Positions 1 to 64,000 of a DNA stretch of 64,000 bases are shown here, piece after piece. A program made the translations under genes and the position numbers. Source of the stretch: Blastococcus sp. (lineage in GTDB: Bacteria > Actinomycetota > Actinomycetes > Mycobacteriales > Geodermatophilaceae). Numbering within the stretch: the first letter of the stretch is position 1; each line of letters opens with the position of its first letter. The DNA lies in contig JAODNN010000025.1 of the NCBI GenBank assembly GCA_025465355.1, positions 1 to 64,000 on the forward strand, in the 5' to 3' direction. Below the pieces are notes generated by a model. The model searched no databases. It was not told the origin of the DNA and was given only the letters and a program-made list of their open reading frames with translations.

Positions 1-1625
1 CGCACGTCCTTGGCCAGCGAGACCGCCAGGCCGACCATGACCAGGGCGAAGGGCAGCGCCGCGATGATCGTCAGGTTCTGCAGCCCGGTGAGGGCCTCGT
101 CCCCGCCGATCAGCAGCATCACCGCCGCGACCGCACCCATCACTACGCCCCAGAAGATCACTGTCTTGCGGCTCGGCGACAGGGTGCCGCGCTCGGACAG
201 CGAGCCCATCACGATCGAGGCGGCGTCGGCACCGGAGACGAAGAAGATCGCCACCAGGACCATCACCAGCACCGTCATGACGGTGGCCAGCGGGTACTGC
301 TGGAGTACCCCGAACAGCTGCCCCTCCGAGGTGGCCTGCCCGGCGACGTCCACGCCGTCCCGCTGCGCGGCGATGCCGGCCCCACCGAAGATCGCGAACC
401 ACATCAGGGTAACCACGCTCGGCACCAGGAGCACGCCGGTGACGAACTGGCGGATGGTCCGGCCGCGGCTGATCCGGGCGATGAAGACGCCGACGAACGG
501 CGTCCAGGAGATCCACCAGGCCCAGTAGAAGACGGTCCAGCCGCGCAGCCACTCGGCCATCGCGTCCCCGCCGCTGGCCTCGGTGCGGGCGGCCATCTGG
601 GCGACGTCGGAGAAGTAGTTGCCGATCGCGCCGGGCACCAGATTGAGGATCAGCACGGTCGGGCCGACCACGAACACGAAGGCGGCCAGGACGACGGCGA
701 GCACCATGTTGATGTTGGACAGCCACTGGACGCCCTTGGCGATGCCAGAGACGGCGGAGGCGACGAAGGCAGCGGTCAGCACCGCGATGATCGCGACCAG
801 GACGCCGTTGCCCACCTTGTTGGTCCAGCCCAGGATCTCCATGCCACTGCCGATCTGCAGCGCGCCCAGACCCAGCGAGGCTGCCGAGCCGAAGAGCGTG
901 GCGAAGATGGCCAGGACGTCGATCACCTTGCCGGCCGGGCCCTCGGTGCGGCGCTTGCCGAACAGCGGCTCGAACGCCGCGCTGATCAGCTGCTTGCGGC
1001 CGCGGCGGAAGGTGCCGTAGGCGATCGCGAGACCGACCACGGCGTAGATCGCCCACGGGTGCAGCGTCCAGTGGAACAGCGTGGTGGCCATCGCCGTCTG
1101 AATGGCCTCGGGGGTCTGCGCCCCGACCGTGCGGGGCGGCGGCGAGACGTAGTGCGCCAGCGGCTCGGCGACGCCGTAGAACATCAGGCCGATGCCCATG
1201 CCCGCGCTGAACATCATGGCGATCCACGAGATGGTCCGGAACTCCGGCGCCTCGTCGTCGCGGCCGAGCGGGATGCGGCCGTACTTGCTGGCCGCCAGCC
1301 ACAGGACGAAGACGACGAAAGCCGAGGCCAGGGTCACGAACAGCCAGCCGAGGTTGGCCTCGATCCAGGTGAGCGCAGAGCCGCTGGCCGAGCCCAGGCC
1401 GCTGGGGCTGAAGAATCCCCAGGCCACGAAGGCCAGGGCGAGGGCCGCCGAGACAGCGAAGACCCCGCGGTCGAGCGAGCCCTTCTCGTCGGCCACCGGG
1501 GCCGGCGGCGCGGCGATGGCCGGGTGCTGGTCGGTACGCGGCTCGGGACCGGAGACGGCCGCTACGGGCGCCGTCGCGGCGGCCGATCCGGGATCGTGCC
1601 GCCCGGGTGGTGCTGTGGGTGTCAT
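1..1625 (-). CDS. BCCT family betaine/carnitine/choline transporter (3' end outside window)
   Basis: Sodium- or proton-coupled uptake of quaternary ammonium osmolytes at the cytoplasmic membrane (family knowledge). About 541 codons are visible, read from ATG at 1625; the C-terminus lies beyond base 1. The hydrophilic N-terminal ~55 residues are Pro/Ala-rich, followed by repeated membrane segments. The family signature is clear around residues 355-390: a Trp-rich helix with FYWAWWISWTPFVGVF, then ARISRGRT. GMGIGLMFYGVAEP near residue 120 matches the conserved glycine stretch of BCCT TM3. The substrate cannot be told from the sequence. It is transcribed away from the scar region at 1.9-2.3 kb and no partner gene is visible. 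Confidence 0.93.
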   Translation of the reverse strand, partial: MTPTAPPGRHDPGSAAATAPVAAVSGPEPRTDQHPAIAAPPAPVADEKGSLDRGVFAVSAALALAFVAWGFFSPSGLGSASGSALTWIEANLGWLFVTLASAFVVFVLWLAASKYGRIPLGRDDEAPEFRTISWIAMMFSAGMGIGLMFYGVAEPLAHYVSPPPRTVGAQTPEAIQTAMATTLFHWTLHPWAIYAVVGLAIAYGTFRRGRKQLISAAFEPLFGKRRTEGPAGKVIDVLAIFATLFGSAASLGLGALQIGSGMEILGWTNKVGNGVLVAIIAVLTAAFVASAVSGIAKGVQWLSNINMVLAVVLAAFVFVVGPTVLILNLVPGAIGNYFSDVAQMAARTEASGGDAMAEWLRGWTVFYWAWWISWTPFVGVFIARISRGRTIRQFVTGVLLVPSVVTLMWFAIFGGAGIAAQRDGVDVAGQATSEGQLFGVLQQYPLATVMTVLVMVLVAIFFVSGADAASIVMGSLSERGTLSPSRKTVIFWGVVMGAVAAVMLLIGGDEALTGLQNLTIIAALPFALVMVGLAVSLAKDV

Positions 1626-1949
1626 CGTCACAGGTGGGTGCTGCGCCCGCTCGGGGCGCCCCTCCGTTCCGTGTGCAGGAGGACGCGGTCCTCGATCAGG
1701 GGGGTGGTGGGATACGCACACGCAGCGCGCTCGAGCGACTACTACAGAGTCATCCGAAAACGCGAAGTTCGCAAATGAGCACAGTCAGGCACAGGGCTGA
1801 TTGGCGTCTTCTGACGAAGCGAAACGTGATGTCGCTCATCGTGGGCGACGTATCACGGCTGGTCAGGCGCCGAGGCATCGCGCCCCCGTGATGCCGGCGG
1901 CCGCGATGTGATCCTCGTCGCGATCCGTGCCGCGCGCGCTCGAGGCCGC

Positions 1950-2180
1950 ATGCAGACAGGGGCCCGTGGGGGTGCACCCGGGTCCGCCGCGGCGGTGGCG
2001 CCGTGGGCGAGGTTCTTCCCCAGCTCCTTCTTCCGCTTGCCGAGGCCGCGGGTCCAGGCCCACTGTCCGGTGGCGTCCAGCGCACAGGTGTTGCTGGTTC
2101 GCGGGACGGTGGCCACGGCGATGAGCGCGTCGATGATCTCCTCGGCGACCCCCTGCCGGGCGGCGCGCACGCCGTCGTCG
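1950..2180 (-). pseudogene. Transposase-like remnant
   Basis: Reading the minus strand from about 2176, an uninterrupted stretch resembles the middle of actinobacterial DDE transposases. It has EEIIDALIAVATVP, then CALDATGQWAWTRG, a basic GKRKKELGKN segment, and an ADPGAP stretch where such proteins usually have ADPDA-W. There is no start, no upstream catalytic domain and no inverted repeats that I can define, so if real it is a decayed fragment of about 75 codons. It lies 40 bases from a tRNA 3' fragment. The resemblance is by eye only; a chance open frame in GC-rich DNA is the alternative. Confidence 0.4.
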
Positions 2181-2220
2181 AGCCCGTCCGCGTCGCTCCG
2201 GCCGTGGCCGGAGCGGGGGG

Positions 2221-2249
2221 TGGGCGCGGCAGGGATCGAACCTGCGACC
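2221..2249 (-). tRNA. tRNA 3'-end fragment (T arm plus acceptor strand), likely integration scar
   Basis: On the minus strand there is a perfect T arm, GCAGG-TTCGATC-CCTGC (2245-2229), followed by the 7-nt acceptor strand CGCGCCC and an A discriminator at 2221. Upstream is a plausible variable loop (GGTC), but no anticodon arm or D arm can be folded from the next 40 bases. The encoded tail is CCC rather than CCA. The piece is therefore a 3' fragment and not a working tRNA. Such fragments are typically left where an element integrates into a tRNA gene. The cognate tRNA cannot be named from this end alone. Confidence 0.7.
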
Positions 2250-2343
2250 GCGAGGTAAAGCCTGGCGAGAGCGCCCGGTGACGGCGATGATCGCTCGACT
2301 GCCTGCCGTCGTCGGGACATCTCGGCGGCGGTCACCGGCCCCC

Positions 2344-2372
2344 TGGCATGCCAGAAGGGCCGTGGCATGCCA
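2344..2372 (+). promoter_or_regulatory. Paired palindromic operator-like sites before the glycan operon
   Basis: TGGCATGCCA, a perfect 10-bp palindrome, occurs at 2344-2353 and again at 2363-2372 on the same face of the helix (19 bp start to start). The second copy abuts the Shine-Dalgarno AGGAGG (2372-2377) of the first glycosyltransferase. The arrangement looks like a dimer-of-dimers operator that could block initiation or translation. The regulator is unknown. Confidence 0.5.
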
Positions 2373-2388
2373 GGAGGGCGAGGTACCG

Positions 2389-3681
2389 GTGGGTCGAGTG
2401 CGCGTGGGGCTGGTCTGCGGACACTTCGATCCGGCGCGCGACGGCGTCGCCGACTACACCCGTCACCTCGCCGAGCACCTGCGGTCGGCCGGGTGTGAGG
2501 TTCTGATCTGCACCGCGCACCGGTACGCACGGACACCGGGCGCGGAGGTCGTCGGCGTGACCGACCGCTGGGATGTCCCCGGCGTCCTCCGAGCCGGCCA
2601 CGCCCTCGGGCAACTGGCACTCGACGTGGTTCACGTCCAATTCGCGCCGTCGGCCTTCGGCTTCTCCCGGGCGGTGGGCCTGCTGCCGCTCCTGCTCCCA
2701 GCCGGCACACCGGTACTGGCCACGTTGCACGAGTACGGCGTGCGGGTGACGGAGGGTGTCGGCGGGCGGCTCCGCTCGGCTCTCTGGTCCACGATGGAAC
2801 GGCGGGGGTGCGCGGACCGGGAGACGCTGGTGCTCACGGTGAAAGCGGCTCGGCTGCTCGTCACCGCACCCGAGCACGCGGACGTGGTGAAAGCCCGCTT
2901 CGCGCACCGTGGACTCGAGGTCACACACGTGCCGATCGCGCCGAACATCCCGCTCGCTCGGGTCGACGGCGAGGACATCCCTTCCGCGGTGCGCGCATCG
3001 CTCGGTCTGCCGCCGGACGTGCTTCTCGCCCTCTTCTTCGGCTTCCTCCATCCGGTGAAGGGGCTGGAGCGCCTCGTCGAGGCGGTCGCCACCGTCCGCC
3101 GGGTGCTCCCGGATCTCCGTCTTGTTCTCGCCGGCGGTGCGGAGAGCCACTCGGTGCCAGAGGGCGACGCCGCGGCGATGCGCCGCGGACTCGAGGACGC
3201 CGCCCGCCGCCACGGCGTCGAGCACCGGGTCATCTTCACGGGATACCTGCGAGAGGACGACGTGTCCCGTCTGTTCCGGGCCGCGGACGTGGCGGTGTTC
3301 CCGTTCGACGCCGGGGTGACCGCCAAGTCGGGGTCCCTCCTCGCAGCGCTGGCCCACGGCGTGCCGACGATCGCGACCGCACGTCCCGGCGAACTGGACC
3401 GGCCCACTGAGGTCGAGGGCGTCCTCCGGGTGCCGCCGCGGAACACCGCTGCTCTGGCCGACGCACTGCGCCTGGTGCTCTGCGACCGTGCCCTCGCGAC
3501 CAGGCTGGCCGCGGCCGGGAAGAGCTGTGCCGCCCGCTGGACGTGGTCGGACATCGCCGAATTCCACGCCCTGATGTACGCCGAGGTGCTTCGGGAAGCC
3601 GAGAGCGAGGAGAGTCAGCGGCTCCCCGGGGGGATAGCGACAGGCACCCGAATCCGCCGTGACCGCAGGAGGGGACGCTGA
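2389..3681 (+). CDS. Glycosyltransferase, GT-B fold (GT4-like)
   Basis: Transfers a sugar from a nucleotide donor to a growing glycan or lipid acceptor in the cytoplasm (family inference). Length is 430 aa from GTG at 2389, chosen because AGGAGG lies 11 nt upstream and homology-like sequence (GRVRVGLVCGHFDP) starts at once; a longer open frame to 2278 would run over operator-like repeats. The N-terminal half has the DGVADYTRHLAEHL acceptor-side motif. The C-terminal Rossmann half has LFFGFLHPVKGLERLV and the donor-binding region DVAVFPFDAGVTAKSGSL near residues 300-320, with ALAHGVPTIAT after it. First gene of a four-gene glycan operon; its stop overlaps the next start by one base. Confidence 0.85.
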   Translation: MGRVRVGLVCGHFDPARDGVADYTRHLAEHLRSAGCEVLICTAHRYARTPGAEVVGVTDRWDVPGVLRAGHALGQLALDVVHVQFAPSAFGFSRAVGLLPLLLPAGTPVLATLHEYGVRVTEGVGGRLRSALWSTMERRGCADRETLVLTVKAARLLVTAPEHADVVKARFAHRGLEVTHVPIAPNIPLARVDGEDIPSAVRASLGLPPDVLLALFFGFLHPVKGLERLVEAVATVRRVLPDLRLVLAGGAESHSVPEGDAAAMRRGLEDAARRHGVEHRVIFTGYLREDDVSRLFRAADVAVFPFDAGVTAKSGSLLAALAHGVPTIATARPGELDRPTEVEGVLRVPPRNTAALADALRLVLCDRALATRLAAAGKSCAARWTWSDIAEFHALMYAEVLREAESEESQRLPGGIATGTRIRRDRRRGR

Positions 3682-4244
3682 TGTCTCTGGTCAACCGCAT
3701 GGCGCGGGCCGCGCGTAGACGTGGGCTCGCCCTTCTCTCCCATGATCGTTCCGGCGGGAAGCCCCCGGGTGCGCGCGAGACCGAGGACCCGGCACTGTTC
3801 CGACCCCTGATCTACGGCGATCCCGCCCGTCTCCACGTCGCCCCGACCGCAATCGTGAACAACGCCCTGTTCAACCTGTCCTCGGGTGACATCGCGATCG
3901 GCGAGTACGCGTTCTTCGGGCACAACGTCTCGGTTCTCACGGGCACGCACGACTGGACGAAGTTCGGCGCCGAGCGTCAGGTGGCCGTTCCCGAGTCCGG
4001 TCGCAACGTGGTCATCGAGGAGGGTGCGTGGCTCTCCAGCCACGTGGTCGTCGTCGCTCCCTGCCGGATCGGCGCACACTCCGTGGTGGGGGTCGGGTCC
4101 CTGGTGCTCGGCGACGTCGAGCCCTACACCGTCGTCGCCGGCAGTCCGGCGAAGGTCCTCCGTCAGATCCCGAGGCCGGATGCGCCGGCCACCTCACCCG
4201 CCGATCCTGACTCGGGGTCCGCCGGCCGGGTAGGCGCGGGGTGA
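3681..4244 (+). CDS. Left-handed beta-helix (hexapeptide repeat) acyltransferase
   Basis: Likely O- or N-acetylates a sugar in the glycan built by the neighbouring glycosyltransferases. The 187-aa protein has a basic N-terminus of about 40 residues, then hexapeptide repeats from about residue 50 to 160 with regular I/V-G-x-x-x spacing. It has the GTHDW motif carrying the probable catalytic His, and ends with the hallmark VVAGSPAKVLRQIP. This is the CysE/LacA/WbbJ-type layout. The tail of about 25 residues is Pro/Asp-rich and looks disordered. Starts in TGATG overlap with the upstream gene and ends in GTGA overlap with the downstream one, so translation is probably coupled. Confidence 0.85.
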   Translation: MSLVNRMARAARRRGLALLSHDRSGGKPPGARETEDPALFRPLIYGDPARLHVAPTAIVNNALFNLSSGDIAIGEYAFFGHNVSVLTGTHDWTKFGAERQVAVPESGRNVVIEEGAWLSSHVVVVAPCRIGAHSVVGVGSLVLGDVEPYTVVAGSPAKVLRQIPRPDAPATSPADPDSGSAGRVGAG

Positions 4245-5131
4245 GCTCGGGCGCCGTTCCGGAGGACCACCCGCCCCGTGGGCGGGAAGTCGACCTCGAG
4301 CGTCAGGTGTCGAACCTCCTTCATGCCGTGAGCGAGCTGGGCAGCCTGGCTCGGGACACGCGGGATCGGCTGGAGGCGGTGGCGGCCGAGCTTCGGAGCC
4401 TGCAGGCGAGGAGCGGGAGCGGCGGTCATGACGGCGACGGGTGGGGGCCGCGCTTCGCCGCCATCCATGCCGACTTCACCGATCACTTCCGCGGCTCGAC
4501 CGCCGAGGTCAGCGCCAAGCTCGAGGGCTACCTGCCCGACGTCCACCGCCTCGTCGGCGTCGGCGGCGTCGTGGACCTGGGCTGCGGCCGAGGCGAGTGG
4601 TTGACGCTGCTGCACGCCGCGGGGGTGGGAGCCCGGGGAGTCGACACCGATCCCCGGTTCGTGGCCGCGGGCCGCGCGCGCGGGCTGGACATGGAGCTCG
4701 GCGATGCCCTCGGCTACCTGCGGGCACTGCAGCCGGACTCCGTCGACATGGTCACGGCCTTCCACCTCATCGAGCACCTTGACACAGAGGAGCTGCTGGC
4801 TCTGATGGAAGCGGCGAGAGGTGTGTTGCGTCCGGGTGGGTGCCTGCTGCTCGAGACGCCGAACCCCACGAACCTGGTCATGGCGGCCTGCGACTTCTAC
4901 AACGACCCCACCCACCGGTCCCCGCTGCCGCCCGCTCTGACGCAGTACCTGCTGTCCACGCAGGGTTTCGGCGACGTCGAGGTCCGACCGCTGCACCCGA
5001 AGGCGTCTCCGATGGTGCCCACCAGGGGTGAGGACGCCGTCGCCCAGCTCCAGGAACTCGCCGTACAGGCTCTCTTCGGGCCACAGGACTACGCCGCGCT
5101 CGGCTACAAGTTGCCCGGCGAGACCCGGTGA
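4241..5131 (+). CDS. Class I SAM-dependent methyltransferase with N-terminal coiled coil
   Basis: Probable glycan-modifying methyltransferase. Residues ~15-57 form a predicted coiled coil (DLERQVSNLLHAVSELGSL, then RLEAVAAELRSLQ). Motif I, VDLGCGRGEW, is at residues 111-120, the acidic adenosine-binding residue is in GVDTDP, and the post-I region is DMVTAFHLIEHL. The C-terminal signature TPNPTN followed by FYNDPTHRSPLPP is typical of methyltransferases in O-antigen and capsule loci such as the WbdD N-terminal domain; a chain-terminating role is possible but not shown. GTG start at 4241 overlaps the previous stop; 296 aa. Confidence 0.85.
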   Translation: MSSGAVPEDHPPRGREVDLERQVSNLLHAVSELGSLARDTRDRLEAVAAELRSLQARSGSGGHDGDGWGPRFAAIHADFTDHFRGSTAEVSAKLEGYLPDVHRLVGVGGVVDLGCGRGEWLTLLHAAGVGARGVDTDPRFVAAGRARGLDMELGDALGYLRALQPDSVDMVTAFHLIEHLDTEELLALMEAARGVLRPGGCLLLETPNPTNLVMAACDFYNDPTHRSPLPPALTQYLLSTQGFGDVEVRPLHPKASPMVPTRGEDAVAQLQELAVQALFGPQDYAALGYKLPGETR

Positions 5132-5141
5132 GGTCGCCGCG

Positions 5142-6329
5142 ATGAGCCGCAACGGGTGCCGGGTGCTCTACCTCGACGGTTACACGGTTCCCGATCCGAA
5201 GGTGGGCGTTCCGTCCAGTGACGCCATCGGCTATGGCATCACCGCATCTGCGGTGATCCGCGACGGACTGGCAGCCCTCGGACTCGACGTCGTCCGTCCC
5301 CGACTCGCCCCGTCCCCAGCCGGTCCTGGAGGTCCCGAGGAACGACTCTCCTGGATCCTGTCGACCTACCGAGGTGTGCTCGACGCCCTCATCGAGGACC
5401 CTCCCGACGTCATCTTCTGCTTCCACGTCTTCTCGGCCTTCCCCGCCGAGATCAGGCGGATGCTGCTCGACCTCGGCAGGTCGATCCCCATCGTCGGCTA
5501 CACGCACGGCAGTCACTGGGACCCGACCGACACCTTCCGGACCGAGACCTACCCCGGTATGGAGGTGGTGGATCTGGCCAACCTGCGCGTCCTCGACCGC
5601 GTGCTGCTGGTCTCGGAGTACATGCGGACGACGTTGCGGGACACGATCGGTGCCTTCAACACGACCGTGGCCGAGCAGGTCGACGCCCACGCCGCCGTGG
5701 TGGGGCTCCCCCTCGACGTCGACCGGATCGACGCCTGCCGTACCGGTCGCCGGTTCCCCCGGACGACCGTGGTCTTCAACCACGCCCCGGTGTCCAGCAA
5801 GAACCCTGAGCTCTTCGCCCGTGTCATGGCCCGGGTCCTGCCGCACCACGACGTCACCGTGCTGGTCACCCGCAACTTCGGACCGTGGCAGCCTGGCGGT
5901 GAGGCGATCGCGGAACTTGCCGCACGGTTCCCCGAGCAGGTGGTCCTCGGTCGCGACATGCCGCTGGACGAGTACTTCGAGGCGCTGTGGGCAGCCGACC
6001 TGCAGGTGTCGACCGCGACCCACGAGAGCCTCGGTGTCTCGACGCTCGAGGCGATGTACACCGGGAACTGCTGTGTTCTCCCGCGGGTCGGCAGCTACCC
6101 GGAGATCTGCGGCGGCCATCCCGACGTCCTGTACGAGCCGGGTGAGGGGCCGCTGGAGGAGCGGTTGCTCTACTTCCTCGAGCATCCCGATCGCCGGCGC
6201 GCCGTCGCCTCGGAGCTGCAACGGATGACGGCCAGATACCACCCGCGAGTAGTCGTCCAGAAAGTTGCCGAAGAGGTGCTGGACGTGGCGCTCGGTGGCA
6301 CGGATGGTGATGATCCGAGGGTGCGGTGA
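5142..6329 (+). CDS. Glycosyltransferase, GT-B fold
   Basis: Second glycosyltransferase of the operon, 395 aa. ATG at 5142 is chosen because the longer open frame would overlap the methyltransferase by more than 100 bases, and a GTGAGG ribosome site sits just upstream. The N-terminal half has GCRVLYLDGYTVPDP; the C-terminal half shows FNHAPVSSKNPELFARV, a region that in family 4 enzymes binds the nucleotide sugar, and ALWAADLQVSTATHESLGVS followed by TLEAMYTGNCCVLP with the conserved E-x7-E arrangement. Domain order is normal. Its stop overlaps the sensor kinase start (GTGA), which ties signalling to glycan synthesis. Confidence 0.8.
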   Translation: MSRNGCRVLYLDGYTVPDPKVGVPSSDAIGYGITASAVIRDGLAALGLDVVRPRLAPSPAGPGGPEERLSWILSTYRGVLDALIEDPPDVIFCFHVFSAFPAEIRRMLLDLGRSIPIVGYTHGSHWDPTDTFRTETYPGMEVVDLANLRVLDRVLLVSEYMRTTLRDTIGAFNTTVAEQVDAHAAVVGLPLDVDRIDACRTGRRFPRTTVVFNHAPVSSKNPELFARVMARVLPHHDVTVLVTRNFGPWQPGGEAIAELAARFPEQVVLGRDMPLDEYFEALWAADLQVSTATHESLGVSTLEAMYTGNCCVLPRVGSYPEICGGHPDVLYEPGEGPLEERLLYFLEHPDRRRAVASELQRMTARYHPRVVVQKVAEEVLDVALGGTDGDDPRVR

Positions 6330-8362
6330 CGGCCGTGGTGGCTCCGGGATTCGCGTGGCAGCACATGCTGGGGGGCCTGCTCGTGGGCGCGGCGGGGATC
6401 GCGACGGTCACCGCGGTGATCTTCGGTTTGGAGCAGGTCGTCCCCCCGTCCGATCTCACCGGTCTGTATGTGCTGCCGATCCTCCCGGTTGCGGTCAGGT
6501 GGGGCGTATGGCCGGCGCTGATCGTCGTGATCGGGTCGGCGATGGCGTTCGACTTCTTCTTCTTCCCTCCGTATTTCGTTCTCACGCCTACGGACCCCCA
6601 CATCGAGGCGATCCTGGTGATCTCGGCGGTGACCGCGGTCGTGGTGAGCGAGCTGGCCGGGCGCGTGCGGTGGCGCGCGCGCGAGGCGGAATCGCTGGCC
6701 CGGGAAGTTCAGCGGGTCGCTGAGGAGCAGGCCGCGCTGCGCCGCGTGGCGACGCTGCTCGCCCAGGGGGCACCGCCGGAGCAGGTGTTCGCCGCGGTCG
6801 CCGGGGAGGTCGGCCGGCTGCTGGGTGTCGACGCCACGGTCCTCAGCCGCTACGACCCGGACGGCGCGGCCACGACCGTCGCACCGTGGAGCAGCACCGG
6901 CACCGCCGCGCCTCCTGCCGGCACCCAGGTGCGGCTCGGCGGGCAGAACCCGCCCACGCTGGTCTTCGAGACGGGCCGGCCGGCGCGTCTCGACGACTAC
7001 GCCGCTGCGACGGGCCCGGTCGCGGACGTCGCACGCAGCCGGGGCATCCGCTCGGCCGTCGGCGTGCCGATCAGCGTTGAGGGCCGGCTGTGGGGCGTCA
7101 TGAGCGTGTTGTCCGCCCGCGCGGAGCCGCTGCCGACCGACACCGAGGACCGGCTGGCCCGGTTCACCGAACTGGTCGGCACAGCGATCGCCAACGCGCA
7201 GGCGCGCCTGGAGATCCGCGCCCACGCCGAGGAGCAGGCCGCGCTGCGCCGGATGGCAACACTGGTGGCCCGGGCGGCACCACCGGAGGAGATCTTCGCC
7301 GCGGCCACCGCGGAGGTGGGCCGGGTGCTCGCCGCGGAGGTCACGGTCCTGAGCCGGTACGACCCGGACGGCACGGCCACGATCGTCGACGGGTGGAGCA
7401 GCACCGGCGGCGCCGTGCCGGTCGCTGTCGGCAGCCGGTTCCCGCTCGGCGGCCGGAACGTGCACACGCTGGTGTTCCAGACCCGCCGGTCGGCGCGCGT
7501 GGATCGCGCCGAGGCTTCGGGGCCGGCCACGGACGTGTTCCGGGTGTTGCACATCGGCTCGGCCCTCGGCGCGCCGATCATCGTCGAAGGGCAGCTGTGG
7601 GGCGTCATGATCGTGTTGTCCACACGCGAGGAGTCGCTGCCCGCAGACACCGAGGCGCGACTGGTCGGGTTCACCGAGCTGGTCGCCACAGCCCTGGCCA
7701 ACGCCGAGGCCCAGGCCGCACTGACCGCGTCCAGAGCCCGGATCGTGACCGCCGCCGACACCACCCGCCGCCGCATCGAGCGCGATCTTCACGACGGCGC
7801 CCAGCAACGCCTGGTCTCCCTCGCGCTGCAGTTGCGCACGGCGCAGGCGGCGATGCCGGCCGAGGCAGGCGAGTTGACCGAGCAGTTGGACGGCGTGGCA
7901 TCAGGGCTGACCGGGGTGCTCGACGAGCTGCGCGAGATCGCCCGCGGCATCCATCCCGCGGCCCTCGCCGAGGGCGGCCTGCGGCCGGCGTTGAAGGCGC
8001 TCGCCCGCCGCTCCGCCGTCCCGGTCCGCCTCGATGTCGGCGTCGGCGTCGGCGCGCGGCTGCCCGAGCCGATCGAGCTCGCCACGTATTACGTCGTCTC
8101 CGAGGCACTCACCAACACGGCCAAGCACGCGCAGGCCACCGTTGCCGACGTCCAGATGGCCGCCGGCGAGGGCGTCCTGCGGGTCTCGGTCCGCGACGAC
8201 GGGCGGGGCGGCGCCGACCTCACCCGAGGCACCGGTCTCGTGGGGCTTACCGACCGTGTCGAGGCCCTCGGCGGCCACCTTCGGGTGCACAGCCCAGCCG
8301 GTGCCGGCACCACGGTGGAGCTCGCACTTCCCCTCACCGACGTGGGCGCGTGGCAGTCATGA
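6326..8362 (+). CDS. Sensor histidine kinase: DUF4118 membrane domain, two GAF domains, HisKA_3, HATPase
   Basis: Membrane-bound sensor kinase of the NarL/DesK-partner class, 678 aa, GTG start in 4-base overlap with the glycosyltransferase. Residues ~10-110 hold four hydrophobic helices with FDFFFFPPYF, matching the KdpD-type DUF4118 domain. Two GAF domains follow (~145-290 and ~310-465) and are closely alike: a 23-base stretch is identical at 6722 and 7229. The dimerisation helix has RRRIERDLHDGAQQRL with phospho-acceptor His489; the ATPase domain has NTAKHAQA (N box) and DDGRGGAD, GTGLVGL (G boxes). No response regulator is adjacent, so the partner must be elsewhere. The signal is unknown; GAF domains could bind a small molecule or haem. 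Confidence 0.92.
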   Translation: MTAVVAPGFAWQHMLGGLLVGAAGIATVTAVIFGLEQVVPPSDLTGLYVLPILPVAVRWGVWPALIVVIGSAMAFDFFFFPPYFVLTPTDPHIEAILVISAVTAVVVSELAGRVRWRAREAESLAREVQRVAEEQAALRRVATLLAQGAPPEQVFAAVAGEVGRLLGVDATVLSRYDPDGAATTVAPWSSTGTAAPPAGTQVRLGGQNPPTLVFETGRPARLDDYAAATGPVADVARSRGIRSAVGVPISVEGRLWGVMSVLSARAEPLPTDTEDRLARFTELVGTAIANAQARLEIRAHAEEQAALRRMATLVARAAPPEEIFAAATAEVGRVLAAEVTVLSRYDPDGTATIVDGWSSTGGAVPVAVGSRFPLGGRNVHTLVFQTRRSARVDRAEASGPATDVFRVLHIGSALGAPIIVEGQLWGVMIVLSTREESLPADTEARLVGFTELVATALANAEAQAALTASRARIVTAADTTRRRIERDLHDGAQQRLVSLALQLRTAQAAMPAEAGELTEQLDGVASGLTGVLDELREIARGIHPAALAEGGLRPALKALARRSAVPVRLDVGVGVGARLPEPIELATYYVVSEALTNTAKHAQATVADVQMAAGEGVLRVSVRDDGRGGADLTRGTGLVGLTDRVEALGGHLRVHSPAGAGTTVELALPLTDVGAWQS

Positions 8363-8407
8363 CACCGCTGTCGACGATGCACCGATCGCTGCCCTGAGGA
8401 GCGCGGG

Positions 8408-8626
8408 TCACGGGCCGGCGGGCGGTTCTTGCCCCTCGATCAGACGCAGCGCCCCGGACGGGCAGCGTGCGACAGCCGCGCGGACGACGTCGGCGACAGG
8501 CCCTTCCACGTCGCTGGTCAGGACGACGACGAGACCTTCCTCGTCGTCCTGATCGAACACGGCCGGCGCCGTGAGCACGCAGTTCCCGGAGCCGATGCAG
8601 ACGTCGCGGTCTGCAGAGACCCTCAT
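8408..8626 (-). CDS. Ferredoxin, [3Fe-4S]-type, P450 partner
   Basis: Small soluble electron carrier (72 aa) that passes electrons from a ferredoxin reductase to the cytochrome P450 encoded 13 bases upstream in the same direction. Cysteines are at 10 and 16 in DVCIGSGNC and at 55 in CPSGAL; the usual second cysteine of a 4Fe-4S set is replaced by Gly, giving three ligands, as in the actinomycete SoyB/SuaB type. No reductase gene is visible in the window. Confidence 0.9.
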   Translation of the reverse strand: MRVSADRDVCIGSGNCVLTAPAVFDQDDEEGLVVVLTSDVEGPVADVVRAAVARCPSGALRLIEGQEPPAGP

Positions 8627-8639
8627 GCGGCTCGCTCTC

Positions 8640-9845
8640 TCACCAGGTGACCGGGAGCGAGTGCAGCCCGTGGATGAAGTGGTGGCCGCGGAAGCCGATC
8701 TCCTCGTAAGGCACCGCCAGCGCCAGCTGCGGAAAGCGCCGCAGCAGGGCCGGGAAGGCCGTCTTCATCTCCATCCGTGCCAGCGGAGCCCCCAGGCAGT
8801 GGTGCAGGCCGTGGCCGAACGCCACGTGACCCATCCCGCCGCGCGTGATGTCGAGCCGGTCGGGCTCGTCGAGCAGGGCCGGATCACGGTCGGCCGCGAC
8901 GAGGGCCGCCATCACGAGTTCCCCCTCGGGGATGGTCTGCCCGGCCAGGGTCACCTCGGTCGTCGTGACGCGGGGGATCCCCGAGGGCACGATGCTCAGC
9001 CACCGCAGCAGTTCCTCGACCGCGGGCTCGACCGCTGCCGGATCGTCACGCACGAGCGCCAGCTGCTCGGGATGGCACAACAGGGCGAGCGTGCCCAGCC
9101 CGAGCATGTTGGACGTCGTCTCGTGACCGGCGACGAGCAGCAGGCCGGCGATCCCGATGAGCTCGTCCTCGGTGAGCTCGTCGCCGTGCTCACGGACCAG
9201 CATGCCGAGCATGTCCTCGCCCGGTGCGGCCTTGGCCCGGACCACCTGCCCGCGCATGAACTCCCGGCTCTCCCGCTGCAGCGCCAGCCGCTCCTGGATC
9301 GGCACCGAGAAGTCCAGCTGCCGGCGGGTGCGCCGCTGGAACCCGGCGCGCTCGGCGTACGGCACGCCGAGCAGCTCGCAGATGACCAGCGACGGGATGG
9401 GGAGGGCGAAGCGGGACACCAGGTCGGCGGGTGGTCCCTCCCGCTCGAGGTCGTCGAGGTGCTGCTCGACGATCTGCTCGATCCGCGGTGCCAGCCGGCC
9501 GATCCGCCGGACCGTGAACTCCGGGGTCAGCATCCGCCGCAGCCGGGTGTGGTCGGGAGGGTCCATGGCCAGCAGCTGGCCGGCCCGCCGCTGCGCGATC
9601 TCCTCTTCGCTCAGCTGCAGTTCCACCTCGTCCGGTAGCGGGAAGCCCCGGCGGGCGTTGCTGAACCGTGCCGGGTCCGACAGCACCTCGCGGACGTCCT
9701 CGTACCGGGTCACCAGCCACGCCGGCAGTCCGAACGGTGTGACGACGCGGGTCACGCCCCCGTTCTCGCGGACCCGCGCAAGCCCGTCGACGGGATCGAA
9801 TCCGACCCGCTGCATGTGCAGCGGCATCACCGGTGTCTCAGTCAT
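8640..9845 (-). CDS. Cytochrome P450
   Basis: Bacterial class I P450 monooxygenase, 401 aa, soluble. ATG at 9845 gives the expected N-terminus; the same frame stays open further upstream but into the intergenic region. The I-helix oxygen-binding motif is AGHETTSN (~residue 240), the K-helix has EELLR, and the haem loop is FGHGLHHCLGAPLAR with Cys350 as the iron ligand. Overall closest in look to the CYP105/CYP107 group, which hydroxylate varied small molecules; the substrate cannot be predicted. Forms a two-gene unit with the downstream ferredoxin and diverges from a zinc alcohol dehydrogenase, which might act on a product, though that is only positional. Confidence 0.95.
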   Translation of the reverse strand: MTETPVMPLHMQRVGFDPVDGLARVRENGGVTRVVTPFGLPAWLVTRYEDVREVLSDPARFSNARRGFPLPDEVELQLSEEEIAQRRAGQLLAMDPPDHTRLRRMLTPEFTVRRIGRLAPRIEQIVEQHLDDLEREGPPADLVSRFALPIPSLVICELLGVPYAERAGFQRRTRRQLDFSVPIQERLALQRESREFMRGQVVRAKAAPGEDMLGMLVREHGDELTEDELIGIAGLLLVAGHETTSNMLGLGTLALLCHPEQLALVRDDPAAVEPAVEELLRWLSIVPSGIPRVTTTEVTLAGQTIPEGELVMAALVAADRDPALLDEPDRLDITRGGMGHVAFGHGLHHCLGAPLARMEMKTAFPALLRRFPQLALAVPYEEIGFRGHHFIHGLHSLPVTW

Positions 9846-10061
9846 CGCGCATCTCTCCGCCGACCGGTTCCGAGCCGATTTCGACGGTACGCCGGGGCGG
9901 AGCCCGGGGGCCGGGACGAGAACCGCCTTTCCTTCGGAGCCGCTGCCGCTGGTCCCCCATGTCGGACAGGTGGCCGATACGCTGCAGACCGCGCAGCCGT
10001 GGTCCAGCCCGTGCCGGAGGCCGACGGAGGTCGGGATGGTCGCCAACCAGGGACGGCCGCG

Positions 10062-11234
10062 GTGAGGGCCGTCGTCTTCACCGGCGACCGGTCGGTCACC
10101 GTCCAGGACGTCCCCGACGCGTCGGTGGAAGGGCCCGAGGACGTCGTCGTCCGGATCAGTTCGAGCGCGCTCTGCGGGACCGATCTGCACATGTACGACG
10201 GACGCACCGGAGCCACGCCCGGGCTCGTCCTGGGCCACGAGCCGCTCGGCGTGGTGGAGCAGGTCGGCTCCGCGGTGGAGATGGTCGCGCCAGGGGATCG
10301 GGTGGTCATCCCGACCCACCTCTACTGCGGCCTGTGCGTCAACTGTGCCCGGGGACTGTCGGCGGCCTGTCTACGGGTGCGTCCCGGTCAGTTCGGCGCT
10401 GCCTACGGCTACGCCGGCATGGGGCCCTACCCAGGGGCCCAGGCCGAGCTGCTGCGCGTTCCCTTCGCCGACGCCAACTGCATCCCCGTGCCAGGGGAAC
10501 CGGGCGACGATCTGGAAGACGATCTGGTGCTGCTCGCCGATGCTTTCGTCACCGGCTGGCACGCGACCGAGCTGGCTCAGGCGAGGCCGGGTGCGACGGT
10601 CGCGGTGTTCGGCGCGGGGACGATCGGGCTGCTGGCCGCCTACAGCTGCCTGCTCAAGAGCGCCGCGGAGGTCTTCGTCGTCGATGCCGTGCCGGAGCGA
10701 CTGGACAAGGCCGGCGAACTGGGTGCCGTACCCGTCGACTATCGCCTCGCGGATCCGGTGGAGCAGATCCGTGAGCTGCGCCGGGCCGGCGGCCTGCCAC
10801 CGGGGGAGGAGTCGATGAGCGGAGTCGACGTGGGCATCGACGCGGTGGGCTTCCAGGCCCACGACCGCGCGGCCCCCGGCTCGGAGAACCCGACGCAGGT
10901 CATCAGTGACCTCGCGCGGTTGATCAACCCGACCGGACGTCTGGGCATCATCGGCGTCTATGCCGAGAGGGACCTTCATCCGGCCCCGGAGGGGAACCCT
11001 GACGGGCGCCTGACGGTGCCCTGGGCGACGCTCTTCTCGAAAGGCGTCTCGGTCGGATTCGGCCGCACGCACGACCGTCGCTACACGGTCCTGCTCCGTG
11101 ACCTCGTGCTGTCCGGCAGGGCCCGTCCCGGCGTCGTGGTCACCCACCACGGCCGGCTCGACGACGCGCCGGGGCTCTACCAGGCGTTCGACCAGCGCGC
11201 CGATGGCGTCGTCAAGGCCGTCCTGCGGCCGTGA
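10062..11234 (+). CDS. Zinc-dependent alcohol dehydrogenase (MDR superfamily)
   Basis: NAD(P)-dependent alcohol/aldehyde oxidoreductase, 390 aa from GTG 10062. Catalytic zinc ligands are in SALCGTDLHMYDG and GHEPLG; the structural zinc lobe is CGLCVNCARGLSAAC with four Cys. The cofactor-binding Rossmann motif is VAVFGAGTIGLLAA (~residue 175) with acidic residue in VVDAVPER, suggesting NAD. The inserted segment around residues 240-290 and the closing THHGRLDDAPGLYQAFDQR resemble the glutathione-independent formaldehyde dehydrogenase/threonine dehydrogenase-like branch. The upstream 216-base gap is shared with the divergent P450. Confidence 0.9.
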   Translation: MRAVVFTGDRSVTVQDVPDASVEGPEDVVVRISSSALCGTDLHMYDGRTGATPGLVLGHEPLGVVEQVGSAVEMVAPGDRVVIPTHLYCGLCVNCARGLSAACLRVRPGQFGAAYGYAGMGPYPGAQAELLRVPFADANCIPVPGEPGDDLEDDLVLLADAFVTGWHATELAQARPGATVAVFGAGTIGLLAAYSCLLKSAAEVFVVDAVPERLDKAGELGAVPVDYRLADPVEQIRELRRAGGLPPGEESMSGVDVGIDAVGFQAHDRAAPGSENPTQVISDLARLINPTGRLGIIGVYAERDLHPAPEGNPDGRLTVPWATLFSKGVSVGFGRTHDRRYTVLLRDLVLSGRARPGVVVTHHGRLDDAPGLYQAFDQRADGVVKAVLRP

Positions 11235-11256
11235 CCGCGCTGCCGGGAGCTGCGGC

Positions 11257-11856
11257 TCAGTCGGACCGGATGGCGGAGACGTCGAACTCGATCTGGACCT
11301 TGTCGCTGACGAGCACTCCGCCGGTGTCCAGGACGGTGTTCCAGGTCAGCCCCCAGTCACTCCGCCGGATCACGAGCGCGCCCTCGAATCCGACCCGGAC
11401 CTGGCCCCACGGGTCCTGCGCCGAACCGGTCAGGGTGAAGTCGACCGAGACGGGACGGGTGACGTCCTTGATCGTCAGGTCACCGGTCACCCGGTAGGTG
11501 TCTTCGTCCAGCTGTTGCACCTCAGTGGACCGGAAGAGCAGCTCCGGATACCGCTCCACGTCCAGGAAGTCCGGCGAACGCAGATGGGTGTCCCGGTCAG
11601 GCGTACCGGTGTCGATGCTCGCCGCCCTGATGGTCAGCGCGACGCTGCTCGCGGGCGGGTTCGTGGCGTCGAGGTGTGCCGTGCCCTCGAACTCGGTGAA
11701 CGCGCCGCGAACCGTTGTCACCATGGCATGCCGTGCGCGTACGCCGATGCGGGTGTGTTGGACGTCGACCGTGTAGTTCCCGGTCACGTTTGCCAGCGCG
11801 CTGGTCGCTGCGTCGAAGTCGGACGCACCCGGATCCGACGCTCGGTGCTTCGCCAC
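11257..11856 (-). CDS. YceI family protein (lipocalin-like), copy 1
   Basis: YceI proteins form a beta-barrel that binds isoprenoid quinones or similar lipids (known for the TT1927b structure). The protein is 199 aa; after a ~25-residue polar N-terminus the family starts at YTVDVQHTRIGVRARHAM, then SIDTGTPDRDTHLRSPDFLD, YPELLFRSTEV, GDLTIKDVTRPVSVDF, and ends DKVQIEFDVSAI. There is no signal peptide, so it is probably cytoplasmic. It lies convergent to the alcohol dehydrogenase (23 bases apart). It is one of three YceI domains in the window. Confidence 0.93.
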   Translation of the reverse strand: MAKHRASDPGASDFDAATSALANVTGNYTVDVQHTRIGVRARHAMVTTVRGAFTEFEGTAHLDATNPPASSVALTIRAASIDTGTPDRDTHLRSPDFLDVERYPELLFRSTEVQQLDEDTYRVTGDLTIKDVTRPVSVDFTLTGSAQDPWGQVRVGFEGALVIRRSDWGLTWNTVLDTGGVLVSDKVQIEFDVSAIRSD

Positions 11857-12045
11857 GGTCGTTGTCCCTTCCAGGTTGCCACCGCCATCAACGGTAAGCG
11901 CCGCCGGCGCTCAGGCCGGCCCCGGGCAGTCCTGAGAGGGTATGCCGGACGGGCGGCCCGCGGTTCTCCCCCCTGACCAGACGCTTTCCCGTGACGGGCC
12001 GACTGTGACCGGCGTCATGGCGACAATGCACATAACCGGTCGTAG

Positions 12046-13425
<1,380 letters not shown>

Positions 13426-13503
13426 GCCACCCGGCAGGCAGTCCTCAGCGCAACCACGCGCTGGCGGTCTGACGGGCCGGCCTCGCCCGCGAGCCAGGCT
13501 TCC

Positions 13504-13546
13504 ACAGAGCGACCCCCTACCCGGGACGGGTAGGGGGTCGCTCTGT
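13504..13546 (+). terminator. Strong hairpin terminator after the Rpf gene
   Basis: A 19-bp perfect stem (13504-13522 with 13528-13546) and a five-base loop, centred on CCCCCTACCC/GGGTAGGGGG, 80 bases after the Rpf stop. There is no T-run, as usual in actinobacteria. It probably also ends transcripts from the convergent DUF664 gene. Confidence 0.85.
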
Positions 13547-13584
13547 ATGGGGGATGGGAGGCCGCAGATTCAGGCGGGGAGTTC

Positions 13585-14097
13585 TCAGACGCCGGTGGCG
13601 CCGTCGATGCGCTCCCGGATGAGGTCCGCATGGCCCGCGTGGCGGGCGTACTCGCCGATCATGTGGCTGTAGATCCACCTCAGCGTGACGTGGCCGCCCA
13701 TGAAGGAACTCGTCTCGTCGAGGCCGCGCGTGGAGCAGTTGGCCCGGGCCTGAGCGATCTCGTTCTCCCAGTCGACTCGAGCGGTCTCGAAGCCGACGCC
13801 ATCGGAGAGGTCGAAGCCGCCGTCCGGGCCGCTGGGGTCGGCGGCCGGGTCGTAGATGGGTGAGACCTGCTCGCCCACCAGGACACGGCGGAACCAGTTC
13901 CGTTCGACCTCGGCCATGTGCTGGACGAGCCCCAGGAGCGTCAGCGGCGACGGCTGTACCGAGGCGGTACGCAATTGTTCGTCGGTGAGTCCCTCGCATT
14001 TGCCGGCCAGCGTGGCCCGGTAGAAGTCGAGCCAGCCCTCCAGGGTCGTGCGCTCGTCGGCCTCGAGCGGTGGCATGGCGCGGTCGGTCGTCGTCAT
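13585..14097 (-). CDS. DinB/DUF664 family protein
   Basis: Four-helix-bundle protein of the DinB superfamily, possibly a metal-dependent thiol S-transferase (bacillithiol/mycothiol type), function otherwise unknown. 170 aa. Family landmarks: LEGWLDFYRATLAGKCEGLTD, the first metal-site His in LVQHMAEVERNWFRR, and the paired His region YSHMIGEYARHAGHADLIRE near the C-terminus. The three His positions suit the DinB metal site. It is convergent with the Rpf gene and separated from SixA by 37 bases in the same direction. Confidence 0.88.
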   Translation of the reverse strand: MTTTDRAMPPLEADERTTLEGWLDFYRATLAGKCEGLTDEQLRTASVQPSPLTLLGLVQHMAEVERNWFRRVLVGEQVSPIYDPAADPSGPDGGFDLSDGVGFETARVDWENEIAQARANCSTRGLDETSSFMGGHVTLRWIYSHMIGEYARHAGHADLIRERIDGATGV

Positions 14098-14134
14098 GGA
14101 GGGGATCGTGTCAGCCGCCGCGGTGTTCGACTGT

Positions 14135-14641
14135 TCAGTCGCCGGGCACCGCGAAGTCGCTCAGCGTCGCGCTGTCCGGCCCGATCGCCGTGAATGGCGT
14201 CTCGAGGACGAACACCGCGACGCCACCGGTCCGGAACCCGGCGCCGATCTCGCCCCGAGCCGCAGGGCTGCCCTGACCGTCGTCGAGGACGCCCGCGAGC
14301 GCTCCGACCGACGGGTTGTGGCCGACGACGGCCAAGGTCCGCACATCCTCGGGGGTCTCCCGAATGGCCTCGAGCAGCGCCTCGACGGTGTTGTCGTAGA
14401 TCCGCTCGTCGACCATCGGCTGCCTGCCAGGGAGGAGCCGTGCGCCCGCCAGCTCCCAGGTCTGCCTGGCCCGACGGGCAGGGGACACGAGCACCCGGTC
14501 GGGCACCGATCCGGCCTTGTCGAGCCAGGCGCCGATCGCTGCTGCGTGCTGCGCACCCCGATCGGTCAGCGGGCGGTTCACGTCGTCCGGGCCGTTGGCG
14601 GCCTCCGCGTGACGGACCAGCACGAGTCGATGCTGCGGCAC
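14135..14641 (-). CDS. SixA-like histidine phosphatase
   Basis: Phosphohistidine/phosphomonoester phosphatase of branch 1 of the histidine phosphatase superfamily, 168 aa. The GTG start at 14641, three bases after the isochorismatase stop, places the catalytic RHA motif (LVLVRHAEAANG) at residues 10-12, as in SixA; the second His is in VVGHNPSVGALAG. LLEAIRETPEDVRTLAVVGH is the typical SixA core. Probable target is a phosphohistidine protein or small phosphate ester; not determinable. A longer upstream frame was rejected because it overlaps the isochorismatase gene. Confidence 0.85.
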   Translation of the reverse strand: MPQHRLVLVRHAEAANGPDDVNRPLTDRGAQHAAAIGAWLDKAGSVPDRVLVSPARRARQTWELAGARLLPGRQPMVDERIYDNTVEALLEAIRETPEDVRTLAVVGHNPSVGALAGVLDDGQGSPAARGEIGAGFRTGGVAVFVLETPFTAIGPDSATLSDFAVPGD

Positions 14642-14643
14642 TG

Positions 14644-15204
14644 TCAGGACGTCCCGCCGAAGTCGACGTCCTTCGTCTCGACCGTGCCGGCCGTCCGTCC
14701 CGGCGCCGTTTGGTACGTCCAGTACAGGTTCGTGTGCGCGATGACCTGGTCGGGCGGCGGCGCACCCCATGCCGATTGGTCCTCCGTCGTGTGGGCGTCC
14801 TTGACGAGGGTTGCGTCGTAACCCCGGGCGAACGCGCCGTGGAGCGTCGAGCGGATGCATGCATCGGTCTGTGCGCCGACGACGACGAGCCGCCCCACTC
14901 CGAGGCCTGACAGCACGCTCTCGAGGGTGGTGTCCTCGAAGGAATCGCCGTAGTTCTTCTCGACGAGGGGCTCGGCGTCGTCCGGCGCCAGCTCGGGGAC
15001 GATCCGCCAGTCGTCGCTCTCGGGCGCGAGCCCCTCGTCGGAGTGCTGGACCCAGACGACGGGGACCTGTTCTCGGCGCGCCTTCTCGACGAGGCCGGCG
15101 ACGTTCGCGACCACGGCGTCGCGCTCGTGCGCCCCCTTGACGACGCCGTTCTGCACGTCGATGACGAGGAGCGCGGTGTTCGGCCGGTTCTCGAGCGTGG
15201 TCAT
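14644..15204 (-). CDS. Isochorismatase-like cysteine hydrolase
   Basis: Cytoplasmic amide/vinyl-ether hydrolase of the isochorismatase superfamily, 186 aa from ATG 15204 with GGGAGA upstream. The triad is visible: Asp in TALLVIDVQNGVV, Lys in EKNYGDSFEDT, and the nucleophile Cys in VVVGAQTDACIRSTLHGAF (the classical T-x-x-C-V/I-x-x-T/S-x-x-A pattern). This layout is closer to nicotinamidase-related proteins of unknown substrate than to true isochorismatases. Likely cotranscribed with SixA downstream. Confidence 0.88.
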   Translation of the reverse strand: MTTLENRPNTALLVIDVQNGVVKGAHERDAVVANVAGLVEKARREQVPVVWVQHSDEGLAPESDDWRIVPELAPDDAEPLVEKNYGDSFEDTTLESVLSGLGVGRLVVVGAQTDACIRSTLHGAFARGYDATLVKDAHTTEDQSAWGAPPPDQVIAHTNLYWTYQTAPGRTAGTVETKDVDFGGTS

Positions 15205-15294
15205 GGTCTCCCTTACTCGCGGTGGGCTCTTTATGAGCTCTCGAACAAGTACCACCCCACTCGGACGTTTTCGGTACGTCAACCGCCCGACCGA

Positions 15295-16068
15295 TCAGAC
15301 GTGCGGCTGCCCGGTCGACGCGCTGGTACCGCCGTCCACCGGGAGCACCACGCCGGTGACGTAGCGGGCGGCGTCGCTGGCCAGGAAGAGAACGGGGGGC
15401 GCGACGTCCTCGGGCTCGCCGGGCCGGCCCAGGGCGATCCGGTTGACGAAGGGCGCGAGCGACTGCTCGTCCCGTCCGACGCCTTCGGTCAGCTCGGTCA
15501 GCGTGAACGCCGGTGACACGGCGTTGATCCGCACCCCGCGCTCGCCCCAGTCCAGGGCCAGGGAGCGGACGAAGTTGGTGATCGCCGCCTTGGTGGCGTT
15601 GTAGGCGGCCTGGTTCCAGTCGCCTCGATCACCCGAGACTGAGGAGACGGCGACCAGGTTGCCGCCGGATTCGGCCAGGTGCGGCAGCGTCGCTCTGGTC
15701 AGGTGGAAGAAGGCGTCCACGTTGGTGGCCCGCAGCTGCTCCCACTCGTCCTCGGCGAGCTCGGTGATCGGCCCGGTCGCGTAGCCCGCCGCATTGCTGA
15801 CGACGACGTCGAGCCGGCCGAACCTGTCGACCACCTGCCGCACCAGACCGGCCACCTGGGCGCCGTCGGACAGGTCGGCGGGGATGGGCGCGGTGCGCTC
15901 GGCCGGATACCCGTCCAGGGCCTGCTCGAGGCGGTTCTTCCGGCGGCCGGTGACGGCGACCGTGGCGCCGGCGGCGAGGAAGGCGCGAGTGATGGCCAGG
16001 CCGATGCCGCTGCCGCCACCGGTGATCAGGACGACGGAGCCGGTGAAGTCGAAGGTCGCATGGTTCAT
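15295..16068 (-). CDS. Short-chain dehydrogenase/reductase
   Basis: Classical NAD(P)-dependent SDR, 257 aa from ATG 16068 (AGGGTGGG upstream). Cofactor motif VLITGGGSGIGLAI, then the NNAG position reads SNAAGYA; catalytic Ser in VAVSSVSGDRG and Tyr-x3-Lys in AAYNATKAAI; C-terminal ARYVTGVVLPVDGG is typical of the FabG/glucose-dehydrogenase-like subgroup. The GR-R after beta-2 (VTGRRKNRLEQ) favours NADP. Substrate unknown. Confidence 0.92.
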   Translation of the reverse strand: MNHATFDFTGSVVLITGGGSGIGLAITRAFLAAGATVAVTGRRKNRLEQALDGYPAERTAPIPADLSDGAQVAGLVRQVVDRFGRLDVVVSNAAGYATGPITELAEDEWEQLRATNVDAFFHLTRATLPHLAESGGNLVAVSSVSGDRGDWNQAAYNATKAAITNFVRSLALDWGERGVRINAVSPAFTLTELTEGVGRDEQSLAPFVNRIALGRPGEPEDVAPPVLFLASDAARYVTGVVLPVDGGTSASTGQPHV

Positions 16069-16166
16069 GCCCACCCTGTGCCCAGATCCGGCGTCCGACA
16101 CCCCGCTCGGGCTGTGAGGTGGTAGCTGTCCATGACCAGCGCCGCTGCGGCCTGACGGCTCGGAGT

Positions 16167-17549
16167 TCAGGGACGTGGGCGGACGCCGTGACGACGTGTG
16201 CCGAGGGCCGGGGCACCGGACGGGCCGTCGGCATCCGCCATGTGGTTGTCCGGGCGCAGGGGTGTGGTGACGTCGGGGCCCGAGCCGATCCCCTGGACGT
16301 CGGGAGTGAGCGCGGCGGAGATGTCGTCGTCGTTCTCGTAGGCCCGGTGGACGCCGGCGCTCAGCAGGCGCAGCTGACGGTCGAGCGGCGCCTGCCGGTC
16401 GGGCGCGGCGAGGTTCTTGAGGTCGTGCAGCGCCGCGGACAGCAGTCGGGTGACCGGCGGGGTGGATGCTCCGGCCAGTCGGATCTCGTCGAAGGCGAGT
16501 CGGACGTAACCGTCCCAGGTGAGTGTGCGCTCGACCAGGCGGACCACCCCGTCCTCGTCGCGGTGCTCGGTGGGGGGCAGCGGGCGCACCGCGATCAGGC
16601 GGAGCAGGTCGTGCAACCGGTGCACGGCCTGCACGGTCGTCGTCGGGTCGTTGAAGGGCTGCGCGATCGACCGCTCGGCGATGTCGACCAGCTTCCGGAA
16701 CCCGTAGGGGATGTCTTCGACGTGCACCCGTTCGTCGGCCACGAGCACCAGACGGGTGATCTCCTCCGGCCGGAGACCCGTGGCATCGGGCCTGCCGTTC
16801 CCGGCCGTCCGCCCCGGAGCCGGATGGATGCGGAACAGCGGTGCGCCGTCGGAGAGGAAGTCGCCGATGACGGGCACGAGTTCGAGCATGCAGTCGGCAC
16901 GGCGGGCGGCGGCGACCAGCCGGCGCCGGTCGACCAGGAACACGTTCCCTGGCTCCCGCGCCAGGACGACGGACGGGTCGGCGAGCGGAGTGAAGTCCGG
17001 GGGACCGATCGAGGTGATGAGCCCGCGGGTGCGGTCACCGACCAGGTCGATCAGGCCGGCCGCCCGCAGGCCTTGCCCCGCGTGGTGGACGAAGAGGACG
17101 AGCGTGACGATGCTGGCGAACATCAGCAGGTAGGCGAGCAGCATGGACAGGCCGGGAACGATACCGGTGTCGGAGCCGTGGACCTCGCGCAAGGTCAGGA
17201 TGGCGACCACGAACGTCGCGCCGAACAGGCCGATCGCCAGCTGGTTGGCGCGATCGGTGAGGAGGGCGGCCACGATCCGGGGCGAGAACTGCCCCATCGC
17301 CAACTGCACGGCGACCAGCGTCATGGTCAGCACGAGGCTGGTCAGTGTCGCCATCGACGTCGCGAAGACGGAGAGGATGGTCTGCGCGTCGTTCGGCGTG
17401 CCGGTGAGGGACTCCGGGACCAGCGTGTAGCCCGAGCGGCGGTCGAGCCGCAGCGTGCCGAGAGCGACCAGCGCGCCGGCGAGTACGCACAGCAGCGGAA
17501 CCGGCCAGAGGCTTGTCCGGACGGCGTGCAGGAAGCGGCGCCACCGCAT
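16167..17549 (-). CDS. DUF2254 membrane protein
   Basis: Predicted inner-membrane protein, 460 aa, start overlapping the MFS stop (ATGA). Four hydrophobic helices lie in the first ~165 residues (around LWPVPLLCVLAGALVALGTL; SMATLTSLVLTMTLVAVQLA; LFGATFVVAILTL; MLLAYLLMFASIVTLVLFVHH). QFSPRIVAALLTDRANQLAIG is a strong DUF2254 signature. The large cytosolic C-terminal part has DPSVVLAREPGNVFLVD and AFNDPTT-like (AQPFNDPTTTVQAV) motifs. Biochemical role unknown; coupled here to an MHS transporter. Confidence 0.88.
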   Translation of the reverse strand: MRWRRFLHAVRTSLWPVPLLCVLAGALVALGTLRLDRRSGYTLVPESLTGTPNDAQTILSVFATSMATLTSLVLTMTLVAVQLAMGQFSPRIVAALLTDRANQLAIGLFGATFVVAILTLREVHGSDTGIVPGLSMLLAYLLMFASIVTLVLFVHHAGQGLRAAGLIDLVGDRTRGLITSIGPPDFTPLADPSVVLAREPGNVFLVDRRRLVAAARRADCMLELVPVIGDFLSDGAPLFRIHPAPGRTAGNGRPDATGLRPEEITRLVLVADERVHVEDIPYGFRKLVDIAERSIAQPFNDPTTTVQAVHRLHDLLRLIAVRPLPPTEHRDEDGVVRLVERTLTWDGYVRLAFDEIRLAGASTPPVTRLLSAALHDLKNLAAPDRQAPLDRQLRLLSAGVHRAYENDDDISAALTPDVQGIGSGPDVTTPLRPDNHMADADGPSGAPALGTRRHGVRPRP

Positions 17550-18919
17550 CAGAGCACCTGTCGATCCGAGAGCCGGCGGGCCGGAGCCACCGCCCGCGAC
17601 GAATCCTGCAGGGACCGGTGTGCGGTCTCCGGCGCCAGCGCCAGGGCCAGCAGGGTCAAGGCCATCATGGCGAGCACGTACACCGAGACGGCGAACGGGG
17701 TGCCGAATGCGCGCACGAGTGCGATCGACACGATCGGTGCGATGCCCCCGCCGAGGACACCCGCCAGCTGGTAACCCATGGAGGCCCCGCTGTAGCGGAG
17801 CTCCGTGGAGAACAGCTCGGCGATGAAGGCGGCCTGCGGTCCGTACATGGCGGCGTGGGCGGCCAGTGCGACGACGACGGCGAGGACGACGACCGCCGTC
17901 GTCCCGCTGGAGAGCAACGGGAAGAACGCGAACGCCCAGACGGCAGCCGCGACCGCCCCGATCGCGTACACCGGGCGCCGGCCGAGCCGGTCCGACAGCC
18001 CGCCGAAGAGGGGGATGAGCACCAGCTGGACCGCCGAACCGATGAGTACTGCGGTCAGCCCGAGGCTGCGTGGGAGGCCGACGGAGGTCGTGAGGAAGAC
18101 CAGGCTGTACACGGTGAAGGTGTAGAAGGCCACGTCGGTGCCGATCCGGGCGGCCATCGCGACGAGCAACTCCCGCGGGTGCCTGCGTACCACCTCGACC
18201 AACGGCATCTTCGCCTTCGCCCCGGCACGCTCGACATCGGCGAACAGCGGGCTCTCGGCGACGGTGCGGCGGATCCACAGGCCCGCGAGCACCAGGAGTC
18301 CGGACAGCAGGAACGGCACCCGCCATCCCCACGCCAGGAACTGGTCCTCGCTCAGCACCGCTCCGAGCAGTCCCAGCATCCCGGCAGCGAGCAGGTTGCC
18401 CAGCGGCACGCCGACCTGCGGCCAGCTGGTGTTGAAGCCACGTCGCTCGGGCACGCCGTGCTCGAGCGTCATGGTGACCGCGCCGCCCCACTCGCCGCCC
18501 AGTCCCAGCCCCTGCGTGAAGCGCAGCACCGCCAGCAGCACGGGGGCTGCGACGCCGATCGAGGAGTAGGTGGGCAGCGCCCCGATCAGAACGGTGGCCG
18601 TGCCCATCAGCAGCAGGGTCAGGACGAGGACCGGTTTGCGGCCCCGCCGGTCGCCCAGGTGACCGAACAGGATGCCGCCCAGCGGCCGCGCCACGAACCC
18701 GACCGCGGCGGTGCTGAACGCCAGCAGGGTTCCCGTCACCGGCGAGACGTTGGGGAAGAAGAGCCGGTTGAAGACGACCGCGGCTGCGGCGGAGTAGAGG
18801 AAGAAGTCGTACCACTCCAACGACGTCCCGATGAGGCTCGCGACGATCACCTTGCGCATGCTGCGTGTTCCGGCGGATGCATCGCCGCGCGTCCCCGGCG
18901 CTGCGTCGGTCCTGCTCAT
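17549..18919 (-). CDS. MFS transporter, metabolite:H+ symporter (MHS) family
   Basis: Proton-coupled uptake of an organic acid or osmolyte (shikimate, citrate, alpha-ketoglutarate, proline/betaine are known family substrates). 456 aa from ATG 18919 with GAGGAG upstream. Twelve membrane helices; the MHS signature is SLIGTSLEWYDFFLY in TM1, GFVARPLGGILFGHLGDRRGRK between TM2 and TM3, and RFTQGLGLGGEWGGAV in TM4. C-terminal ELFSTELRYSGASMGYQ is also typical. Downstream DUF2254 gene overlaps by one base. The 330 bases upstream, to 19210, hold no gene that I can support. Confidence 0.92.
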   Translation of the reverse strand: MSRTDAAPGTRGDASAGTRSMRKVIVASLIGTSLEWYDFFLYSAAAAVVFNRLFFPNVSPVTGTLLAFSTAAVGFVARPLGGILFGHLGDRRGRKPVLVLTLLLMGTATVLIGALPTYSSIGVAAPVLLAVLRFTQGLGLGGEWGGAVTMTLEHGVPERRGFNTSWPQVGVPLGNLLAAGMLGLLGAVLSEDQFLAWGWRVPFLLSGLLVLAGLWIRRTVAESPLFADVERAGAKAKMPLVEVVRRHPRELLVAMAARIGTDVAFYTFTVYSLVFLTTSVGLPRSLGLTAVLIGSAVQLVLIPLFGGLSDRLGRRPVYAIGAVAAAVWAFAFFPLLSSGTTAVVVLAVVVALAAHAAMYGPQAAFIAELFSTELRYSGASMGYQLAGVLGGGIAPIVSIALVRAFGTPFAVSVYVLAMMALTLLALALAPETAHRSLQDSSRAVAPARRLSDRQVL

Positions 18920-19216
18920 GACCGCTCCTCGATCCGGTCGGCGGGTCGGAGAAGGAGCAGTACCCACCGGGCCGGCCGATCGCGCATCTTTGCCCTCGTT
19001 CGTGCACGCCGCCGGGGCGGCCGGGTGGCCTACCGGCTGCCGCGCGAGCTGGTGGCCGCCGGCTGCGCGAGACCAGGCCGGCATTCGTCATGGCTCGGAA
19101 GACCGCCGGACGGGAGTGGGCACCCGCTCCGTCGCTCGCCAGAGCGGAACGCAACCATGCAGGTGCACGGCTTGTTCCCGCGCCGTGGATGACGTGACAC
19201 GGAAAGTCGACAAAGC

Positions 19217-19255
19217 TCAAGTTAGTTGACCGCGCAAGTAAACAGGGTCTAGCTT
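19217..19255 (+). promoter_or_regulatory. Promoter with overlapping operator-like repeat before DoxX gene
   Basis: TTGACC (19226-19231) and TAGCTT (19250-19255) are 18 bp apart, a reasonable housekeeping promoter. The -35 is covered by an inverted repeat TCAA-GTTAG-TTGA (19217-19229). Its TAGTTGA heptamer recurs, in the other orientation, twice in the MarR/YceI intergenic region at 45.6 kb, so the same MarR-type regulator may act here. Confidence 0.45.
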
Positions 19256-19295
19256 TTGCTTGCTGCATCAAGTCAATCACGAGGAAGTGGATCAC

Positions 19296-19670
19296 GTGAA
19301 CGTCGTCTTGTGGATCATCGCCGGGGTGCTCGCGGCCGCGTTCCTCGCCGCCGGACTCATGAAGGCCGGACAGTCGAAGAAGAAGCTGGCCGACTCGGGC
19401 ATGGGGTGGGTCGAGGACTTCAGCCCCGGAATGGTGAGAACCATCGGTGCCCTGGAGGTGCTGGGCGCGATCGGGCTGATCCTGCCCGCGGCGGTGGACG
19501 TCGCACCGGTGCTGGTTCCCCTGGCCGCCACCGGCCTCGCGCTCCTCATGCTCGGCGCCGCGATCACGCACGCCCGTCGGCGGGAGCCGCAGATGATCGT
19601 CGTCAACGTGGTGCTGCTGGTGCTGGCCGCGGTGGTGGCCTGGGGCCGGTTCGGCCCGTACTCCTTCTGA
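19296..19670 (+). CDS. DoxX-like membrane protein
   Basis: Small four-helix membrane protein, 124 aa from GTG 19296 with GAGGAAG upstream. Helices: VVLWIIAGVLAAAFLAAGLM, then GALEVLGAIGLILPAA, LAATGLALLMLGAAITH, and a last helix near IVVNVVLLVLAAVVAW. The K-x(n)-MGW-x-ED pattern (DSGMGWVEDFSP) is typical of actinobacterial DoxX-like proteins that lie with quinone/thiol redox genes. Role probably linked to redox stress; substrate unknown. Confidence 0.85.
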   Translation: MNVVLWIIAGVLAAAFLAAGLMKAGQSKKKLADSGMGWVEDFSPGMVRTIGALEVLGAIGLILPAAVDVAPVLVPLAATGLALLMLGAAITHARRREPQMIVVNVVLLVLAAVVAWGRFGPYSF

Positions 19671-19680
19671 TCCACGGGGG

Positions 19681-19785
19681 ATGATGGCCGCAGTGATCCC
19701 GCGGCTCGACCAGGCCAGAGAGGCCCTCTCAACCGTTGCCGCGAGCACGGCCCGCGGCACGATCGTCATCAAGATCGCGGGCTGA
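19681..19785 (+). pseudogene. C-terminal remnant of an MDR-family (quinone/alcohol) oxidoreductase
   Basis: A 34-codon open stretch right after the DoxX gene reads ...IPRLDQAREALSTVAAS then TARGTIVIKIAG. This matches the closing segment of zinc-type or quinone-type MDR oxidoreductases (LDQAREA-hA-L-s...ARGKIVI). No cofactor or substrate domain precedes it, so it looks like the end of a deleted gene that stood between DoxX and QorB. Confidence 0.5.
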
Positions 19786-19878
19786 CACCCCCTCCCGTCC
19801 GCCGCCGCTCCATCTGCGCGACTGCGCGCGATCGGCGGCGGCCAGGAGCTGATCCGGAGAACACAGGAGACCCACGTC

Positions 19879-20736
19879 ATGATCACCGTCACCGGAGCCG
19901 GCGGGCAGCTCGGCCGTCGCGTCGTCAACGGACTGCTGGACGCCGGCGTCCCGGCCGACCAGGTCGTCGCCGTCGTCCGCAGCCCGGAGAAGGCCGCCGA
20001 CCTTGCCGAGCGCGGCGTGCAGGTCCGGCAGGCCGACTACTCCGACCCGGCCGCGCTGAACAGGGCCCTCGAGGGCGCCGACCGGCTCTTGCTGATCTCC
20101 GGCAGCGAGCTCGGCAGCCGCATCGAGCAGCACGGCAACGTGCTGCAGGCGGCGAAGGACAATGGAGCCCGACTGGTCGTCTACACCAGTGCGCCGAAGG
20201 CCGACCACACCCCGCTGCCGCTCGGGCCGGAGCACTCCGCGACGGAGCAGATGATCGCCGACTCCGGCATCCCCGCCGTCGTGCTGCGCAACAACTGGTA
20301 CTTCGAGAACTACGACCAGCAGATCGCCCAGGCGGCGCAGACCGGGGAGCTCGTGGGCAGCTCCGGCGACGGCCGCATCGCCGCGGCCACCCGCGACGAC
20401 TTCGCCGATGCCACCGTCGCGGTGCTGACGGCGGATCAGCCCACCCCGGGCGTCGTCGAGTTGGGCGGCGACCAGGCGTGGACGCTCAGCGACCTGGCCA
20501 CCGCCGTCGCCGCTGAGACCGGTCGCGACGTGACCTACCGCAACCTCTCGCCCGAGGAACACGCACGCGCCCTGGTGGCTGCCGGCGTACCGGAGGACGC
20601 CGCGCCGTTCGTCGTGGCTCTCGACCAGGCGATCGGCCAGGGCGCCTTGGACACCGGCAGCCGCGCCCTCTCGGAGCTGACCGGCCGCCCCACCACGACG
20701 CTCCCGGAGTACGTGCACACGGTGCTCAGCCGCTGA
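19879..20736 (+). CDS. NAD(P)H:quinone oxidoreductase, QorB/NmrA-like SDR
   Basis: Atypical SDR of the QorB (YtfG) group that reduces quinones with NADPH or senses the NADP state. 285 aa, almost exactly the length of E. coli QorB. N-terminal MITVTGAGGQLGRRVVNGLL is the Rossmann motif; AVVRSPEKA supplies the NADP phosphate site; RLLLISGSELGSRIEQHGNV and VVLRNNWYFENY are strong QorB marks. The canonical SDR Tyr-x3-Lys is absent, as in the family. Grouped with DoxX upstream; followed by a bidirectional terminator. Confidence 0.9.
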   Translation: MITVTGAGGQLGRRVVNGLLDAGVPADQVVAVVRSPEKAADLAERGVQVRQADYSDPAALNRALEGADRLLLISGSELGSRIEQHGNVLQAAKDNGARLVVYTSAPKADHTPLPLGPEHSATEQMIADSGIPAVVLRNNWYFENYDQQIAQAAQTGELVGSSGDGRIAAATRDDFADATVAVLTADQPTPGVVELGGDQAWTLSDLATAVAAETGRDVTYRNLSPEEHARALVAAGVPEDAAPFVVALDQAIGQGALDTGSRALSELTGRPTTTLPEYVHTVLSR

Positions 20737-20742
20737 TCGTGG

Positions 20743-20784
20743 GCGCGGAGCCCCGTGGAACGACGTCCCCACGGGGCTCCGCGC
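20743..20784. terminator. Bidirectional hairpin terminator between convergent genes
   Basis: A perfect 16-bp stem, GCGCGGAGCCCCGTGG (20743-20758) with its complement at 20769-20784, loop of 10 bases, in the 60-base gap between qorB-like and the minus-strand gene ending at 20797. Confidence 0.85.
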
Positions 20785-20796
20785 GTCACCGACCCG

Positions 20797-21177
20797 TCAG
20801 GTCGCCTCCTTCCGGAGCAACCGGTTGCTCTTGGGCTCGCGCTTCTTCTTCTCGTCCTCGATCTGCCGGATGAGCTCGCGCTTCGCCTCGGCGAGCGCGT
20901 GGGTCAGGTCCCGGTCGACCGCGCTCGCCACGATCGGCGGGTATCCGGCAAGCTCTGCGCGCAGGGTGACCTGTTGTTCCTTGCCGTCCCGGTGCTTCAC
21001 CGCGACGTCCAGCTTCATGCTGTCGGGATCCCACCGGGACAGGTGCGGCTCGAGGCCTGCCAGCGCGTCCAGCACCCACCGCCGCTCCGCGGCCGAGAAC
21101 CCTCCGCTCAGGTGGAGTATCCGGTCCAGGATGCCGGAGTGCGGACGTCCGGTCGGAGGATTCTCGGTCTGGCTCAT
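20797..21177 (-). CDS. HPF/RaiA-like ribosome-associated protein (tentative)
   Basis: 126-aa protein. The central part alternates beta strands and helix in the order of the HPF/RaiA fold: KLDVAVKHRDGKEQQVTLRA, then YPPIVASAVDRDLTHAL, then a basic helix AEAKRELIRQIEDEKKKREP. The D-L-T-H-A-x-x-x-A-K-x-x-L-x-x-Q-I helix is like the second helix of HPF. The N-terminal ~35 residues (LSGGFSAAERRWVLDALAGL) are helical and not part of HPF. I am moderately sure of the family; the function would be ribosome hibernation or stress protection. Confidence 0.55.
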   Translation of the reverse strand: MSQTENPPTGRPHSGILDRILHLSGGFSAAERRWVLDALAGLEPHLSRWDPDSMKLDVAVKHRDGKEQQVTLRAELAGYPPIVASAVDRDLTHALAEAKRELIRQIEDEKKKREPKSNRLLRKEAT

Positions 21178-21285
21178 CGCCGGCCTCGCTTCCAGGGGAA
21201 ACCTGACGTCGACGGTAGACCGGCGGGGTGGGGAGTGGCGTCGGTGATCCGACCACTCGGCTCCGACGTGTGGACGGGCTGGGGG

Positions 21286-23214
21286 TCAGGCCGAGGTGCG
21301 CCGTGCCGCCGGGACGCCGTGGGGCGGCGCCTTCCGCAGCAGCCACGTCGGCTGTCCGAACGCGACGACCTTGCCGTCGCCGTCGACCACCTGGAGCCGG
21401 ACGAAGGAGTCGTCTCCGGCGTCGAACGCCACCTCCGTCGTCGACTGGAGGTCGCTCCCGCCCTTGGACGTGAGGACCTTCGTGTCCGGGTCCGGAGTGG
21501 ACACGCCGGCGTAGTCGACCACGCCCCGGACGACCTGCACGGCGCCCCCGGACGGCAGGCCCGTGACGTCGATCCGCAGCGTGCGCGGGGTCTTCCCGCC
21601 CACCGAGACAGCCCCCATCGGGACGCTGCCGTCGACAGTCATGTCAAGGGTCCCGGCGAAGGAGCCCAGGTAGCCCACGTAGACGCGGCCGCGCCCCAGC
21701 CCGTCCAGGAGGTCCGCCTCGGTTCGCCCCCTGGCCCAGGCCCCGGTGTAGAAGCGGTTGACCTGGGTGTCCCAGTTGTGGCCGGTGTGGTCGTCGGAGA
21801 CGCCGTTGCCGGTCAGGAAGATCGCATTGCGCGAGAGGGTGTCCCAGAGCGCGAGGTGGTCGTGGAGGTCGCCACCGCCCTTGAGCCCGTAGCCGACCTC
21901 CAGGATGTCGGCCCCGCCGGCGCCGATGGACAGGAGATCCCGGGCGATCGCCCGCGGGCTCGTGTCCTGCGAGGCGTCCCCGGGCTTGAACGGGTGGTTG
22001 ATCGAGGCCAGGCCGCCCTGGCTGTGGATGAAGTCGACGACCGAATTCCGGATCTCGCCCAGACCGTCGGCGAGGCTGATCCCGGAGCCGTAGTCGTAGG
22101 GCTTCTGGGGACCGCCGTACTGGTTGATGTGCGGGCCCAGCGAGATCTCGGTGCCGATGAGGCCGAGCACGTCCGGAACGTCGCTGGAGTACGCCGTCAG
22201 CAGGGCATGCTCGACGCCGAGCCCGTCGTAGTCCACCTGCTCGTCGAAGCGCAGGTAGCCGAAGAACAGTTCCGCCGGTGACCGCCGCCGGCTCACGGCG
22301 GAGAGCTGGATGTCGTTGAGCGAGTTGTCGCGAGGGTCGATGTCGCGCCACACCCTCGCCACGTCCGCCGTCAGGTCGAAGGCGACCGTTTGCCATCTCC
22401 CGCGGGTCACCGGCACATCGACGGTCCCGGTGGTGCCGTTGCGGGACACCGCCGTGGCGGAGACGTCCGTGCGCAGCCGGTACACCATCGAGATGACGCC
22501 CTCCGGCCGGTCCCCGGACGCGGGGTGACGGGAGAGCCGGAAGGACACCTCACCCCATGCGTCGGGGCCGGCGGTCGTCGGCAGCACGTCGATCGACACG
22601 GTCCGGCCCGCGATCCGGGCCTTGTAGTTCAGCCGGGAGTAGGTCGTGGAGTCGACCGAGTGGCCGACGGTGGCGGCTGTGCTGCCGGCACTCGTCGCGC
22701 GCAGCCGGAGGGAGCCCTTGCTCGTCGCGGGGTCGTTGGGGCTGACAGGGCTGGTCACCAGCTGGCCACCGCTGTCGCCGGTCACCGGGCCAGTGGCGGG
22801 CACGGCGGGAACCAGCCAGACCCCGTCGCGGGCCTGCTCGTCGGGGAGGAAGGAGTAGCTCGGCCGGAAGAGCAGCCGGCGCCGCCGCCAGTCGTGCTCG
22901 GTGAACCAGGCGACGTCGAAGCCGTGGGCCGCCGCCTGCAGAAGTTGCGAGCGCGTGCTGCCGACGCCCTCCGACGCCGAGGCGTGCAGGTGCATGCCCA
23001 GCACGTACGCGTGCTGGCCGGCTGCGTTGGGCGCGCGTGGCGGCAGGGAGGTGGATGCGCTCAGGTGCTGCCTGACCGGCCCGCACGCGGACAGCCCGGC
23101 GGTGATGCCGGCCAGGGCCACCATCCCCTGGAGCACCCGGCGCCGGGACAGCCGAGCGCCGTCGGGCCGCGCGGAACTGTGCTCGTGGGTGTGCGCTGAG
23201 TCGCCGTCGCACAT
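21286..23214 (-). CDS. TAT-exported lipoprotein, CehA/McbA-family PHP metallohydrolase
   Basis: Surface-anchored metal-dependent hydrolase, 642 aa from ATG 23214 (GAGGAGG upstream). Residues ~22-50 contain a twin-arginine signal (LSRRRVLQGMVALAG) that ends in a lipobox LSAC. The PHP domain begins GMHLHASASEGVG (metal His pair), followed by DVAWFTEHDW, and after a ~200-residue beta-rich insert by GLASINHPFKPGD and NGVSDDHTGHNW. CehA acts on carbamates, but most relatives act on unknown phosphoesters. C-terminal ~110 residues look like a beta-sandwich. Divergent from the adenylate cyclase with a 250-base gap between them. Confidence 0.87.
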   Translation of the reverse strand: MCDGDSAHTHEHSSARPDGARLSRRRVLQGMVALAGITAGLSACGPVRQHLSASTSLPPRAPNAAGQHAYVLGMHLHASASEGVGSTRSQLLQAAAHGFDVAWFTEHDWRRRRLLFRPSYSFLPDEQARDGVWLVPAVPATGPVTGDSGGQLVTSPVSPNDPATSKGSLRLRATSAGSTAATVGHSVDSTTYSRLNYKARIAGRTVSIDVLPTTAGPDAWGEVSFRLSRHPASGDRPEGVISMVYRLRTDVSATAVSRNGTTGTVDVPVTRGRWQTVAFDLTADVARVWRDIDPRDNSLNDIQLSAVSRRRSPAELFFGYLRFDEQVDYDGLGVEHALLTAYSSDVPDVLGLIGTEISLGPHINQYGGPQKPYDYGSGISLADGLGEIRNSVVDFIHSQGGLASINHPFKPGDASQDTSPRAIARDLLSIGAGGADILEVGYGLKGGGDLHDHLALWDTLSRNAIFLTGNGVSDDHTGHNWDTQVNRFYTGAWARGRTEADLLDGLGRGRVYVGYLGSFAGTLDMTVDGSVPMGAVSVGGKTPRTLRIDVTGLPSGGAVQVVRGVVDYAGVSTPDPDTKVLTSKGGSDLQSTTEVAFDAGDDSFVRLQVVDGDGKVVAFGQPTWLLRKAPPHGVPAARRTSA

Positions 23215-23466
23215 GGTCGGTCCTCCTCGCTCGACCCCCCGGAGTGCGTCGTCCTGTCCAGGGACCCGCGCCGAGCCGCGGGCAGCCTCTTCCGCCCGTG
23301 GTGCTCCGGGCAGGCTGCCCGGCCACGCGCGGGGGGATGCTCTCGCGGTGATCTGGCAATTGCCTGTGGACATCGCCCGTGCGGGTGAACCGGCCCTCGG
23401 CGATCATGACGTGATGATCACGATGCGGTCCGTCACCGAGTCCGCCCGTCGCGGGGGCTCGGTGGG

Positions 23467-24990
23467 GTGGTCGTGACGGGCAGCGGGACCGGGACGGTGG
23501 CGCGGCGCGGCGCCTGGGGCTCCTGGGCGCCGAGCGGCCGCGGTGCGGTCCCGCTCATCGTCCTGCTGGTGATCGTGGCGAACCTGGTCGGCGTCGCCAC
23601 GGTCACGGTGCTGCTGGTCGGCGTCGCCGGCGGCAGCAGTGGTGGCGGCCGTTCGGCCGTCCTGCTCACTGCCGCCGCCTACCTGGCGGTGGCGCTGCCC
23701 GCGGGCATTCTTGCCGGGCTCCGCCGGCAGCGGGTCACCAACGGATGGCTGCTGGCCGGCCGCGCCCCGACCGGCGCCGAGGCGTCGCATGCCCTGCGGT
23801 TGCCCGTGGAGACGGCGCTCATTGCCGGCCTGATCTGGTTCGTCGGCGCGGTCCTGGTGGGCATCGTCTCCGCCACCACCTTCCCGGACCCGCTGGTGGG
23901 GCTGCGGACCGGTGTGGCCACCGTGCTCGGCGGCATGGCGACCGCCGGGGTCACCTATCTGCTGGTCGCCCGGGCGGCGAGGGCCGTGACCGCCCGGGCG
24001 CTCGCCGCCCATCCGCCGGCCGGAACCCTGACTCTCGGCGTGCGCCCGCGTCTCGTGCTCACCTGGGGCCTCAGCAGCGCGGTCCCGATGCTCGGCGTCG
24101 TCCTGCTGTTCCTCGACCCGAGCAACCCGGAGGGGCCCGGCCGGGCGGTCGTCGTCTTCCTCGTGGTCGTGGCCCTCCTGGTCGGGGCGCTCGCCACCCT
24201 GCTCACCGCCCGCGCGGTCGGGCAGCCGCTGCGCGACCTCCGGGAGGCCGTGGAACGGGTGGGCCGCGGCGACTACGACGTCAGCGTCGTCGTGGACGAC
24301 GCCGGCGAGATCGGGTTGCTCCAGGAGGGCATCAACTCCATGGCCGCGGGCCTCGCCGAGCGGGAGCGGCTGCGGGACCTGTTCGGGCGGCACGTAGGCA
24401 CCGAGGTCGCGCAGCGGGCCCTGCGCACCGGGGTGTCGCTCGGCGGCGAGGAGCGGACGATCGCCGCGCTGTTCGTCGACATCGCGGGGTCGACCTCGCT
24501 GGTCCGCCGCACCGGCCCCGAGCAGATGGTCGGCCTGCTCAACCGGTTCTTCGCGGTGGTCGTCGAGACGATCGAGAGCGAGGGCGGCCTGGTGAACAAG
24601 TTCGAGGGCGACGCGGCCCTCTGCGTCTTCGGTGCGCCGGCCGAGCACGACGCCCCTGCGGGGGCGGCGCTGCGGGCCGCCCGGCGGATCTGCGACAGGG
24701 TCTCCGACACGGGGGAGGTCGACGTCGGCGTCGGGGTTGCCTTCGGGCCGGCATGGGCCGGTCAGGTGGGCGCGGCCAGCCGGCTCGAGTACACCGTGAT
24801 CGGCGACCCGGTGAACGAGGCGGCGCGGCTCACCGAGCTGGCCAAGGAGCATCCCGGCCGGGCGGTGGCCAGCGAGGCGACCGTCCGGGCGGCCGACGAG
24901 AAGGAGCGGGCGCACTGGCGCTGCGACGCCGAGGTCGAACTTCGGGGGAGAGGCGAGCCCACCGTCACCTGGGTGCGGCGGGTGGACTGA
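23467..24990 (+). CDS. Class III adenylate cyclase with six-helix membrane domain and HAMP
   Basis: Makes cAMP from ATP at the membrane. 507 aa. Six hydrophobic segments fill residues ~25-260, then a HAMP linker ([19 protein letters not shown] to GLAERERL, ~255-310), then the cyclase homology domain. Metal-binding Asp residues are in LFVDIAGSTSL and KFEGDAALCVFG; the Lys of NKFEGD and the Asp of YTVIGDPVNEAARL specify adenine, and Asn of NEAARL stabilises the transition state. This is the Rv1318c-Rv1320c/Rv3645 architecture of mycobacteria. The signal sensed is unknown. GTG 23467 is the first clear start. Confidence 0.92.
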   Translation: MVVTGSGTGTVARRGAWGSWAPSGRGAVPLIVLLVIVANLVGVATVTVLLVGVAGGSSGGGRSAVLLTAAAYLAVALPAGILAGLRRQRVTNGWLLAGRAPTGAEASHALRLPVETALIAGLIWFVGAVLVGIVSATTFPDPLVGLRTGVATVLGGMATAGVTYLLVARAARAVTARALAAHPPAGTLTLGVRPRLVLTWGLSSAVPMLGVVLLFLDPSNPEGPGRAVVVFLVVVALLVGALATLLTARAVGQPLRDLREAVERVGRGDYDVSVVVDDAGEIGLLQEGINSMAAGLAERERLRDLFGRHVGTEVAQRALRTGVSLGGEERTIAALFVDIAGSTSLVRRTGPEQMVGLLNRFFAVVVETIESEGGLVNKFEGDAALCVFGAPAEHDAPAGAALRAARRICDRVSDTGEVDVGVGVAFGPAWAGQVGAASRLEYTVIGDPVNEAARLTELAKEHPGRAVASEATVRAADEKERAHWRCDAEVELRGRGEPTVTWVRRVD

Positions 24991-24999
24991 CCGGGCAGG

Positions 25000-25965
25000 T
25001 CAGCGCCCCGCGGCTCGACCTCGCAGGAAGTCGTGGGCGGTCTGCTCGCCGGTGGCGAGCAGACCGCGGCGCTCGACCGGTCCGATGCCGAAATCGGTGA
25101 TCGCCGTGCCGTGGACGTCGACGGTCATCGTCCTTTCCCGCACGCCGGGTCGTTCCAGGTGCGTCTGGTCCCGGCCGACCAGCGTCGTCGCCACCACCCG
25201 CTCGAGCAGCCGGACGGGCGGCAGCATCGGCAGGCCGTAGAAGGGCACGAGGTCACCGAGGCCGGCCGGCAGGTCGGGGAACAGCCGGACGCCGAACGTC
25301 GGCCAGCGTGGTTCCTTCCCGTCGGTGCGGTCGAAGATCTCGATCGCGAAGTTGGACAGCAGCCCGCCGTCGACGATCGTCGCGGTGTCGCCGGTGAGTG
25401 CGTTCCGCAGCTCGCAGGGCTCGAAGTAGAACGGGATCGACAGCGACATGCGGACGGCGTCAGCGACCGGCTGCTCGTCTGGCTCGAGGTTGAACAGGTG
25501 ATAGTCCCAGGGCAGGCGGAGCAGCCGGCCGTTGGTCACGTCGGTGGCCATCACCACCAGCCGGTACCGGCGGTCCATCTGCTCGAGGGCGGGGTCGGCA
25601 CCCGGATCGCTCCGCCGTAGATCGGCAAAGGTGTGCACGCCGACGGTGGCGAGCTCCCTGCGCACCCACTCCCGGATCCAGTCACCGGCGTAGGCGCCCC
25701 GCTGGGCGAGCAGCCCGACGCTCTCGCTGACCAGTGGCAGCGGGATCCGCCGGTCCGGGATCGCGTGCAGGTCCAGCCGGTCGAGGATGCTTCGGAAGCC
25801 ATCCGCGTCCACGCCTGCGGCGACGAAGGCAGCTGCCAGCGCACCCACCGAGGTCCCGGCCACCCGCTCGAACGTGTAGCCCGCATCGAGCAGGCCCATG
25901 ACCGCTCCCGCGGTGCCGAGCCCCTTGACGCCACCGCCCTCGAGCACGAGATCGGCCTTCGGCAT
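25000..25965 (-). CDS. Patatin-like phospholipase (copy 1)
   Basis: Serine lipid acyl hydrolase, 321 aa from ATG 25965. Oxyanion motif LEGGGVKGLG, nucleophile elbow GTSVG (Ser of GXSXG), and the second dyad residue in VDGGLLSNF. Between them lies MATDVTNGRLLRLPWD, common in bacterial patatins. Last gene of a minus-strand set (SRPBCC, DUF4331, TPR-like, patatin), one base after the TPR stop. In the proposed lipid cluster it could release the free fatty acid that the divergent alpha-dioxygenase-like enzyme would use; that link is inference. Confidence 0.92.
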   Translation of the reverse strand: MPKADLVLEGGGVKGLGTAGAVMGLLDAGYTFERVAGTSVGALAAAFVAAGVDADGFRSILDRLDLHAIPDRRIPLPLVSESVGLLAQRGAYAGDWIREWVRRELATVGVHTFADLRRSDPGADPALEQMDRRYRLVVMATDVTNGRLLRLPWDYHLFNLEPDEQPVADAVRMSLSIPFYFEPCELRNALTGDTATIVDGGLLSNFAIEIFDRTDGKEPRWPTFGVRLFPDLPAGLGDLVPFYGLPMLPPVRLLERVVATTLVGRDQTHLERPGVRERTMTVDVHGTAITDFGIGPVERRGLLATGEQTAHDFLRGRAAGR

Positions 25966-25966
25966 G

Positions 25967-27114
<1,148 letters not shown>

Positions 27115-27118
<4 letters not shown>

Positions 27119-28677
27119 CAGGCCGGGGCGAGGTAGGGGAACTCGGTCAGGAAGGGCGTGTCGTTGTGCAGCGGGTTGGGTGGCGTCCTGGGCGTGATCT
27201 TCGCCCCGTCCCACAGCGCCTGGTCACCGAGGGTCTCCACCGAGTAGCCGCTGGTTCCGAGCGGGGCCCCCATGTCGAGGAACATCGAGAGGAAGCGAGT
27301 CGCCACCTGGTCCTCGGGCCGCCGGCCGAAGGGCCAGGTGCCTGTGGTGTCGACGTCGATGGCGCACACGTTGGGGATGAAGATCTCGAACGGCCGGCGC
27401 AGCGGGATGTCCAGCCTGTTCTTGTTCCACGAGTCGTCCGGCATCCGGAGCTCCTGGAAGATCAGCTTCCGGCCGCGAGGGAAGGCCGCGGCGGCGGTCG
27501 CGTACTTCTTGTGCACCGACACCGGTGAGTTGTCGTGGTCGAACGCGCTGGCCAGGCCGAGGGCGGTCACCGACGGGCCGAATCCCCAGCCGAGGTGGGC
27601 CAGCCGCCGCACGAACGCCGGTGCCAGCCAGAAGTTGTTCGCGCCGAGCTGCCGGCTGTCCTCCCGCTCGCTGAGGCCGGCATCGGCGAAGGGTTGCCCG
27701 ACGGTGTCGACGAGCTTGTAGCGCTGCAACTCGTCGTCCAGTCCGCGGCGGCGGAGCAGTGCCACCGGGTTCTCCAGCCACAGCGGGTCGTCCGGGATCG
27801 TCTCGATCTTCGACGAGGCCTTCAGCACCCAGCTCTCGCCCCAGACGTTGACGACCCGCTCCTCCTCCGGTCGCTCGGTGAGGAACGACAGCGGCACCTC
27901 GAGGATGATCGCGTTGACGTTCTTGCCGGCCTGGGCGTCCATCCCGCTGTAGACGAAGCGGTAGTTGCCGTCGGCGTCCTTGGCGAAGCTGTCGCCCTCC
28001 CATGTGTAGGGGCCTGGCGGCAGATCAAGCTTCACGCCGTGCCCGTGCTCGGGGATCTCCGGGTTGTAGTTGAACAGCGAGTTGCCCTCGAGCTCGAGCA
28101 ACGTCTTGGGGATAGGCAGTTCGCGGAGGTCCTGCCTGGCCATGGGCACGTGATAGAACTGCGGCGCGTAGTTGATCGACCGGAAGAATCCGGTCAGGTC
28201 GTTGAAGAACGCGTCGTCCCGGCCGCCCAGGTAGGCGGTGATCTCTGCGCCCGACGGCGCCCGGATCGACGTCACTTCATTGGTGTGCACCCGCGTGGTG
28301 AAGCTGCCGCCCGGGAAGTCGCTGAAGCGCACCGTCGCGGTCCCCGACGAATCCACCGTCACCCGGATCTCCGCGGCGTGCCGCTGACCCAGGTAGTGGT
28401 CCCGCATCGCGTCGAAGTACCGGCTGAGCGCGGAGAGGCTCCACTCGTCCGTTCCCGGCCGGACCGAGCGCGCATGCGGGTTCACCTGCAGCCGATAGAG
28501 CATGTCGGTGTCGAACACCCCCGCCTCGGGCACGGCCGCGAAGGTCAGCGCGAGCACGACCTTCTCCTCGTCGGTGGCATCGCTCGGGTACCCGAACATG
28601 TCGTAGACGTCGGCCGCGCTGACGTCGACGTCGGAGAAGATGCTGTTGACCGAGTTCGGGTCGTTGTGGTCCGCCAC
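27115..28677 (-). CDS. DUF4331 family protein
   Basis: About 520 aa from GTG 28677, chosen because a GGGGG purine run sits just upstream and DUF4331 proteins begin with an ADH-D motif (here VADHNDPNSVN); GTG 28704 is an alternative. Family marks: DVSAADVYDMFGYPSD near the N-terminus and VVLALTFAAVPEAGV. These are predicted beta-rich proteins of unknown biochemical role, often large and found near redox or halogen metabolism genes. Here it lies between an SRPBCC protein and a TPR-like protein in a coupled operon. No signal peptide is seen. Confidence 0.82.
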
Positions 28678-28743
28678 GGTTGTCCCCCAGACGGTGGTGG
28701 TCACGGGCCGGGCCCCGGGGTCCGGGCGCCCGGTGTGGGCGCG

Positions 28744-29205
28744 TCAGGTCGGTGGGCCCGGTGGGCTCTCGAGTCGCTGGACCGTGTGGCGCAGGTCGCG
28801 GGCGAAGTAGGAACTGCCGCCCAGGGAGAGCAGGACGTCGAGGATCCGGCCCTTCGTCGTGTTCGGCACCCGGACGACGTCGAGGTCGATGTCGGTGCCG
28901 CCGTTCTTCCCGGGCTCCAGCAGATAGGTCCAGCGGCTGCCCGGCCCGAAGGCGTTGCTGTCGAGCACCTCGATGGTGACCGCGCCGGGCGACGACCAGT
29001 CGTAGCGGGAGCGCTGCCAGATCGAGCCCGCCGCCGGGGAGCCCTCGGTCACCTCGGCCCAGGTGTCGCCCTTGTCGTGCACTCTCAGCCGGCCCTCGTC
29101 GTTGTTGCCCCAGATCTGGCTACGGCCGGGACCGAAGTCGGTGAGGGCAGCGACGAATCGCTCCGGCGGGAATGCGCCGTGCGCATGGACGTGCACCCTG
29201 CCCAT
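28744..29205 (-). CDS. SRPBCC (START-like) family protein
   Basis: 153-aa helix-grip protein that can bind a hydrophobic ligand in a central cavity. Starts VHVHAHGAFPPERFVAALTD, the normal first strand and helix, and ends with a long amphipathic helix (FARDLRHTVQRLES). First gene of the minus-strand lipid operon; 570 bases separate it from the divergent operon. A lipid carrier or cyclase/aromatase-like role would fit, but nothing in the sequence proves a ligand. Confidence 0.8.
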   Translation of the reverse strand: MGRVHVHAHGAFPPERFVAALTDFGPGRSQIWGNNDEGRLRVHDKGDTWAEVTEGSPAAGSIWQRSRYDWSSPGAVTIEVLDSNAFGPGSRWTYLLEPGKNGGTDIDLDVVRVPNTTKGRILDVLLSLGGSSYFARDLRHTVQRLESPPGPPT

Positions 29206-29778
29206 CGGCTCGTCCGTTTCTGTTCATTGTTCCTGCGATGTGCACAGGAATTGCCGGAACCGGCGGGGGTGGAGGGTGCAGTCCCGCCGGTTCTGATCGA
29301 GCAGCGTCCGCCTGCTCCCCTTTTTCTGTCAAGGTCGATGGGGCTCTTGTCGGGTTCTTCCTGATCGCCCTGTGGTTGCAATTCCCAGGACCGTGCGAAC
29401 GCGCGGGCGGTGGCTGTCGTGCCTGCAGAAGGAACACGACATGGCCGGTCCCGCGTCGTCCGGCCGTCGGTGAGCTGCCGAAGTCGCGGCTGCTGCCGGC
29501 GCAGGCCGGGACGCCGCCGACCGGCCGGCGACTTTTCCGGAATGGCGCCCGGCCCCCTTGTGATCATGTGGGCTCGGGAGGAATCTGTGCGTGACCGGGG
29601 GGAAGCTCTCGGTCGACATATTCAGGGGGAAGTCGGGCCGGTACCTCAGCCGGAACCGGTGATGAGCGCGTGCCTGTCGACGGAGAACGTGCATTTTTCC
29701 ATTCGGCGTCGATTGTCTCCGCGTGCCCAGTCCTCCGACGAGTTCGCCCGGTACGAGCCCGGGCGGGGAGGACCACCC
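29206..29778. promoter_or_regulatory. Intergenic region between the two arms of the lipid cluster
   Basis: 573 bases between divergent operons, with lower GC than its surroundings at 29215-29240 and 29320-29350. It must hold both promoters, but I cannot assign -35/-10 boxes with confidence, and I see no convincing gene; the open frames across it lack ribosome sites and family resemblance. Confidence 0.4.
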
Positions 29779-30177
29779 GTGTCCGCCATCGGGACCGCCG
29801 GAACCGCCGCCCGTTACACGCTCGGGAGTATCCGCGTGCTCAACGGCGCGCTCGGGCTGATCGCCCCGACGGTCATCATTCGCCGGTTCGGCGATCAGCA
29901 CCCCGAGAGCAACGCCGCGGCCATCTACGGGCTGCGGTTGTTCGGGGCCCGGACGATCGTGCTCGGCGCCGACCTCTTCCTCCTGCGCAACCGCGAGCTC
30001 GACGGGGCGCTCCGCTCGGCCATCCTGATCCACGGAAGCGACACCGCGACAGTGCTGGCCCTGCGCCGGAACAAGCAGCTGAGCCCCGAGCGTGCGCGCC
30101 CGCTGGCCCTCATCTCCGGGCTGAACACCGTGCTGGCGATCACCGCCTACCTGGGTCGCCGCCGGAGCAGGCCATGA
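29779..30177 (+). CDS. Small membrane protein, DUF4267-like (unrecognised)
   Basis: 132 aa from GTG 29779 with GGGGAGGA just upstream. It begins with polar residues, then LGSIRVLNGALGLIAPTVII and YGLRLFGARTIVLGADLFLL, which are amphipathic to hydrophobic, and a third segment ALISGLNTVLAITAYL. The R-x-G-A-R-T pattern resembles the DUF4267 group of small membrane proteins, but I do not assign a function. Its stop overlaps the GMC oxidoreductase start (ATGA), so it belongs to that operon. Confidence 0.7.
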   Translation: MSAIGTAGTAARYTLGSIRVLNGALGLIAPTVIIRRFGDQHPESNAAAIYGLRLFGARTIVLGADLFLLRNRELDGALRSAILIHGSDTATVLALRRNKQLSPERARPLALISGLNTVLAITAYLGRRRSRP

Positions 30178-32213
30178 CCGGCGACGGTGCCGGTCCGGGG
30201 GCACCCGCGGGCGAGTTCGACTACGTCGTGGTCGGCTCGGGCGCCGGCGGCGGGCCGGTCGCGGCCAACCTGGCCGAGGCCGGGCACCGGGTACTGCTGC
30301 TCGAGGCCGGCCTCGACCCCGAGGACGACGACTACCGCGTGCCGGCCTTCCATGGACGCGCTACGGAGAGCCCCGGCATGAGCTGGCCGTTCTACGTCCG
30401 CCACTTCGACGACACCCCGCAGCAGAAGCGCGACGAGAAGTACGTGCCCGAGCACGACGGGGTCCTGTACCCCCGCGCCGGCACCCTCGGCGGCTGCACC
30501 GCGCACAACGCGATGATCACGATGTACCCGCACGACGCCGACTGGGACGGCATCGCCGAGCTCACCGGTGACCGGAGCTGGCGCGCCGCGGCGATGCGGC
30601 ACTGGTTCGAGCGGCTGGAGGCCTGCGGGTACAACGACCGTCCCCGCATGTTGCCGCGCCCCCGCTGGCTGGCTCGACTGCTCGCCCGGCTGCCGTTCGT
30701 GAGCGACACGTACGTCAACCGCGGCCGGCACGGCTTCGGCGGCTGGCTGCACACCAGCCTGCCCGACCCGAAGCTGGCGCTCGGTGACCCGGAGGTCGTC
30801 GAGGTCGTCACGTCCGCCGTGCTGCGCAATCTGGCCGACCTGCTGAAGCGGCCGCTCAGGCCGCGCGAGGGGCTCACCGGCTGGCTGGATCCCAACGACT
30901 GGCGGGTGCGGAAGACCCTCGAAGGCGCCTGGTTCATCCCTCTCGCCGTCCGGAAGGGCCATCGCAACGGCACCCGCGAGCGGATCCGGGACGTCGCGAA
31001 GCGGCTGCCCGACCGCCTGGAGGTACGGACCGGCGCCCTGGTGACCAGGGTGTTGTTCGACGACCACGGCACGACCGCACGGGGCGTGGAGTACCTCCCG
31101 CAGCCGCACGCGTACCGCGCCGACCCCGCCGCTGACCCCGGCCCGGCGGTGTCGCCGATCCGGGTGCGGGTCCGCCGCGAGGTCATCCTGGCCGGCGGCG
31201 CCTTCAACACCCCGCAGCTGCTCAAGCTCTCCGGCATCGGCCCGAAGGCGGAGCTGGACCGGTTCGGCATCCGGTGCCGGGTCGACCTTCCGGGGGTCGG
31301 GGAGAACCTGCAGGACCGCTACGAGGTCGGCGTCGTCAGCCGGATGAAGGAGAACTTCGCTCTCCTGAAGGGCCTCACGTTCAGGCCGCCCGGCAAGGGG
31401 GAGGAGCCCGATCCCGGCTTCGTCCAGTGGCGCGAGGGGAAGGGCGTCTACACGACGAGCGGGGCCCTGCTGGGCGTCGTCCGGAGGTCCCGGCCGGAGC
31501 TGGCCAGCCCTGACCTGTTCGTCTTCGGGCTGCCGGCCCGCTTCATCGGTTACTACCCCGGCTACTCCGGCGCGCTTGCCGAACACAGCGACGTGTTCAC
31601 CTGGGCGGTGCTCAAGGCGCACACGGCCAACCGCGCGGGTCGGGTGCTGCTGCGCTCGGCCGATCCGCGCGACGCGCCGGACATCCGGTTCCACTACTTC
31701 GAGGAGAGCAACGACGGCGCAGGGGAGGACCTCGACGCGGTCGTGACCGGCATCGAGGTCGCCCGCTCGATCATGCACCGCGTCGACGACTACGTGGAGT
31801 GCGAGCTGGTACCCGGAGACGACGTCCGCACCCGCTCGGCACTGCGGTCCTTCGTCCGCGACCAGGCGTGGGGCCATCACGCCTCGTGCACGTGCGCGAT
31901 GGGCCCGGCGAGCGACCCGCAGGCCGTCGTCGGCAGCGACTTCCGGGTGCACGGGACCAGCAACCTGCGCGTCGTCGACGCCTCGGTCTTCCCCCGGATC
32001 CCGGGCTTCTTCATCGTCACCGCGATCTACATGGCGGCGGAGAAGGCCAGCGCCGTGATCGCGGCCGCTGCCGCGGCGGCGGACGCGGCTTCTCCCGGAC
32101 CCGCACCGGCCCGCGCCGAGATCAGGCGCGTGCTCGACCTCCTGCCCCACCCGCGCAAGCCGAACCGGTCCCCCGTTCTGCAGGGCCCCCGAGCCGTACA
32201 GGAGAACCGATGA
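30174..32213 (+). CDS. GMC family FAD-dependent oxidoreductase
   Basis: Oxidises an alcohol to aldehyde or ketone using FAD. 679 aa, ATG 30174 overlapping the upstream stop. FAD-binding beta-alpha-beta motif [20 protein letters not shown] then LLLEAG; GMC signature 1 around GGCTAHNAM; signature 2 near [17 protein letters not shown] (~residues 340-356). The C-terminal part has [11 protein letters not shown], carrying the active-site His, and [16 protein letters not shown]. No signal peptide. Neighbouring alpha-dioxygenase-like gene (ATGA overlap) suggests long-chain fatty alcohol or hydroxy-lipid as substrate; this is inference, since GMC substrates vary widely (choline, cholesterol, glucose, fatty alcohol). 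Confidence 0.92.
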
Positions 32214-34126
32214 GCACCGAGATCTCAGAACCGACCGGCACCAGCCGCACCACTGAGCCCTCGCCGCGGGTCGATGCCGACGGCCACCCCGACAAGAAGG
32301 CGGTGTCCGCCGTACCCCCGCCCGTGCCGGGAGCCGACTACCGGCAGACCTGGTTCTGGCGGACCTACGACACGATCGCGCAGCTCGTGGACCGCCGGGT
32401 CGGCTGGGACAAGCTGCCCCTGCCGGGGGGCCTCGCCGTGCTGATCGGGGTCCGGAACATCCTCCGCCAGAAGAACCTGCACGACCCGTCGACGGTCGTG
32501 CCGATCGTCAACGCGCCGCCGGTGCCGCAGCGCACCCCCGAGCACCTGATCGCGCGGAGTGTCGACGGCACCTACAACGACCTGGACCACCCCGACATGG
32601 GCCGCGCCGGGGCGCGCTTCGGCCGGAACATCCCGCTGGACAAGGTGCTGCCGGTGACACCTGAGCAGCTGATGGAACCGAGTCCGCGGGAGGTCAGCCG
32701 CCGGCTGCTCACCCGGACGACGTTCCGGCCGGCCGGAACCGTCAACACCCTCGCCGCGTCCTGGCTGCAGTTCATGATCCACGACTGGTTCACGCACGGG
32801 GAGGGTGACACCTCCCGCCTGGTGGACATCCCGCTGAAGCCGGGCGACACCTGGTGGGAGAACCCGATGCGGATCCCGCGGATCAAGCAGGACCCGACCC
32901 GGCCGTCAGAGGCGGACGGACCGATCACGACGGTCAACGGCGTCACGCACTGGTGGGACGGGTCGTCGATCTACGGCTCGTCCCTGGAGGAGCAGAACCG
33001 GGTGCGCACCGGCGAGGGCGGGAAGGTGCGGCTCACCGCGGACGGCCATCTCCCGTTCCCCGACGACCCGGCGCTCGACCCGACCATGAAGCCCGGTTGG
33101 TGGACCGGGCTGGGCATGCTGATGACCCTCTTCATTCGCGAGCACAACGCGATCTGCGACCGGTTCGCCTCGGAGTACCCGGACTGGGACGACGAGGAGC
33201 TCTTCCAGCGATCCCGGCTGGTGGTCTCCGCGCTGCTGGCGAAGATCCACACCGTCGAGTGGACGCCGGCGATCATCAGTCACCCGACGACGGTGTTCGC
33301 GCTGCGGGCCAACTGGTTCGGGGTGGCGGGGGAGCGGATCGCCCGCGCCTTCGGCCGGATCAGCCCCAGCGAGTTGATCAGCGGCATCCCGGGCGCGGAG
33401 ACGGAGCACTACGGGGTGCCGTTCTCGCTCACCGAGGAGTTCACGGCCGTCTACCGCATGCACCCACTGCTGCCCGACGACTTCGACTTCCGGGCGGCCG
33501 ACGGCGACACGCCGCTCGCGCAGCCTGACTTCCGGGAGCTGGCCGGTCCGAATTCGAAGGAGATCCTGGCGAAGTACGCGCTCGGTGACCTCTTCTACTC
33601 GTTCGGGACGACGCATCCCGGCGCGATCGTGCTGCGCAACTACCCGAAGTTCCTGCAGGAGTACGTGCGGCCGGACGGGAAGAAGATCGACGTCGCGTCC
33701 ACCGACATCGTGCGGAACCGGGAGCTCGGCGTCCCGCGGTACTGCGAGTTCCGGCGCCTCTTGCACCTGAAGGCGCCGCGCAGCTTCGCCGAGCTGACCG
33801 ACGACGCCGGCCTCGCCGCCGACATGGAGGACCTCTACGGCGACATCGAGAACGTCGACCTGATGGTGGGCCTGTTCGCGGAGAAGCGGCCGACCGGCTT
33901 CGCGTTCAGCGACACCGCGTTCCGGATCTTCATCCTGATGGCGTCGCGCCGGCTCAACAGCGACCGGTTCTTCACCAAGGACTTCCGGCCGGAGGTCTAC
34001 TCGCCGACCGGGCTGAACTGGATCCGGGACAACGACATGCGCACGGTCCTGCTCCGGCACTTTCCCGAGCTGCGGCCGGCGTTGCGCCGCAGTGACAACG
34101 CCTTCGCCCCCTGGACGCGCGTCTGA
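32210..34126 (+). CDS. Animal-haem-peroxidase superfamily protein with alpha-dioxygenase (PIOX-like) motifs
   Basis: Predicted fatty acid alpha-dioxygenase: adds O2 to C2 of a fatty acid to give a 2(R)-hydroperoxide. 638 aa, close to plant alpha-DOX (~620-640). Distal haem His191 lies in WLQFMIHDWFTH, as in plant enzymes; the substrate-binding THWWDGSSIYG loop follows; FIREHNAICD (309-318) is the superfamily motif; the catalytic Tyr415 and proximal His418 are in TAVYRMHPLLPDDF with the diagnostic Y-x-x-H spacing. The C-terminal NSDRFFTKDF and YSPTGLNWI are also alpha-DOX-like. No signal peptide, suggesting a cytosolic or membrane-associated enzyme. Third gene of a coupled operon. Bacterial alpha-DOX members exist but are little studied. 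Confidence 0.9.
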   Translation: MSTEISEPTGTSRTTEPSPRVDADGHPDKKAVSAVPPPVPGADYRQTWFWRTYDTIAQLVDRRVGWDKLPLPGGLAVLIGVRNILRQKNLHDPSTVVPIVNAPPVPQRTPEHLIARSVDGTYNDLDHPDMGRAGARFGRNIPLDKVLPVTPEQLMEPSPREVSRRLLTRTTFRPAGTVNTLAASWLQFMIHDWFTHGEGDTSRLVDIPLKPGDTWWENPMRIPRIKQDPTRPSEADGPITTVNGVTHWWDGSSIYGSSLEEQNRVRTGEGGKVRLTADGHLPFPDDPALDPTMKPGWWTGLGMLMTLFIREHNAICDRFASEYPDWDDEELFQRSRLVVSALLAKIHTVEWTPAIISHPTTVFALRANWFGVAGERIARAFGRISPSELISGIPGAETEHYGVPFSLTEEFTAVYRMHPLLPDDFDFRAADGDTPLAQPDFRELAGPNSKEILAKYALGDLFYSFGTTHPGAIVLRNYPKFLQEYVRPDGKKIDVASTDIVRNRELGVPRYCEFRRLLHLKAPRSFAELTDDAGLAADMEDLYGDIENVDLMVGLFAEKRPTGFAFSDTAFRIFILMASRRLNSDRFFTKDFRPEVYSPTGLNWIRDNDMRTVLLRHFPELRPALRRSDNAFAPWTRV

Positions 34127-34137
34127 GCACCCGGCGT

Positions 34138-34149
34138 TTAGTGCACTAA
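34138..34149. promoter_or_regulatory. Perfect palindrome TTAGTGCACTAA in convergent gap
   Basis: 12-bp perfect palindrome in an AT-richer spot of the 138-base gap between the alpha-DOX-like gene and the K+ channel gene, which end toward each other. It looks like a TetR/GntR-type operator, yet no promoter is expected here. Confidence 0.4.
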
Positions 34150-34264
34150 TCGCCCGGCGGTGTCGCGCCGAGTGGGCCCCGGAGGGGTCCGCGCAGGCGC
34201 GACGGTGAGGCTCAACGCAGCGGGGGGACGGCTCCTGGCCGCGGTGCGGTCCGGAGGATCGCGA

Positions 34265-35293
34265 TCAGGCATGGCTGCGGACCACGACGAGGACGTCGCC
34301 GGTCTGGAGCTCGCCGATCAGCGGGTCGTCGTAGCGGAGCGTCCGGCCGCCGCGGGTGACCGACAGGACGATGTCGCGGAGCGACCGCGGGCCGAGTCCC
34401 ACCTCGCTGCCGGTGACCGTGCGCTGGTGCAGGTCCAGGCCCTGGCCGCCGGTGACGAGGTCCTCCACGACCGCGACCACCCGCGGGGCGTCGGTCGACA
34501 GCCCCAGCAGCCGGCCGGAGGTCGCCGACGTGGTGATGACGGTGTCGGCGCCGGACTGCCGCAGGAGGTTGGCGTTCTCCTCCTCGCGGACGCTGGTCGT
34601 GATCGGCACGCTCGGGTTGAGCTGACGGACGGTGAGGGTGATGAGCACGGCCGCGTCGTCCCGGTTGGCCGCCACGATGACGGCGCGAGCCCGCTCGACC
34701 GAGGCCCGGCGCAGCACCTCGGTGCGGCCGGCGTCGCCGACGATCCCGGTCAGCCCGAGTGAGTTCGCCTCATCGATCGCCCGCGACTCCGGGTCGACGA
34801 CGACGATCTTGTCCAGCGGCGTCCCGAGCGCCTGCAGCGAGCGGATGGCGCTGCGGCCCTTGGTGCCGTAGCCGCACACGATGACGTGCTGGCGCACGCG
34901 GGACCTCCAGCGTCGGATGCGGAACTCCTCCCGCGAGCGCGCGGTGAGCGCCTCGAGGGTGGTTCCGATGAGGACCAGCAGGAACGTGATGCGCAGCGGG
35001 GTGATCAGCAGGATGTTCACCAGCCGCGCGCCCGGCGTGATCGGCGTGATGTCGCCGTAGCCGGTGGTGGAGAGGGTGACGGTCGCGTAGTAGACCGAGT
35101 CGAGCAGGGAGAGCCCGACGCGGTCGCCGTCCCGGTAGCCGTCCCGGTCGGCGTAGATGACCGCGACGGTCAGCGCGAGCAGGAGGAGGGCGAAGAGCAC
35201 CCGGCGCAACACCTGCCGGACCGGTGTCTCCTCCTCGTGGGCGAGCCGGACGCCGGTGTGCTCGGTCTCGACACCGACGCGCTCGTGCTCCAC
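34265..35293 (-). CDS. Two-TM potassium channel with RCK/TrkA-N domain
   Basis: K+ channel of the MthK/Kch type, 342 aa. First TM at VLFALLLLALTVAVIYA, the pore helix and selectivity filter ATVTLSTTGYGDITPI, second TM around NILLITPLRITFLLVLIG. The cytosolic RCK N-lobe starts HVIVCGYGTKGRSAIRSL with the nucleotide-binding glycine pattern, DPESRAIDE as the acidic end of beta-2; the C-terminal lobe (TrkA-C) ends GELQTGDVLVVVRSHA. Its start is 56 bases from the AMP-ligase stop, so the two may share a transcript; the gap has a palindromic operator-like site. Confidence 0.93.
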   Translation of the reverse strand: MEHERVGVETEHTGVRLAHEEETPVRQVLRRVLFALLLLALTVAVIYADRDGYRDGDRVGLSLLDSVYYATVTLSTTGYGDITPITPGARLVNILLITPLRITFLLVLIGTTLEALTARSREEFRIRRWRSRVRQHVIVCGYGTKGRSAIRSLQALGTPLDKIVVVDPESRAIDEANSLGLTGIVGDAGRTEVLRRASVERARAVIVAANRDDAAVLITLTVRQLNPSVPITTSVREEENANLLRQSGADTVITTSATSGRLLGLSTDAPRVVAVVEDLVTGGQGLDLHQRTVTGSEVGLGPRSLRDIVLSVTRGGRTLRYDDPLIGELQTGDVLVVVRSHA

Positions 35294-35306
35294 ACCGCGG
35301 ACGATA

Positions 35307-35318
35307 GTGAGCGCTCAC
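35307..35318. promoter_or_regulatory. Perfect palindrome GTGAGCGCTCAC upstream of K+ channel gene
   Basis: 12-bp perfect palindrome 14 bases upstream of the channel start. TGAGCGCTCA is a common core of TetR-type operators in actinobacteria. Its position suits direct control of the channel gene by a repressor not encoded beside it. Confidence 0.45.
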
Positions 35319-35349
35319 CGGGTGGCACGCGCCGCAGCACCCGTTCGGG

Positions 35350-37101
35350 TCAGGCCGGGGCGGATCCCTCCACCGCCGCACGCTCCCGGGCGGCGAGTTC
35401 CCGCTTGAGCACCTTGCCCGCGGCCGAGACCGGGATGGCGTCGATGAAGACGACGTCGCGCAGCCTCTTGTACGGGGTCACGTGGGCGTTGACCGCGGTG
35501 ATGACCGACTCGGCGGTGAGGGCGGCCCCGGCGGCGTCGGCCTTGCGGACGACATAGGCGACCGGCAGCTCGCCGGCGTCCTCGTCCGGGCGGCCGACCA
35601 CCGCGGCACCGGCCACGCCGGGCACGGCGAACAGGTGCTCCTCCAGCTCGCGGGGGAAGACGTTGTAGCCCTTGTAGAGCAGCATGTCCTTCGTGCGGTC
35701 GACGATCGACAGGTAGCCGTCCTCGTCGAGGATGCCGACGTCGCCGGAGTGGAACCAGCCGTCCGCGTCGATCGACTCGGCCGTGGCGTCCGGGCGGTGT
35801 GCGTACCCGCGCATCACCTGCGGGCCGCGGATGCAGACCTCGCCGCGCTCACCGGCCGGCAGCGGTGCCCCGCCCCCGAGCGGCTGGATGCTGATCTCGG
35901 TGTCGAAGATCGGGACGCCGACCGTTCCGGCCTTCCGGGTCCCGGACCGGAACGCCGGGTTGCCGGTCGCCTGCATGGTGACCTCGGTGAGCCCGTAGCC
36001 CTCACCGATGACCGCGTCGGGCAGCAGCCGCCGGAGCCGCTCGATGAGGGAGACGGGCAGGGGAGCGGCGCCGCTCGAGACGCCGCGGACGTGGGACAGG
36101 TCGGCGTCCTCGATGCCCGGCACCTGCAGCAGCGCGACGAAGACCGGCGGGGCGCCGCCGATGCTGGTCACCTTGTGCTTCACCGCGTCCTCGACGTACC
36201 TCACCGGGTCGAAGCGCATGTGGATGACGGTGGTGGTCCCGCCCATGACCATGCCGTTGAGGTAACCGATCGCACCCATCGCGTGGAACCAGGGGGTCAG
36301 GTTGATCAGCCGGGCCTCGCCGAGCTGGGTCGGGTACTCGTCGCGGCCGCCGAGCTGGCGCAGCGTCACGTCGCCGGCCTCGTCCAGCTCCGGGAGCGAC
36401 CCCGACGTCCAGCACGCCGACTGGAGCACGTTGGTGACGACGGTGCGGTGCGGGAGCTCCACGCCCTTGCTGACGCCCGTGGTCCCGCCGGTGTACGCGA
36501 GGTGGGCGAGGTCCGCGGCGGGGTCGACGTCCGCGTCGAGGTGCCGGTCGGTGGGATCACCGGCGAGTGCGTCGGCGAGGTCGAACTCGCCGTCCTGCAC
36601 ATCGACCCTCGCGGCGAAGTCGAGAGTGTGCGCCTCTCCGGTGACCACCACGGTCGTCACCGGGGTGGCGGCGAGAGCGGGACGCACGAGCGGCAGCACC
36701 TGGTCCCAGGTGACCAGCACGCGGGCACCGGCGTCGGTCAGCTGGGCGGCCAGATCGGGCGCCGGCAGCAGCGGGTTCGTGGGGGAGAAGGTCGCCCCGG
36801 CCAGCAACACCCCGTAGTAGACGGCCGGGTACTGCCGGCAGTTCGGCAGGTGGACTGCCACCACGTCGCCGCGGCCGACGCCGTGGTCGGCCAGCCACCC
36901 GGCGACGGCGTGGGCCCGGCGGCCCAGCTCGTCGAAGGACAGCGGGACGTCGTGGTCGATGAATGCGGTCCGGTCGCCCCAGCGCCGCACCGCCGCCCGC
37001 AGGATCGACCCGACCGGCACCTCGGGGTAGTCGAGGGACCGGGGCAGCCCGGGCGGCCAGCTCGAGGCGGCCGGCGCGGGGGCGGACTGCGTGGCGGTCA
37101 T
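35350..37101 (-). CDS. AMP-dependent acyl-CoA synthetase (fatty acid/4-coumarate-like)
   Basis: Activates a carboxylic acid to its CoA thioester through an acyl-AMP. 583 aa from ATG 37101. Core motif A3 LAYTGGTTGVSKGVELPHR (~200-218), A5 GEGYGLTEV, A7 GWFHSGDVG, A8 around SIVDRTKDMLLYKGYNVFPRE, and the A10 Lys in AAGKVLKRE at the C-terminus are all intact. The acyl pocket resembles long-chain fatty acid and 4-coumarate ligases; the substrate is not determinable. Divergent from patatin copy 2, and in the same block as the alpha-dioxygenase cluster, which fits lipid turnover. Confidence 0.93.
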   Translation of the reverse strand: MTATQSAPAPAASSWPPGLPRSLDYPEVPVGSILRAAVRRWGDRTAFIDHDVPLSFDELGRRAHAVAGWLADHGVGRGDVVAVHLPNCRQYPAVYYGVLLAGATFSPTNPLLPAPDLAAQLTDAGARVLVTWDQVLPLVRPALAATPVTTVVVTGEAHTLDFAARVDVQDGEFDLADALAGDPTDRHLDADVDPAADLAHLAYTGGTTGVSKGVELPHRTVVTNVLQSACWTSGSLPELDEAGDVTLRQLGGRDEYPTQLGEARLINLTPWFHAMGAIGYLNGMVMGGTTTVIHMRFDPVRYVEDAVKHKVTSIGGAPPVFVALLQVPGIEDADLSHVRGVSSGAAPLPVSLIERLRRLLPDAVIGEGYGLTEVTMQATGNPAFRSGTRKAGTVGVPIFDTEISIQPLGGGAPLPAGERGEVCIRGPQVMRGYAHRPDATAESIDADGWFHSGDVGILDEDGYLSIVDRTKDMLLYKGYNVFPRELEEHLFAVPGVAGAAVVGRPDEDAGELPVAYVVRKADAAGAALTAESVITAVNAHVTPYKRLRDVVFIDAIPVSAAGKVLKRELAARERAAVEGSAPA

Positions 37102-37204
37102 GCGCAACCTCTCGTCGACGGTTGGTACGCGGGGGTACCGGACCCACAGGGTGACTCAGCTCATACTCCGTGTCGAGAACCGGGGGGTCTGTGAGGATGT
37201 GCCG

Positions 37205-38056
37205 ATGAGCGACCAGGGCACAGCACTCGTCCTCGGCGGCGGCGGCATCACCGGCATCGCCTGGGAGATCGGCCTTCTCGCCGGGCTGGCCGAGGCGGGC
37301 GTCGACCTGAGCGGTGCCGACTTCGTCGTCGGCACGTCGGCGGGCTCGGTCGTCGGGGCCCAGGTGACCAGCGGGGCGGAGCTCGAGGAGCTGTACGCCC
37401 GCCAGCTCGAGCCCGCCACGGGGGAGACGGCGGCGCGGCTGAACCGGGCGACGCTCGCCCAGTTCGGCTGGGCCATGCTGCGCACGCGCGGCGACCACGC
37501 GGCTTTCCGCCGCCGGATCGGCAGCATCGCTCTCGCTGCGGAGAAGGCTGGGCTGACACCGTCGGAGCAGGAGCGGCTGGACGTCATCGGTGCGCGCCTG
37601 GTCAGCACCGAGTGGCCGGAGCGGCCGTTCGTCGTCACCGCTGTCGACGCGGAGAGCGGCAAGTTCCGGACCTTCGACCGCGAATCCGGCGTCCCCCTGG
37701 TGTCCGCGGTGGCGGCCAGCTGCGCGGTGCCCGGGGTCTACCCGCCGGTCAGCATCGACGGCTCCCGGTACGTGGACGGCGGCATGCGCTCCGCGGCCAA
37801 CGCCGACGTCGCGCAGGGCTACGACCGGCTCGTCGTCCTCGCCCCCATTCCGCGCGGGATCGGGCCGATCGCCAGCGTCGACGCACAGGTGACCGGGCTG
37901 ATCGCCCGTGTCGCCGTCGTCTCGCCCGACCGGCACAGCAAGGCCGCGATCGGCAAGAACGTGCTCGACCCGGCCGCCCGGGCTTCGTCCGCCGAGGCCG
38001 GCCGCGCGCAGGCAATGACGGTCGCCCAGCAGGTCGCCGGGGTCTGGACCGGCTGA
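37205..38056 (+). CDS. Patatin-like phospholipase (copy 2)
   Basis: 283 aa from ATG 37205. The oxyanion motif LGGGGITGIAWEIGLL, nucleophile elbow VVGTSAGSVVGAQ, and second dyad motif YVDGGMRSAANAD are present. Shorter than copy 1 and only distantly like it; this form (GGGGxxGxAWExG) is common in actinobacteria. Probably hydrolyses membrane or storage lipid acyl esters. Divergent from the acyl-CoA ligase, which could use the released acids. Confidence 0.93.
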   Translation: MSDQGTALVLGGGGITGIAWEIGLLAGLAEAGVDLSGADFVVGTSAGSVVGAQVTSGAELEELYARQLEPATGETAARLNRATLAQFGWAMLRTRGDHAAFRRRIGSIALAAEKAGLTPSEQERLDVIGARLVSTEWPERPFVVTAVDAESGKFRTFDRESGVPLVSAVAASCAVPGVYPPVSIDGSRYVDGGMRSAANADVAQGYDRLVVLAPIPRGIGPIASVDAQVTGLIARVAVVSPDRHSKAAIGKNVLDPAARASSAEAGRAQAMTVAQQVAGVWTG

Positions 38057-38150
38057 GTACGGCCCACAGGGGTGAGGGGCCGCCTCCGTAGGGCGAGAAC
38101 CTCCCCGTGGGATCCGGTTCAGTGGGGGCGACCGTCGAGGAGGACCTGGC

Positions 38151-38885
38151 GTGGCTGTGCCGATGGTGAGTTCCCGGTTGGTGCTCTTCGACCTGGACGG
38201 CACCCTGGTCGACTCCAGCCCGGGGATCCACGCCTCGGTCCGGTTCGCCGCGGCGGAGCTCGGCCTGCCGGAGCCGACGCCGGAGCAGCTCCAGCAGATG
38301 GTCGGGCCGCCACTGCAGGACGGCTTTGCGCTCGTGCTCGGCGTCCCGGTCGCCGACGTTCCGCGGGCGGTCGCCGCTTACCGGGCGCACTACTCCGCGG
38401 GCGCCCTGCTCGATGTCGCCGTCCACGACGGGATCCCGGAGCTCCTGGCCGCACTGCGCTCGGGCGGCGCCACGCTTGCGGTTGCCACGAGCAAACCGGA
38501 GGTCTTCGCCGTCCGGGTGCTCGAGGCCACCGGCCTGCTGCCGTTCTTCGCCGGCGTGCACGGAGCCACCCTCGACGGCACCGTGCGGCACAAGGACCAG
38601 GTGGTGGCCGCGGCGCTCGCAGCCCATCCCGAGGGGGGCGACCCGGTGCTGGTCGGTGACCGTTCGCAGGACGTCCTCGGCGCCGCCGCGCACGGGCTGC
38701 CCTGCATCGGTGCCGGCTGGGGTCCGGCCCCGGACGGCGAGCTGCACGATGCCGGCGCCGCGGTCGTGGCTGCCGCCCCCGAGGAGGTGCTCCCTGCGCT
38801 GAGTGGGGTTCGCGGACTGCCCGGGCCCGGCCGGCCTACTCGGCGTGCTCAGCCCGATCTGCCTCCGCCGCCGCGATGGCCATGA
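38151..38885 (+). CDS. HAD-superfamily phosphatase (phosphoglycolate phosphatase-like)
   Basis: 244 aa from GTG 38151, which has GAGGAGG 8 bases upstream (ATG 38163 is an alternative). Motif I RLVLFDLDGTLVDSSPG with both catalytic Asp, cap domain of the Gph type, motif II Ser/Thr in LAVATSKPE, Lys in RHKDQVV, and motif IV DPVLVGDRSQDVLGA. Substrate is a small phosphate ester. The last ~20 residues are Pro/Arg-rich and overlap the end of the convergent small gene at 38836 by 50 bases. Confidence 0.9.
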   Translation: MAVPMVSSRLVLFDLDGTLVDSSPGIHASVRFAAAELGLPEPTPEQLQQMVGPPLQDGFALVLGVPVADVPRAVAAYRAHYSAGALLDVAVHDGIPELLAALRSGGATLAVATSKPEVFAVRVLEATGLLPFFAGVHGATLDGTVRHKDQVVAAALAAHPEGGDPVLVGDRSQDVLGAAAHGLPCIGAGWGPAPDGELHDAGAAVVAAAPEEVLPALSGVRGLPGPGRPTRRAQPDLPPPPRWP

Positions 38886-39018
38886 CCCGGGTGTCGAACC
38901 GGCCGATCACCACGCCGTCGGTCAGCCGGGTGACCAGGAACCGGCGCTCGGCGTCGTAGGCGATCGAGTAGCCGGCCGGGTCGCCCATGTGCTCGTGGAT
39001 GACGACGTTCGGGCCCAT
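38836..39018 (-). CDS. Small protein of unknown function
   Basis: 60 aa from ATG 39018 with GGGAAGG five bases upstream; a GTG at 39036 overlaps the GDPD stop and is an alternative. The sequence (MGPNVVIHEHMGDPAGYSIA... FDTRVMAIAAAEADRAEHAE) is mostly beta strand with a C-terminal helix, and I do not recognise it. Probably cotranslated with the GDPD gene. Its 3' end overlaps the convergent HAD gene by 50 bases. Confidence 0.6.
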   Translation of the reverse strand: MGPNVVIHEHMGDPAGYSIAYDAERRFLVTRLTDGVVIGRFDTRVMAIAAAEADRAEHAE

Positions 39019-39032
39019 GGTTGCCTTCCCGG

Positions 39033-40607
39033 TCACGAGATCGTCAGGGACGGGCAGGAGACGGCCGCGACGCTGTCCCGGCCGTTGCGCAGGAAGATGT
39101 ACCCGCCGGACCACGTGGAGTCCACGTAGGAGGCCGACGCCCCGTCGTCCACGCGGCTCACGCTGAACCCGGTCGGCGTCTTGGCGATGGTGATCGTGAC
39201 CAGCTGCCTGAGTGCCGTCCCGGAAGGGACCGCCGCCGACGGGGTCAGACCGGTGATCGACAGCGATGTCGCGCCGCATGCGGCGACCGCGGACAGCGTG
39301 GCGACCTGCCCGGTCGGAAGGACGAACTGGTGCCCTGACTTCGCCGCATTCGACATCGCGTTCACCGGAAGCGACGTGACGGCAACTCCGGCCGCCAGGC
39401 CGCCGGACAGCACCGGCGTCACGATCGCCGACGTGGTCGTGACGCCCATGCTGACCATGCCGGTGCTGTCGGACGGCTGCCCGAACACCTCCAGCGTGCC
39501 GTTCCATCGCAGCGCGACGAGGTAGCCGGTGGACGTGTCGACGTCGTCGGGGCACTCGTCCGTGGCCACGCCGAAGTAGCTGCCGCCCCAGCGGGTCAGA
39601 TCCGACCCGGGTGGTCTGTCGTAGACCAGCTGAAGGCCGATCGTGTACGAGCCGGCGGCGTCGGCGACGGGGCAGACCGGGCCGGCCAGGTAGGGCGTGT
39701 AGTCCAGCGCCCACCGCCACGCCCCGGGTGCGCCGATGAACGGCCCCCGGCCCCCTTGCATGGTCGGGTAGGCGAAGAAGGGGCCGACGCCGGGGTAGAC
39801 CATCATCCCGTGGCTGAAGGTCCCGTCGATCGGCCACGGCGCCCTGGTCGTGCGGTAGGCATAGTCGCGCGGGGCGTAGAGCGGTTCGTTGGTGAAGACG
39901 CCGTCGCAGCCCGCGGCGATGACGGCGTCGTAGTCCTTCTGCATGTCCACCGTCCAGGCCAGCACGCGGAGCCCGACCGCCTTCAGGCCGGCGACGACGT
40001 CAGCGAAGTTCGCCGCGTCCTTGTTCAGGCCGACGAACTCCGCGCCGGCCGCGACGACGGCTGACGCAGTGGCCTGGACTCCGGTGCCCATCAGGTAGAG
40101 GGGGCTGATGCCGGCCGCCGCGATGAGGGCGATGTCGGTGATCTGGAACGACTGGACGATCACGCTCTTCTGCAGGCCGCGGGCGGCGACCGCGTCGATG
40201 ATCGCGGTGGTGGTCGCCGAGCCCCTGGTCTTCGACTCGGGAACGAGGACGACGCTGCCGCCGAGCCGGTCGAGGATGTCGGCGAAGGTGGGCACCGGCT
40301 GGTCGGCCCAGTGGCCCCCGAACCAGGCCGAGCAATCGACGGTCAGCGTGCGGATGCCGGGCGTGGTGAAGTCCGAGACGTTGCCGGATCCGGCGGTCGT
40401 GCGGTCCACCGTCGTGTCGTGCATGGCCACGAGAGCGCCGTCGGACGTGAGCTGCAGGTCCCCTGCCTCGATGGCCCGGCAGCCGAGGGCGGCCGCACCC
40501 TCGTAGGCGGCCATGGTGTTCTCGGGAAACAGGTTGGCGCCGCCGCGGTGGGCGATGACCAGCGGGAAGGCCAGATCGGAGACCCTGGCTCCCTTCCCCC
40601 CGATCAT
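39033..40607 (-). CDS. Glycerophosphodiester phosphodiesterase with phage-tail-like C-terminal region
   Basis: 524 aa. The first ~230 residues are a complete GDPD barrel: LVIAHRGGANLFPENT with the catalytic His-Arg and Glu, then VAMHDTTVDRTTAGSGNVSD (second His), VPESKT (metal Glu), and ending AAGCDGVFTNEPL. This hydrolyses glycerophosphodiesters to glycerol-3-phosphate. No signal peptide. The last ~290 residues are Thr/Ser/Gly-rich, beta-rich, and include LPTGQVATLSAVAACGATSL and SITGLTPSAAVPSGTAL, a repeat style common in phage tail and tail-fibre proteins. GDPD domains do occur on phage tails, so it may be a domesticated phage gene. Confidence 0.88.
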   Translation of the reverse strand: MIGGKGARVSDLAFPLVIAHRGGANLFPENTMAAYEGAAALGCRAIEAGDLQLTSDGALVAMHDTTVDRTTAGSGNVSDFTTPGIRTLTVDCSAWFGGHWADQPVPTFADILDRLGGSVVLVPESKTRGSATTTAIIDAVAARGLQKSVIVQSFQITDIALIAAAGISPLYLMGTGVQATASAVVAAGAEFVGLNKDAANFADVVAGLKAVGLRVLAWTVDMQKDYDAVIAAGCDGVFTNEPLYAPRDYAYRTTRAPWPIDGTFSHGMMVYPGVGPFFAYPTMQGGRGPFIGAPGAWRWALDYTPYLAGPVCPVADAAGSYTIGLQLVYDRPPGSDLTRWGGSYFGVATDECPDDVDTSTGYLVALRWNGTLEVFGQPSDSTGMVSMGVTTTSAIVTPVLSGGLAAGVAVTSLPVNAMSNAAKSGHQFVLPTGQVATLSAVAACGATSLSITGLTPSAAVPSGTALRQLVTITIAKTPTGFSVSRVDDGASASYVDSTWSGGYIFLRNGRDSVAAVSCPSLTIS

Positions 40608-40668
40608 GAAGATGCGGAGCGGACATGCTGTCCCTGGGCGGCGTGTCGCGTCCCGGGCTTCATGATCG
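40601..40668. repeat. 11-bp inverted repeat between GDPD start and TetR stop
   Basis: CGATCATGAAG (40601-40611) and its exact complement CTTCATGATCG (40658-40668), 46 bases apart. The left arm covers the GDPD start codon and the right arm the TetR stop codon. Possible weak stem-loop or operator; no other support. Confidence 0.4.
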
Positions 40669-41307
40669 CCGGGGAGTAGCGAGGTCGTCGCCGAACAGGG
40701 CCAGCGCGGCCATCCGCTTCCACAGCGCGAGGTGCGGATCGGTGGACGGCGGCCGGTCCTCGAACGCGTAGACGATCGCGACGCCGCGCATGCTGGTGAA
40801 GAGCAGCTCGCAGACTTCGGCGTACAGCGGTGCGGCCGCCACCTCGGGGCCCCAGATCTCGTCGGCGACGGCCCGGATCGCCGCCTGCAGCCGCCGTTCC
40901 TCGGCCCGCAGAGCCGTGCGCAGATCCGGGTCGGTGCGGGCCGCCGTCCAGAGCTCCATGGCCGCCCAGAACGGGGGCTCCTGGAAGGTCGCCCACATCA
41001 GGTCGATGGCGCGGTCGACGCGCTCGCGTCCGGTGGGCTGGTCGGCCATGAGGGCCGCGGCCCGGCGCCGCGCCTCCTCCAGCAGCGTCGTCGCGAGGTG
41101 CTCGGCGGCGGCCACGAGCAGCTCCGCGCGGGAGGGGAAGTGGTGCAGCAACCGGCCGCGCGAGACGCCCGCCCGCGCCTGCACGGCCAGCGTCGAGGCG
41201 CCCGCGTAACCCTCTTCCACGAGGCAGGCGATGGCGGCGTCGAGGATCAGCAACCGGCTGTCGGCGGTCCGTTCCGAGCGGGTCCGAGGCGCGTGCCCGG
41301 CGGTCAT
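40660..41307 (-). CDS. TetR family transcriptional regulator
   Basis: 215-aa repressor. ATG 41307 gives the helix-turn-helix in residues ~15-60: RLLILDAAIACLVEEGYAGAST, then VQARAGVSRGRLLHHFPSRAELL. The C-terminal ligand domain has long Ala/Leu helices. It diverges from the PaoABC-like operon with 127 bases between the starts, so it probably controls that operon and itself. Inducer unknown, possibly an aromatic or aliphatic aldehyde. Confidence 0.92.
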   Translation of the reverse strand: MTAGHAPRTRSERTADSRLLILDAAIACLVEEGYAGASTLAVQARAGVSRGRLLHHFPSRAELLVAAAEHLATTLLEEARRRAAALMADQPTGRERVDRAIDLMWATFQEPPFWAAMELWTAARTDPDLRTALRAEERRLQAAIRAVADEIWGPEVAAAPLYAEVCELLFTSMRGVAIVYAFEDRPPSTDPHLALWKRMAALALFGDDLATPRRS

Positions 41308-41434
41308 CGCGCGAGCGTAGGCCGCGCCCGGCAGCGGCAGGGCTTCCGGGCGGCTTCCGTCGACCGCCCCGAGTCCCCGGCCCGGCACGCCCCGGGCTGT
41401 TTGGCCGCATACGGCTGCGGGGCAGGAGCGGTAC

Positions 41435-41959
41435 GTGGACACAGAGATCACCCTGCGGGTCGACGGCGCGGCGCATCCGCTGACCGTCGACACCCGCACC
41501 ACCCTGCTCGACGCGCTCCGGGAGCGGCTGCGCAACACCAGCCCGAAGAAGGGGTGCGACCACGGCCAGTGCGGCGCCTGCACGGTCCTCCTCGACGGGC
41601 GCCGGGTGAACAGCTGCCTCGTCCTGGCGGTCACGGTGGACGACGCCGAGGTGACCACGTCGAACGGACTGGCCGCCGACGGGCAGCCGCACCGGCTGCA
41701 CCGCTCGTTCGTCGAGCACGACGCCTTCCAGTGCGGCTACTGCACGCCCGGTCAGGTCTGCTCGGCTGCCGGGATGCTCGCCGAAGCGCAGGCCGGCTGG
41801 CCCAGTCACGTGACCGCCGACCTGGACGCCGAGGACGTCGACCTCACCGATGCCGAGATCCGCGAGCGCATGAGCGGCAACCTCTGCCGCTGCGCCGCGT
41901 ACGCCAACATCGTCCCGGCCGTCGCCGCGGTCGCCGCCGTCGAGGGGGTCCGGCGGTGA
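41435..41959 (+). CDS. Aldehyde oxidoreductase, 2Fe-2S subunit (PaoA-like)
   Basis: 174 aa, GTG 41435. Electron-transfer subunit of a xanthine-oxidase-family molybdoenzyme. First [2Fe-2S] cluster: GCDHGQCGACTVLLDGRRVNSC; second: QCGYCTPGQ plus NLCRC. Unlike E. coli PaoA it has no TAT leader, so the enzyme is probably cytosolic. First gene of a three-gene operon with GTGA overlaps. Confidence 0.93.
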   Translation: MDTEITLRVDGAAHPLTVDTRTTLLDALRERLRNTSPKKGCDHGQCGACTVLLDGRRVNSCLVLAVTVDDAEVTTSNGLAADGQPHRLHRSFVEHDAFQCGYCTPGQVCSAAGMLAEAQAGWPSHVTADLDAEDVDLTDAEIRERMSGNLCRCAAYANIVPAVAAVAAVEGVRR

Positions 41960-42951
41960 GGGAGTTCCGCTACGAGCGGGCCGACGACGTGGACGGCGCC
42001 GTCGCCCTGCTGGCGGCCGACCCGGACGGAGCCTTCCTGGGGGGCGGCACGAACCTCGTCGACCTGATGAAGCTCGGCGTCGCCACACCCGATCTGCTGG
42101 TCGACGTCCGGCAGCTGACCTCGGTGGAGGTCACCGGGCTGCCCGACGGCGGGCTGCGCATCGGCGCCGCCGTCCCCAACGCCGATCTGGCCGCCGACCG
42201 GCGGGTCCGCGAACGGTTCCCCGTGCTCGCGCAGGCGCTGCTCTCGGGTGCCTCCGGGCAGCTGCGCAACCGGGCCACCACGGGCGGCAACCTCCTGCAG
42301 CGCACCCGGTGCGGCTACTTCACCGACGTCACGAAGCCCTGCAACAAGCGCGCGCCCGGCAGCGGGTGCGGCGCGCTCGAGGGGGTGCACCGCAACCACG
42401 CGATCCTGGGTCAGACCCTGGACGGACCGGGTGCGTGCGTGGCGACCCACCCGTCGGACATGGCCGTGGCCCTCGTCGCTCTCGACGCCGTCGTCCAGGT
42501 GGTCGGCCCCGACGGCGAGCGCGGCATCCCGATCCGTGAGTTGCACCGGCTGCCGGACGACGACCCGTCCCGCGACACCACACTCCGGCACGGTGAACTG
42601 ATCACCGCGGTCGACGTCCCGGTTCTGGGGTTCGCGTCCCGGTACCGCAAGGCCCGCGAACGGGCGTCGTTCGCCTTCGCGCTCGTGAGCGTCGCCGCGG
42701 CCCTCCGGGTCGAGGACGGCGTCGTCGCCGACGTGCGGCTCGCCCTCGGTGGGGTCGCGCACGCACCGTGGCGGGCCACCGCCGCCGAGGCGGCGCTGCG
42801 CGGGCAGCCGGCGACCGAGGAGGCGTTCGGCGCGGCCGCGGACGCCGAACTGGCCGCCGCGACCCCGCTGCGGGACAACGGCTTCAAGGTGCCGCTGGCC
42901 CGCAACCTCGTCGTCCGCTCGCTGCTCGACCTCGTGGAGGTGGCCCGGTGA
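41956..42951 (+). CDS. Aldehyde oxidoreductase, FAD/4Fe-4S subunit (PaoB-like)
   Basis: 331 aa, GTG 41956 overlapping the previous stop. FAD-binding motif LGGGTNLVDLMKLGV and RNRATTGGNLLQ (~residues 30 and 105). Residues ~118-140 have RCGYFTDVTKPCNKR followed by PGSGC: this extra cysteine set is the [4Fe-4S] site seen in PaoB (YagS) and not in ordinary xanthine dehydrogenases. C-terminal CO-dehydrogenase-type flavoprotein domain is intact. Confidence 0.93.
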   Translation: MREFRYERADDVDGAVALLAADPDGAFLGGGTNLVDLMKLGVATPDLLVDVRQLTSVEVTGLPDGGLRIGAAVPNADLAADRRVRERFPVLAQALLSGASGQLRNRATTGGNLLQRTRCGYFTDVTKPCNKRAPGSGCGALEGVHRNHAILGQTLDGPGACVATHPSDMAVALVALDAVVQVVGPDGERGIPIRELHRLPDDDPSRDTTLRHGELITAVDVPVLGFASRYRKARERASFAFALVSVAAALRVEDGVVADVRLALGGVAHAPWRATAAEAALRGQPATEEAFGAAADAELAAATPLRDNGFKVPLARNLVVRSLLDLVEVAR

Positions 42952-45056
42952 CCACGATCGACCGGCTGGTCGGAGCCGGTGTCGACCGGATCGACGGCCC
43001 CGCGAAGGTCCGCGGCACCGCTGCCTATGCCTACGAGCAGGACCCGGGCGAGCCCATCGCCCACCTGGCGGTGGTGCAGAGCACGGTCAACCGCGGGCGG
43101 ATCACCCGGCTCGACCCGTCGCGGGCCGAGGCGATGACGGGCGTGCTCGCCGTCCTCACCCCGGCGAACGCCCCCCGCCTGGCGGGTGACCTCGCCTCGG
43201 ACCTGCCGGTGCTGCAGTCGCCGGAGGTGCACTACCAGGGCCAGGTGGTGGCCGCCGTCGTCGCCGAGACCTCCGAGATCGCGAAGGCCGCGGTCGGTGG
43301 GGTCGTCGTCGAGTACGCGGCGGAGGTGCCGGACGTCGTCCTGAGCGCCGACCGGGACGACCTCTACGCACCCGAGAAGGTGATGGCCGGCTTCGACACC
43401 GATTCGGTGATCGGGGACGTCGACGGCGCCCTTGCCGCCGCGGCGGTGACCGTCGACGCCACGTACGAGACGCCGGCCCAGCACAACAACCCGATCGAGA
43501 TGCACGCCTCGATGGCCCGCTGGGACGGCGACTCGCTCACCCTCTGGGACGCCAACCAGGGCCCGCACACCATCGTGAGCGACCTCGTGAAGGGCTTCGC
43601 CCTGGAACCCGGTCAGGTGCGGGTGATCTCGCCCTACGTGGGCGGCGCGTTCGGGTCGAAGGCGTTCACCCACCCCAACCAGATGCTGGCCGCCATGGCC
43701 GCGCGGGTGGTGGGCCGCACCGTGGTCTTCGAGCTCACCCGGCAGCAGATGTTCTCGCTGGTGGGCCACCGGACGCCGACCATCCAGCGGATCCGGCTGG
43801 GCGCCGACCCCGAGGGCCGGCTGACGGCGATCAGCCACGAGGTCGTCGAGCACACCTCGAAGATCAGCGAGTTCGCCGAGCAGACGGCGACCGCGACACG
43901 GGTCCTGTATGCGGCGGCGAACCGGCGGACGACGCACCGGCTGGCCCGCCTCGACGTCCCGCCGCCGACGATCATGCGGGCACCGGGCGAGACGCCGGGC
44001 ATGTTCGCGCTGGAGTCGGCGATGGACGAGCTCGCCGTCGCTCTGGGCATCGACCCGGTGGAGCTGCGCATCCGCAACGAGCCGGCGGAGGACCCGGAAA
44101 GGCACGTGCCGTGGTCGAGCCGGCATCTCGTCGAGTGCCTGCGGACCGGGGCCGAGCGGTTCGGCTGGGCCGGCCGCGATCCGCGCCCGCGGATGCGCAC
44201 CGAGGGTCGCTGGCTGGTCGGGACCGGCGTCGCCGCGGCCACCTATCCGACCCGGCGGCGCAAGGCCGACTGCCGGATCTCCGTGGACGGCCGGGGGCGG
44301 TATGTGGTCGAGATCGACGGCTCCGACATCGGCACCGGCGCGTGGACGACGCTGTCGCAGATCGCCGCCGACGCGCTGGGCGTGGGGCTGGACGCCGTCG
44401 AACTCCGGATCGGTGACAGCCGGTTGCCGCGGGCCGGGGGAGCAGGGGGTTCGACGGGTCTGGCGTCGTGGGGCTCGGCCGTCGTCCTCACCGCCCGTGA
44501 CCTGCGGCGGCGGCTGGAGGAGCAGTACGGCGGTCAGCTGCCGGCCGACGGGCTGGTCGTCGACGGCGGCGTCGGGGGCGAGTCACCGCACGCGAAGACC
44601 CACTCGATGCACGCGTTCGGCGCCCACTTCGTCGAGGTGCGGGTCGACCGGGACACCGGCGAGGTGCGGGTACCCCGGGCGACCAGCGTGTACGACGGCG
44701 GGACGATCGTGAACGCGAAGACGGCGCGGTCGCAGTTCCTCGGGGGCTTCAGCATGGGCATCTCGATGGCCCTGCACGAGGAGTCGCAGATCGACGCGCG
44801 GCTGGGCCACTACGTCAACCACGACCTCGCCGAGTACCACATCGCGACCAACGCCGACATCGGCGAGCTGGACATCAGCTGGCTCGACGAGCCGGACGAG
44901 CTGGCCAACGAGATCGGGCTCAAGGGCATCGGGGAGATCGGCATCACCGGTGCCGCGGCCGCCGTCGCCAACGCCTACTGGCACGCGACCGGCCTGCGGA
45001 TCCGAGACCTGCCGATCACCCCCGGCAAGTACTTCCGCGAACTCGGCCTGACCTGA
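42948..45056 (+). CDS. Aldehyde oxidoreductase, molybdopterin subunit (PaoC-like)
   Basis: Catalytic subunit with molybdopterin cytosine dinucleotide, 702 aa, GTG 42948 in 4-base overlap. N-terminal RIDGPAKVRGTAAYAYEQ; the cofactor-binding segments YVGGAFGSKAF and RAPGETPGMFALESAMDELA; the catalytic Glu in GLKGIGEIGITGAAAAVANA near the C-terminus. These match the PaoC/YagR group, which oxidises aliphatic and aromatic aldehydes to acids. No PaoD/XdhC-type maturation chaperone is adjacent, so that factor must come from elsewhere in the genome. Confidence 0.94.
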   Translation: MTTIDRLVGAGVDRIDGPAKVRGTAAYAYEQDPGEPIAHLAVVQSTVNRGRITRLDPSRAEAMTGVLAVLTPANAPRLAGDLASDLPVLQSPEVHYQGQVVAAVVAETSEIAKAAVGGVVVEYAAEVPDVVLSADRDDLYAPEKVMAGFDTDSVIGDVDGALAAAAVTVDATYETPAQHNNPIEMHASMARWDGDSLTLWDANQGPHTIVSDLVKGFALEPGQVRVISPYVGGAFGSKAFTHPNQMLAAMAARVVGRTVVFELTRQQMFSLVGHRTPTIQRIRLGADPEGRLTAISHEVVEHTSKISEFAEQTATATRVLYAAANRRTTHRLARLDVPPPTIMRAPGETPGMFALESAMDELAVALGIDPVELRIRNEPAEDPERHVPWSSRHLVECLRTGAERFGWAGRDPRPRMRTEGRWLVGTGVAAATYPTRRRKADCRISVDGRGRYVVEIDGSDIGTGAWTTLSQIAADALGVGLDAVELRIGDSRLPRAGGAGGSTGLASWGSAVVLTARDLRRRLEEQYGGQLPADGLVVDGGVGGESPHAKTHSMHAFGAHFVEVRVDRDTGEVRVPRATSVYDGGTIVNAKTARSQFLGGFSMGISMALHEESQIDARLGHYVNHDLAEYHIATNADIGELDISWLDEPDELANEIGLKGIGEIGITGAAAAVANAYWHATGLRIRDLPITPGKYFRELGLT

Positions 45057-45075
45057 CCCTCTTCGCGTCAGACCG

Positions 45076-45597
45076 CTAGTGCTGGGGAGCGGGCGTCGCG
45101 TCGAGGTGGCGGAGCAGGGTCTCGCCGATGTCCCGCATCGCGGCCACCTGCTCGGGGGAGAGCTGGTCGAACAGGTGCGTCCGCACGCCCTCGACGTGGA
45201 TCGGGGCCGCGGCCTCCAGGGCCTCGAACCCGTCGTCGGTGAGGACGGCGAGCTGGCCGCGGCCGTCGCTCTCGCACACCTGCCGCCGGATCCACCCGCG
45301 CTCCTCGAGTCGGGAGACCGCGTGCGAGAGGCGGCTACGGGAGGACAGGCACCGATCGGCCAGCTCGCTCATCCGCATCATCCGGCCGGGGGTCTCCGAC
45401 AGCTGGACGAGGATCTCGTAGTAGCCGTGCGGGATGCCTGCTTCACGCGTGAGCTCGCGGTCGAGCCGGTCGGCCAGCAGCATGGAGCTGTTCAGCCAGG
45501 CGCGCCACGCCTTCTGCTCCTCCGCGTCGAGCCAGCGCGGCTGCGCCGCGGATTGGGCGGACTCCTCCTGTGAGGAGGCCCACACCTGGGATGTCAT
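45076..45597 (-). CDS. MarR family transcriptional regulator
   Basis: 173 aa. Winged-helix core: HGYYEILVQLSETPGRMMRMSELADR (helices 1-3), CLSSRSRLSHAVSRLEERGWI (recognition helix), RRQVCESDGRGQLAVLTDDG (wing), then the C-terminal dimer helices. It diverges from the YceI gene, which it probably controls through the duplicated sites in the 87-base gap. MarR/YceI pairs in actinobacteria often respond to quinones or oxidants; inferred only. Confidence 0.92.
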   Translation of the reverse strand: MTSQVWASSQEESAQSAAQPRWLDAEEQKAWRAWLNSSMLLADRLDRELTREAGIPHGYYEILVQLSETPGRMMRMSELADRCLSSRSRLSHAVSRLEERGWIRRQVCESDGRGQLAVLTDDGFEALEAAAPIHVEGVRTHLFDQLSPEQVAAMRDIGETLLRHLDATPAPQH

Positions 45598-45618
45598 GCC
45601 TCGAGTCTACTAGCGGAA

Positions 45619-45672
45619 TAGTCAAGCCCTCAACTACGCTGGCGGCGAGCAGGACGTCAAATGCTCAACTAC
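45619..45672. promoter_or_regulatory. Duplicated operator-like repeats in the MarR/YceI gap
   Basis: GTCAAGCCCTCAACTAC (45621-45637) and GTCAAATGCTCAACTAC (45656-45672) are direct repeats, 14 of 17 identical, 35 bp apart (about 3.3 helical turns). On the minus strand TTGAGG and TAGACT, 18 bp apart, form a likely marR promoter overlapping the first copy. The second copy lies in the YceI leader, next to its ribosome site. Confidence 0.6.
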
Positions 45673-45684
45673 TTCGGAGGCATC

Positions 45685-46248
45685 ATGACCAGCAGCACCA
45701 CCGTTCAGATCCCGGGCTACGTCGCCGGCACCTGGGACATCGACGCCACCCACTCCACCGTCGGCTTCGTCGTCCGCCACATGATGGTCAGCAAGGTCCG
45801 TGGCTTCTTCGACAACTTCTCCGGCGAGATCGTCACCGCCGAGAACCCGACCGACTCCAGCGTCACCGCCACCATCGACCTGGCCTCGATCGACACCCGG
45901 CAGGAGCAGCGCGACGCGCACATCCGCTCGGCTGACTTCTTCGACGTCGAGAACCACCCGACGATGACCTTCCGCTCCACCGGCGTGCGCGCCGACGGCG
46001 CCGACTGGATCGTCGACGGTGAGTTGACCCTCAAGGGCAACACCAAGCCGGTCTCGCTGGCTCTGGAGCTCAACGGCTTCGGCCCGGACGCCTACGGCGG
46101 CACGCGCGCCGGCTTCTCGGCCCGCACCGAGATCTCCCGTTCGGCCTTCGGTGTCGACATCGCGATGCCGATGGACGGTGGCGGCGTCGTCGTTGCCGAC
46201 AAGATCGTCGTCGAGCTCGAGATCCAGGGTGTGCTGCGCGCCGCCTGA
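45685..46248 (+). CDS. YceI family protein, copy 2
   Basis: 187 aa from ATG 45685 (GGAGG four bases upstream; an ATG at 45661 lies inside the operator repeat and is less likely). Canonical YceI: GTWDIDATHSTVGFVVRHMMVSKV, SIDTRQEQRDAHIRSADFFD, HPTMTFRSTGV, GELTLKGNTKPVSLALEL, and ADKIVVELEIQGVL. Cytoplasmic by lack of a signal. Lipid/isoprenoid binding protein; likely MarR-controlled. A strong terminator follows. Confidence 0.95.
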   Translation: MTSSTTVQIPGYVAGTWDIDATHSTVGFVVRHMMVSKVRGFFDNFSGEIVTAENPTDSSVTATIDLASIDTRQEQRDAHIRSADFFDVENHPTMTFRSTGVRADGADWIVDGELTLKGNTKPVSLALELNGFGPDAYGGTRAGFSARTEISRSAFGVDIAMPMDGGGVVVADKIVVELEIQGVLRAA

Positions 46249-46294
46249 TCGACTCGCGCTCCGGTCGAGCGCACTGGATCCACCCGCACCACAC

Positions 46295-46326
46295 CGAGGG
46301 CCCCGGGCATTCGCCCGGGGCCCTCG
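46295..46326 (+). terminator. Hairpin terminator after YceI copy 2
   Basis: Perfect 14-bp stem CGAGGGCCCCGGGC / GCCCGGGGCCCTCG with the tetraloop ATTC, 47 bases after the stop codon. Confidence 0.85.
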
Positions 46327-46414
46327 TGCTCTGTGTGCGTTCCGCGCCGTGACTCACAGAAAACGTTCAGCCCGTTCCCGGCGATCACTGCCAGGTTGAT
46401 GGGAACGTGGAGCC

Positions 46415-46918
46415 ATGGAGAGGAACCGGCCGGTGCTGGCGCTCTGGCCGGCCACCCTGGCGCGGCTCGTTCTCGGCGGGGTGTTCGTCGTCGCGGGGCT
46501 GCTCAAGCTGCCCGATCCTGCTGCCGCCGTCCGGGCGGTACGCGCCTACCGGCTGCTCCCGGAGGCCCTCGTCGGCCCCGTGGCGTTCGGCCTGCCGGTG
46601 CTCGAGATCGCGGTCGGGGTCGCGCTGGTCGCCGGGGTCTTCGTGCGGACTGCGGCGATCGCGTCCGCCGTCCTGCTCACGGTCTTCGTGGTCGCCGTCG
46701 GCTCCGCCTGGGCCCGCGGACTGCAGATCGACTGCGGCTGCTTCGGCAACGGCGGTCAGGTGGCAGCGGGGGACACCGCCTACCCCGCCGAGGTCGCGCG
46801 GGACGTCGGCCTGCTGATCGTGGCGCTCGCCCTGGCGCGCTGGCCGCGGTCCCGGCTGGCGCTGGGCCACCTCATCACCGGTCCGTCCACCGAGAAGGAG
46901 TTGTCGCGTGCCCGCTGA
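46415..46918 (+). CDS. MauE/DoxX-like membrane protein
   Basis: 167 aa with four membrane helices (LWPATLARLVLGGVFVVAGLLKL; VAFGLPVLEIAVGVALVAG; AIASAVLLTVFVVAVGSAWA; VGLLIVALALARW). Between helices 3 and 4 is IDCGCFGNGG, the conserved Cys pair of MauE-type proteins that act in disulfide-bond and maturation systems. The last codons overlap the DsbA-like gene by 11 bases, so the two probably work together on extracytoplasmic thiols. Confidence 0.88.
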   Translation: MERNRPVLALWPATLARLVLGGVFVVAGLLKLPDPAAAVRAVRAYRLLPEALVGPVAFGLPVLEIAVGVALVAGVFVRTAAIASAVLLTVFVVAVGSAWARGLQIDCGCFGNGGQVAAGDTAYPAEVARDVGLLIVALALARWPRSRLALGHLITGPSTEKELSRAR

Positions 46919-47681
46919 CGGGAAGTCCGGATCGTCGAAGCGGGCGGCCGCTCAGCGCAGGATCGCCGAGAAGCGAGCGGCCGAAGCGGCCGCCCGCGCA
47001 CACGCGGAGCGCCGCCGCCGGACGGTCATCGGCAGTGCCGTGGCGGCAGTGCTGGTCCTTGTCGCCGTCGTCGTGGGCATCGTCGTGCAGACCCAGCGCA
47101 CCTCGGCCCCGGCGAAGCTCGCCATCCCCGCGCACACCGTCGACTCCGGCTACGCCATCCCGGTCGGCACAGCGGGCGCCAAGGTCACCGTCGACCTGTA
47201 CGAGGACTTCCAGTGCCCGAACTGCAAGGCGTTCGAGGACGCGAGCGGGAGCACGCTGGCCAGGTTCGTCGCCGCCGGAACGGTGCAGGCGCGCTACCAC
47301 GGCATGGCCTTCCTCGACACCGCCGCCAACCACAACTACTCGACCCGGGCGCTCAACGCCGCGGGCGCCGTCGTCGATGACGCCGGTAGCACGGCGTTCC
47401 AGAAGTTCCACCTGTTGCTGTTCGCGAACCAGCCTCCCGAGACCGGCGGCGGTCTGTCCGACGCCCAGCTGACCTCCTACGCCCACCAGGCCGGTGCGAC
47501 CGACGCCAAGGTCGCGACGGAGATCAAGGACCTCACCTTCGGCGAGTGGGTGAAGGCATCCACCGACCAGGCCAGCAAGGACGGCGTCACCAGCACGCCG
47601 ACGGTGTTGGTCGACGGCAAGCGGCTGACCGATCTCTCGCCCGCAGGCCTGACTGCCGCCGTGAACACAGCGAAGGGATAG
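46908..47681 (+). CDS. Membrane-anchored DsbA-family thioredoxin-fold protein
   Basis: 257 aa from GTG 46908. Basic N-terminus of ~38 residues, one TM helix (TVIGSAVAAVLVLVAVVVGI), then an extracytoplasmic thioredoxin fold with VDLYEDFQCPNCKAFED (CPNC active site, ~residues 100-108) and the cis-Pro loop GVTSTPTVLVDGK. Typical of actinobacterial DsbA/MdbA-like oxidoreductases that make disulfides in exported proteins. In operon with MauE-like upstream and a small membrane protein 13 bases downstream. Confidence 0.92.
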   Translation: MPADGKSGSSKRAAAQRRIAEKRAAEAAARAHAERRRRTVIGSAVAAVLVLVAVVVGIVVQTQRTSAPAKLAIPAHTVDSGYAIPVGTAGAKVTVDLYEDFQCPNCKAFEDASGSTLARFVAAGTVQARYHGMAFLDTAANHNYSTRALNAAGAVVDDAGSTAFQKFHLLLFANQPPETGGGLSDAQLTSYAHQAGATDAKVATEIKDLTFGEWVKASTDQASKDGVTSTPTVLVDGKRLTDLSPAGLTAAVNTAKG

Positions 47682-47694
47682 GAGACTGGACGAC

Positions 47695-48048
47695 ATGTCG
47701 ACCTCGACGCTGACCCGTGCCCGTACCCGCTTCCCGTCGTCCGTGCTGGTGGCGGTGGGCCTGGCTGCCGGTTTCGGCGTCGCCCAGGGCACCGGCATCC
47801 GCGCTCTCGGGGGCGTCGTCCTCGCCGCCGGCGGCCTCGGTGCGGCCCGGCTCTGGTACCGGCGGCGTGGTCTGGCGGTCACGCTCGGCCTGGGCGCGCT
47901 GTACCTCGGCGCGTTCGTGCTCGCTCACGTGCTGGCACTCGGCCTCGGGTGGCCGGCCTGGCTGGCCGTGAGTCTGGTCACGCTGACCGCCGCAGGGGTG
48001 ACGTACGGGGTGGTCGACCGCCCGCAGGAGGACGCCGCGGCGTCCTGA
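47695..48048 (+). CDS. Small membrane protein of the MauE-DsbA operon
   Basis: 117 aa with three to four helices (VLVAVGLAAGFGVAQG; LGGVVLAAGGLGAARLWY; VTLGLGALYLGAFVLAHVLAL; WLAVSLVTLTAAGVTYGVV). Not a family I can name with a function. Its position 13 bases after the DsbA-like gene suggests an accessory role there. Confidence 0.8.
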   Translation: MSTSTLTRARTRFPSSVLVAVGLAAGFGVAQGTGIRALGGVVLAAGGLGAARLWYRRRGLAVTLGLGALYLGAFVLAHVLALGLGWPAWLAVSLVTLTAAGVTYGVVDRPQEDAAAS

Positions 48049-48147
48049 GCGCTTAGCATGGGAAGGTCGCCGGGCCGGCGACCGTTACTCCAGATGACGG
48101 GCGCATCAGAGCGCCGAATCCCCGAATTCCCTGAGGTGCCTTTTCGC

Positions 48148-50040
<1,893 letters not shown>

Positions 50041-50058
50041 TCCGTACCGCTTTCCCGG

Positions 50059-50119
50059 TTGATCATCGCCATCTGGCTGCCGCGTTCGGCGTGTCGACCA
50101 GCCAGATGACGATGATCAA
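50059..50119. repeat. 21-bp inverted repeat downstream of typA
   Basis: Arms at 50059-50079 and 50099-50119 pair over 21 bases with one mismatch, with a 19-base loop; part of the arm (CTGGCTGGTC) recurs just beyond. It may be the typA terminator, although it is much richer in A/T than other terminators in the window, or a small palindromic repeat element. Confidence 0.65.
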
Positions 50120-50284
50120 TCTGGCTGGTCGGAGTGGTGGCTCGCGTACGGGTTGTGACGACGGGCCGGGGGACGGCGACCCGCCCGTCCCGCGCTCACC
50201 ACGGGTCACGCTGGTATCGCCTTACGGTGTTCTGGGGGTCGTGTGGGCGGCTCCGGGCGAGCGACGAAAGGCGGCCGAACGCTG

Positions 50285-50785
50285 ATGACGACGATCACCC
50301 GAACAGCTCTGGTTCCTGAGGGTTTCCGGGGCGGGATCGATGTCCGGGTGAGTCTTCGAGCGGACGCCGGGTCGGGGGGCTCGCCCTTCGACGGTGCGTG
50401 GTTCCCGCGCAGCCGCGATCTCCCCGTCGAGATGCCCGAGCTGATCGCCGAGCTCGACCGCCGAGGGGTCCGGATCGAACGGTTCACCTACTCGCTCGAC
50501 GCATGGACGCCGGCGCCGCGCAAGGTCGTCGTCCAGGGCCGGGTGGTCCGCAGCGGCGGCTTCCGCAGCATGGACCCACAGGTCGTCTGCCTGACCTGGG
50601 ACGGCGGCACCAAGCGCGCCGACCTGCTGGTGGTGCCGCCGGAGACCGACGTCCTCACCGGCGCCCGCGCGCTGCGGCTCTGCACCCGGCGCGGCCTGCC
50701 GCGCTCGCCGCAGATGGTGCTCGCCGCGGCCCGCTCCACACCGTTGCCGCAGGTTCCCGACCTCCCCAGGACCCGGGCGGTCTGA
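50285..50785 (+). CDS. DUF5994 family protein
   Basis: 166 aa, soluble. The family pattern is clear: SPFDGAWFPRSRDLPVEMPELIAEL, YSLDAWTPAPRKVVVQGRVVRSGGFRS, then LLVVPPETD. DUF5994 is widespread in actinobacteria and has no known activity. No operon partner: typA is 245 bases upstream, the epimerase 117 bases downstream, with hairpin-like sequence in both gaps (10-bp repeat 50791-50800/50834-50843). Confidence 0.85.
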   Translation: MTTITRTALVPEGFRGGIDVRVSLRADAGSGGSPFDGAWFPRSRDLPVEMPELIAELDRRGVRIERFTYSLDAWTPAPRKVVVQGRVVRSGGFRSMDPQVVCLTWDGGTKRADLLVVPPETDVLTGARALRLCTRRGLPRSPQMVLAAARSTPLPQVPDLPRTRAV

Positions 50786-50901
50786 AGGAGGGCCCCCTTC
50801 TCCCCACCCCTCGCACGCTCGGGGCGGTGCCCTGAAGGGGGCCTTACGCCTGCCGCGAACCCGGTGGACGGCGGAGGACCGGCTCCGGTGGAGTGAGGGG
50901 C

Positions 50902-51879
50902 ATGCGGCTTCTCGTTCTCGGCGGTACTCGATTCCTCGGCCGGCACGTCGTCACGGCAGCGCTCGAGCGTGGTCACGAGGTGGCCACCTTCACGAGGGGC
51001 GTCTCGGGCGCCCCACCGCAGGGCGTCCGGGCACTGCACGGCGATCGCGACGACCCGGACGCGCTGCCGAAGGCGCTGGACGGTTGGGAGCCGGAGCTCG
51101 TCGTCGACACGTCGGGGCAGACCCGTGCCGCGGCCCGCAACGCCGCCGCAGCGCTCGCCGACGTGCGCGGCTACGCGTTCGTCAGCAGCCTCAACGCGTA
51201 CGCGAACTGGCCGCCGGGGCCGCTCGGGCGCGAGGACGACGAGCCGGCCTGGACGACGGACGACGACGAGTACGGCCCGATCAAGGCCGACAGCGAACGG
51301 ATCCTCAGGGCAGTGCTCGGCGACCGCTTCCTCACCGCCCGGGCCGGCCTGATCGTCGGCCCGTACGACCCGCTCTACCGGCTCGGCTGGTGGCTGGACC
51401 GCATCGCTCGCGGTGGCCGGGTCGTCGTCCCGGCCGCCCTCGACCAGCCGATCGCCCTCGTCGATGCCCGCGACCTCGGCGGGTGGCTGGTCGAGGCGGC
51501 GGAACGAGGCCTCTCCGGCGCGGTGAACGCCACCGGACCGGCCGGCATGGCGACCTTCGGCGGCCTGCTGGAGATCTGCCGCGAGGTCACCGGAGGCGAC
51601 GCCGAGTGGGTGCCGATCCCGGACGAGGAACTGCTGGCCGCCGGGGTGGAGCCGTGGCAGCACCTGCCGATGTGGCTGCCCGCCGACGAGGCCGCCACCG
51701 CCTGGGACGTCGACACCACCCGCGCCCGCGCGCTGGGTCTGCCCAGCCGGCCGGTGACCGACTCGGTCGCTGACACGTGGGCCTGGCAGCGGGTCGCCGA
51801 CCGCCCCACCGCCCCGCCCGGGCGTGAACTTCCGGGTCTGCCGCCCGAACTCGAAGAGACTCTCCTCGGCGCTCGCTGA
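50902..51879 (+). CDS. NAD-dependent epimerase/dehydratase (extended SDR)
   Basis: 325 aa from ATG 50902 (GGAGTGAGGGG upstream). Cofactor motif LLVLGGTRFLGRHVV; VVDTSG at beta-4; the catalytic region has FVSSLNAYANW and YGPIKADSER (Y-x3-K present as YGPIK). This form (LGGTRFLG) is close to plant-type mRNA-binding/epimerase-like proteins common in actinobacteria, whose substrate is unknown. C-terminal ~100 residues bind the substrate. Confidence 0.88.
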   Translation: MRLLVLGGTRFLGRHVVTAALERGHEVATFTRGVSGAPPQGVRALHGDRDDPDALPKALDGWEPELVVDTSGQTRAAARNAAAALADVRGYAFVSSLNAYANWPPGPLGREDDEPAWTTDDDEYGPIKADSERILRAVLGDRFLTARAGLIVGPYDPLYRLGWWLDRIARGGRVVVPAALDQPIALVDARDLGGWLVEAAERGLSGAVNATGPAGMATFGGLLEICREVTGGDAEWVPIPDEELLAAGVEPWQHLPMWLPADEAATAWDVDTTRARALGLPSRPVTDSVADTWAWQRVADRPTAPPGRELPGLPPELEETLLGAR

Positions 51880-51918
51880 GTACGGCTGTCGAGCGGGTGC
51901 CCGCCGAAGTCGAGCTTC

Positions 51919-52400
51919 TTACGGCACGACCGTGACCGGCCACCGTCCGGCTCGTACCAGCCGCACGGCGAGCGATCCCATCAGTCGATGCCCCGCGTGC
52001 GTCGACGCCCCGACCACCACAGCGTCGGCATGTGTCTCGGTGGCGACGCGGCACAACTCCCCGTACGGGTCGCCGCGCAGCGCCATGAACTCGGCCGTCA
52101 CGCCGACGTGGGCCGCGCCGGCCTCCACCTGGTGACGGACCTCCGTGGTGACGGCCGCGAGAGTCTCTTCGACCGGCCACGGACGGTCGGCGGCGAGAAG
52201 AGCGAGTGCGGGAGTGGTTGCGACGTACACAGCGACCAGGCGGGCATTCTCGCGGCGTGCCAGTCCGGCTGCGTATGCGCCCGCTCGCAGGGAGGTCGGC
52301 GAGCCGTCGAAGCCAACCACCACCACCTTCGGCCCGTCGGTGCCCAGCTCGAAATCCCCGCCGGCCCCAGGGGAGCCCTCGCTCCGCCGTTCCTCGTCCA
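51919..52400 (-). CDS. Universal stress protein (UspA family)
   Basis: 160 aa. VVVVGFDGSPTSLRAGAYAA at the N-terminus and the ATP-binding signature VVVGASTHAGHRLMGSLAVR (G-x2-x-H-x(9)-G-S-type) near the end show an ATP-binding Usp. A ~25-residue Ser/Gly-rich N-terminal extension precedes the domain. The start overlaps the stop of the membrane protein upstream by one base (ATGA), so they are cotranslated. Confidence 0.9.
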
Positions 52401-53219
52401 TCAGGCGGAACCCTCTGATCCGGATTCTTCGCTCGTGCTGGTGGGAGCGTCGGAGGGCGTCGCGGGATCTGTCGTCGCCGTGGTCGGGGACGCCGGCGAT
52501 GTGGAGGGGGCGGTCTGCCGGGGCTGATCCGTCGAGGTGGGCGCTGAGGTGGGCGCCGAGGTGGGCGCCGAGGTCGACGCAGGGGCAGAGGCGGATGAGG
52601 AAGGGCTGCTGGATGCAGTGGTCGTCGGTGCAGGGCCGGTGGACGGCTGGGTCGGGTGCCTCCTCCGTGTCCTCGGTCCTCGACCGTTCCGGGGCATCCG
52701 TCGTGCCGTGGGTGGGTTCCCGTCGGCGGCCCGGGGCGTGCTCGCCGCATCGGGGTCCACGGTCGGCGGCGCGGGGTGCACCCGGAACCGGCCGGTCCCG
52801 ACAGTCACGGATGCGGTTGCGGGCGGCCGGGTGATGGCAGGGGGTCCCGGGGGAGCGGCCACCGGCCCCGCGGAGGTCGGTGCGGCCGGGACGGAATGCC
52901 CATCCTGCTGTGTGGAGGACGGATCGTTCCCGGCGCCGGCGAGCAGCGCCCCTCCGACCAGCACCCCTCCGACCAGCACCGCGACGCCCGTCGCGACGCC
53001 CGCGGCGGCCCCGACGCGGCGAGGGGGGTGGCGCACCCGCACCTCGTTCGGGGGGGAGCGCAGTGGCTCCCGGGGCCGGTCAGCCTCTCCGGGCCGGTCA
53101 GCGAGGATGCGCGCTGCGGCAAGGGCAGCGGGACTCAGCCGTGGACGTCCGGACCGGAGGTCGGTGAGCACCACCTGGGCGAGTGTCGCCCGCAGTCGCG
53201 CCTCGTCGTCCCCGTACAT
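52401..53219 (-). CDS. Membrane-anchored protein with Ser/Thr/Pro-rich tail (anti-sigma-like layout)
   Basis: 272 aa from ATG 53219. Cytoplasmic N-terminal ~60 residues (EARLRATLAQVVLTDLRSGR) have no zinc motif, then a TM helix (GVATGVAVLVGGVLVGGALLAG, ~75-97), then an extracytoplasmic low-complexity tail rich in Pro/Thr/Ser with a repeated APTS unit (12-bp DNA repeat at 52540-52580). The topology resembles anti-sigma factors or mucin-like surface proteins, but no family domain is recognised. UspA is coupled downstream. Confidence 0.7.
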   Translation of the reverse strand: MYGDDEARLRATLAQVVLTDLRSGRPRLSPAALAAARILADRPGEADRPREPLRSPPNEVRVRHPPRRVGAAAGVATGVAVLVGGVLVGGALLAGAGNDPSSTQQDGHSVPAAPTSAGPVAAPPGPPAITRPPATASVTVGTGRFRVHPAPPTVDPDAASTPRAADGNPPTARRMPRNGRGPRTRRRHPTQPSTGPAPTTTASSSPSSSASAPASTSAPTSAPTSAPTSTDQPRQTAPSTSPASPTTATTDPATPSDAPTSTSEESGSEGSA

Positions 53220-53287
53220 CGGAGCTCCCTCGTGCAGATGGTGGCCGAGGGTCTCGGCCGGATGGTGCGGGCCGTGGGCCCCGGGGG

Positions 53288-54151
53288 TCAGTCCGCCAGC
53301 ACCGCTTGGATGTCGAGTTCCACCAGCAGGTGCGTGCCGACCAGGGAGAGGCCCAGTTCGACCGCCTGGTTCCAGTTCATGCGGAAGTCCTCCCGGTTGA
53401 GACGGGCGGTGGCCGTGAATCCGGCCCGGACACCGCCCCACGGGTCAGGGCGGGTGCCGCTGTAGCGGACCTCGAGCGGTACCGCGCGGGCCGTGCCGGC
53501 CAGATCGAGCCGGCCGTGCACGATCCAGCGACCGGGCCCGGCGGCCTCCACCGAGGTGCTGTCGTACCGGATCTCGGCGAACTGGCCGGCATCGAGGAAG
53601 TCGGCGGAGCGCAGGTGCTCGTCGCGCTGCTCGTTGCCGGTGTCGATGCTGTCGGCGTCGAGGCGCGCCTGGCACCAGGACTGCTCGACGGAGTCTGAGA
53701 CGACCAGCTCCCCCGAGAAGCGGCGGAAGCGACCGTGGACCTTGGACAGCCCGAGGTGCTGGGCGGTGATGGCGATCGTCGAGTGCGCCGGGTCGATCGT
53801 CCATCGCCCCGGGCGCGGGGTCCCTGCATCGCCAGGGCGGGCGAGGGTCACCACCCCGAGGTCCAGGCCGTTCGCGGGGATCGTCACGGCGCGGGCGACG
53901 GGCAGGGCGCCGGGGGCCGCGACGATCACCGTCGCAGGGCCGGCCGTCGGGACGAGAACGGCGAAGCTGCCGTCCGTGCCCACGGCGCCCCGACCGAGCT
54001 GGCCACCTGCCGGGCCGACGAGAGTGATCGTCGCCTGTTCGAGCGGCCAACCGCCCCGTCCGTGGACCGCTCCGGAAACTCGGACCGGCCGCTGCTCGCC
54101 GACGCCTCCCCGGACACCGTGTCCGTCGCCCGTGAGCAGGCCGTCGTTCAC
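53288..54151 (-). CDS. Carboxypeptidase-regulatory-like domain fused to YceI (YceI copy 3)
   Basis: 287 aa. Residues ~20-105 form a beta-sandwich like CarboxypepD_reg (RVSGAVHGRGGWPLEQATIT ... GTDGSFAVLVPTAGPATVIVAAPG). Residues ~115-287 are a full YceI domain: GRWTIDPAHSTIAITAQHLG, SIDTGNEQRDEHLRSADFLD, AEIRYDSTSV and LLVELDIQAVL. GTG start overlaps the stop of the DHA2 transporter (GTGA), which carries the same sandwich domain three times at its own C-terminus. No signal peptide. The fused lipid/quinone-binding domain could present ligand to the transporter; that is inference. Confidence 0.9.
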   Translation of the reverse strand: MNDGLLTGDGHGVRGGVGEQRPVRVSGAVHGRGGWPLEQATITLVGPAGGQLGRGAVGTDGSFAVLVPTAGPATVIVAAPGALPVARAVTIPANGLDLGVVTLARPGDAGTPRPGRWTIDPAHSTIAITAQHLGLSKVHGRFRRFSGELVVSDSVEQSWCQARLDADSIDTGNEQRDEHLRSADFLDAGQFAEIRYDSTSVEAAGPGRWIVHGRLDLAGTARAVPLEVRYSGTRPDPWGGVRAGFTATARLNREDFRMNWNQAVELGLSLVGTHLLVELDIQAVLAD

Positions 54152-56577
54152 CGGATTTCCCCGAGAGTCACGTCCGTTTCGACGTCGGCTCCGGCAACCA
54201 GGTTCAGTCCGGTGGCCACGGGGGCGTAGCCACTGGCGACGAGGCTGTAGGTGCCCGCGAGCAGATCCTCGAAGGCGTACTCGCCCTTCTCCCCGGTGAA
54301 GGTGGTGGCAAGCACGTTCCCGGTGTCGTCGAGCAGGGTGACGGTGGCCTCGGGGAGGGGGCGCTCGTCGCTGTACGCACGCACGACGCCGCTCACGCGG
54401 GCACCGCCGACCAGGACGACGTCCTGCTCGACCGCGGCGCCGTCCCCGAGCTGGACGGTGACCGCCACCGGCTGGTGGCCCGGGGCCTGGCCGGCCAGGG
54501 TGTAGGAGCCGGCGAGGAGATCGCCGAGGGCGAACCGGCCGTCGTCCCCCGTGATTGCGCTGTCCACGACCTCGCCCTGGACGTCGGTGAGGGTGATCAG
54601 CGCGCCGGCCAGTGGCTCGTCGTCCCGTCCGCGCACGCGGCCGTGCAGCAAGGCGTTGCCGGCAAGGACGACGTCGCGGTGCACGGGGGAGTCGGCGAGC
54701 GCCACCATCGCGGCGTTGGGCGACAGGTTCGGCGCCGCGGCGATCAGCAGGTAGGTCCCGCCGGCCCAGGGGTGCAGCCGGTAGTCACCGTCGGGTCCGG
54801 AACGGGTCCGGTCGATCTGTCGTCCGCTGACATCGGTGAGGGTCACCGAGGCGCCGGCCAGTGGCCGGCCGTCGCCGCGCAGGACCCGGCCGATGATGAC
54901 CCGGTCGGTCAGGTCACCGGGATAGGACGGGGCCACAGCGGCGTGCGGCTCGGGGGACATGACGAGTTCCTCGGCGGCTTCCGCCGGGACGACGTGCTCC
55001 GGCGTGGGCTCCTCGGTCGTGAGGGCGTTGGAGCGCCGCAGCGGGACCTCCTTGATGAACAGGACGGCGATGACCGCGACCGCGGAGATCACTGCCGCGT
55101 AGACGAACACGTCGCCGATGACGTCGCCGTAGACGGCGCGGATGAGGTGCTGGATCGGTGCCGGCAACACGGTGAGGTCCAGCGACTCGGACCCGCCGCC
55201 CTTCTGCGTCGGCACGCCCATGGCGCGGAGCCCTTGGGCCACCCGCTCGCTGACGCGCGTCGCGGCGATCGAGCCGAGGACCGAGACCCCGGCGGCACCG
55301 CCCAACGAGCGGAAGAACGTGACCACCGACGACGCGGCGCCGATGTTCCGCATGTCCACGGTGTTCTGCACCGCCAGCACCAGGTTCTGCATCGACATGC
55401 CCACCCCGAGGCCGAGCAGCGCCATGTAGCAGGCCATGAGCCCGTAGCTGGTGCGGTGGTCGATGGTCCCGAGCAGTGCCATTCCGGCGACCAGCAGGAC
55501 CGTGCCGGAGACCAGGAACACCTTCCACTTGCCGAACCGCGTGATGAGCAGGCCGGAGACCGTGGAGGAGATCAGCAGTGCGCCGATCATCGGGATGGTC
55601 GCCAGTCCGGCCTTCGTCGGGGACCAGCCCCGGGCGATCTGGAAGTACTGCCCGAAGAAGACCGAGGCACCGAACATGGCGACGCCGACGGCGATCGAGG
55701 CGATGATCGCCAGGGCGGTGGTGCGGTCGCGCAGGATCGACAGCGGGATGATCGGCTCCGGCACCCGGCTCTCGACCAGGATCGTGAGCAGCAGGGCGAG
55801 CACGCCGCCGCCGGCCATGGCCGCCGACTGCCAGGACACCCAGTCGAACTTCGAACCGGCGAAGGTCACCCAGACGAGCAGCAGGCTGACGCCGGCGGTG
55901 ATGAGGGTGGCGCCGAGCCAGTCGATGCTGACCTTCCGCTTGATGGTGGGCAGGTGCAGCGTCTTCTGCAGGAGCGCGAGGGCCACCAGGGCGACGGGGA
56001 CGCAGACGTAGAAGGTCCACCGCCAGCCCAGCCACGAGGTGTCGACGATGACGCCACCGAGCAGGGGGCCACCCACGGTGGCCACGGCCATGACCGCGCC
56101 GAGGTAGCCCGAGTACTTGCCGCGCTCGCGGGGCGGGATCATCGCGCCGATCACGACCTGGGCGAGGGCCTGCAGGCCGCCCATGCCGGCGCCCTGGATC
56201 ACGCGGAAGACGATGAGCATGCCCATCGACTGCGTCAGGCCGCACAGGGCGGAGCCGACGACGAAGATCACGATGGCCAGCTGGACGAGCAGCTTCTTGC
56301 TGAAGAGATCGGAGAGCTTGCCCCAGATGGGGGTCGCCGCTGTGGCGGCCAGCAGAGCGGCCGTGACGACCCACGTGTACTGGGACTGCGTGCCATGGAG
56401 CTTGGAGGTGATCGTCGGGAGGGCGTTGGCGACGATCGTCGAGCTCAGGAGGCCGACGAACAAGGCCAGCAGCAGGCCGCTGAGCGCCTCCAGCGTCTCC
56501 CGTTTGGACATCGGCGCGGCCGTGGCCGTGGCCGTGGGCGTGGCCGTGGCCCGCTCGGCTCGGTGGGTCGTGGTCAT
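54148..56577 (-). CDS. DHA2 (EmrB/QacA) efflux transporter fused to three carboxypeptidase-regulatory-like domains
   Basis: 809 aa from ATG 56577 with AAAGGA upstream; about 300 residues longer than ordinary DHA2 exporters. Residues ~25-525 are a 14-helix proton antiporter: GLLLALFVGLLSSTIVANALP, WVVTAALLAATAATPIWGKL, motif A-like GKLSDLFSKK, RVIQGAGMGGLQ and motif C GGPLLGGVIVD. From ~549 three beta-sandwich repeats follow, each starting like VIIGRVLRGDGRPLAGASVT, LLHGRVRGRDDEPLAGALIT or RVSGVVRAYSDERPLPEATV, and each with a G-x-Y/F-x-L/F-x-D/L-L-A-G-x-Y core. The N-terminus has a short Ala/Thr repeat. Coupled to the YceI fusion. Substrate unknown. Confidence 0.93.
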   Translation of the reverse strand: MTTTHRAERATATPTATATAAPMSKRETLEALSGLLLALFVGLLSSTIVANALPTITSKLHGTQSQYTWVVTAALLAATAATPIWGKLSDLFSKKLLVQLAIVIFVVGSALCGLTQSMGMLIVFRVIQGAGMGGLQALAQVVIGAMIPPRERGKYSGYLGAVMAVATVGGPLLGGVIVDTSWLGWRWTFYVCVPVALVALALLQKTLHLPTIKRKVSIDWLGATLITAGVSLLLVWVTFAGSKFDWVSWQSAAMAGGGVLALLLTILVESRVPEPIIPLSILRDRTTALAIIASIAVGVAMFGASVFFGQYFQIARGWSPTKAGLATIPMIGALLISSTVSGLLITRFGKWKVFLVSGTVLLVAGMALLGTIDHRTSYGLMACYMALLGLGVGMSMQNLVLAVQNTVDMRNIGAASSVVTFFRSLGGAAGVSVLGSIAATRVSERVAQGLRAMGVPTQKGGGSESLDLTVLPAPIQHLIRAVYGDVIGDVFVYAAVISAVAVIAVLFIKEVPLRRSNALTTEEPTPEHVVPAEAAEELVMSPEPHAAVAPSYPGDLTDRVIIGRVLRGDGRPLAGASVTLTDVSGRQIDRTRSGPDGDYRLHPWAGGTYLLIAAAPNLSPNAAMVALADSPVHRDVVLAGNALLHGRVRGRDDEPLAGALITLTDVQGEVVDSAITGDDGRFALGDLLAGSYTLAGQAPGHQPVAVTVQLGDGAAVEQDVVLVGGARVSGVVRAYSDERPLPEATVTLLDDTGNVLATTFTGEKGEYAFEDLLAGTYSLVASGYAPVATGLNLVAGADVETDVTLGEIR

Positions 56578-56883
56578 TCGGTGTTCCTTTGCGGTGTCGG
56601 TCGCCGGACTGGTCCGGTTCGGTTCAGAGGGGCGCCTTGTGAGCGCGGCAAGGTCGTGCGCGGGATACCCCGGGACGCCGGAGTCAGGACGTTTCGGCAG
56701 CCACGGTCTCGTGCTGCTCCCGCGGACGGGCCGGGCCGGGCCGGGCCGAAGACGGTGATCTCCTATGCCGGGCCGTCGTCCCTGCGGTCGTGCGCGATCG
56801 CGAGCAGCCGGCCGGCAGGGCCGATACTCGCCATGGCACCAAGAATCCGTACCCCCTGACGGCCGACTACTACCGTTCCTTTG

Positions 56884-56898
56884 GTTGCTGAACGCAAC
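56884..56898 (-). promoter_or_regulatory. Inverted repeat GTTGC-N5-GCAAC beside a TATATA box
   Basis: GTTGCTGAACGCAAC (56884-56898) is directly followed by TATATAAC on the plus strand, i.e. on the minus strand a TATATA -10-like box runs into the repeat. This is the most AT-rich spot in the 558-base gap 56578-57135 and suits a repressor-controlled promoter for the DHA2 transporter, with a leader of about 300 bases. I see no gene in the leader. Confidence 0.45.
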
Positions 56899-57135
56899 TA
56901 TATAACCCCAGGGTCCGGCTCGCCCACCCTTTGTAAATGTGACATGCACGGCACCGTGCCTCGCGCGGGCCTCGGAGCCGCAGTGGCTGCCCCGCCGTGG
57001 CGAGCTCGGCGCCGCATCGACGTCCGGATGCTCCCCGGTGACCACACTGTCACGGCGCACCCGCTGGACCGGGCAGAGGGCGATCTGCGGCCCGGAGCCG
57101 CAGACGCGGGCTCCGGAGAGACGTAGAACTCTGGG

Positions 57136-57654
57136 ATGGAGACGTGGGATGCCATCCGGGCGCGCCGCAACGTGCGCCAGTACACCGACCAGCCGATCCC
57201 GCGCGACCACCTCGAGCGCATCCTCGAGGCGGGGCGGCGCGCACCGTCGTCGTCGAACTGGCAGCCGTGGGACTTCGTCGTCGTCACCGATCGCGAGCAG
57301 CTCGTCGAGCTGGCGAAGGCCTGGCCGCAGGGGGGACGGCACATCGCCCAGTCGGCGGCCACGATCACCCTCGTCGGCAGGGAACAGGAGGAGGAGCGGC
57401 AGCGCAGCTGGCTGTACTACGACTTCGGTCAGGCGACGGCCAACATGATGATCACGGCGACCGACCTCGGTATCGGGTCCGGCCACTCGGCGGTGGTCGA
57501 CCAGGAGCAGGCGCAGCGCGTGCTCGGGTTTCCCGACGGTTACTTCGCCGTCGTCATGATCGGTCTCGGGTACCCGGCCGACCGGCCGTTACGGCCGATC
57601 CTCAACCCGGATCGCCGGCCCTTCGACGAGGTCGTGCACTGGGACCGTTGGTAG
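57136..57654 (+). CDS. Nitroreductase family protein
   Basis: FMN-dependent NAD(P)H oxidoreductase, 172 aa. N-terminal DAIRARRNVRQYTDQPIP with the FMN-phosphate Arg residues, APSSSNWQPWDFVVVTD at the flavin site, and the second flavin region GLGYPADRP near the C-terminus. Short form, similar to the Frm2/YdjA-type or FldZ-related reductases. Probably reduces nitro compounds, quinones or enones. Followed by a hairpin terminator. Confidence 0.92.
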   Translation: METWDAIRARRNVRQYTDQPIPRDHLERILEAGRRAPSSSNWQPWDFVVVTDREQLVELAKAWPQGGRHIAQSAATITLVGREQEEERQRSWLYYDFGQATANMMITATDLGIGSGHSAVVDQEQAQRVLGFPDGYFAVVMIGLGYPADRPLRPILNPDRRPFDEVVHWDRW

Positions 57655-57661
57655 CGCGACA

Positions 57662-57702
57662 CGACGCTGGGCCGCCCCGGGGATCGGGACGGCCCAGCGT
57701 CG
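57662..57702. terminator. Hairpin terminator between convergent genes
   Basis: 13-bp perfect stem CGACGCTGGGCCG / CGGCCCAGCGTCG with a 15-base loop in the 63-base gap between the nitroreductase and the frameshifted secreted gene. Confidence 0.8.
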
Positions 57703-57717
57703 ATCGATGGCCCGGGA

Positions 57718-58232
57718 CTATCCGAGGTCGGAGTAGATGACCACGGCCCGGCTGGTGAACCCGACGGAGGCGCCGGGGAAGGCGCTGCTGTCCTGCGCGG
57801 CGACGCCCTGGTTCTGGCCGGCGACCAAGCTCGTGTGCGCGTCGAGCTTGTGCAGCGCGGCGTTGGCCTTCTCGGCCGCCGTGGGCTGGCTCCTGAAGTC
57901 GCTGAACGGGTGGCTCCGGCACCGTGCGAGCCCTGGTCGCCCGGGGTCACCGCCCAGGAGGTCAGGTCGACCGACGCCGCCAGCGTGGCCTCGGTGCGGA
58001 CCTGCCCGCCGTCGGCCTCGGCGGCGGCGGCGAGGTTGGCCATGCCGGTCTGCGCGTCGAGCCGGTAGTTCGGTGGGATCGCGCCGAAGGTCCGCACCGG
58101 GGTCGTGGGGGCAGCCGCGGCGATGCCGGGACTGCCGGCGGCCAGCACGGCACCCAGCGACAGGGTCGCGAGCGCGGTGGCACGCCGGCGGCGACGGCCG
58201 GGAACACAAGTTGCAGAAGTGTGTGGAGTCAC
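57718..58232 (-). pseudogene. Secreted protein gene with an apparent frameshift
   Basis: Frame A, from GTG 58232, encodes a basic n-region and an Ala-rich signal peptide (ALATLSLGAVLAAGSPG, cleavage near AAAAP), then GAIPPNYRLDAQTGMANLAA and RTEATLAASVDLTSWAVTPG to about 57912. Sense then continues in frame B: HPFSDFRSQPTAAEKANAAL, HKLDAHTSLVAGQNQGVAAQ and GFTSRAVVIYSDLG, ending at TAG 57718. Neither frame is a whole protein; together they make ~170 aa. I do not recognise the family. A single-base indel, either real decay or a sequencing error, explains it. Confidence 0.65.
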
Positions 58233-58350
58233 TGATCCGGACACGGCGGTACTTCGGCAACTACGTCGGGTGACTCCACCCCGACTCACCTCGGAGGGCC
58301 CCCCGATGATCAGCTGACCTGGTCATTCATCGTCCCGGCTCACCGTGGAC

Positions 58351-58420
58351 GGTGAGCCAGGACGCCGGACGGTGAGCCAGGACTCCGGACGGGGAGCCAG
58401 GACTCCGGAGGGTGAGCCAG
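58351..58420. repeat. 20-bp tandem repeat, 3.5 units
   Basis: Units at 58351, 58371, 58391 and a half unit at 58411 share GGTGAGCCAGGACTCCGGAC with one or two changes each. They sit between the frameshifted gene's promoter side and the stop of the TauE gene. A reverse copy of GGCTCACCG lies just before (58338). Confidence 0.9.
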
Positions 58421-58429
58421 GGCGGGGCG

Positions 58430-59419
58430 TCAGTCGCGCGGAGCGCTCGGGAGCCCTGCCGGGGCGGGGAGCGGGACGTCGTCGACCACGTTGGGCTCCG
58501 GGACAACGGCGCCCGCGGCGGCCTCGACAGCCACGACGTCGACCGACTCGACCGCCTGCTCCTGGCGGTACTGGCGGTAGGAGTGGACGACGGCCAGCGC
58601 CCAGACCGCGTAGAGCACCGCGTAGACACCGAACCGCACCGGGTCCGCTGCGTCGATCCAGTCGCTCTTCAGCAGCGTGCGGACGTTGGTCACCACGATC
58701 ACGCCGCCGACCATCGAGCCGAGCATCCGCGGCGGGATGTGCCGGACCAGCCAGGCCGCGAGCGGCGCAGCGATCAGGCCACCGACCAGCAGGCCGCCGA
58801 CCCAGAGCGGGTTGATGCCCTGCTCGCCGAGCGCGAACAGGAAGCCGAGGCTCGCCGCCAGCGCGACCAGGAACTCGGAGGTGTCGATCGAGCCGATCAC
58901 CTTGCGCGGCTCCATCCGGCCGCTGGCGAGGATCGCCGGTGTGCCGACCGGGCCCCAGCCGCCGCCACCGGTCGCGTCGACGAACCCGGCGAGCAGGCCG
59001 AGCGGCGCCAGGAACCGTGCGCGCATCGGCTTGCCCAGGTGCCGCCGGTCGATCCCGCGGAGGGTGAAGCGGATGAGGATGTAGACGCCCAGCGTCAGCA
59101 GGATCAGCGACATCACGGGGGCGGCCACCGAGGTGGAGAGGCCGGCGAGGAAGGTCGCGCCGGCGAAGGAGCCGATCGCACCCGGGATGCCGATCTTGGC
59201 GACCACCTTCCAGTCGACGTTGCCGAACTTCCAGTGCGCCACACCGGACGCCAGCGTCGTCCCGATCTCGGCGAGGTGGACGGTCGCCGACGCGGTCGCC
59301 GGGTTGGTGCCGATGGCGAGCAGCAGCGTCGTCGAGGTGACGCCGTAGGCCATGCCGAGGCTGCCGTCCACCAACTGGGCGCCGAGGCCGACGAGGGCGA
59401 GCAGGACGAGGGTCTTCAC
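58430..59419 (-). CDS. Sulfite exporter TauE/SafE family permease
   Basis: 329 aa with eight to nine helices. Starts MKTLVLLALVGLGAQLVDGS and LGMAYGVTSTTLLLAIG; the repeated half motif appears again at LLAGFVDATGGGGWGPVGTP. This is the longer actinobacterial TauE form, with a ~50-residue acidic cytosolic tail. Probably exports or imports sulfite, sulfonate or a related anion. No sulfur genes lie beside it. Confidence 0.92.
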   Translation of the reverse strand: MKTLVLLALVGLGAQLVDGSLGMAYGVTSTTLLLAIGTNPATASATVHLAEIGTTLASGVAHWKFGNVDWKVVAKIGIPGAIGSFAGATFLAGLSTSVAAPVMSLILLTLGVYILIRFTLRGIDRRHLGKPMRARFLAPLGLLAGFVDATGGGGWGPVGTPAILASGRMEPRKVIGSIDTSEFLVALAASLGFLFALGEQGINPLWVGGLLVGGLIAAPLAAWLVRHIPPRMLGSMVGGVIVVTNVRTLLKSDWIDAADPVRFGVYAVLYAVWALAVVHSYRQYRQEQAVESVDVVAVEAAAGAVVPEPNVVDDVPLPAPAGLPSAPRD

Positions 59420-59633
59420 GGGGCGGGACTCCGGAGTGTCAGGGTGCTGCGGGGCGGACGGGGGGCGCCGCGAAGGGCGCGGCGGGTCAGGCGCCCGGAC
59501 AGGCAGCGGTGCAGACGCGCAGGAGGTCGACGTGTCGTCTGCTCACGAGGAGCAGAGCCGTCGTCCGTGTCACGGCACTATGTGTACCAGAACGATCGGT
59601 TTACGTTCCAGACCTTCATCCGGCCGGGGTCCC

Positions 59634-61067
59634 TCAGCCCTGCAGGACGTCGTTCCGGATGGTCGCCCACGACACGGCGCCGCCGAGGGCGAACAGGGCG
59701 GCGCACACGTACATCGCCGTCCGGTATCCGCTGGTGAAGGCGGCCGGCCGCGCGTAGTCGGCGCCGGAGAGCCCCACCGCGACCGGGAGGGCCGCGACCG
59801 CCAGCAGCTGCCCCGCTCGTGCGACGGCGTTGTTCACGCCGCTCGCGATCCCGGCCAGCGAGTCGGGGGCGGCGGCCAGCACCGTCGCCGTCAGCGGGGC
59901 CACCGTCGTGGCCATGCCCAGGCCCTGCAGCAGCGAGCCCGGCAGCACCTCCACGACGTACGGCGCGCTTCCGTCGACGCCGGTCAGCCACAGCGCGCCC
60001 GCCGCGGTGATCAGCGGGCCGATCGTCATGGGCAGGCGGGGGCCGATGCGGGTGGCGAGCGCTCCGGCCCGTGCTGACAGGAGGGTGACCAGCACGATCG
60101 AGGGCAGCAGCGCCGCGCCGGCGGTCGTCGCCGCGTAGCCCAGCACCGTCTCCAGTTGCAGCACGAGGAACAGGGAGCCGCCGCCGAGCGCCCCGTAGAT
60201 GAGCAGGGTGGCCAGGTTGGCGCCGGTGAACTGCCGGTCGGCGAAGACCCTCGGCGGGAGCATCGGGTTCACCGCTCGCCGCTCCCGCAGGACGAAGGCC
60301 GCCGCCGCGACCAGGCCCACCGCGCCCGACGCGGCGACGTCGGGGCGGTGCGGGTCCTCGCCGGCGGTGATCAGCGCGTAGGTGATCCCACCGAGGGCCA
60401 GCGCCCCGAGGACGGCGCCGAGGACGTCGAACCGGCCCTGCTGATCGGGATCGCGGCTCTCGGGCACATGCCGGCCGGCGAGGACGACGAGCACGGCGAC
60501 CGGGACGTTGAGCAGGAACACCAGCCGCCAGCTGGCCGAGTCGACGAGCAGGCCGCCCAGCACCGGCCCGGCGAGGCCGGCGATCCCCGCCAGCGACGAC
60601 CAGATGCCGATGGCGCGAGCCCGGTCGCCCGGGCGGAACGAGGACTGGATCAACGCCAGGCTGCCAGGGGCGAGCAGCGCGCCGCCCACCCCCTGCACGC
60701 CCCGTGCGACCACCAATTGGCTGGTGGTCTGCGCGACCCCGCAGACCAGTGAGGCGGCGGCGAACCAGCAGACGCCGATGAGGAACACGCGACGGCGGCC
60801 GTACCGGTCGCCGAGAGAGCCGCCGAGCAGGATCAGCGCCGCCAGGGTCAGCGTGTACGCGGTGACGGTCCACTGCAGGCCCGACAGGGACGAGCCCAGC
60901 TCATGGCCGATGGACGGCAGGGCGACGTTGACGGCGGTGGCGTCGAGGAAGGCCATCCCCGAGGCCAGCACGGTGACCAGCACCAGCCACCGGCCCGCAG
61001 GGGTTCCGAGAGCGACCGGCTCGTGCGTCGTGCTGGGGGTCCTGCTGGGGGTCCTGCTGGGGGTCAT
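59634..61067 (-). CDS. DHA2 family (EmrB/QacA) MFS transporter
   Basis: 477 aa, 14 helices, normal length without extra domains. SGMAFLDATAVNVALPSIG in TM1, WTVTAYTLTLAALILLGGS, motif A GDRYGRRRVF, ARGVQGVGGALLAPGSLALI, and motif C region LAGPVLGGLLVD. The N-terminus reads MTPSRTPSRTPS, encoded by a 12-bp tandem repeat at the start codon (61030-61067). It begins 21 bases after the PiT gene, so it may be read from the DUF47-PiT transcript. Drug or lipid export inferred. Confidence 0.93.
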   Translation of the reverse strand: MTPSRTPSRTPSTTHEPVALGTPAGRWLVLVTVLASGMAFLDATAVNVALPSIGHELGSSLSGLQWTVTAYTLTLAALILLGGSLGDRYGRRRVFLIGVCWFAAASLVCGVAQTTSQLVVARGVQGVGGALLAPGSLALIQSSFRPGDRARAIGIWSSLAGIAGLAGPVLGGLLVDSASWRLVFLLNVPVAVLVVLAGRHVPESRDPDQQGRFDVLGAVLGALALGGITYALITAGEDPHRPDVAASGAVGLVAAAAFVLRERRAVNPMLPPRVFADRQFTGANLATLLIYGALGGGSLFLVLQLETVLGYAATTAGAALLPSIVLVTLLSARAGALATRIGPRLPMTIGPLITAAGALWLTGVDGSAPYVVEVLPGSLLQGLGMATTVAPLTATVLAAAPDSLAGIASGVNNAVARAGQLLAVAALPVAVGLSGADYARPAAFTSGYRTAMYVCAALFALGGAVSWATIRNDVLQG

Positions 61068-61088
61068 CGCCGCCTCCGCTCAGGCGGC

Positions 61089-62090
61089 CTAGCTGAGGAC
61101 GGCGTGGGCGAGGACGAAGGCGAGCGCAGCCACTGCACCGGCCGCCGGCAGCGTGATCACCCAGGCGGCCACGATGTTGCCCGCCACGCCCCAGCGGACC
61201 GCGGACAGCCGCCGGGTCGCCCCCGCGCCCATGATCGACCCGGTGGTGATGTGCGTGGTGGACACCGGGACGGCGAACACCGTCGCCGTCGCCACCATGA
61301 CCCCGGAGGCCACGGTCTGTGCGGCGAAGCCCTCCGCCGGGGTGAGCTGGATGATCCGGCGGCCGAGCGTGCGCATGATCCGGTAGCCGCCGGCGTACGT
61401 GCCCAGGCTGATCGCCAGCCCGGCGGCGAAGACCACCCAGAGCGGCACCTCGAACGTGGGGATCGCACCCGCCGTGAACAGCGCGAGGGTGATGATCCCC
61501 ATCGTCTTCTGGGCGTCCTGCAGGCCGTGACCGATCGCCATGGTCGCGGAGCTGACGATCTGCGCCTTGCGGAAGCCCCGGTAGGTCCTGCTGGCGTTGG
61601 CCCGCCGGAACGCCCACAGGACCCCCAGCATGAACAGGTAGCTGAGGCCGAACCCGATCAGCGGCGAGATCACCATCGGGACGACGACCTTGTCGAGGAT
61701 TCCCATCCATTTCACCGACTCGCCGGCCGCGAGAGCCGCGCCGACCAGGCCGCCGATCAGGGCGTGCGAGGACGACGACGGCAGGCCGAAGTACCAGGTG
61801 ACCAGGTTCCAGGTGATCGCGCCGATCAGCGCGGCGAACACGATCTGCAGGCCGAGCGTGCCGGTGGGGGTGTCGATGATGCCCTTGCCGACCGTGGCCG
61901 CGACCTTCGTCGAGATCAGCGCCCCGGCGAGGTTGGCCACCGCGGCGATGGCCAGCGCCGCCCTGGGGGTGAGCGCCTTGGTGGAGACGGCGATCGCGAT
62001 CGCGTTGGCCGCGTCGTGGAACCCGTTGGTGTAGTCGAAGGCCAGCGCCACCAGGATGATGACGACGAGGCCGAGGAACATCCCGGACAT
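61089..62090 (-). CDS. pit: Low-affinity inorganic phosphate transporter (PiT family)
   Basis: 333 aa. The duplicated PiT signatures are intact: NGFHDAANAIAIAVSTKAL and WYFGLPSSSSHALIGGLVGA in the first half; GLQDAQKTMGIITLAL and PVSTTHITTGSIMGAG in the second. Moves neutral metal-phosphate with H+. It follows its usual partner, a DUF47/PhoU-like protein, with six bases between them. Confidence 0.95.
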   Translation of the reverse strand: MSGMFLGLVVIILVALAFDYTNGFHDAANAIAIAVSTKALTPRAALAIAAVANLAGALISTKVAATVGKGIIDTPTGTLGLQIVFAALIGAITWNLVTWYFGLPSSSSHALIGGLVGAALAAGESVKWMGILDKVVVPMVISPLIGFGLSYLFMLGVLWAFRRANASRTYRGFRKAQIVSSATMAIGHGLQDAQKTMGIITLALFTAGAIPTFEVPLWVVFAAGLAISLGTYAGGYRIMRTLGRRIIQLTPAEGFAAQTVASGVMVATATVFAVPVSTTHITTGSIMGAGATRRLSAVRWGVAGNIVAAWVITLPAAGAVAALAFVLAHAVLS

Positions 62091-62096
62091 GCGGGG

Positions 62097-62714
62097 TCAG
62101 GACTCCTTGACGGAGATCGTCTCGACCACATTGGCGACGTGCTCGAACGCGTCGGCCGCCTCCTCGAGCTGGTCGGCGACCTCCTTGAGCTTGAGGATCT
62201 CCAGGGCGTCGAACTCGCCGCTGTACAGGCGGGACAGCAGCCGGCGGTACAGCTTGTCGGCCTCGTTCTCGATGCGGTTGACCTCGATCCAGTAGTCGGA
62301 GAGGCCCTGCATCGTGCGCAGCCGCGGCATGGCCTCGGCGGTGGTCTGCGCGCAGCGCTGCAGCAGCTCGACCTGGTGGCCCATCTCGGCGGGCAGGGTG
62401 CCGAGGCCGGTGAGCATGACCAGGTCCGCGGCGGCCTCCACGAAGTCCATGACGTCGTCCAGGTCGCTGGCGAGGTTGTAGATGTCCTCGCGGTCGAACG
62501 GCGTCACGAAGCTGGTGTTGAGCTGCCGGAAGATCGCGTGCGTGGTCTGGTCGGCGGCGTGCTCGAGGTCGCGCAGCTTCTCCGCGAGCTCGCCGCGGCG
62601 AGCGTGGTCGTGGATGAACTCGCCGAGGACCTCGGTGGCCGCCACCAGGCTCTGTGCCGACTCGGCGAACAGCAGGTAGAAGCTCGAGTCCTTGGGCGTC
62701 AGGCTGAAGGGCAC
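62097..62714 (-). CDS. DUF47 family PhoU-like regulator of PiT
   Basis: 205 aa from GTG 62714; the longer frame upstream is unlikely because family members begin at this point (PFSLTPKDSSFYLLFAESA). All-helical, with the E/D-rich repeats HAADQTTHAIFRQLNTSFVTP, FDREDIYNLASDLDDVMDFV and VNRIENEADKLYRR. Such proteins sit with PiT and tune phosphate transport. Confidence 0.93.
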   Translation of the reverse strand: MPFSLTPKDSSFYLLFAESAQSLVAATEVLGEFIHDHARRGELAEKLRDLEHAADQTTHAIFRQLNTSFVTPFDREDIYNLASDLDDVMDFVEAAADLVMLTGLGTLPAEMGHQVELLQRCAQTTAEAMPRLRTMQGLSDYWIEVNRIENEADKLYRRLLSRLYSGEFDALEILKLKEVADQLEEAADAFEHVANVVETISVKES

Positions 62715-62814
62715 GCAGAGGCTCCGTCTCGGGAGGGGGGACCGGCCGTTACCCGAGACGGGTGGACGGCCGTCGGGCAGCATAAGTCCCGGTGGCCGGC
62801 CGCCCAGCGACGAC

Positions 62815-63378
62815 TCAGCCTCGGGCCGCGTCTCCGTGGACGTCGTCGGGGTCGGCGAGCGCCTGGATCAGGTCGTTCCGCGCCCGCGCCACCCGTGAGC
62901 GGATCGTCCCCACGGGACAGCCGGCGACCTCCGCCGCCTCGGCGTAGGGCAGCCCGAGCAGCTGGGTGAGTACGAATGCCTCCCGCCGGTCCGGCTCGAG
63001 CCGCGCCAGCAGGTCGGCGACGGCGGCGCCCTCGGCACCCTGGTCGGCCTCCCCGCCGGCCTTGGCCCCCAGGTTCTCCAGGTCGGCGACGTCGCGGACC
63101 AGGGTGAGCCGCCGGCGACGGCGGGACCGGACCGCGTCGGCGCACACCCGACGGGCGATGGTCAGCAGCCAGGTGCGTACCGAGGAACGGCCCTCGAATC
63201 GGTGCAGGGAGCCGAAGGCCCGCAGGTAGGTCTCCTGCGTGAGGTCGTCGGCCGAGTTCGGGTCGCCGAGGGCGGCGCACAGCCGCCACACGTCCGACTG
63301 CGTCTGCCGGACGAGCGCGGCAGCGGCGAGCGGATCGCCGGCGGCGGCATCGGCCGCCGTCCGCTGCAACTCGTCCAT
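62815..63378 (-). CDS. ECF sigma factor, SigC-like
   Basis: 187 aa from ATG 63378. Region 2: ADDLTQETYLRAFGSLHRFE, SVRTWLLTIARRVCADAVRS; a short acidic linker; region 4: LARLEPDRREAFVLTQLLGL and AEAAEVAGCPVGTIRSRVAR. Length and motifs match the actinobacterial SigC/ECF group. Diverges from a zf-HC2 protein that is probably its anti-sigma. The target regulon is unknown; in relatives it concerns copper or envelope genes. Confidence 0.93.
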   Translation of the reverse strand: MDELQRTAADAAAGDPLAAAALVRQTQSDVWRLCAALGDPNSADDLTQETYLRAFGSLHRFEGRSSVRTWLLTIARRVCADAVRSRRRRRLTLVRDVADLENLGAKAGGEADQGAEGAAVADLLARLEPDRREAFVLTQLLGLPYAEAAEVAGCPVGTIRSRVARARNDLIQALADPDDVHGDAARG

Positions 63379-63434
63379 GTCTCTCTTTCGTGCTCGGGTG
63401 CCCGGGAGGTTCATCGGAGAACTTCGCCGACCTC

Positions 63435-63461
63435 GGGAACCGGACGGCGTCGGGGCACGAC
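63435..63461 (+). promoter_or_regulatory. ECF-type promoter before the zf-HC2 gene
   Basis: GGGAAC (63435-63440) and CGAC (63458-63461) are 17 bases apart, the classic ECF -35/-10 pair. The start codon is only 10 bases after the -10, so the transcript would be leaderless or nearly so. It suggests that the adjacent SigC-like factor reads its own anti-sigma gene. Confidence 0.6.
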
Positions 63462-63470
63462 TAATGAAGC

Positions 63471-64000
63471 ATGCACTGCCCATTGTTCCGCGAGGCGATC
63501 TCCGCCCGGCTGGACGGCGAGCCTCTCGGGATGTCCCCGCGGGCGCTCGACGACCACCTGGTGGACTGCGCTGCGTGCGCGGCGTGGGCCGACGCCGCCG
63601 CCCGGGCGACCCGGAGGGCGCGACTGGCCGCTGCGCCGCCGGTTCCCGATCTGACGGTGGCCGTCCTCGGGGCGCTGCCGCGGCAGCTGCCGGGCATGGC
63701 CGCTGCGGCCCGCACGCGGCTGCTCGGCACCGCGCTCCGGCTGGCCCTGCTCGCCGTCGGTGTGGCGCAGGCCGCGGTGGCGTGGCCGGTCCTCGTGTCG
63801 GGGGCGGGCGCGATGAGCGCGCCCATGCACATGGCGCACGAGACGGGCGCCTGGAACCTCGCCGTCGCCGCGGCGTTCCTCGCGGTCGCCGCCGGACCAC
63901 GCCTGGCCGCCGGTGCGCTGCCGTTCCTCGGGTCGTTCGTCGCCCTCCTGGCGCCGGTGACCCTCGCCGACCTGGCGGCCGGCCGCGTGCAGGTCGACCG
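63471..64000 (+). CDS. zf-HC2 anti-sigma-like membrane protein (3' end outside window)
   Basis: At least 176 aa from ATG 63471, cut by the window end. Zinc-binding motif: Cys3, then DDHLVDCAACAAW with His29, Cys33 and Cys36, the ZAS/zf-HC2 layout. At least four helices follow (LLGTALRLALLAVGVAQAAV; WNLAVAAAFLAVAAGPRLAA; FLGSFVALLAPVTLADLAA), which is more than a simple anti-sigma and resembles the multi-helix zf-HC2 proteins found beside SigC-like factors. Should bind and hold the sigma factor at the membrane. Confidence 0.85.
   Translation, partial: MHCPLFREAISARLDGEPLGMSPRALDDHLVDCAACAAWADAAARATRRARLAAAPPVPDLTVAVLGALPRQLPGMAAAARTRLLGTALRLALLAVGVAQAAVAWPVLVSGAGAMSAPMHMAHETGAWNLAVAAAFLAVAAGPRLAAGALPFLGSFVALLAPVTLADLAAGRVQVD

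What the first reader, a model, noticed from the sequence alone, without database searches (positions are those of the whole stretch)
25000..34126. Candidate bacterial fatty-acid alpha-oxidation (oxylipin) cluster
Two divergent, internally coupled operons share a 570-base control region. Minus: SRPBCC, DUF4331, TPR-like, patatin. Plus: small membrane protein, GMC oxidoreductase, and a haem protein with the full alpha-dioxygenase motif set (HDW distal His191; Y415-x-x-H418; plant-like length). Patatin could free a fatty acid, the dioxygenase make a 2-hydroperoxide or shortened aldehyde, the GMC enzyme oxidise a resulting alcohol, and SRPBCC carry the lipid. The motifs are seen; the pathway is inferred. 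I know of no described bacterial operon with DUF4331 and TPR-like proteins attached to an alpha-dioxygenase.
Basis: partly seen in the sequence, partly recalled or inferred. Interest (0 to 1): 0.78.

Follow-up and report, generated by a model that had tools for sequence, protein, structure and literature searches.

The report
Bacterial fatty-acid alpha-oxidation gene block
A block of seven genes in a soil bacterium, built around an enzyme best known from plants that oxidises fatty acids next to their acid end, is gained or lost largely as one unit and recurs in part in distant bacteria, which points to a dedicated bacterial version of a plant lipid pathway.

Summary
Window 25000-34126 carries two tightly packed divergent operons: SRPBCC, DUF4331, TPR, patatin (-) and a DUF4267-like protein (SMP), GMC flavoprotein, haem dioxygenase (+). 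The dioxygenase is an alpha-dioxygenase by sequence: 397.6 bits to plant alpha-DOX against 84.1 to COX-2, in a clade with both plant enzymes, catalytic and carboxylate residues kept. The cluster behaves as a unit: in seven congeneric genomes without it, none of the seven genes lies between the flanking genes (7-250 bp apart in five). Carriers hold all, most or, in one, three of the genes there. A Thermoleophilia genome has DOX-SMP-GMC-DUF4331-TPR-patatin as one rearranged run. Linkage is graded: among 103 selected loci SMP 42, GMC 16, DUF4331 5; 32 have no scored partner. Many other alpha-DOX genes sit beside, or are fused to, catalase-like proteins, or beside DyP peroxidases; GMC and these rarely meet (1 of 16 against 41 of 87). 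Likely function: patatin-released fatty acid to 2-hydroperoxide to shortened aldehyde, then flavin oxidation. Enzyme class and linkage are shown; the chemistry is inferred. Bacterial alpha-DOX was known; my searches found no paper describing this cluster.

The parts
25000..25965 (-). patatin-like phospholipase (321 aa), last gene of the minus operon
   Evidence: Pfam Patatin 1.4e-28; orthologues 78, 76 and 77% in L058, L060, L061; this type beside DOX in 6 of 103 loci
25967..27109 (-). TPR-repeat protein (about 380 aa; start uncertain within a 9-bp repeat at 27068-27117 that holds several in-frame ATGs)
   Evidence: TPR_19 25.5 bits, at cut-off; two orthologues match several TPR models; 38% homologue in the L109 run; repeat
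27115..28677 (-). DUF4331 protein, GTG start, 520 aa
   Evidence: Pfam DUF4331 47.3 bits; 85-86% in four Blastococcus loci and 71% in Thermoleophilia L109; subfamily in 1 of 396 phylum genomes, the window's own
28744..29205 (-). SRPBCC (START/Bet-v1-like) small protein, 153 aa
   Evidence: AlphaFold pLDDT 83.9 (best of five), Foldseek best E 3e-7 to ZhuI aromatase/cyclase, then TTHA0849; orthologues 64-69%
29206..29778 (.). divergent control region, 573 bp, with conserved blocks
   Evidence: 72% mean column identity over four Blastococcus loci, including the block CCCCCTTGTGATC
29779..30177 (+). DUF4267-like small hydrophobic protein (SMP), GTG start, 132 aa
   Evidence: DUF4267 below cut-off; near DOX in 42 of 103 loci; invariant residues include G23, P30, R53, F55, G56, R58, T59, H85, D88, S113, N116 over 21 sequences
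30174..32213 (+). GMC flavoprotein oxidoreductase, 679 aa; overlaps SMP and DOX by 4 bases each
   Evidence: GMC_oxred_N/C; motifs [LIV]GGC[TS]AH and AWGHHASC in 15 of 15 aligned members, the window included; beside DOX or SMP on the same strand in 16 of 103 loci
32210..34126 (+). fatty-acid alpha-dioxygenase (haem), 638 aa; distal H191, substrate H347/T352/R581, catalytic Y415, proximal H418
   Evidence: phmmer 397.6 bits to rice and 384.6 to Arabidopsis alpha-DOX; residue tables; tree; single match in its genome
24991..34264 (.). whole block, between a stable cyclase-type gene (23467-24990 +) and a stable channel/TrkA-type gene (34265-35293 -); names of these two judged by eye
   Evidence: in 7 of 7 DOX-free congeners with both flanks in view none of the seven genes lies between them; gaps 7, 12, 71, 125, 250, 1534 and 1654 bp

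Best explanation
This is a dedicated bacterial fatty-acid alpha-oxidation cluster. Shown: the 32210 gene is an alpha-dioxygenase by sequence, tree and active site, and the seven genes come and go largely as one unit. Inferred: the patatin frees a fatty acid from lipid; the alpha-dioxygenase, perhaps held at the membrane with the DUF4267-like protein, uses haem and the Y415 radical to put O2 on C2; the 2(R)-hydroperoxide collapses to CO2 plus the aldehyde one carbon shorter (or ends as a 2-hydroxy acid); the GMC flavoenzyme oxidises the aldehyde hydrate or the 2-hydroxy acid with O2, and the H2O2 it makes could also prime the dioxygenase haem; the SRPBCC protein carries the greasy intermediate. 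The jobs of DUF4331 and the TPR protein are not known; my guess is an accessory pair added to an older SMP-GMC-DOX core.
For: Sequence: 397.6 bits to rice and 384.6 to Arabidopsis alpha-DOX over almost the full length against 107.8 for a lactoperoxidase entry and 84.1 for COX-2; profile 524 and 519 against 132 and 106. Of 16 rice active-site and channel residues checked the window has 15 (M325 is Thr); the haem-proximal His, catalytic Tyr, both Phe beside it and the carboxylate and alpha-carbon residues H311, T316 and R559 are invariant in 104 of 104 other sequences (roles from passages of PMC8720084). Tree: window with both plants and 102 bacterial rows, apart from COX-like L156-L158 and peroxidase L149, support 99. 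Unit: occupied or empty site; all seven genes in L058 and L194; L109 (Thermoleophilia) carries DOX with five kinds of partner in one run. SMP in 42 and GMC in 16 of 103 selected DOX loci against 2 of 296 and 1 of 396 phylum genomes. H2O2 activation of alpha-DOX: only the title of Zhu et al. 2013 seen. Flavin alcohol oxidases make H2O2 and often go on to the acid (PMC10947199, passage).
Against: No activity has been measured and substrate chain length is unknown. 32 of 103 alpha-DOX loci show none of the nine partner families scored, and in the phylum sample only 2 of 11 DOX genomes have SMP at E<=1e-6, so no partner is obligatory. The block is not always whole: G685 keeps only patatin, SMP and DOX; two carriers lack DUF4331. 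GMC lacks an obvious second catalytic His/Asn: the C-terminal motif is PGFF[IV] where choline dehydrogenase has TGNLN, so oxidase activity is not assured. Patatin is a common family. The tree was a quick run with long-branch warnings; the plant position in it is unsure. Neighbour genes were called by my own codon-model script.
Confidence: 0.66

Rival explanations
1. Peroxide or lipid-stress module: the haem protein works mainly as a peroxidase or lipid-hydroperoxide sink, and the GMC and patatin remodel oxidised membrane lipids rather than make a product.
For: The wider alpha-DOX loci hold many peroxide-handling haem proteins: catalase-like in 35 and DyP in 21 of 103. In 55 of 104 aligned sequences the distal His is Arg, so haem chemistry varies.
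Against: The residues that hold the fatty-acid carboxylate and the catalytic Tyr are invariant in 104 of 104, which a general peroxidase would not need. The window protein keeps the distal His.
Confidence: 0.15
2. Signal or toxin synthesis: the cluster makes a specific secreted oxylipin or fatty aldehyde, with SRPBCC, DUF4331 and TPR as tailoring or export parts, and catabolism is a side issue. This overlaps the best explanation in its first steps.
For: Patchy block at one chromosomal site (8 of 16 genomes of the genus have DOX), a shared divergent region with conserved blocks, SRPBCC fold near aromatase/cyclases: this looks like an accessory specialised-metabolism island.
Against: None of the seven families found is a known transporter, regulator or resistance protein, though SMP, DUF4331 and TPR are of unknown role.
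Confidence: 0.3
3. GMC is a fatty-acid photodecarboxylase and the cluster makes hydrocarbons.
For: GMC scores 149.3 bits to fatty acid photodecarboxylase, about as high as to choline dehydrogenase at 153.5.
Against: Two signature residues of that enzyme (C432 and R451, recalled; position 432 is Ser in the chain of entry 7av4 printed, which I take for a mutant) align with Ala and Phe in the window, and Ala and Phe stand there in 15 of 15 aligned GMC members.
Confidence: 0.02
4. Chance neighbours: seven unrelated genes in one GC-rich region.
For: Most of the 103 alpha-DOX loci lack most of these genes.
Against: Block-wise presence or absence at one site, a second assembly in L109, and rarity of the partner subfamilies elsewhere.
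Confidence: 0.03

Closest known systems
Plant alpha-dioxygenase (PIOX; rice 4kvj, Arabidopsis 4hhr)
   Same: near full-length homology, catalytic Tyr, proximal and distal His, carboxylate-binding His and Arg, positioning Thr, similar length
   Different: channel M325 is Thr; encoded with GMC, DUF4267-like, patatin, DUF4331, TPR and SRPBCC genes
Cyanobacterial alpha-DOX: CalDOX and LepDOX, with the Crocosphaera enzyme (PMC8720084, passages read)
   Same: bacterial alpha-DOX with the same key residues; that paper's tree already shows actinobacterial members
   Different: the word 'operon' does not occur in its main text; the characterised enzymes are cyanobacterial
Nostoc linoleate 10S-dioxygenase with catalase-related hydroperoxide lyase (Brash 2014; seen only as cited in PMC13049297, passages)
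   Same: bacterial haem dioxygenase paired with a hydroperoxide-handling haem protein, as in many alpha-DOX loci found here
   Different: COX-like enzyme (I take the YRWH rows L156-L158 as this type, from recall) against YRMH in alpha-DOX; the window cluster has no catalase-like partner
GMC flavoproteins: choline dehydrogenase/oxidase and long-chain alcohol oxidases
   Same: GMC fold, catalytic-His region AWGHH, [LIV]GGC[TS]AH motif
   Different: PGFF[IV] where choline dehydrogenase has TGNLN; subfamily seen beside alpha-DOX

Membership tests
fatty-acid alpha-dioxygenase | similarity to plant alpha-DOX well above COX and other peroxidases | tested here: met
   397.6 against 107.8 and 84.1 bits; profile 524 against 132 and 106
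fatty-acid alpha-dioxygenase | tree placement in the alpha-DOX clade | tested here: met
   support 99 between 105 alpha-DOX rows and 4 outgroup rows; quick method, long-branch warnings; no fungal LDS or animal COX row was in the tree
fatty-acid alpha-dioxygenase | catalytic Tyr and proximal His (YxxH) | tested here: met
   Y415 and H418, invariant in 104 of 104 others
fatty-acid alpha-dioxygenase | carboxylate and alpha-carbon residues (rice H311, T316, R559) | tested here: met
   H347, T352, R581, invariant in 104 of 104 others
fatty-acid alpha-dioxygenase | distal His haem ligand | tested here: met
   H191 in the window; only 45 of 104 others keep it
fatty-acid alpha-dioxygenase | makes 2(R)-hydroperoxy acids or Cn-1 aldehydes | not testable with these tools
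   needs an assay
fatty-acid photodecarboxylase (GMC) | Cys432 and Arg451 (recalled) | tested here: not met
   Ala and Phe in 15 of 15 members
GMC oxidoreductase | Pfam GMC_oxred_N and GMC_oxred_C over cut-off | tested here: met
   63.5 and 106.6 bits
GMC oxidoreductase | His plus second His/Asn in the active site | tested here: inconclusive
   AWGHH kept in 15 of 15; second position reads PGFF[IV], alignment shifts there
SRPBCC/START-like | helix-grip fold | tested here: met
   model and Foldseek, four of five models poor; sequence match in one of three orthologues scanned, below cut-off
DUF4331 | Pfam model over its gathering score | tested here: met
   47.3 bits, cut-off 27; only a middle stretch of the model is matched
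DUF4267 | Pfam model over its gathering score | tested here: not met
   22.8 bits, cut-off 27.8; 11 of 21 homologues match at E<=0.01
patatin | Pfam model over its gathering score | tested here: met
   100.8 bits, cut-off 27.7

The most novel reading that the evidence does not exclude
Bacterial alpha-dioxygenases run modular alpha-oxidation pathways of their own: often with a membrane partner (the DUF4267-like protein), plus one of two interchangeable modules that deal with the hydroperoxide, aldehyde or peroxide, either a GMC flavo-oxidase (here, with DUF4331/TPR/SRPBCC accessories) or catalase-like/DyP haem proteins that are sometimes fused to the dioxygenase. DUF4331 would then be an unrecognised lipid-oxidation component.
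Probability: 0.35. Interest if true: 0.76.

Novelty: new variant of a known kind. Interest (0 to 1): 0.62.

Why it matters
Fatty-acid alpha-oxidation by alpha-DOX is a plant pathway; the bacterial enzymes I found described as characterised are a few from cyanobacteria. A bounded gene block with recurrent partners gives a concrete bacterial pathway to test, offers functions for DUF4267- and DUF4331-type proteins, and supplies alpha-DOX/GMC pairs that could be of use for aldehyde or odd-chain acid chemistry. The rarity of GMC together with catalase-like or DyP partners raises a testable question: how does each version prime and clear the hydroperoxide?

Tried and rejected
AlphaFold for DUF4331 from six sequences failed (pLDDT 33.5) and a profile search found no solved relative at E<=5, so no fold is claimed. 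Photodecarboxylase for GMC was tested by residues and rejected. A first survey over 27 loci found SMP in 7 and none of GMC, DUF4331, TPR, SRPBCC or PAT; the later genome-contig scan reached closer relatives.

Neighbour counts: 30 match rows gave 27 regions (own locus and two fragments of one genome left out); with 80 loci this is 107, less 4 with identical DOX ends = 103. Near-duplicates remain (for example L031 and L067). 78 of 103 have more than 7.5 kb on both sides. My script called 18 GMC loci; 2 (L063, L066) carry the hit on the other strand, away from DOX, and are left out, giving 16. Fisher tests ignore shared ancestry. The name 'catalase-like' rests on the fused homologues: the stand-alone representative had no Pfam match. 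Empty answers for DyP and catalase-like queries in the window's own genome carry no positive control and are not used as proof of absence. Parsimony counts of partner changes were run and not leaned on. Literature: DUF4331 returned 0 papers; three searches for alpha-DOX gene clusters or this partner set listed none that describes it, judged from titles and abstract starts; the library lacks most subscription papers.
Full report
WHAT IS THERE. The window lies in a high-GC actinobacterial genome (4.9 Mb, 195 contigs) whose nearest relatives by DOX are Blastococcus and other Geodermatophilaceae. At 25000-34126 two divergent, tightly packed operons share a 573-bp gap. Minus: SRPBCC, DUF4331, TPR, patatin. 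Plus: DUF4267-like small protein (SMP), GMC flavoprotein, haem dioxygenase. SMP/GMC and GMC/DOX overlap by four bases. Orthologues fix the DUF4331 start at GTG 28677 (520 aa) and the SMP start at GTG 29779.

THE DIOXYGENASE. phmmer against PDB sequences gives 397.6 bits to 4kvj and 384.6 to 4hhr over residues 56-636, then 107.8 for an entry named lactoperoxidase and 84.1 for COX-2. I call 4kvj rice and 4hhr Arabidopsis from residue numbering against PMC8720084. A profile of 11 bacterial sequences gives 524 and 519 against 132 and 106 bits. Of 16 rice residues named in passages of PMC8720084 as haem ligands, radical neighbours or substrate contacts, the window has 15 (M325 is Thr361). Eleven are invariant in the 104 other aligned sequences; among these are the catalytic Tyr, proximal His, H311, T316 and R559 equivalents. 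The distal His, kept in the window, is kept in 45 of 104. The tree (109 rows, LG+G4, quick search) puts the window among 105 alpha-DOX rows that include both plants, separated with support 99 from COX-like L156-L158 and peroxidase L149. The tool warned of long branches; the exact place of plants is unsure. No fungal LDS or animal COX row was in the tree. Bacterial alpha-DOX, actinobacterial ones included, were already in the published tree of PMC8720084 (passages), so the enzyme class is not new.

THE BLOCK IS A UNIT. Of 16 genomes of the genus, 8 have DOX and 15 have the right-hand flanking gene, the window's own counted in both. I fetched 14 regions. In all 7 DOX-free genomes with both flanks in view, no match to the seven genes lies between the left flank (cyclase-type gene) and the right flank (channel/TrkA-type gene); the gap is 7, 12, 71, 125 and 250 bp in five and 1534 and 1654 bp in two. 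An eighth DOX-free genome gave only a 6.2-kb contig and tells nothing. In four carriers with both flanks in view the gap is about 7.7, 9.3, 11.4 and 11.5 kb and holds the cluster, with a few kb of other DNA in the two longest; in the window it is 9.27 kb and the cluster fills it. L058 (the same locus as L198) and L194 have all seven genes; L061 (the same as L196) lacks DUF4331; L192 lacks a DUF4331 match, has a weak SRPBCC match (40%) and has DOX matches in three pieces; L060 (the same as L197) keeps only patatin, SMP and DOX; the others run off their contigs.

A SECOND ASSEMBLY. Thermoleophilia locus L109 has DOX (51%), SMP (44%), GMC (56%), DUF4331 (71%), TPR (38%) and a different, large patatin (Patatin plus DUF3376) in one direction over 10088-19292; it has no SRPBCC match. 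Most of the same partners in another order, in another class, is the strongest single sign of a working unit. The 71% for DUF4331 against 51% for DOX may mean lateral transfer of part of the operon.

HOW WIDE IS THE LINKAGE. Over 103 non-redundant alpha-DOX loci (selection explained under Tried and rejected; enriched for close relatives), within 8.5 kb: SMP 42, catalase-like 35, DyP peroxidase 21, a family I call C1 20, GMC 18 (16 on the same strand beside DOX or SMP), patatin of this type 6, DUF4331 5, SRPBCC 5, TPR 4; 32 loci have none of these. Genome-wide the subfamilies are rare: DUF4331 in 1 of 396, GMC at E<=1e-100 in 1 of 396, SMP in 2 of 296 phylum genomes, the window's own being one each time. 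DOX is in 11 of 296; both SMP genomes have DOX, but 9 of the 11 DOX genomes show no SMP at E<=1e-6. So SMP looks tied to DOX more than DOX is tied to SMP. The GMC search scored only the two best candidates per genome.

ALTERNATIVE MODULES. Ten DOX proteins are fused to a catalase-like domain, five at each end; Pfam Catalase is over cut-off in L113 and just under it in L039, while the stand-alone representative has no Pfam match and is tied to them by a home-made profile. Others have catalase-like, DyP and C1 genes next to DOX. Of 16 GMC loci 1 also has a catalase-like or DyP gene (L073, which holds a second, fused DOX); of 87 loci without GMC 41 do (Fisher p 0.0019, ancestry ignored). None of 16 GMC loci has DyP. 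[quoted passage not shown] I read the modules as alternative ways to deal with the hydroperoxide, aldehyde or peroxide. That is inference.

PARTNER FUNCTIONS. GMC: best PDB relatives are choline dehydrogenase and fatty-acid photodecarboxylase at about 150 bits. The photodecarboxylase residues are replaced by Ala and Phe in 15 of 15 members, so it is not one. [LIV]GGC[TS]AH resembles the covalent-FAD site of choline oxidase (recalled); the second active-site residue is not obvious. SRPBCC: fold supported by model and Foldseek. DUF4331: model failed, no solved relative. TPR: repeats supported in orthologues.

MECHANISM. Alpha-DOX makes 2(R)-hydroperoxy acids that lose CO2 to give Cn-1 aldehydes, or end as 2-hydroxy acids (PMC8720084, passage). 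Flavin alcohol oxidases make H2O2 and often go on to the acid (PMC10947199, passage). Activation of alpha-DOX by H2O2 is known to me from a title (Zhu 2013, in reference lists). Hence: patatin, then DOX, then GMC, with H2O2 possibly priming DOX. Shown: enzyme class, unit, recurrence. Inferred: every chemical step.

NOVELTY. Known enzyme class in a new gene setting. I found no description of the cluster in searches (listings only). The review of alpha-DOX PMC9305512 has no occurrence of 'operon' or 'gene cluster' in its main text, and PMC8720084 none of 'operon'. The library is partial, so this is absence in what I could search.

Noticed in passing
alpha-DOX alignment, window H191: The distal haem His is Arg in 55, Lys in 2, Ser in 1 and Asn in 1 of 104 other sequences. 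It is missing in 20 of 21 DyP-linked loci but kept in 19 of 21 catalase-linked loci without DyP; it even differs between Blastococcus L058 (Arg) and the window. Shared ancestry not removed.
   Followed up: partly
L039, L040, L046, L115, L131 (C-terminal); L054-L057, L113 (N-terminal): Alpha-DOX fused to a catalase-like domain in both orders, suggesting repeated joining of the two steps.
   Followed up: partly
L096:6353-7948 and L097:6832-8244, and similar loci: A recurrent pair next to alpha-DOX: DyP peroxidase (21 loci) and a family with no Pfam match, C1 (20 loci), often with the catalase-like gene.
   Followed up: partly
L068 (same locus as L032), gene 7: SMP and DOX read as one 778-aa frame in an actinobacterial MAG: a possible fusion, or an assembly or calling artefact.
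   Followed up: no
window 27068-27117: Tandem 9-bp repeat (5.6 copies) at the start of the TPR gene, holding several in-frame ATG codons.
   Followed up: no
L059:3429-5391, L062:2642-3598: Extra genes, one a weak alpha/beta-hydrolase match (below cut-off), inserted in the divergent region of two Blastococcus MAG loci; a neighbour cluster with members in these two loci also has members by six Streptomyces DOX genes and Geodermatophilus L081.
   Followed up: partly
L063, L066, L068, L069, L071: Streptosporangiaceae and one MAG: DOX near other clusters that look like an alpha/beta hydrolase, another patatin type and a cholesterol-oxidase-like GMC (names judged by eye, not scanned; not all three in each locus).
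   Followed up: no
L192: In one congener DOX matches in three pieces and SRPBCC is only 40% identical: decay or sequencing error.
   Followed up: no
L158 (genome of Blastococcus L058): A second, COX-like haem dioxygenase with a Y-x-W-H motif in the same genome.
   Followed up: no
window 35350-38056: An AMP-binding acyl-CoA-ligase-like gene and a second patatin-like gene (families judged by eye) lie just outside the block; they belong to the flank: the second patatin is present in 7 of 7 and the ligase in 6 of 7 DOX-free congeners.
   Followed up: partly
window 29206-29778: Conserved non-coding blocks in the divergent gap across four Blastococcus loci, possible shared regulator sites.
   Followed up: no
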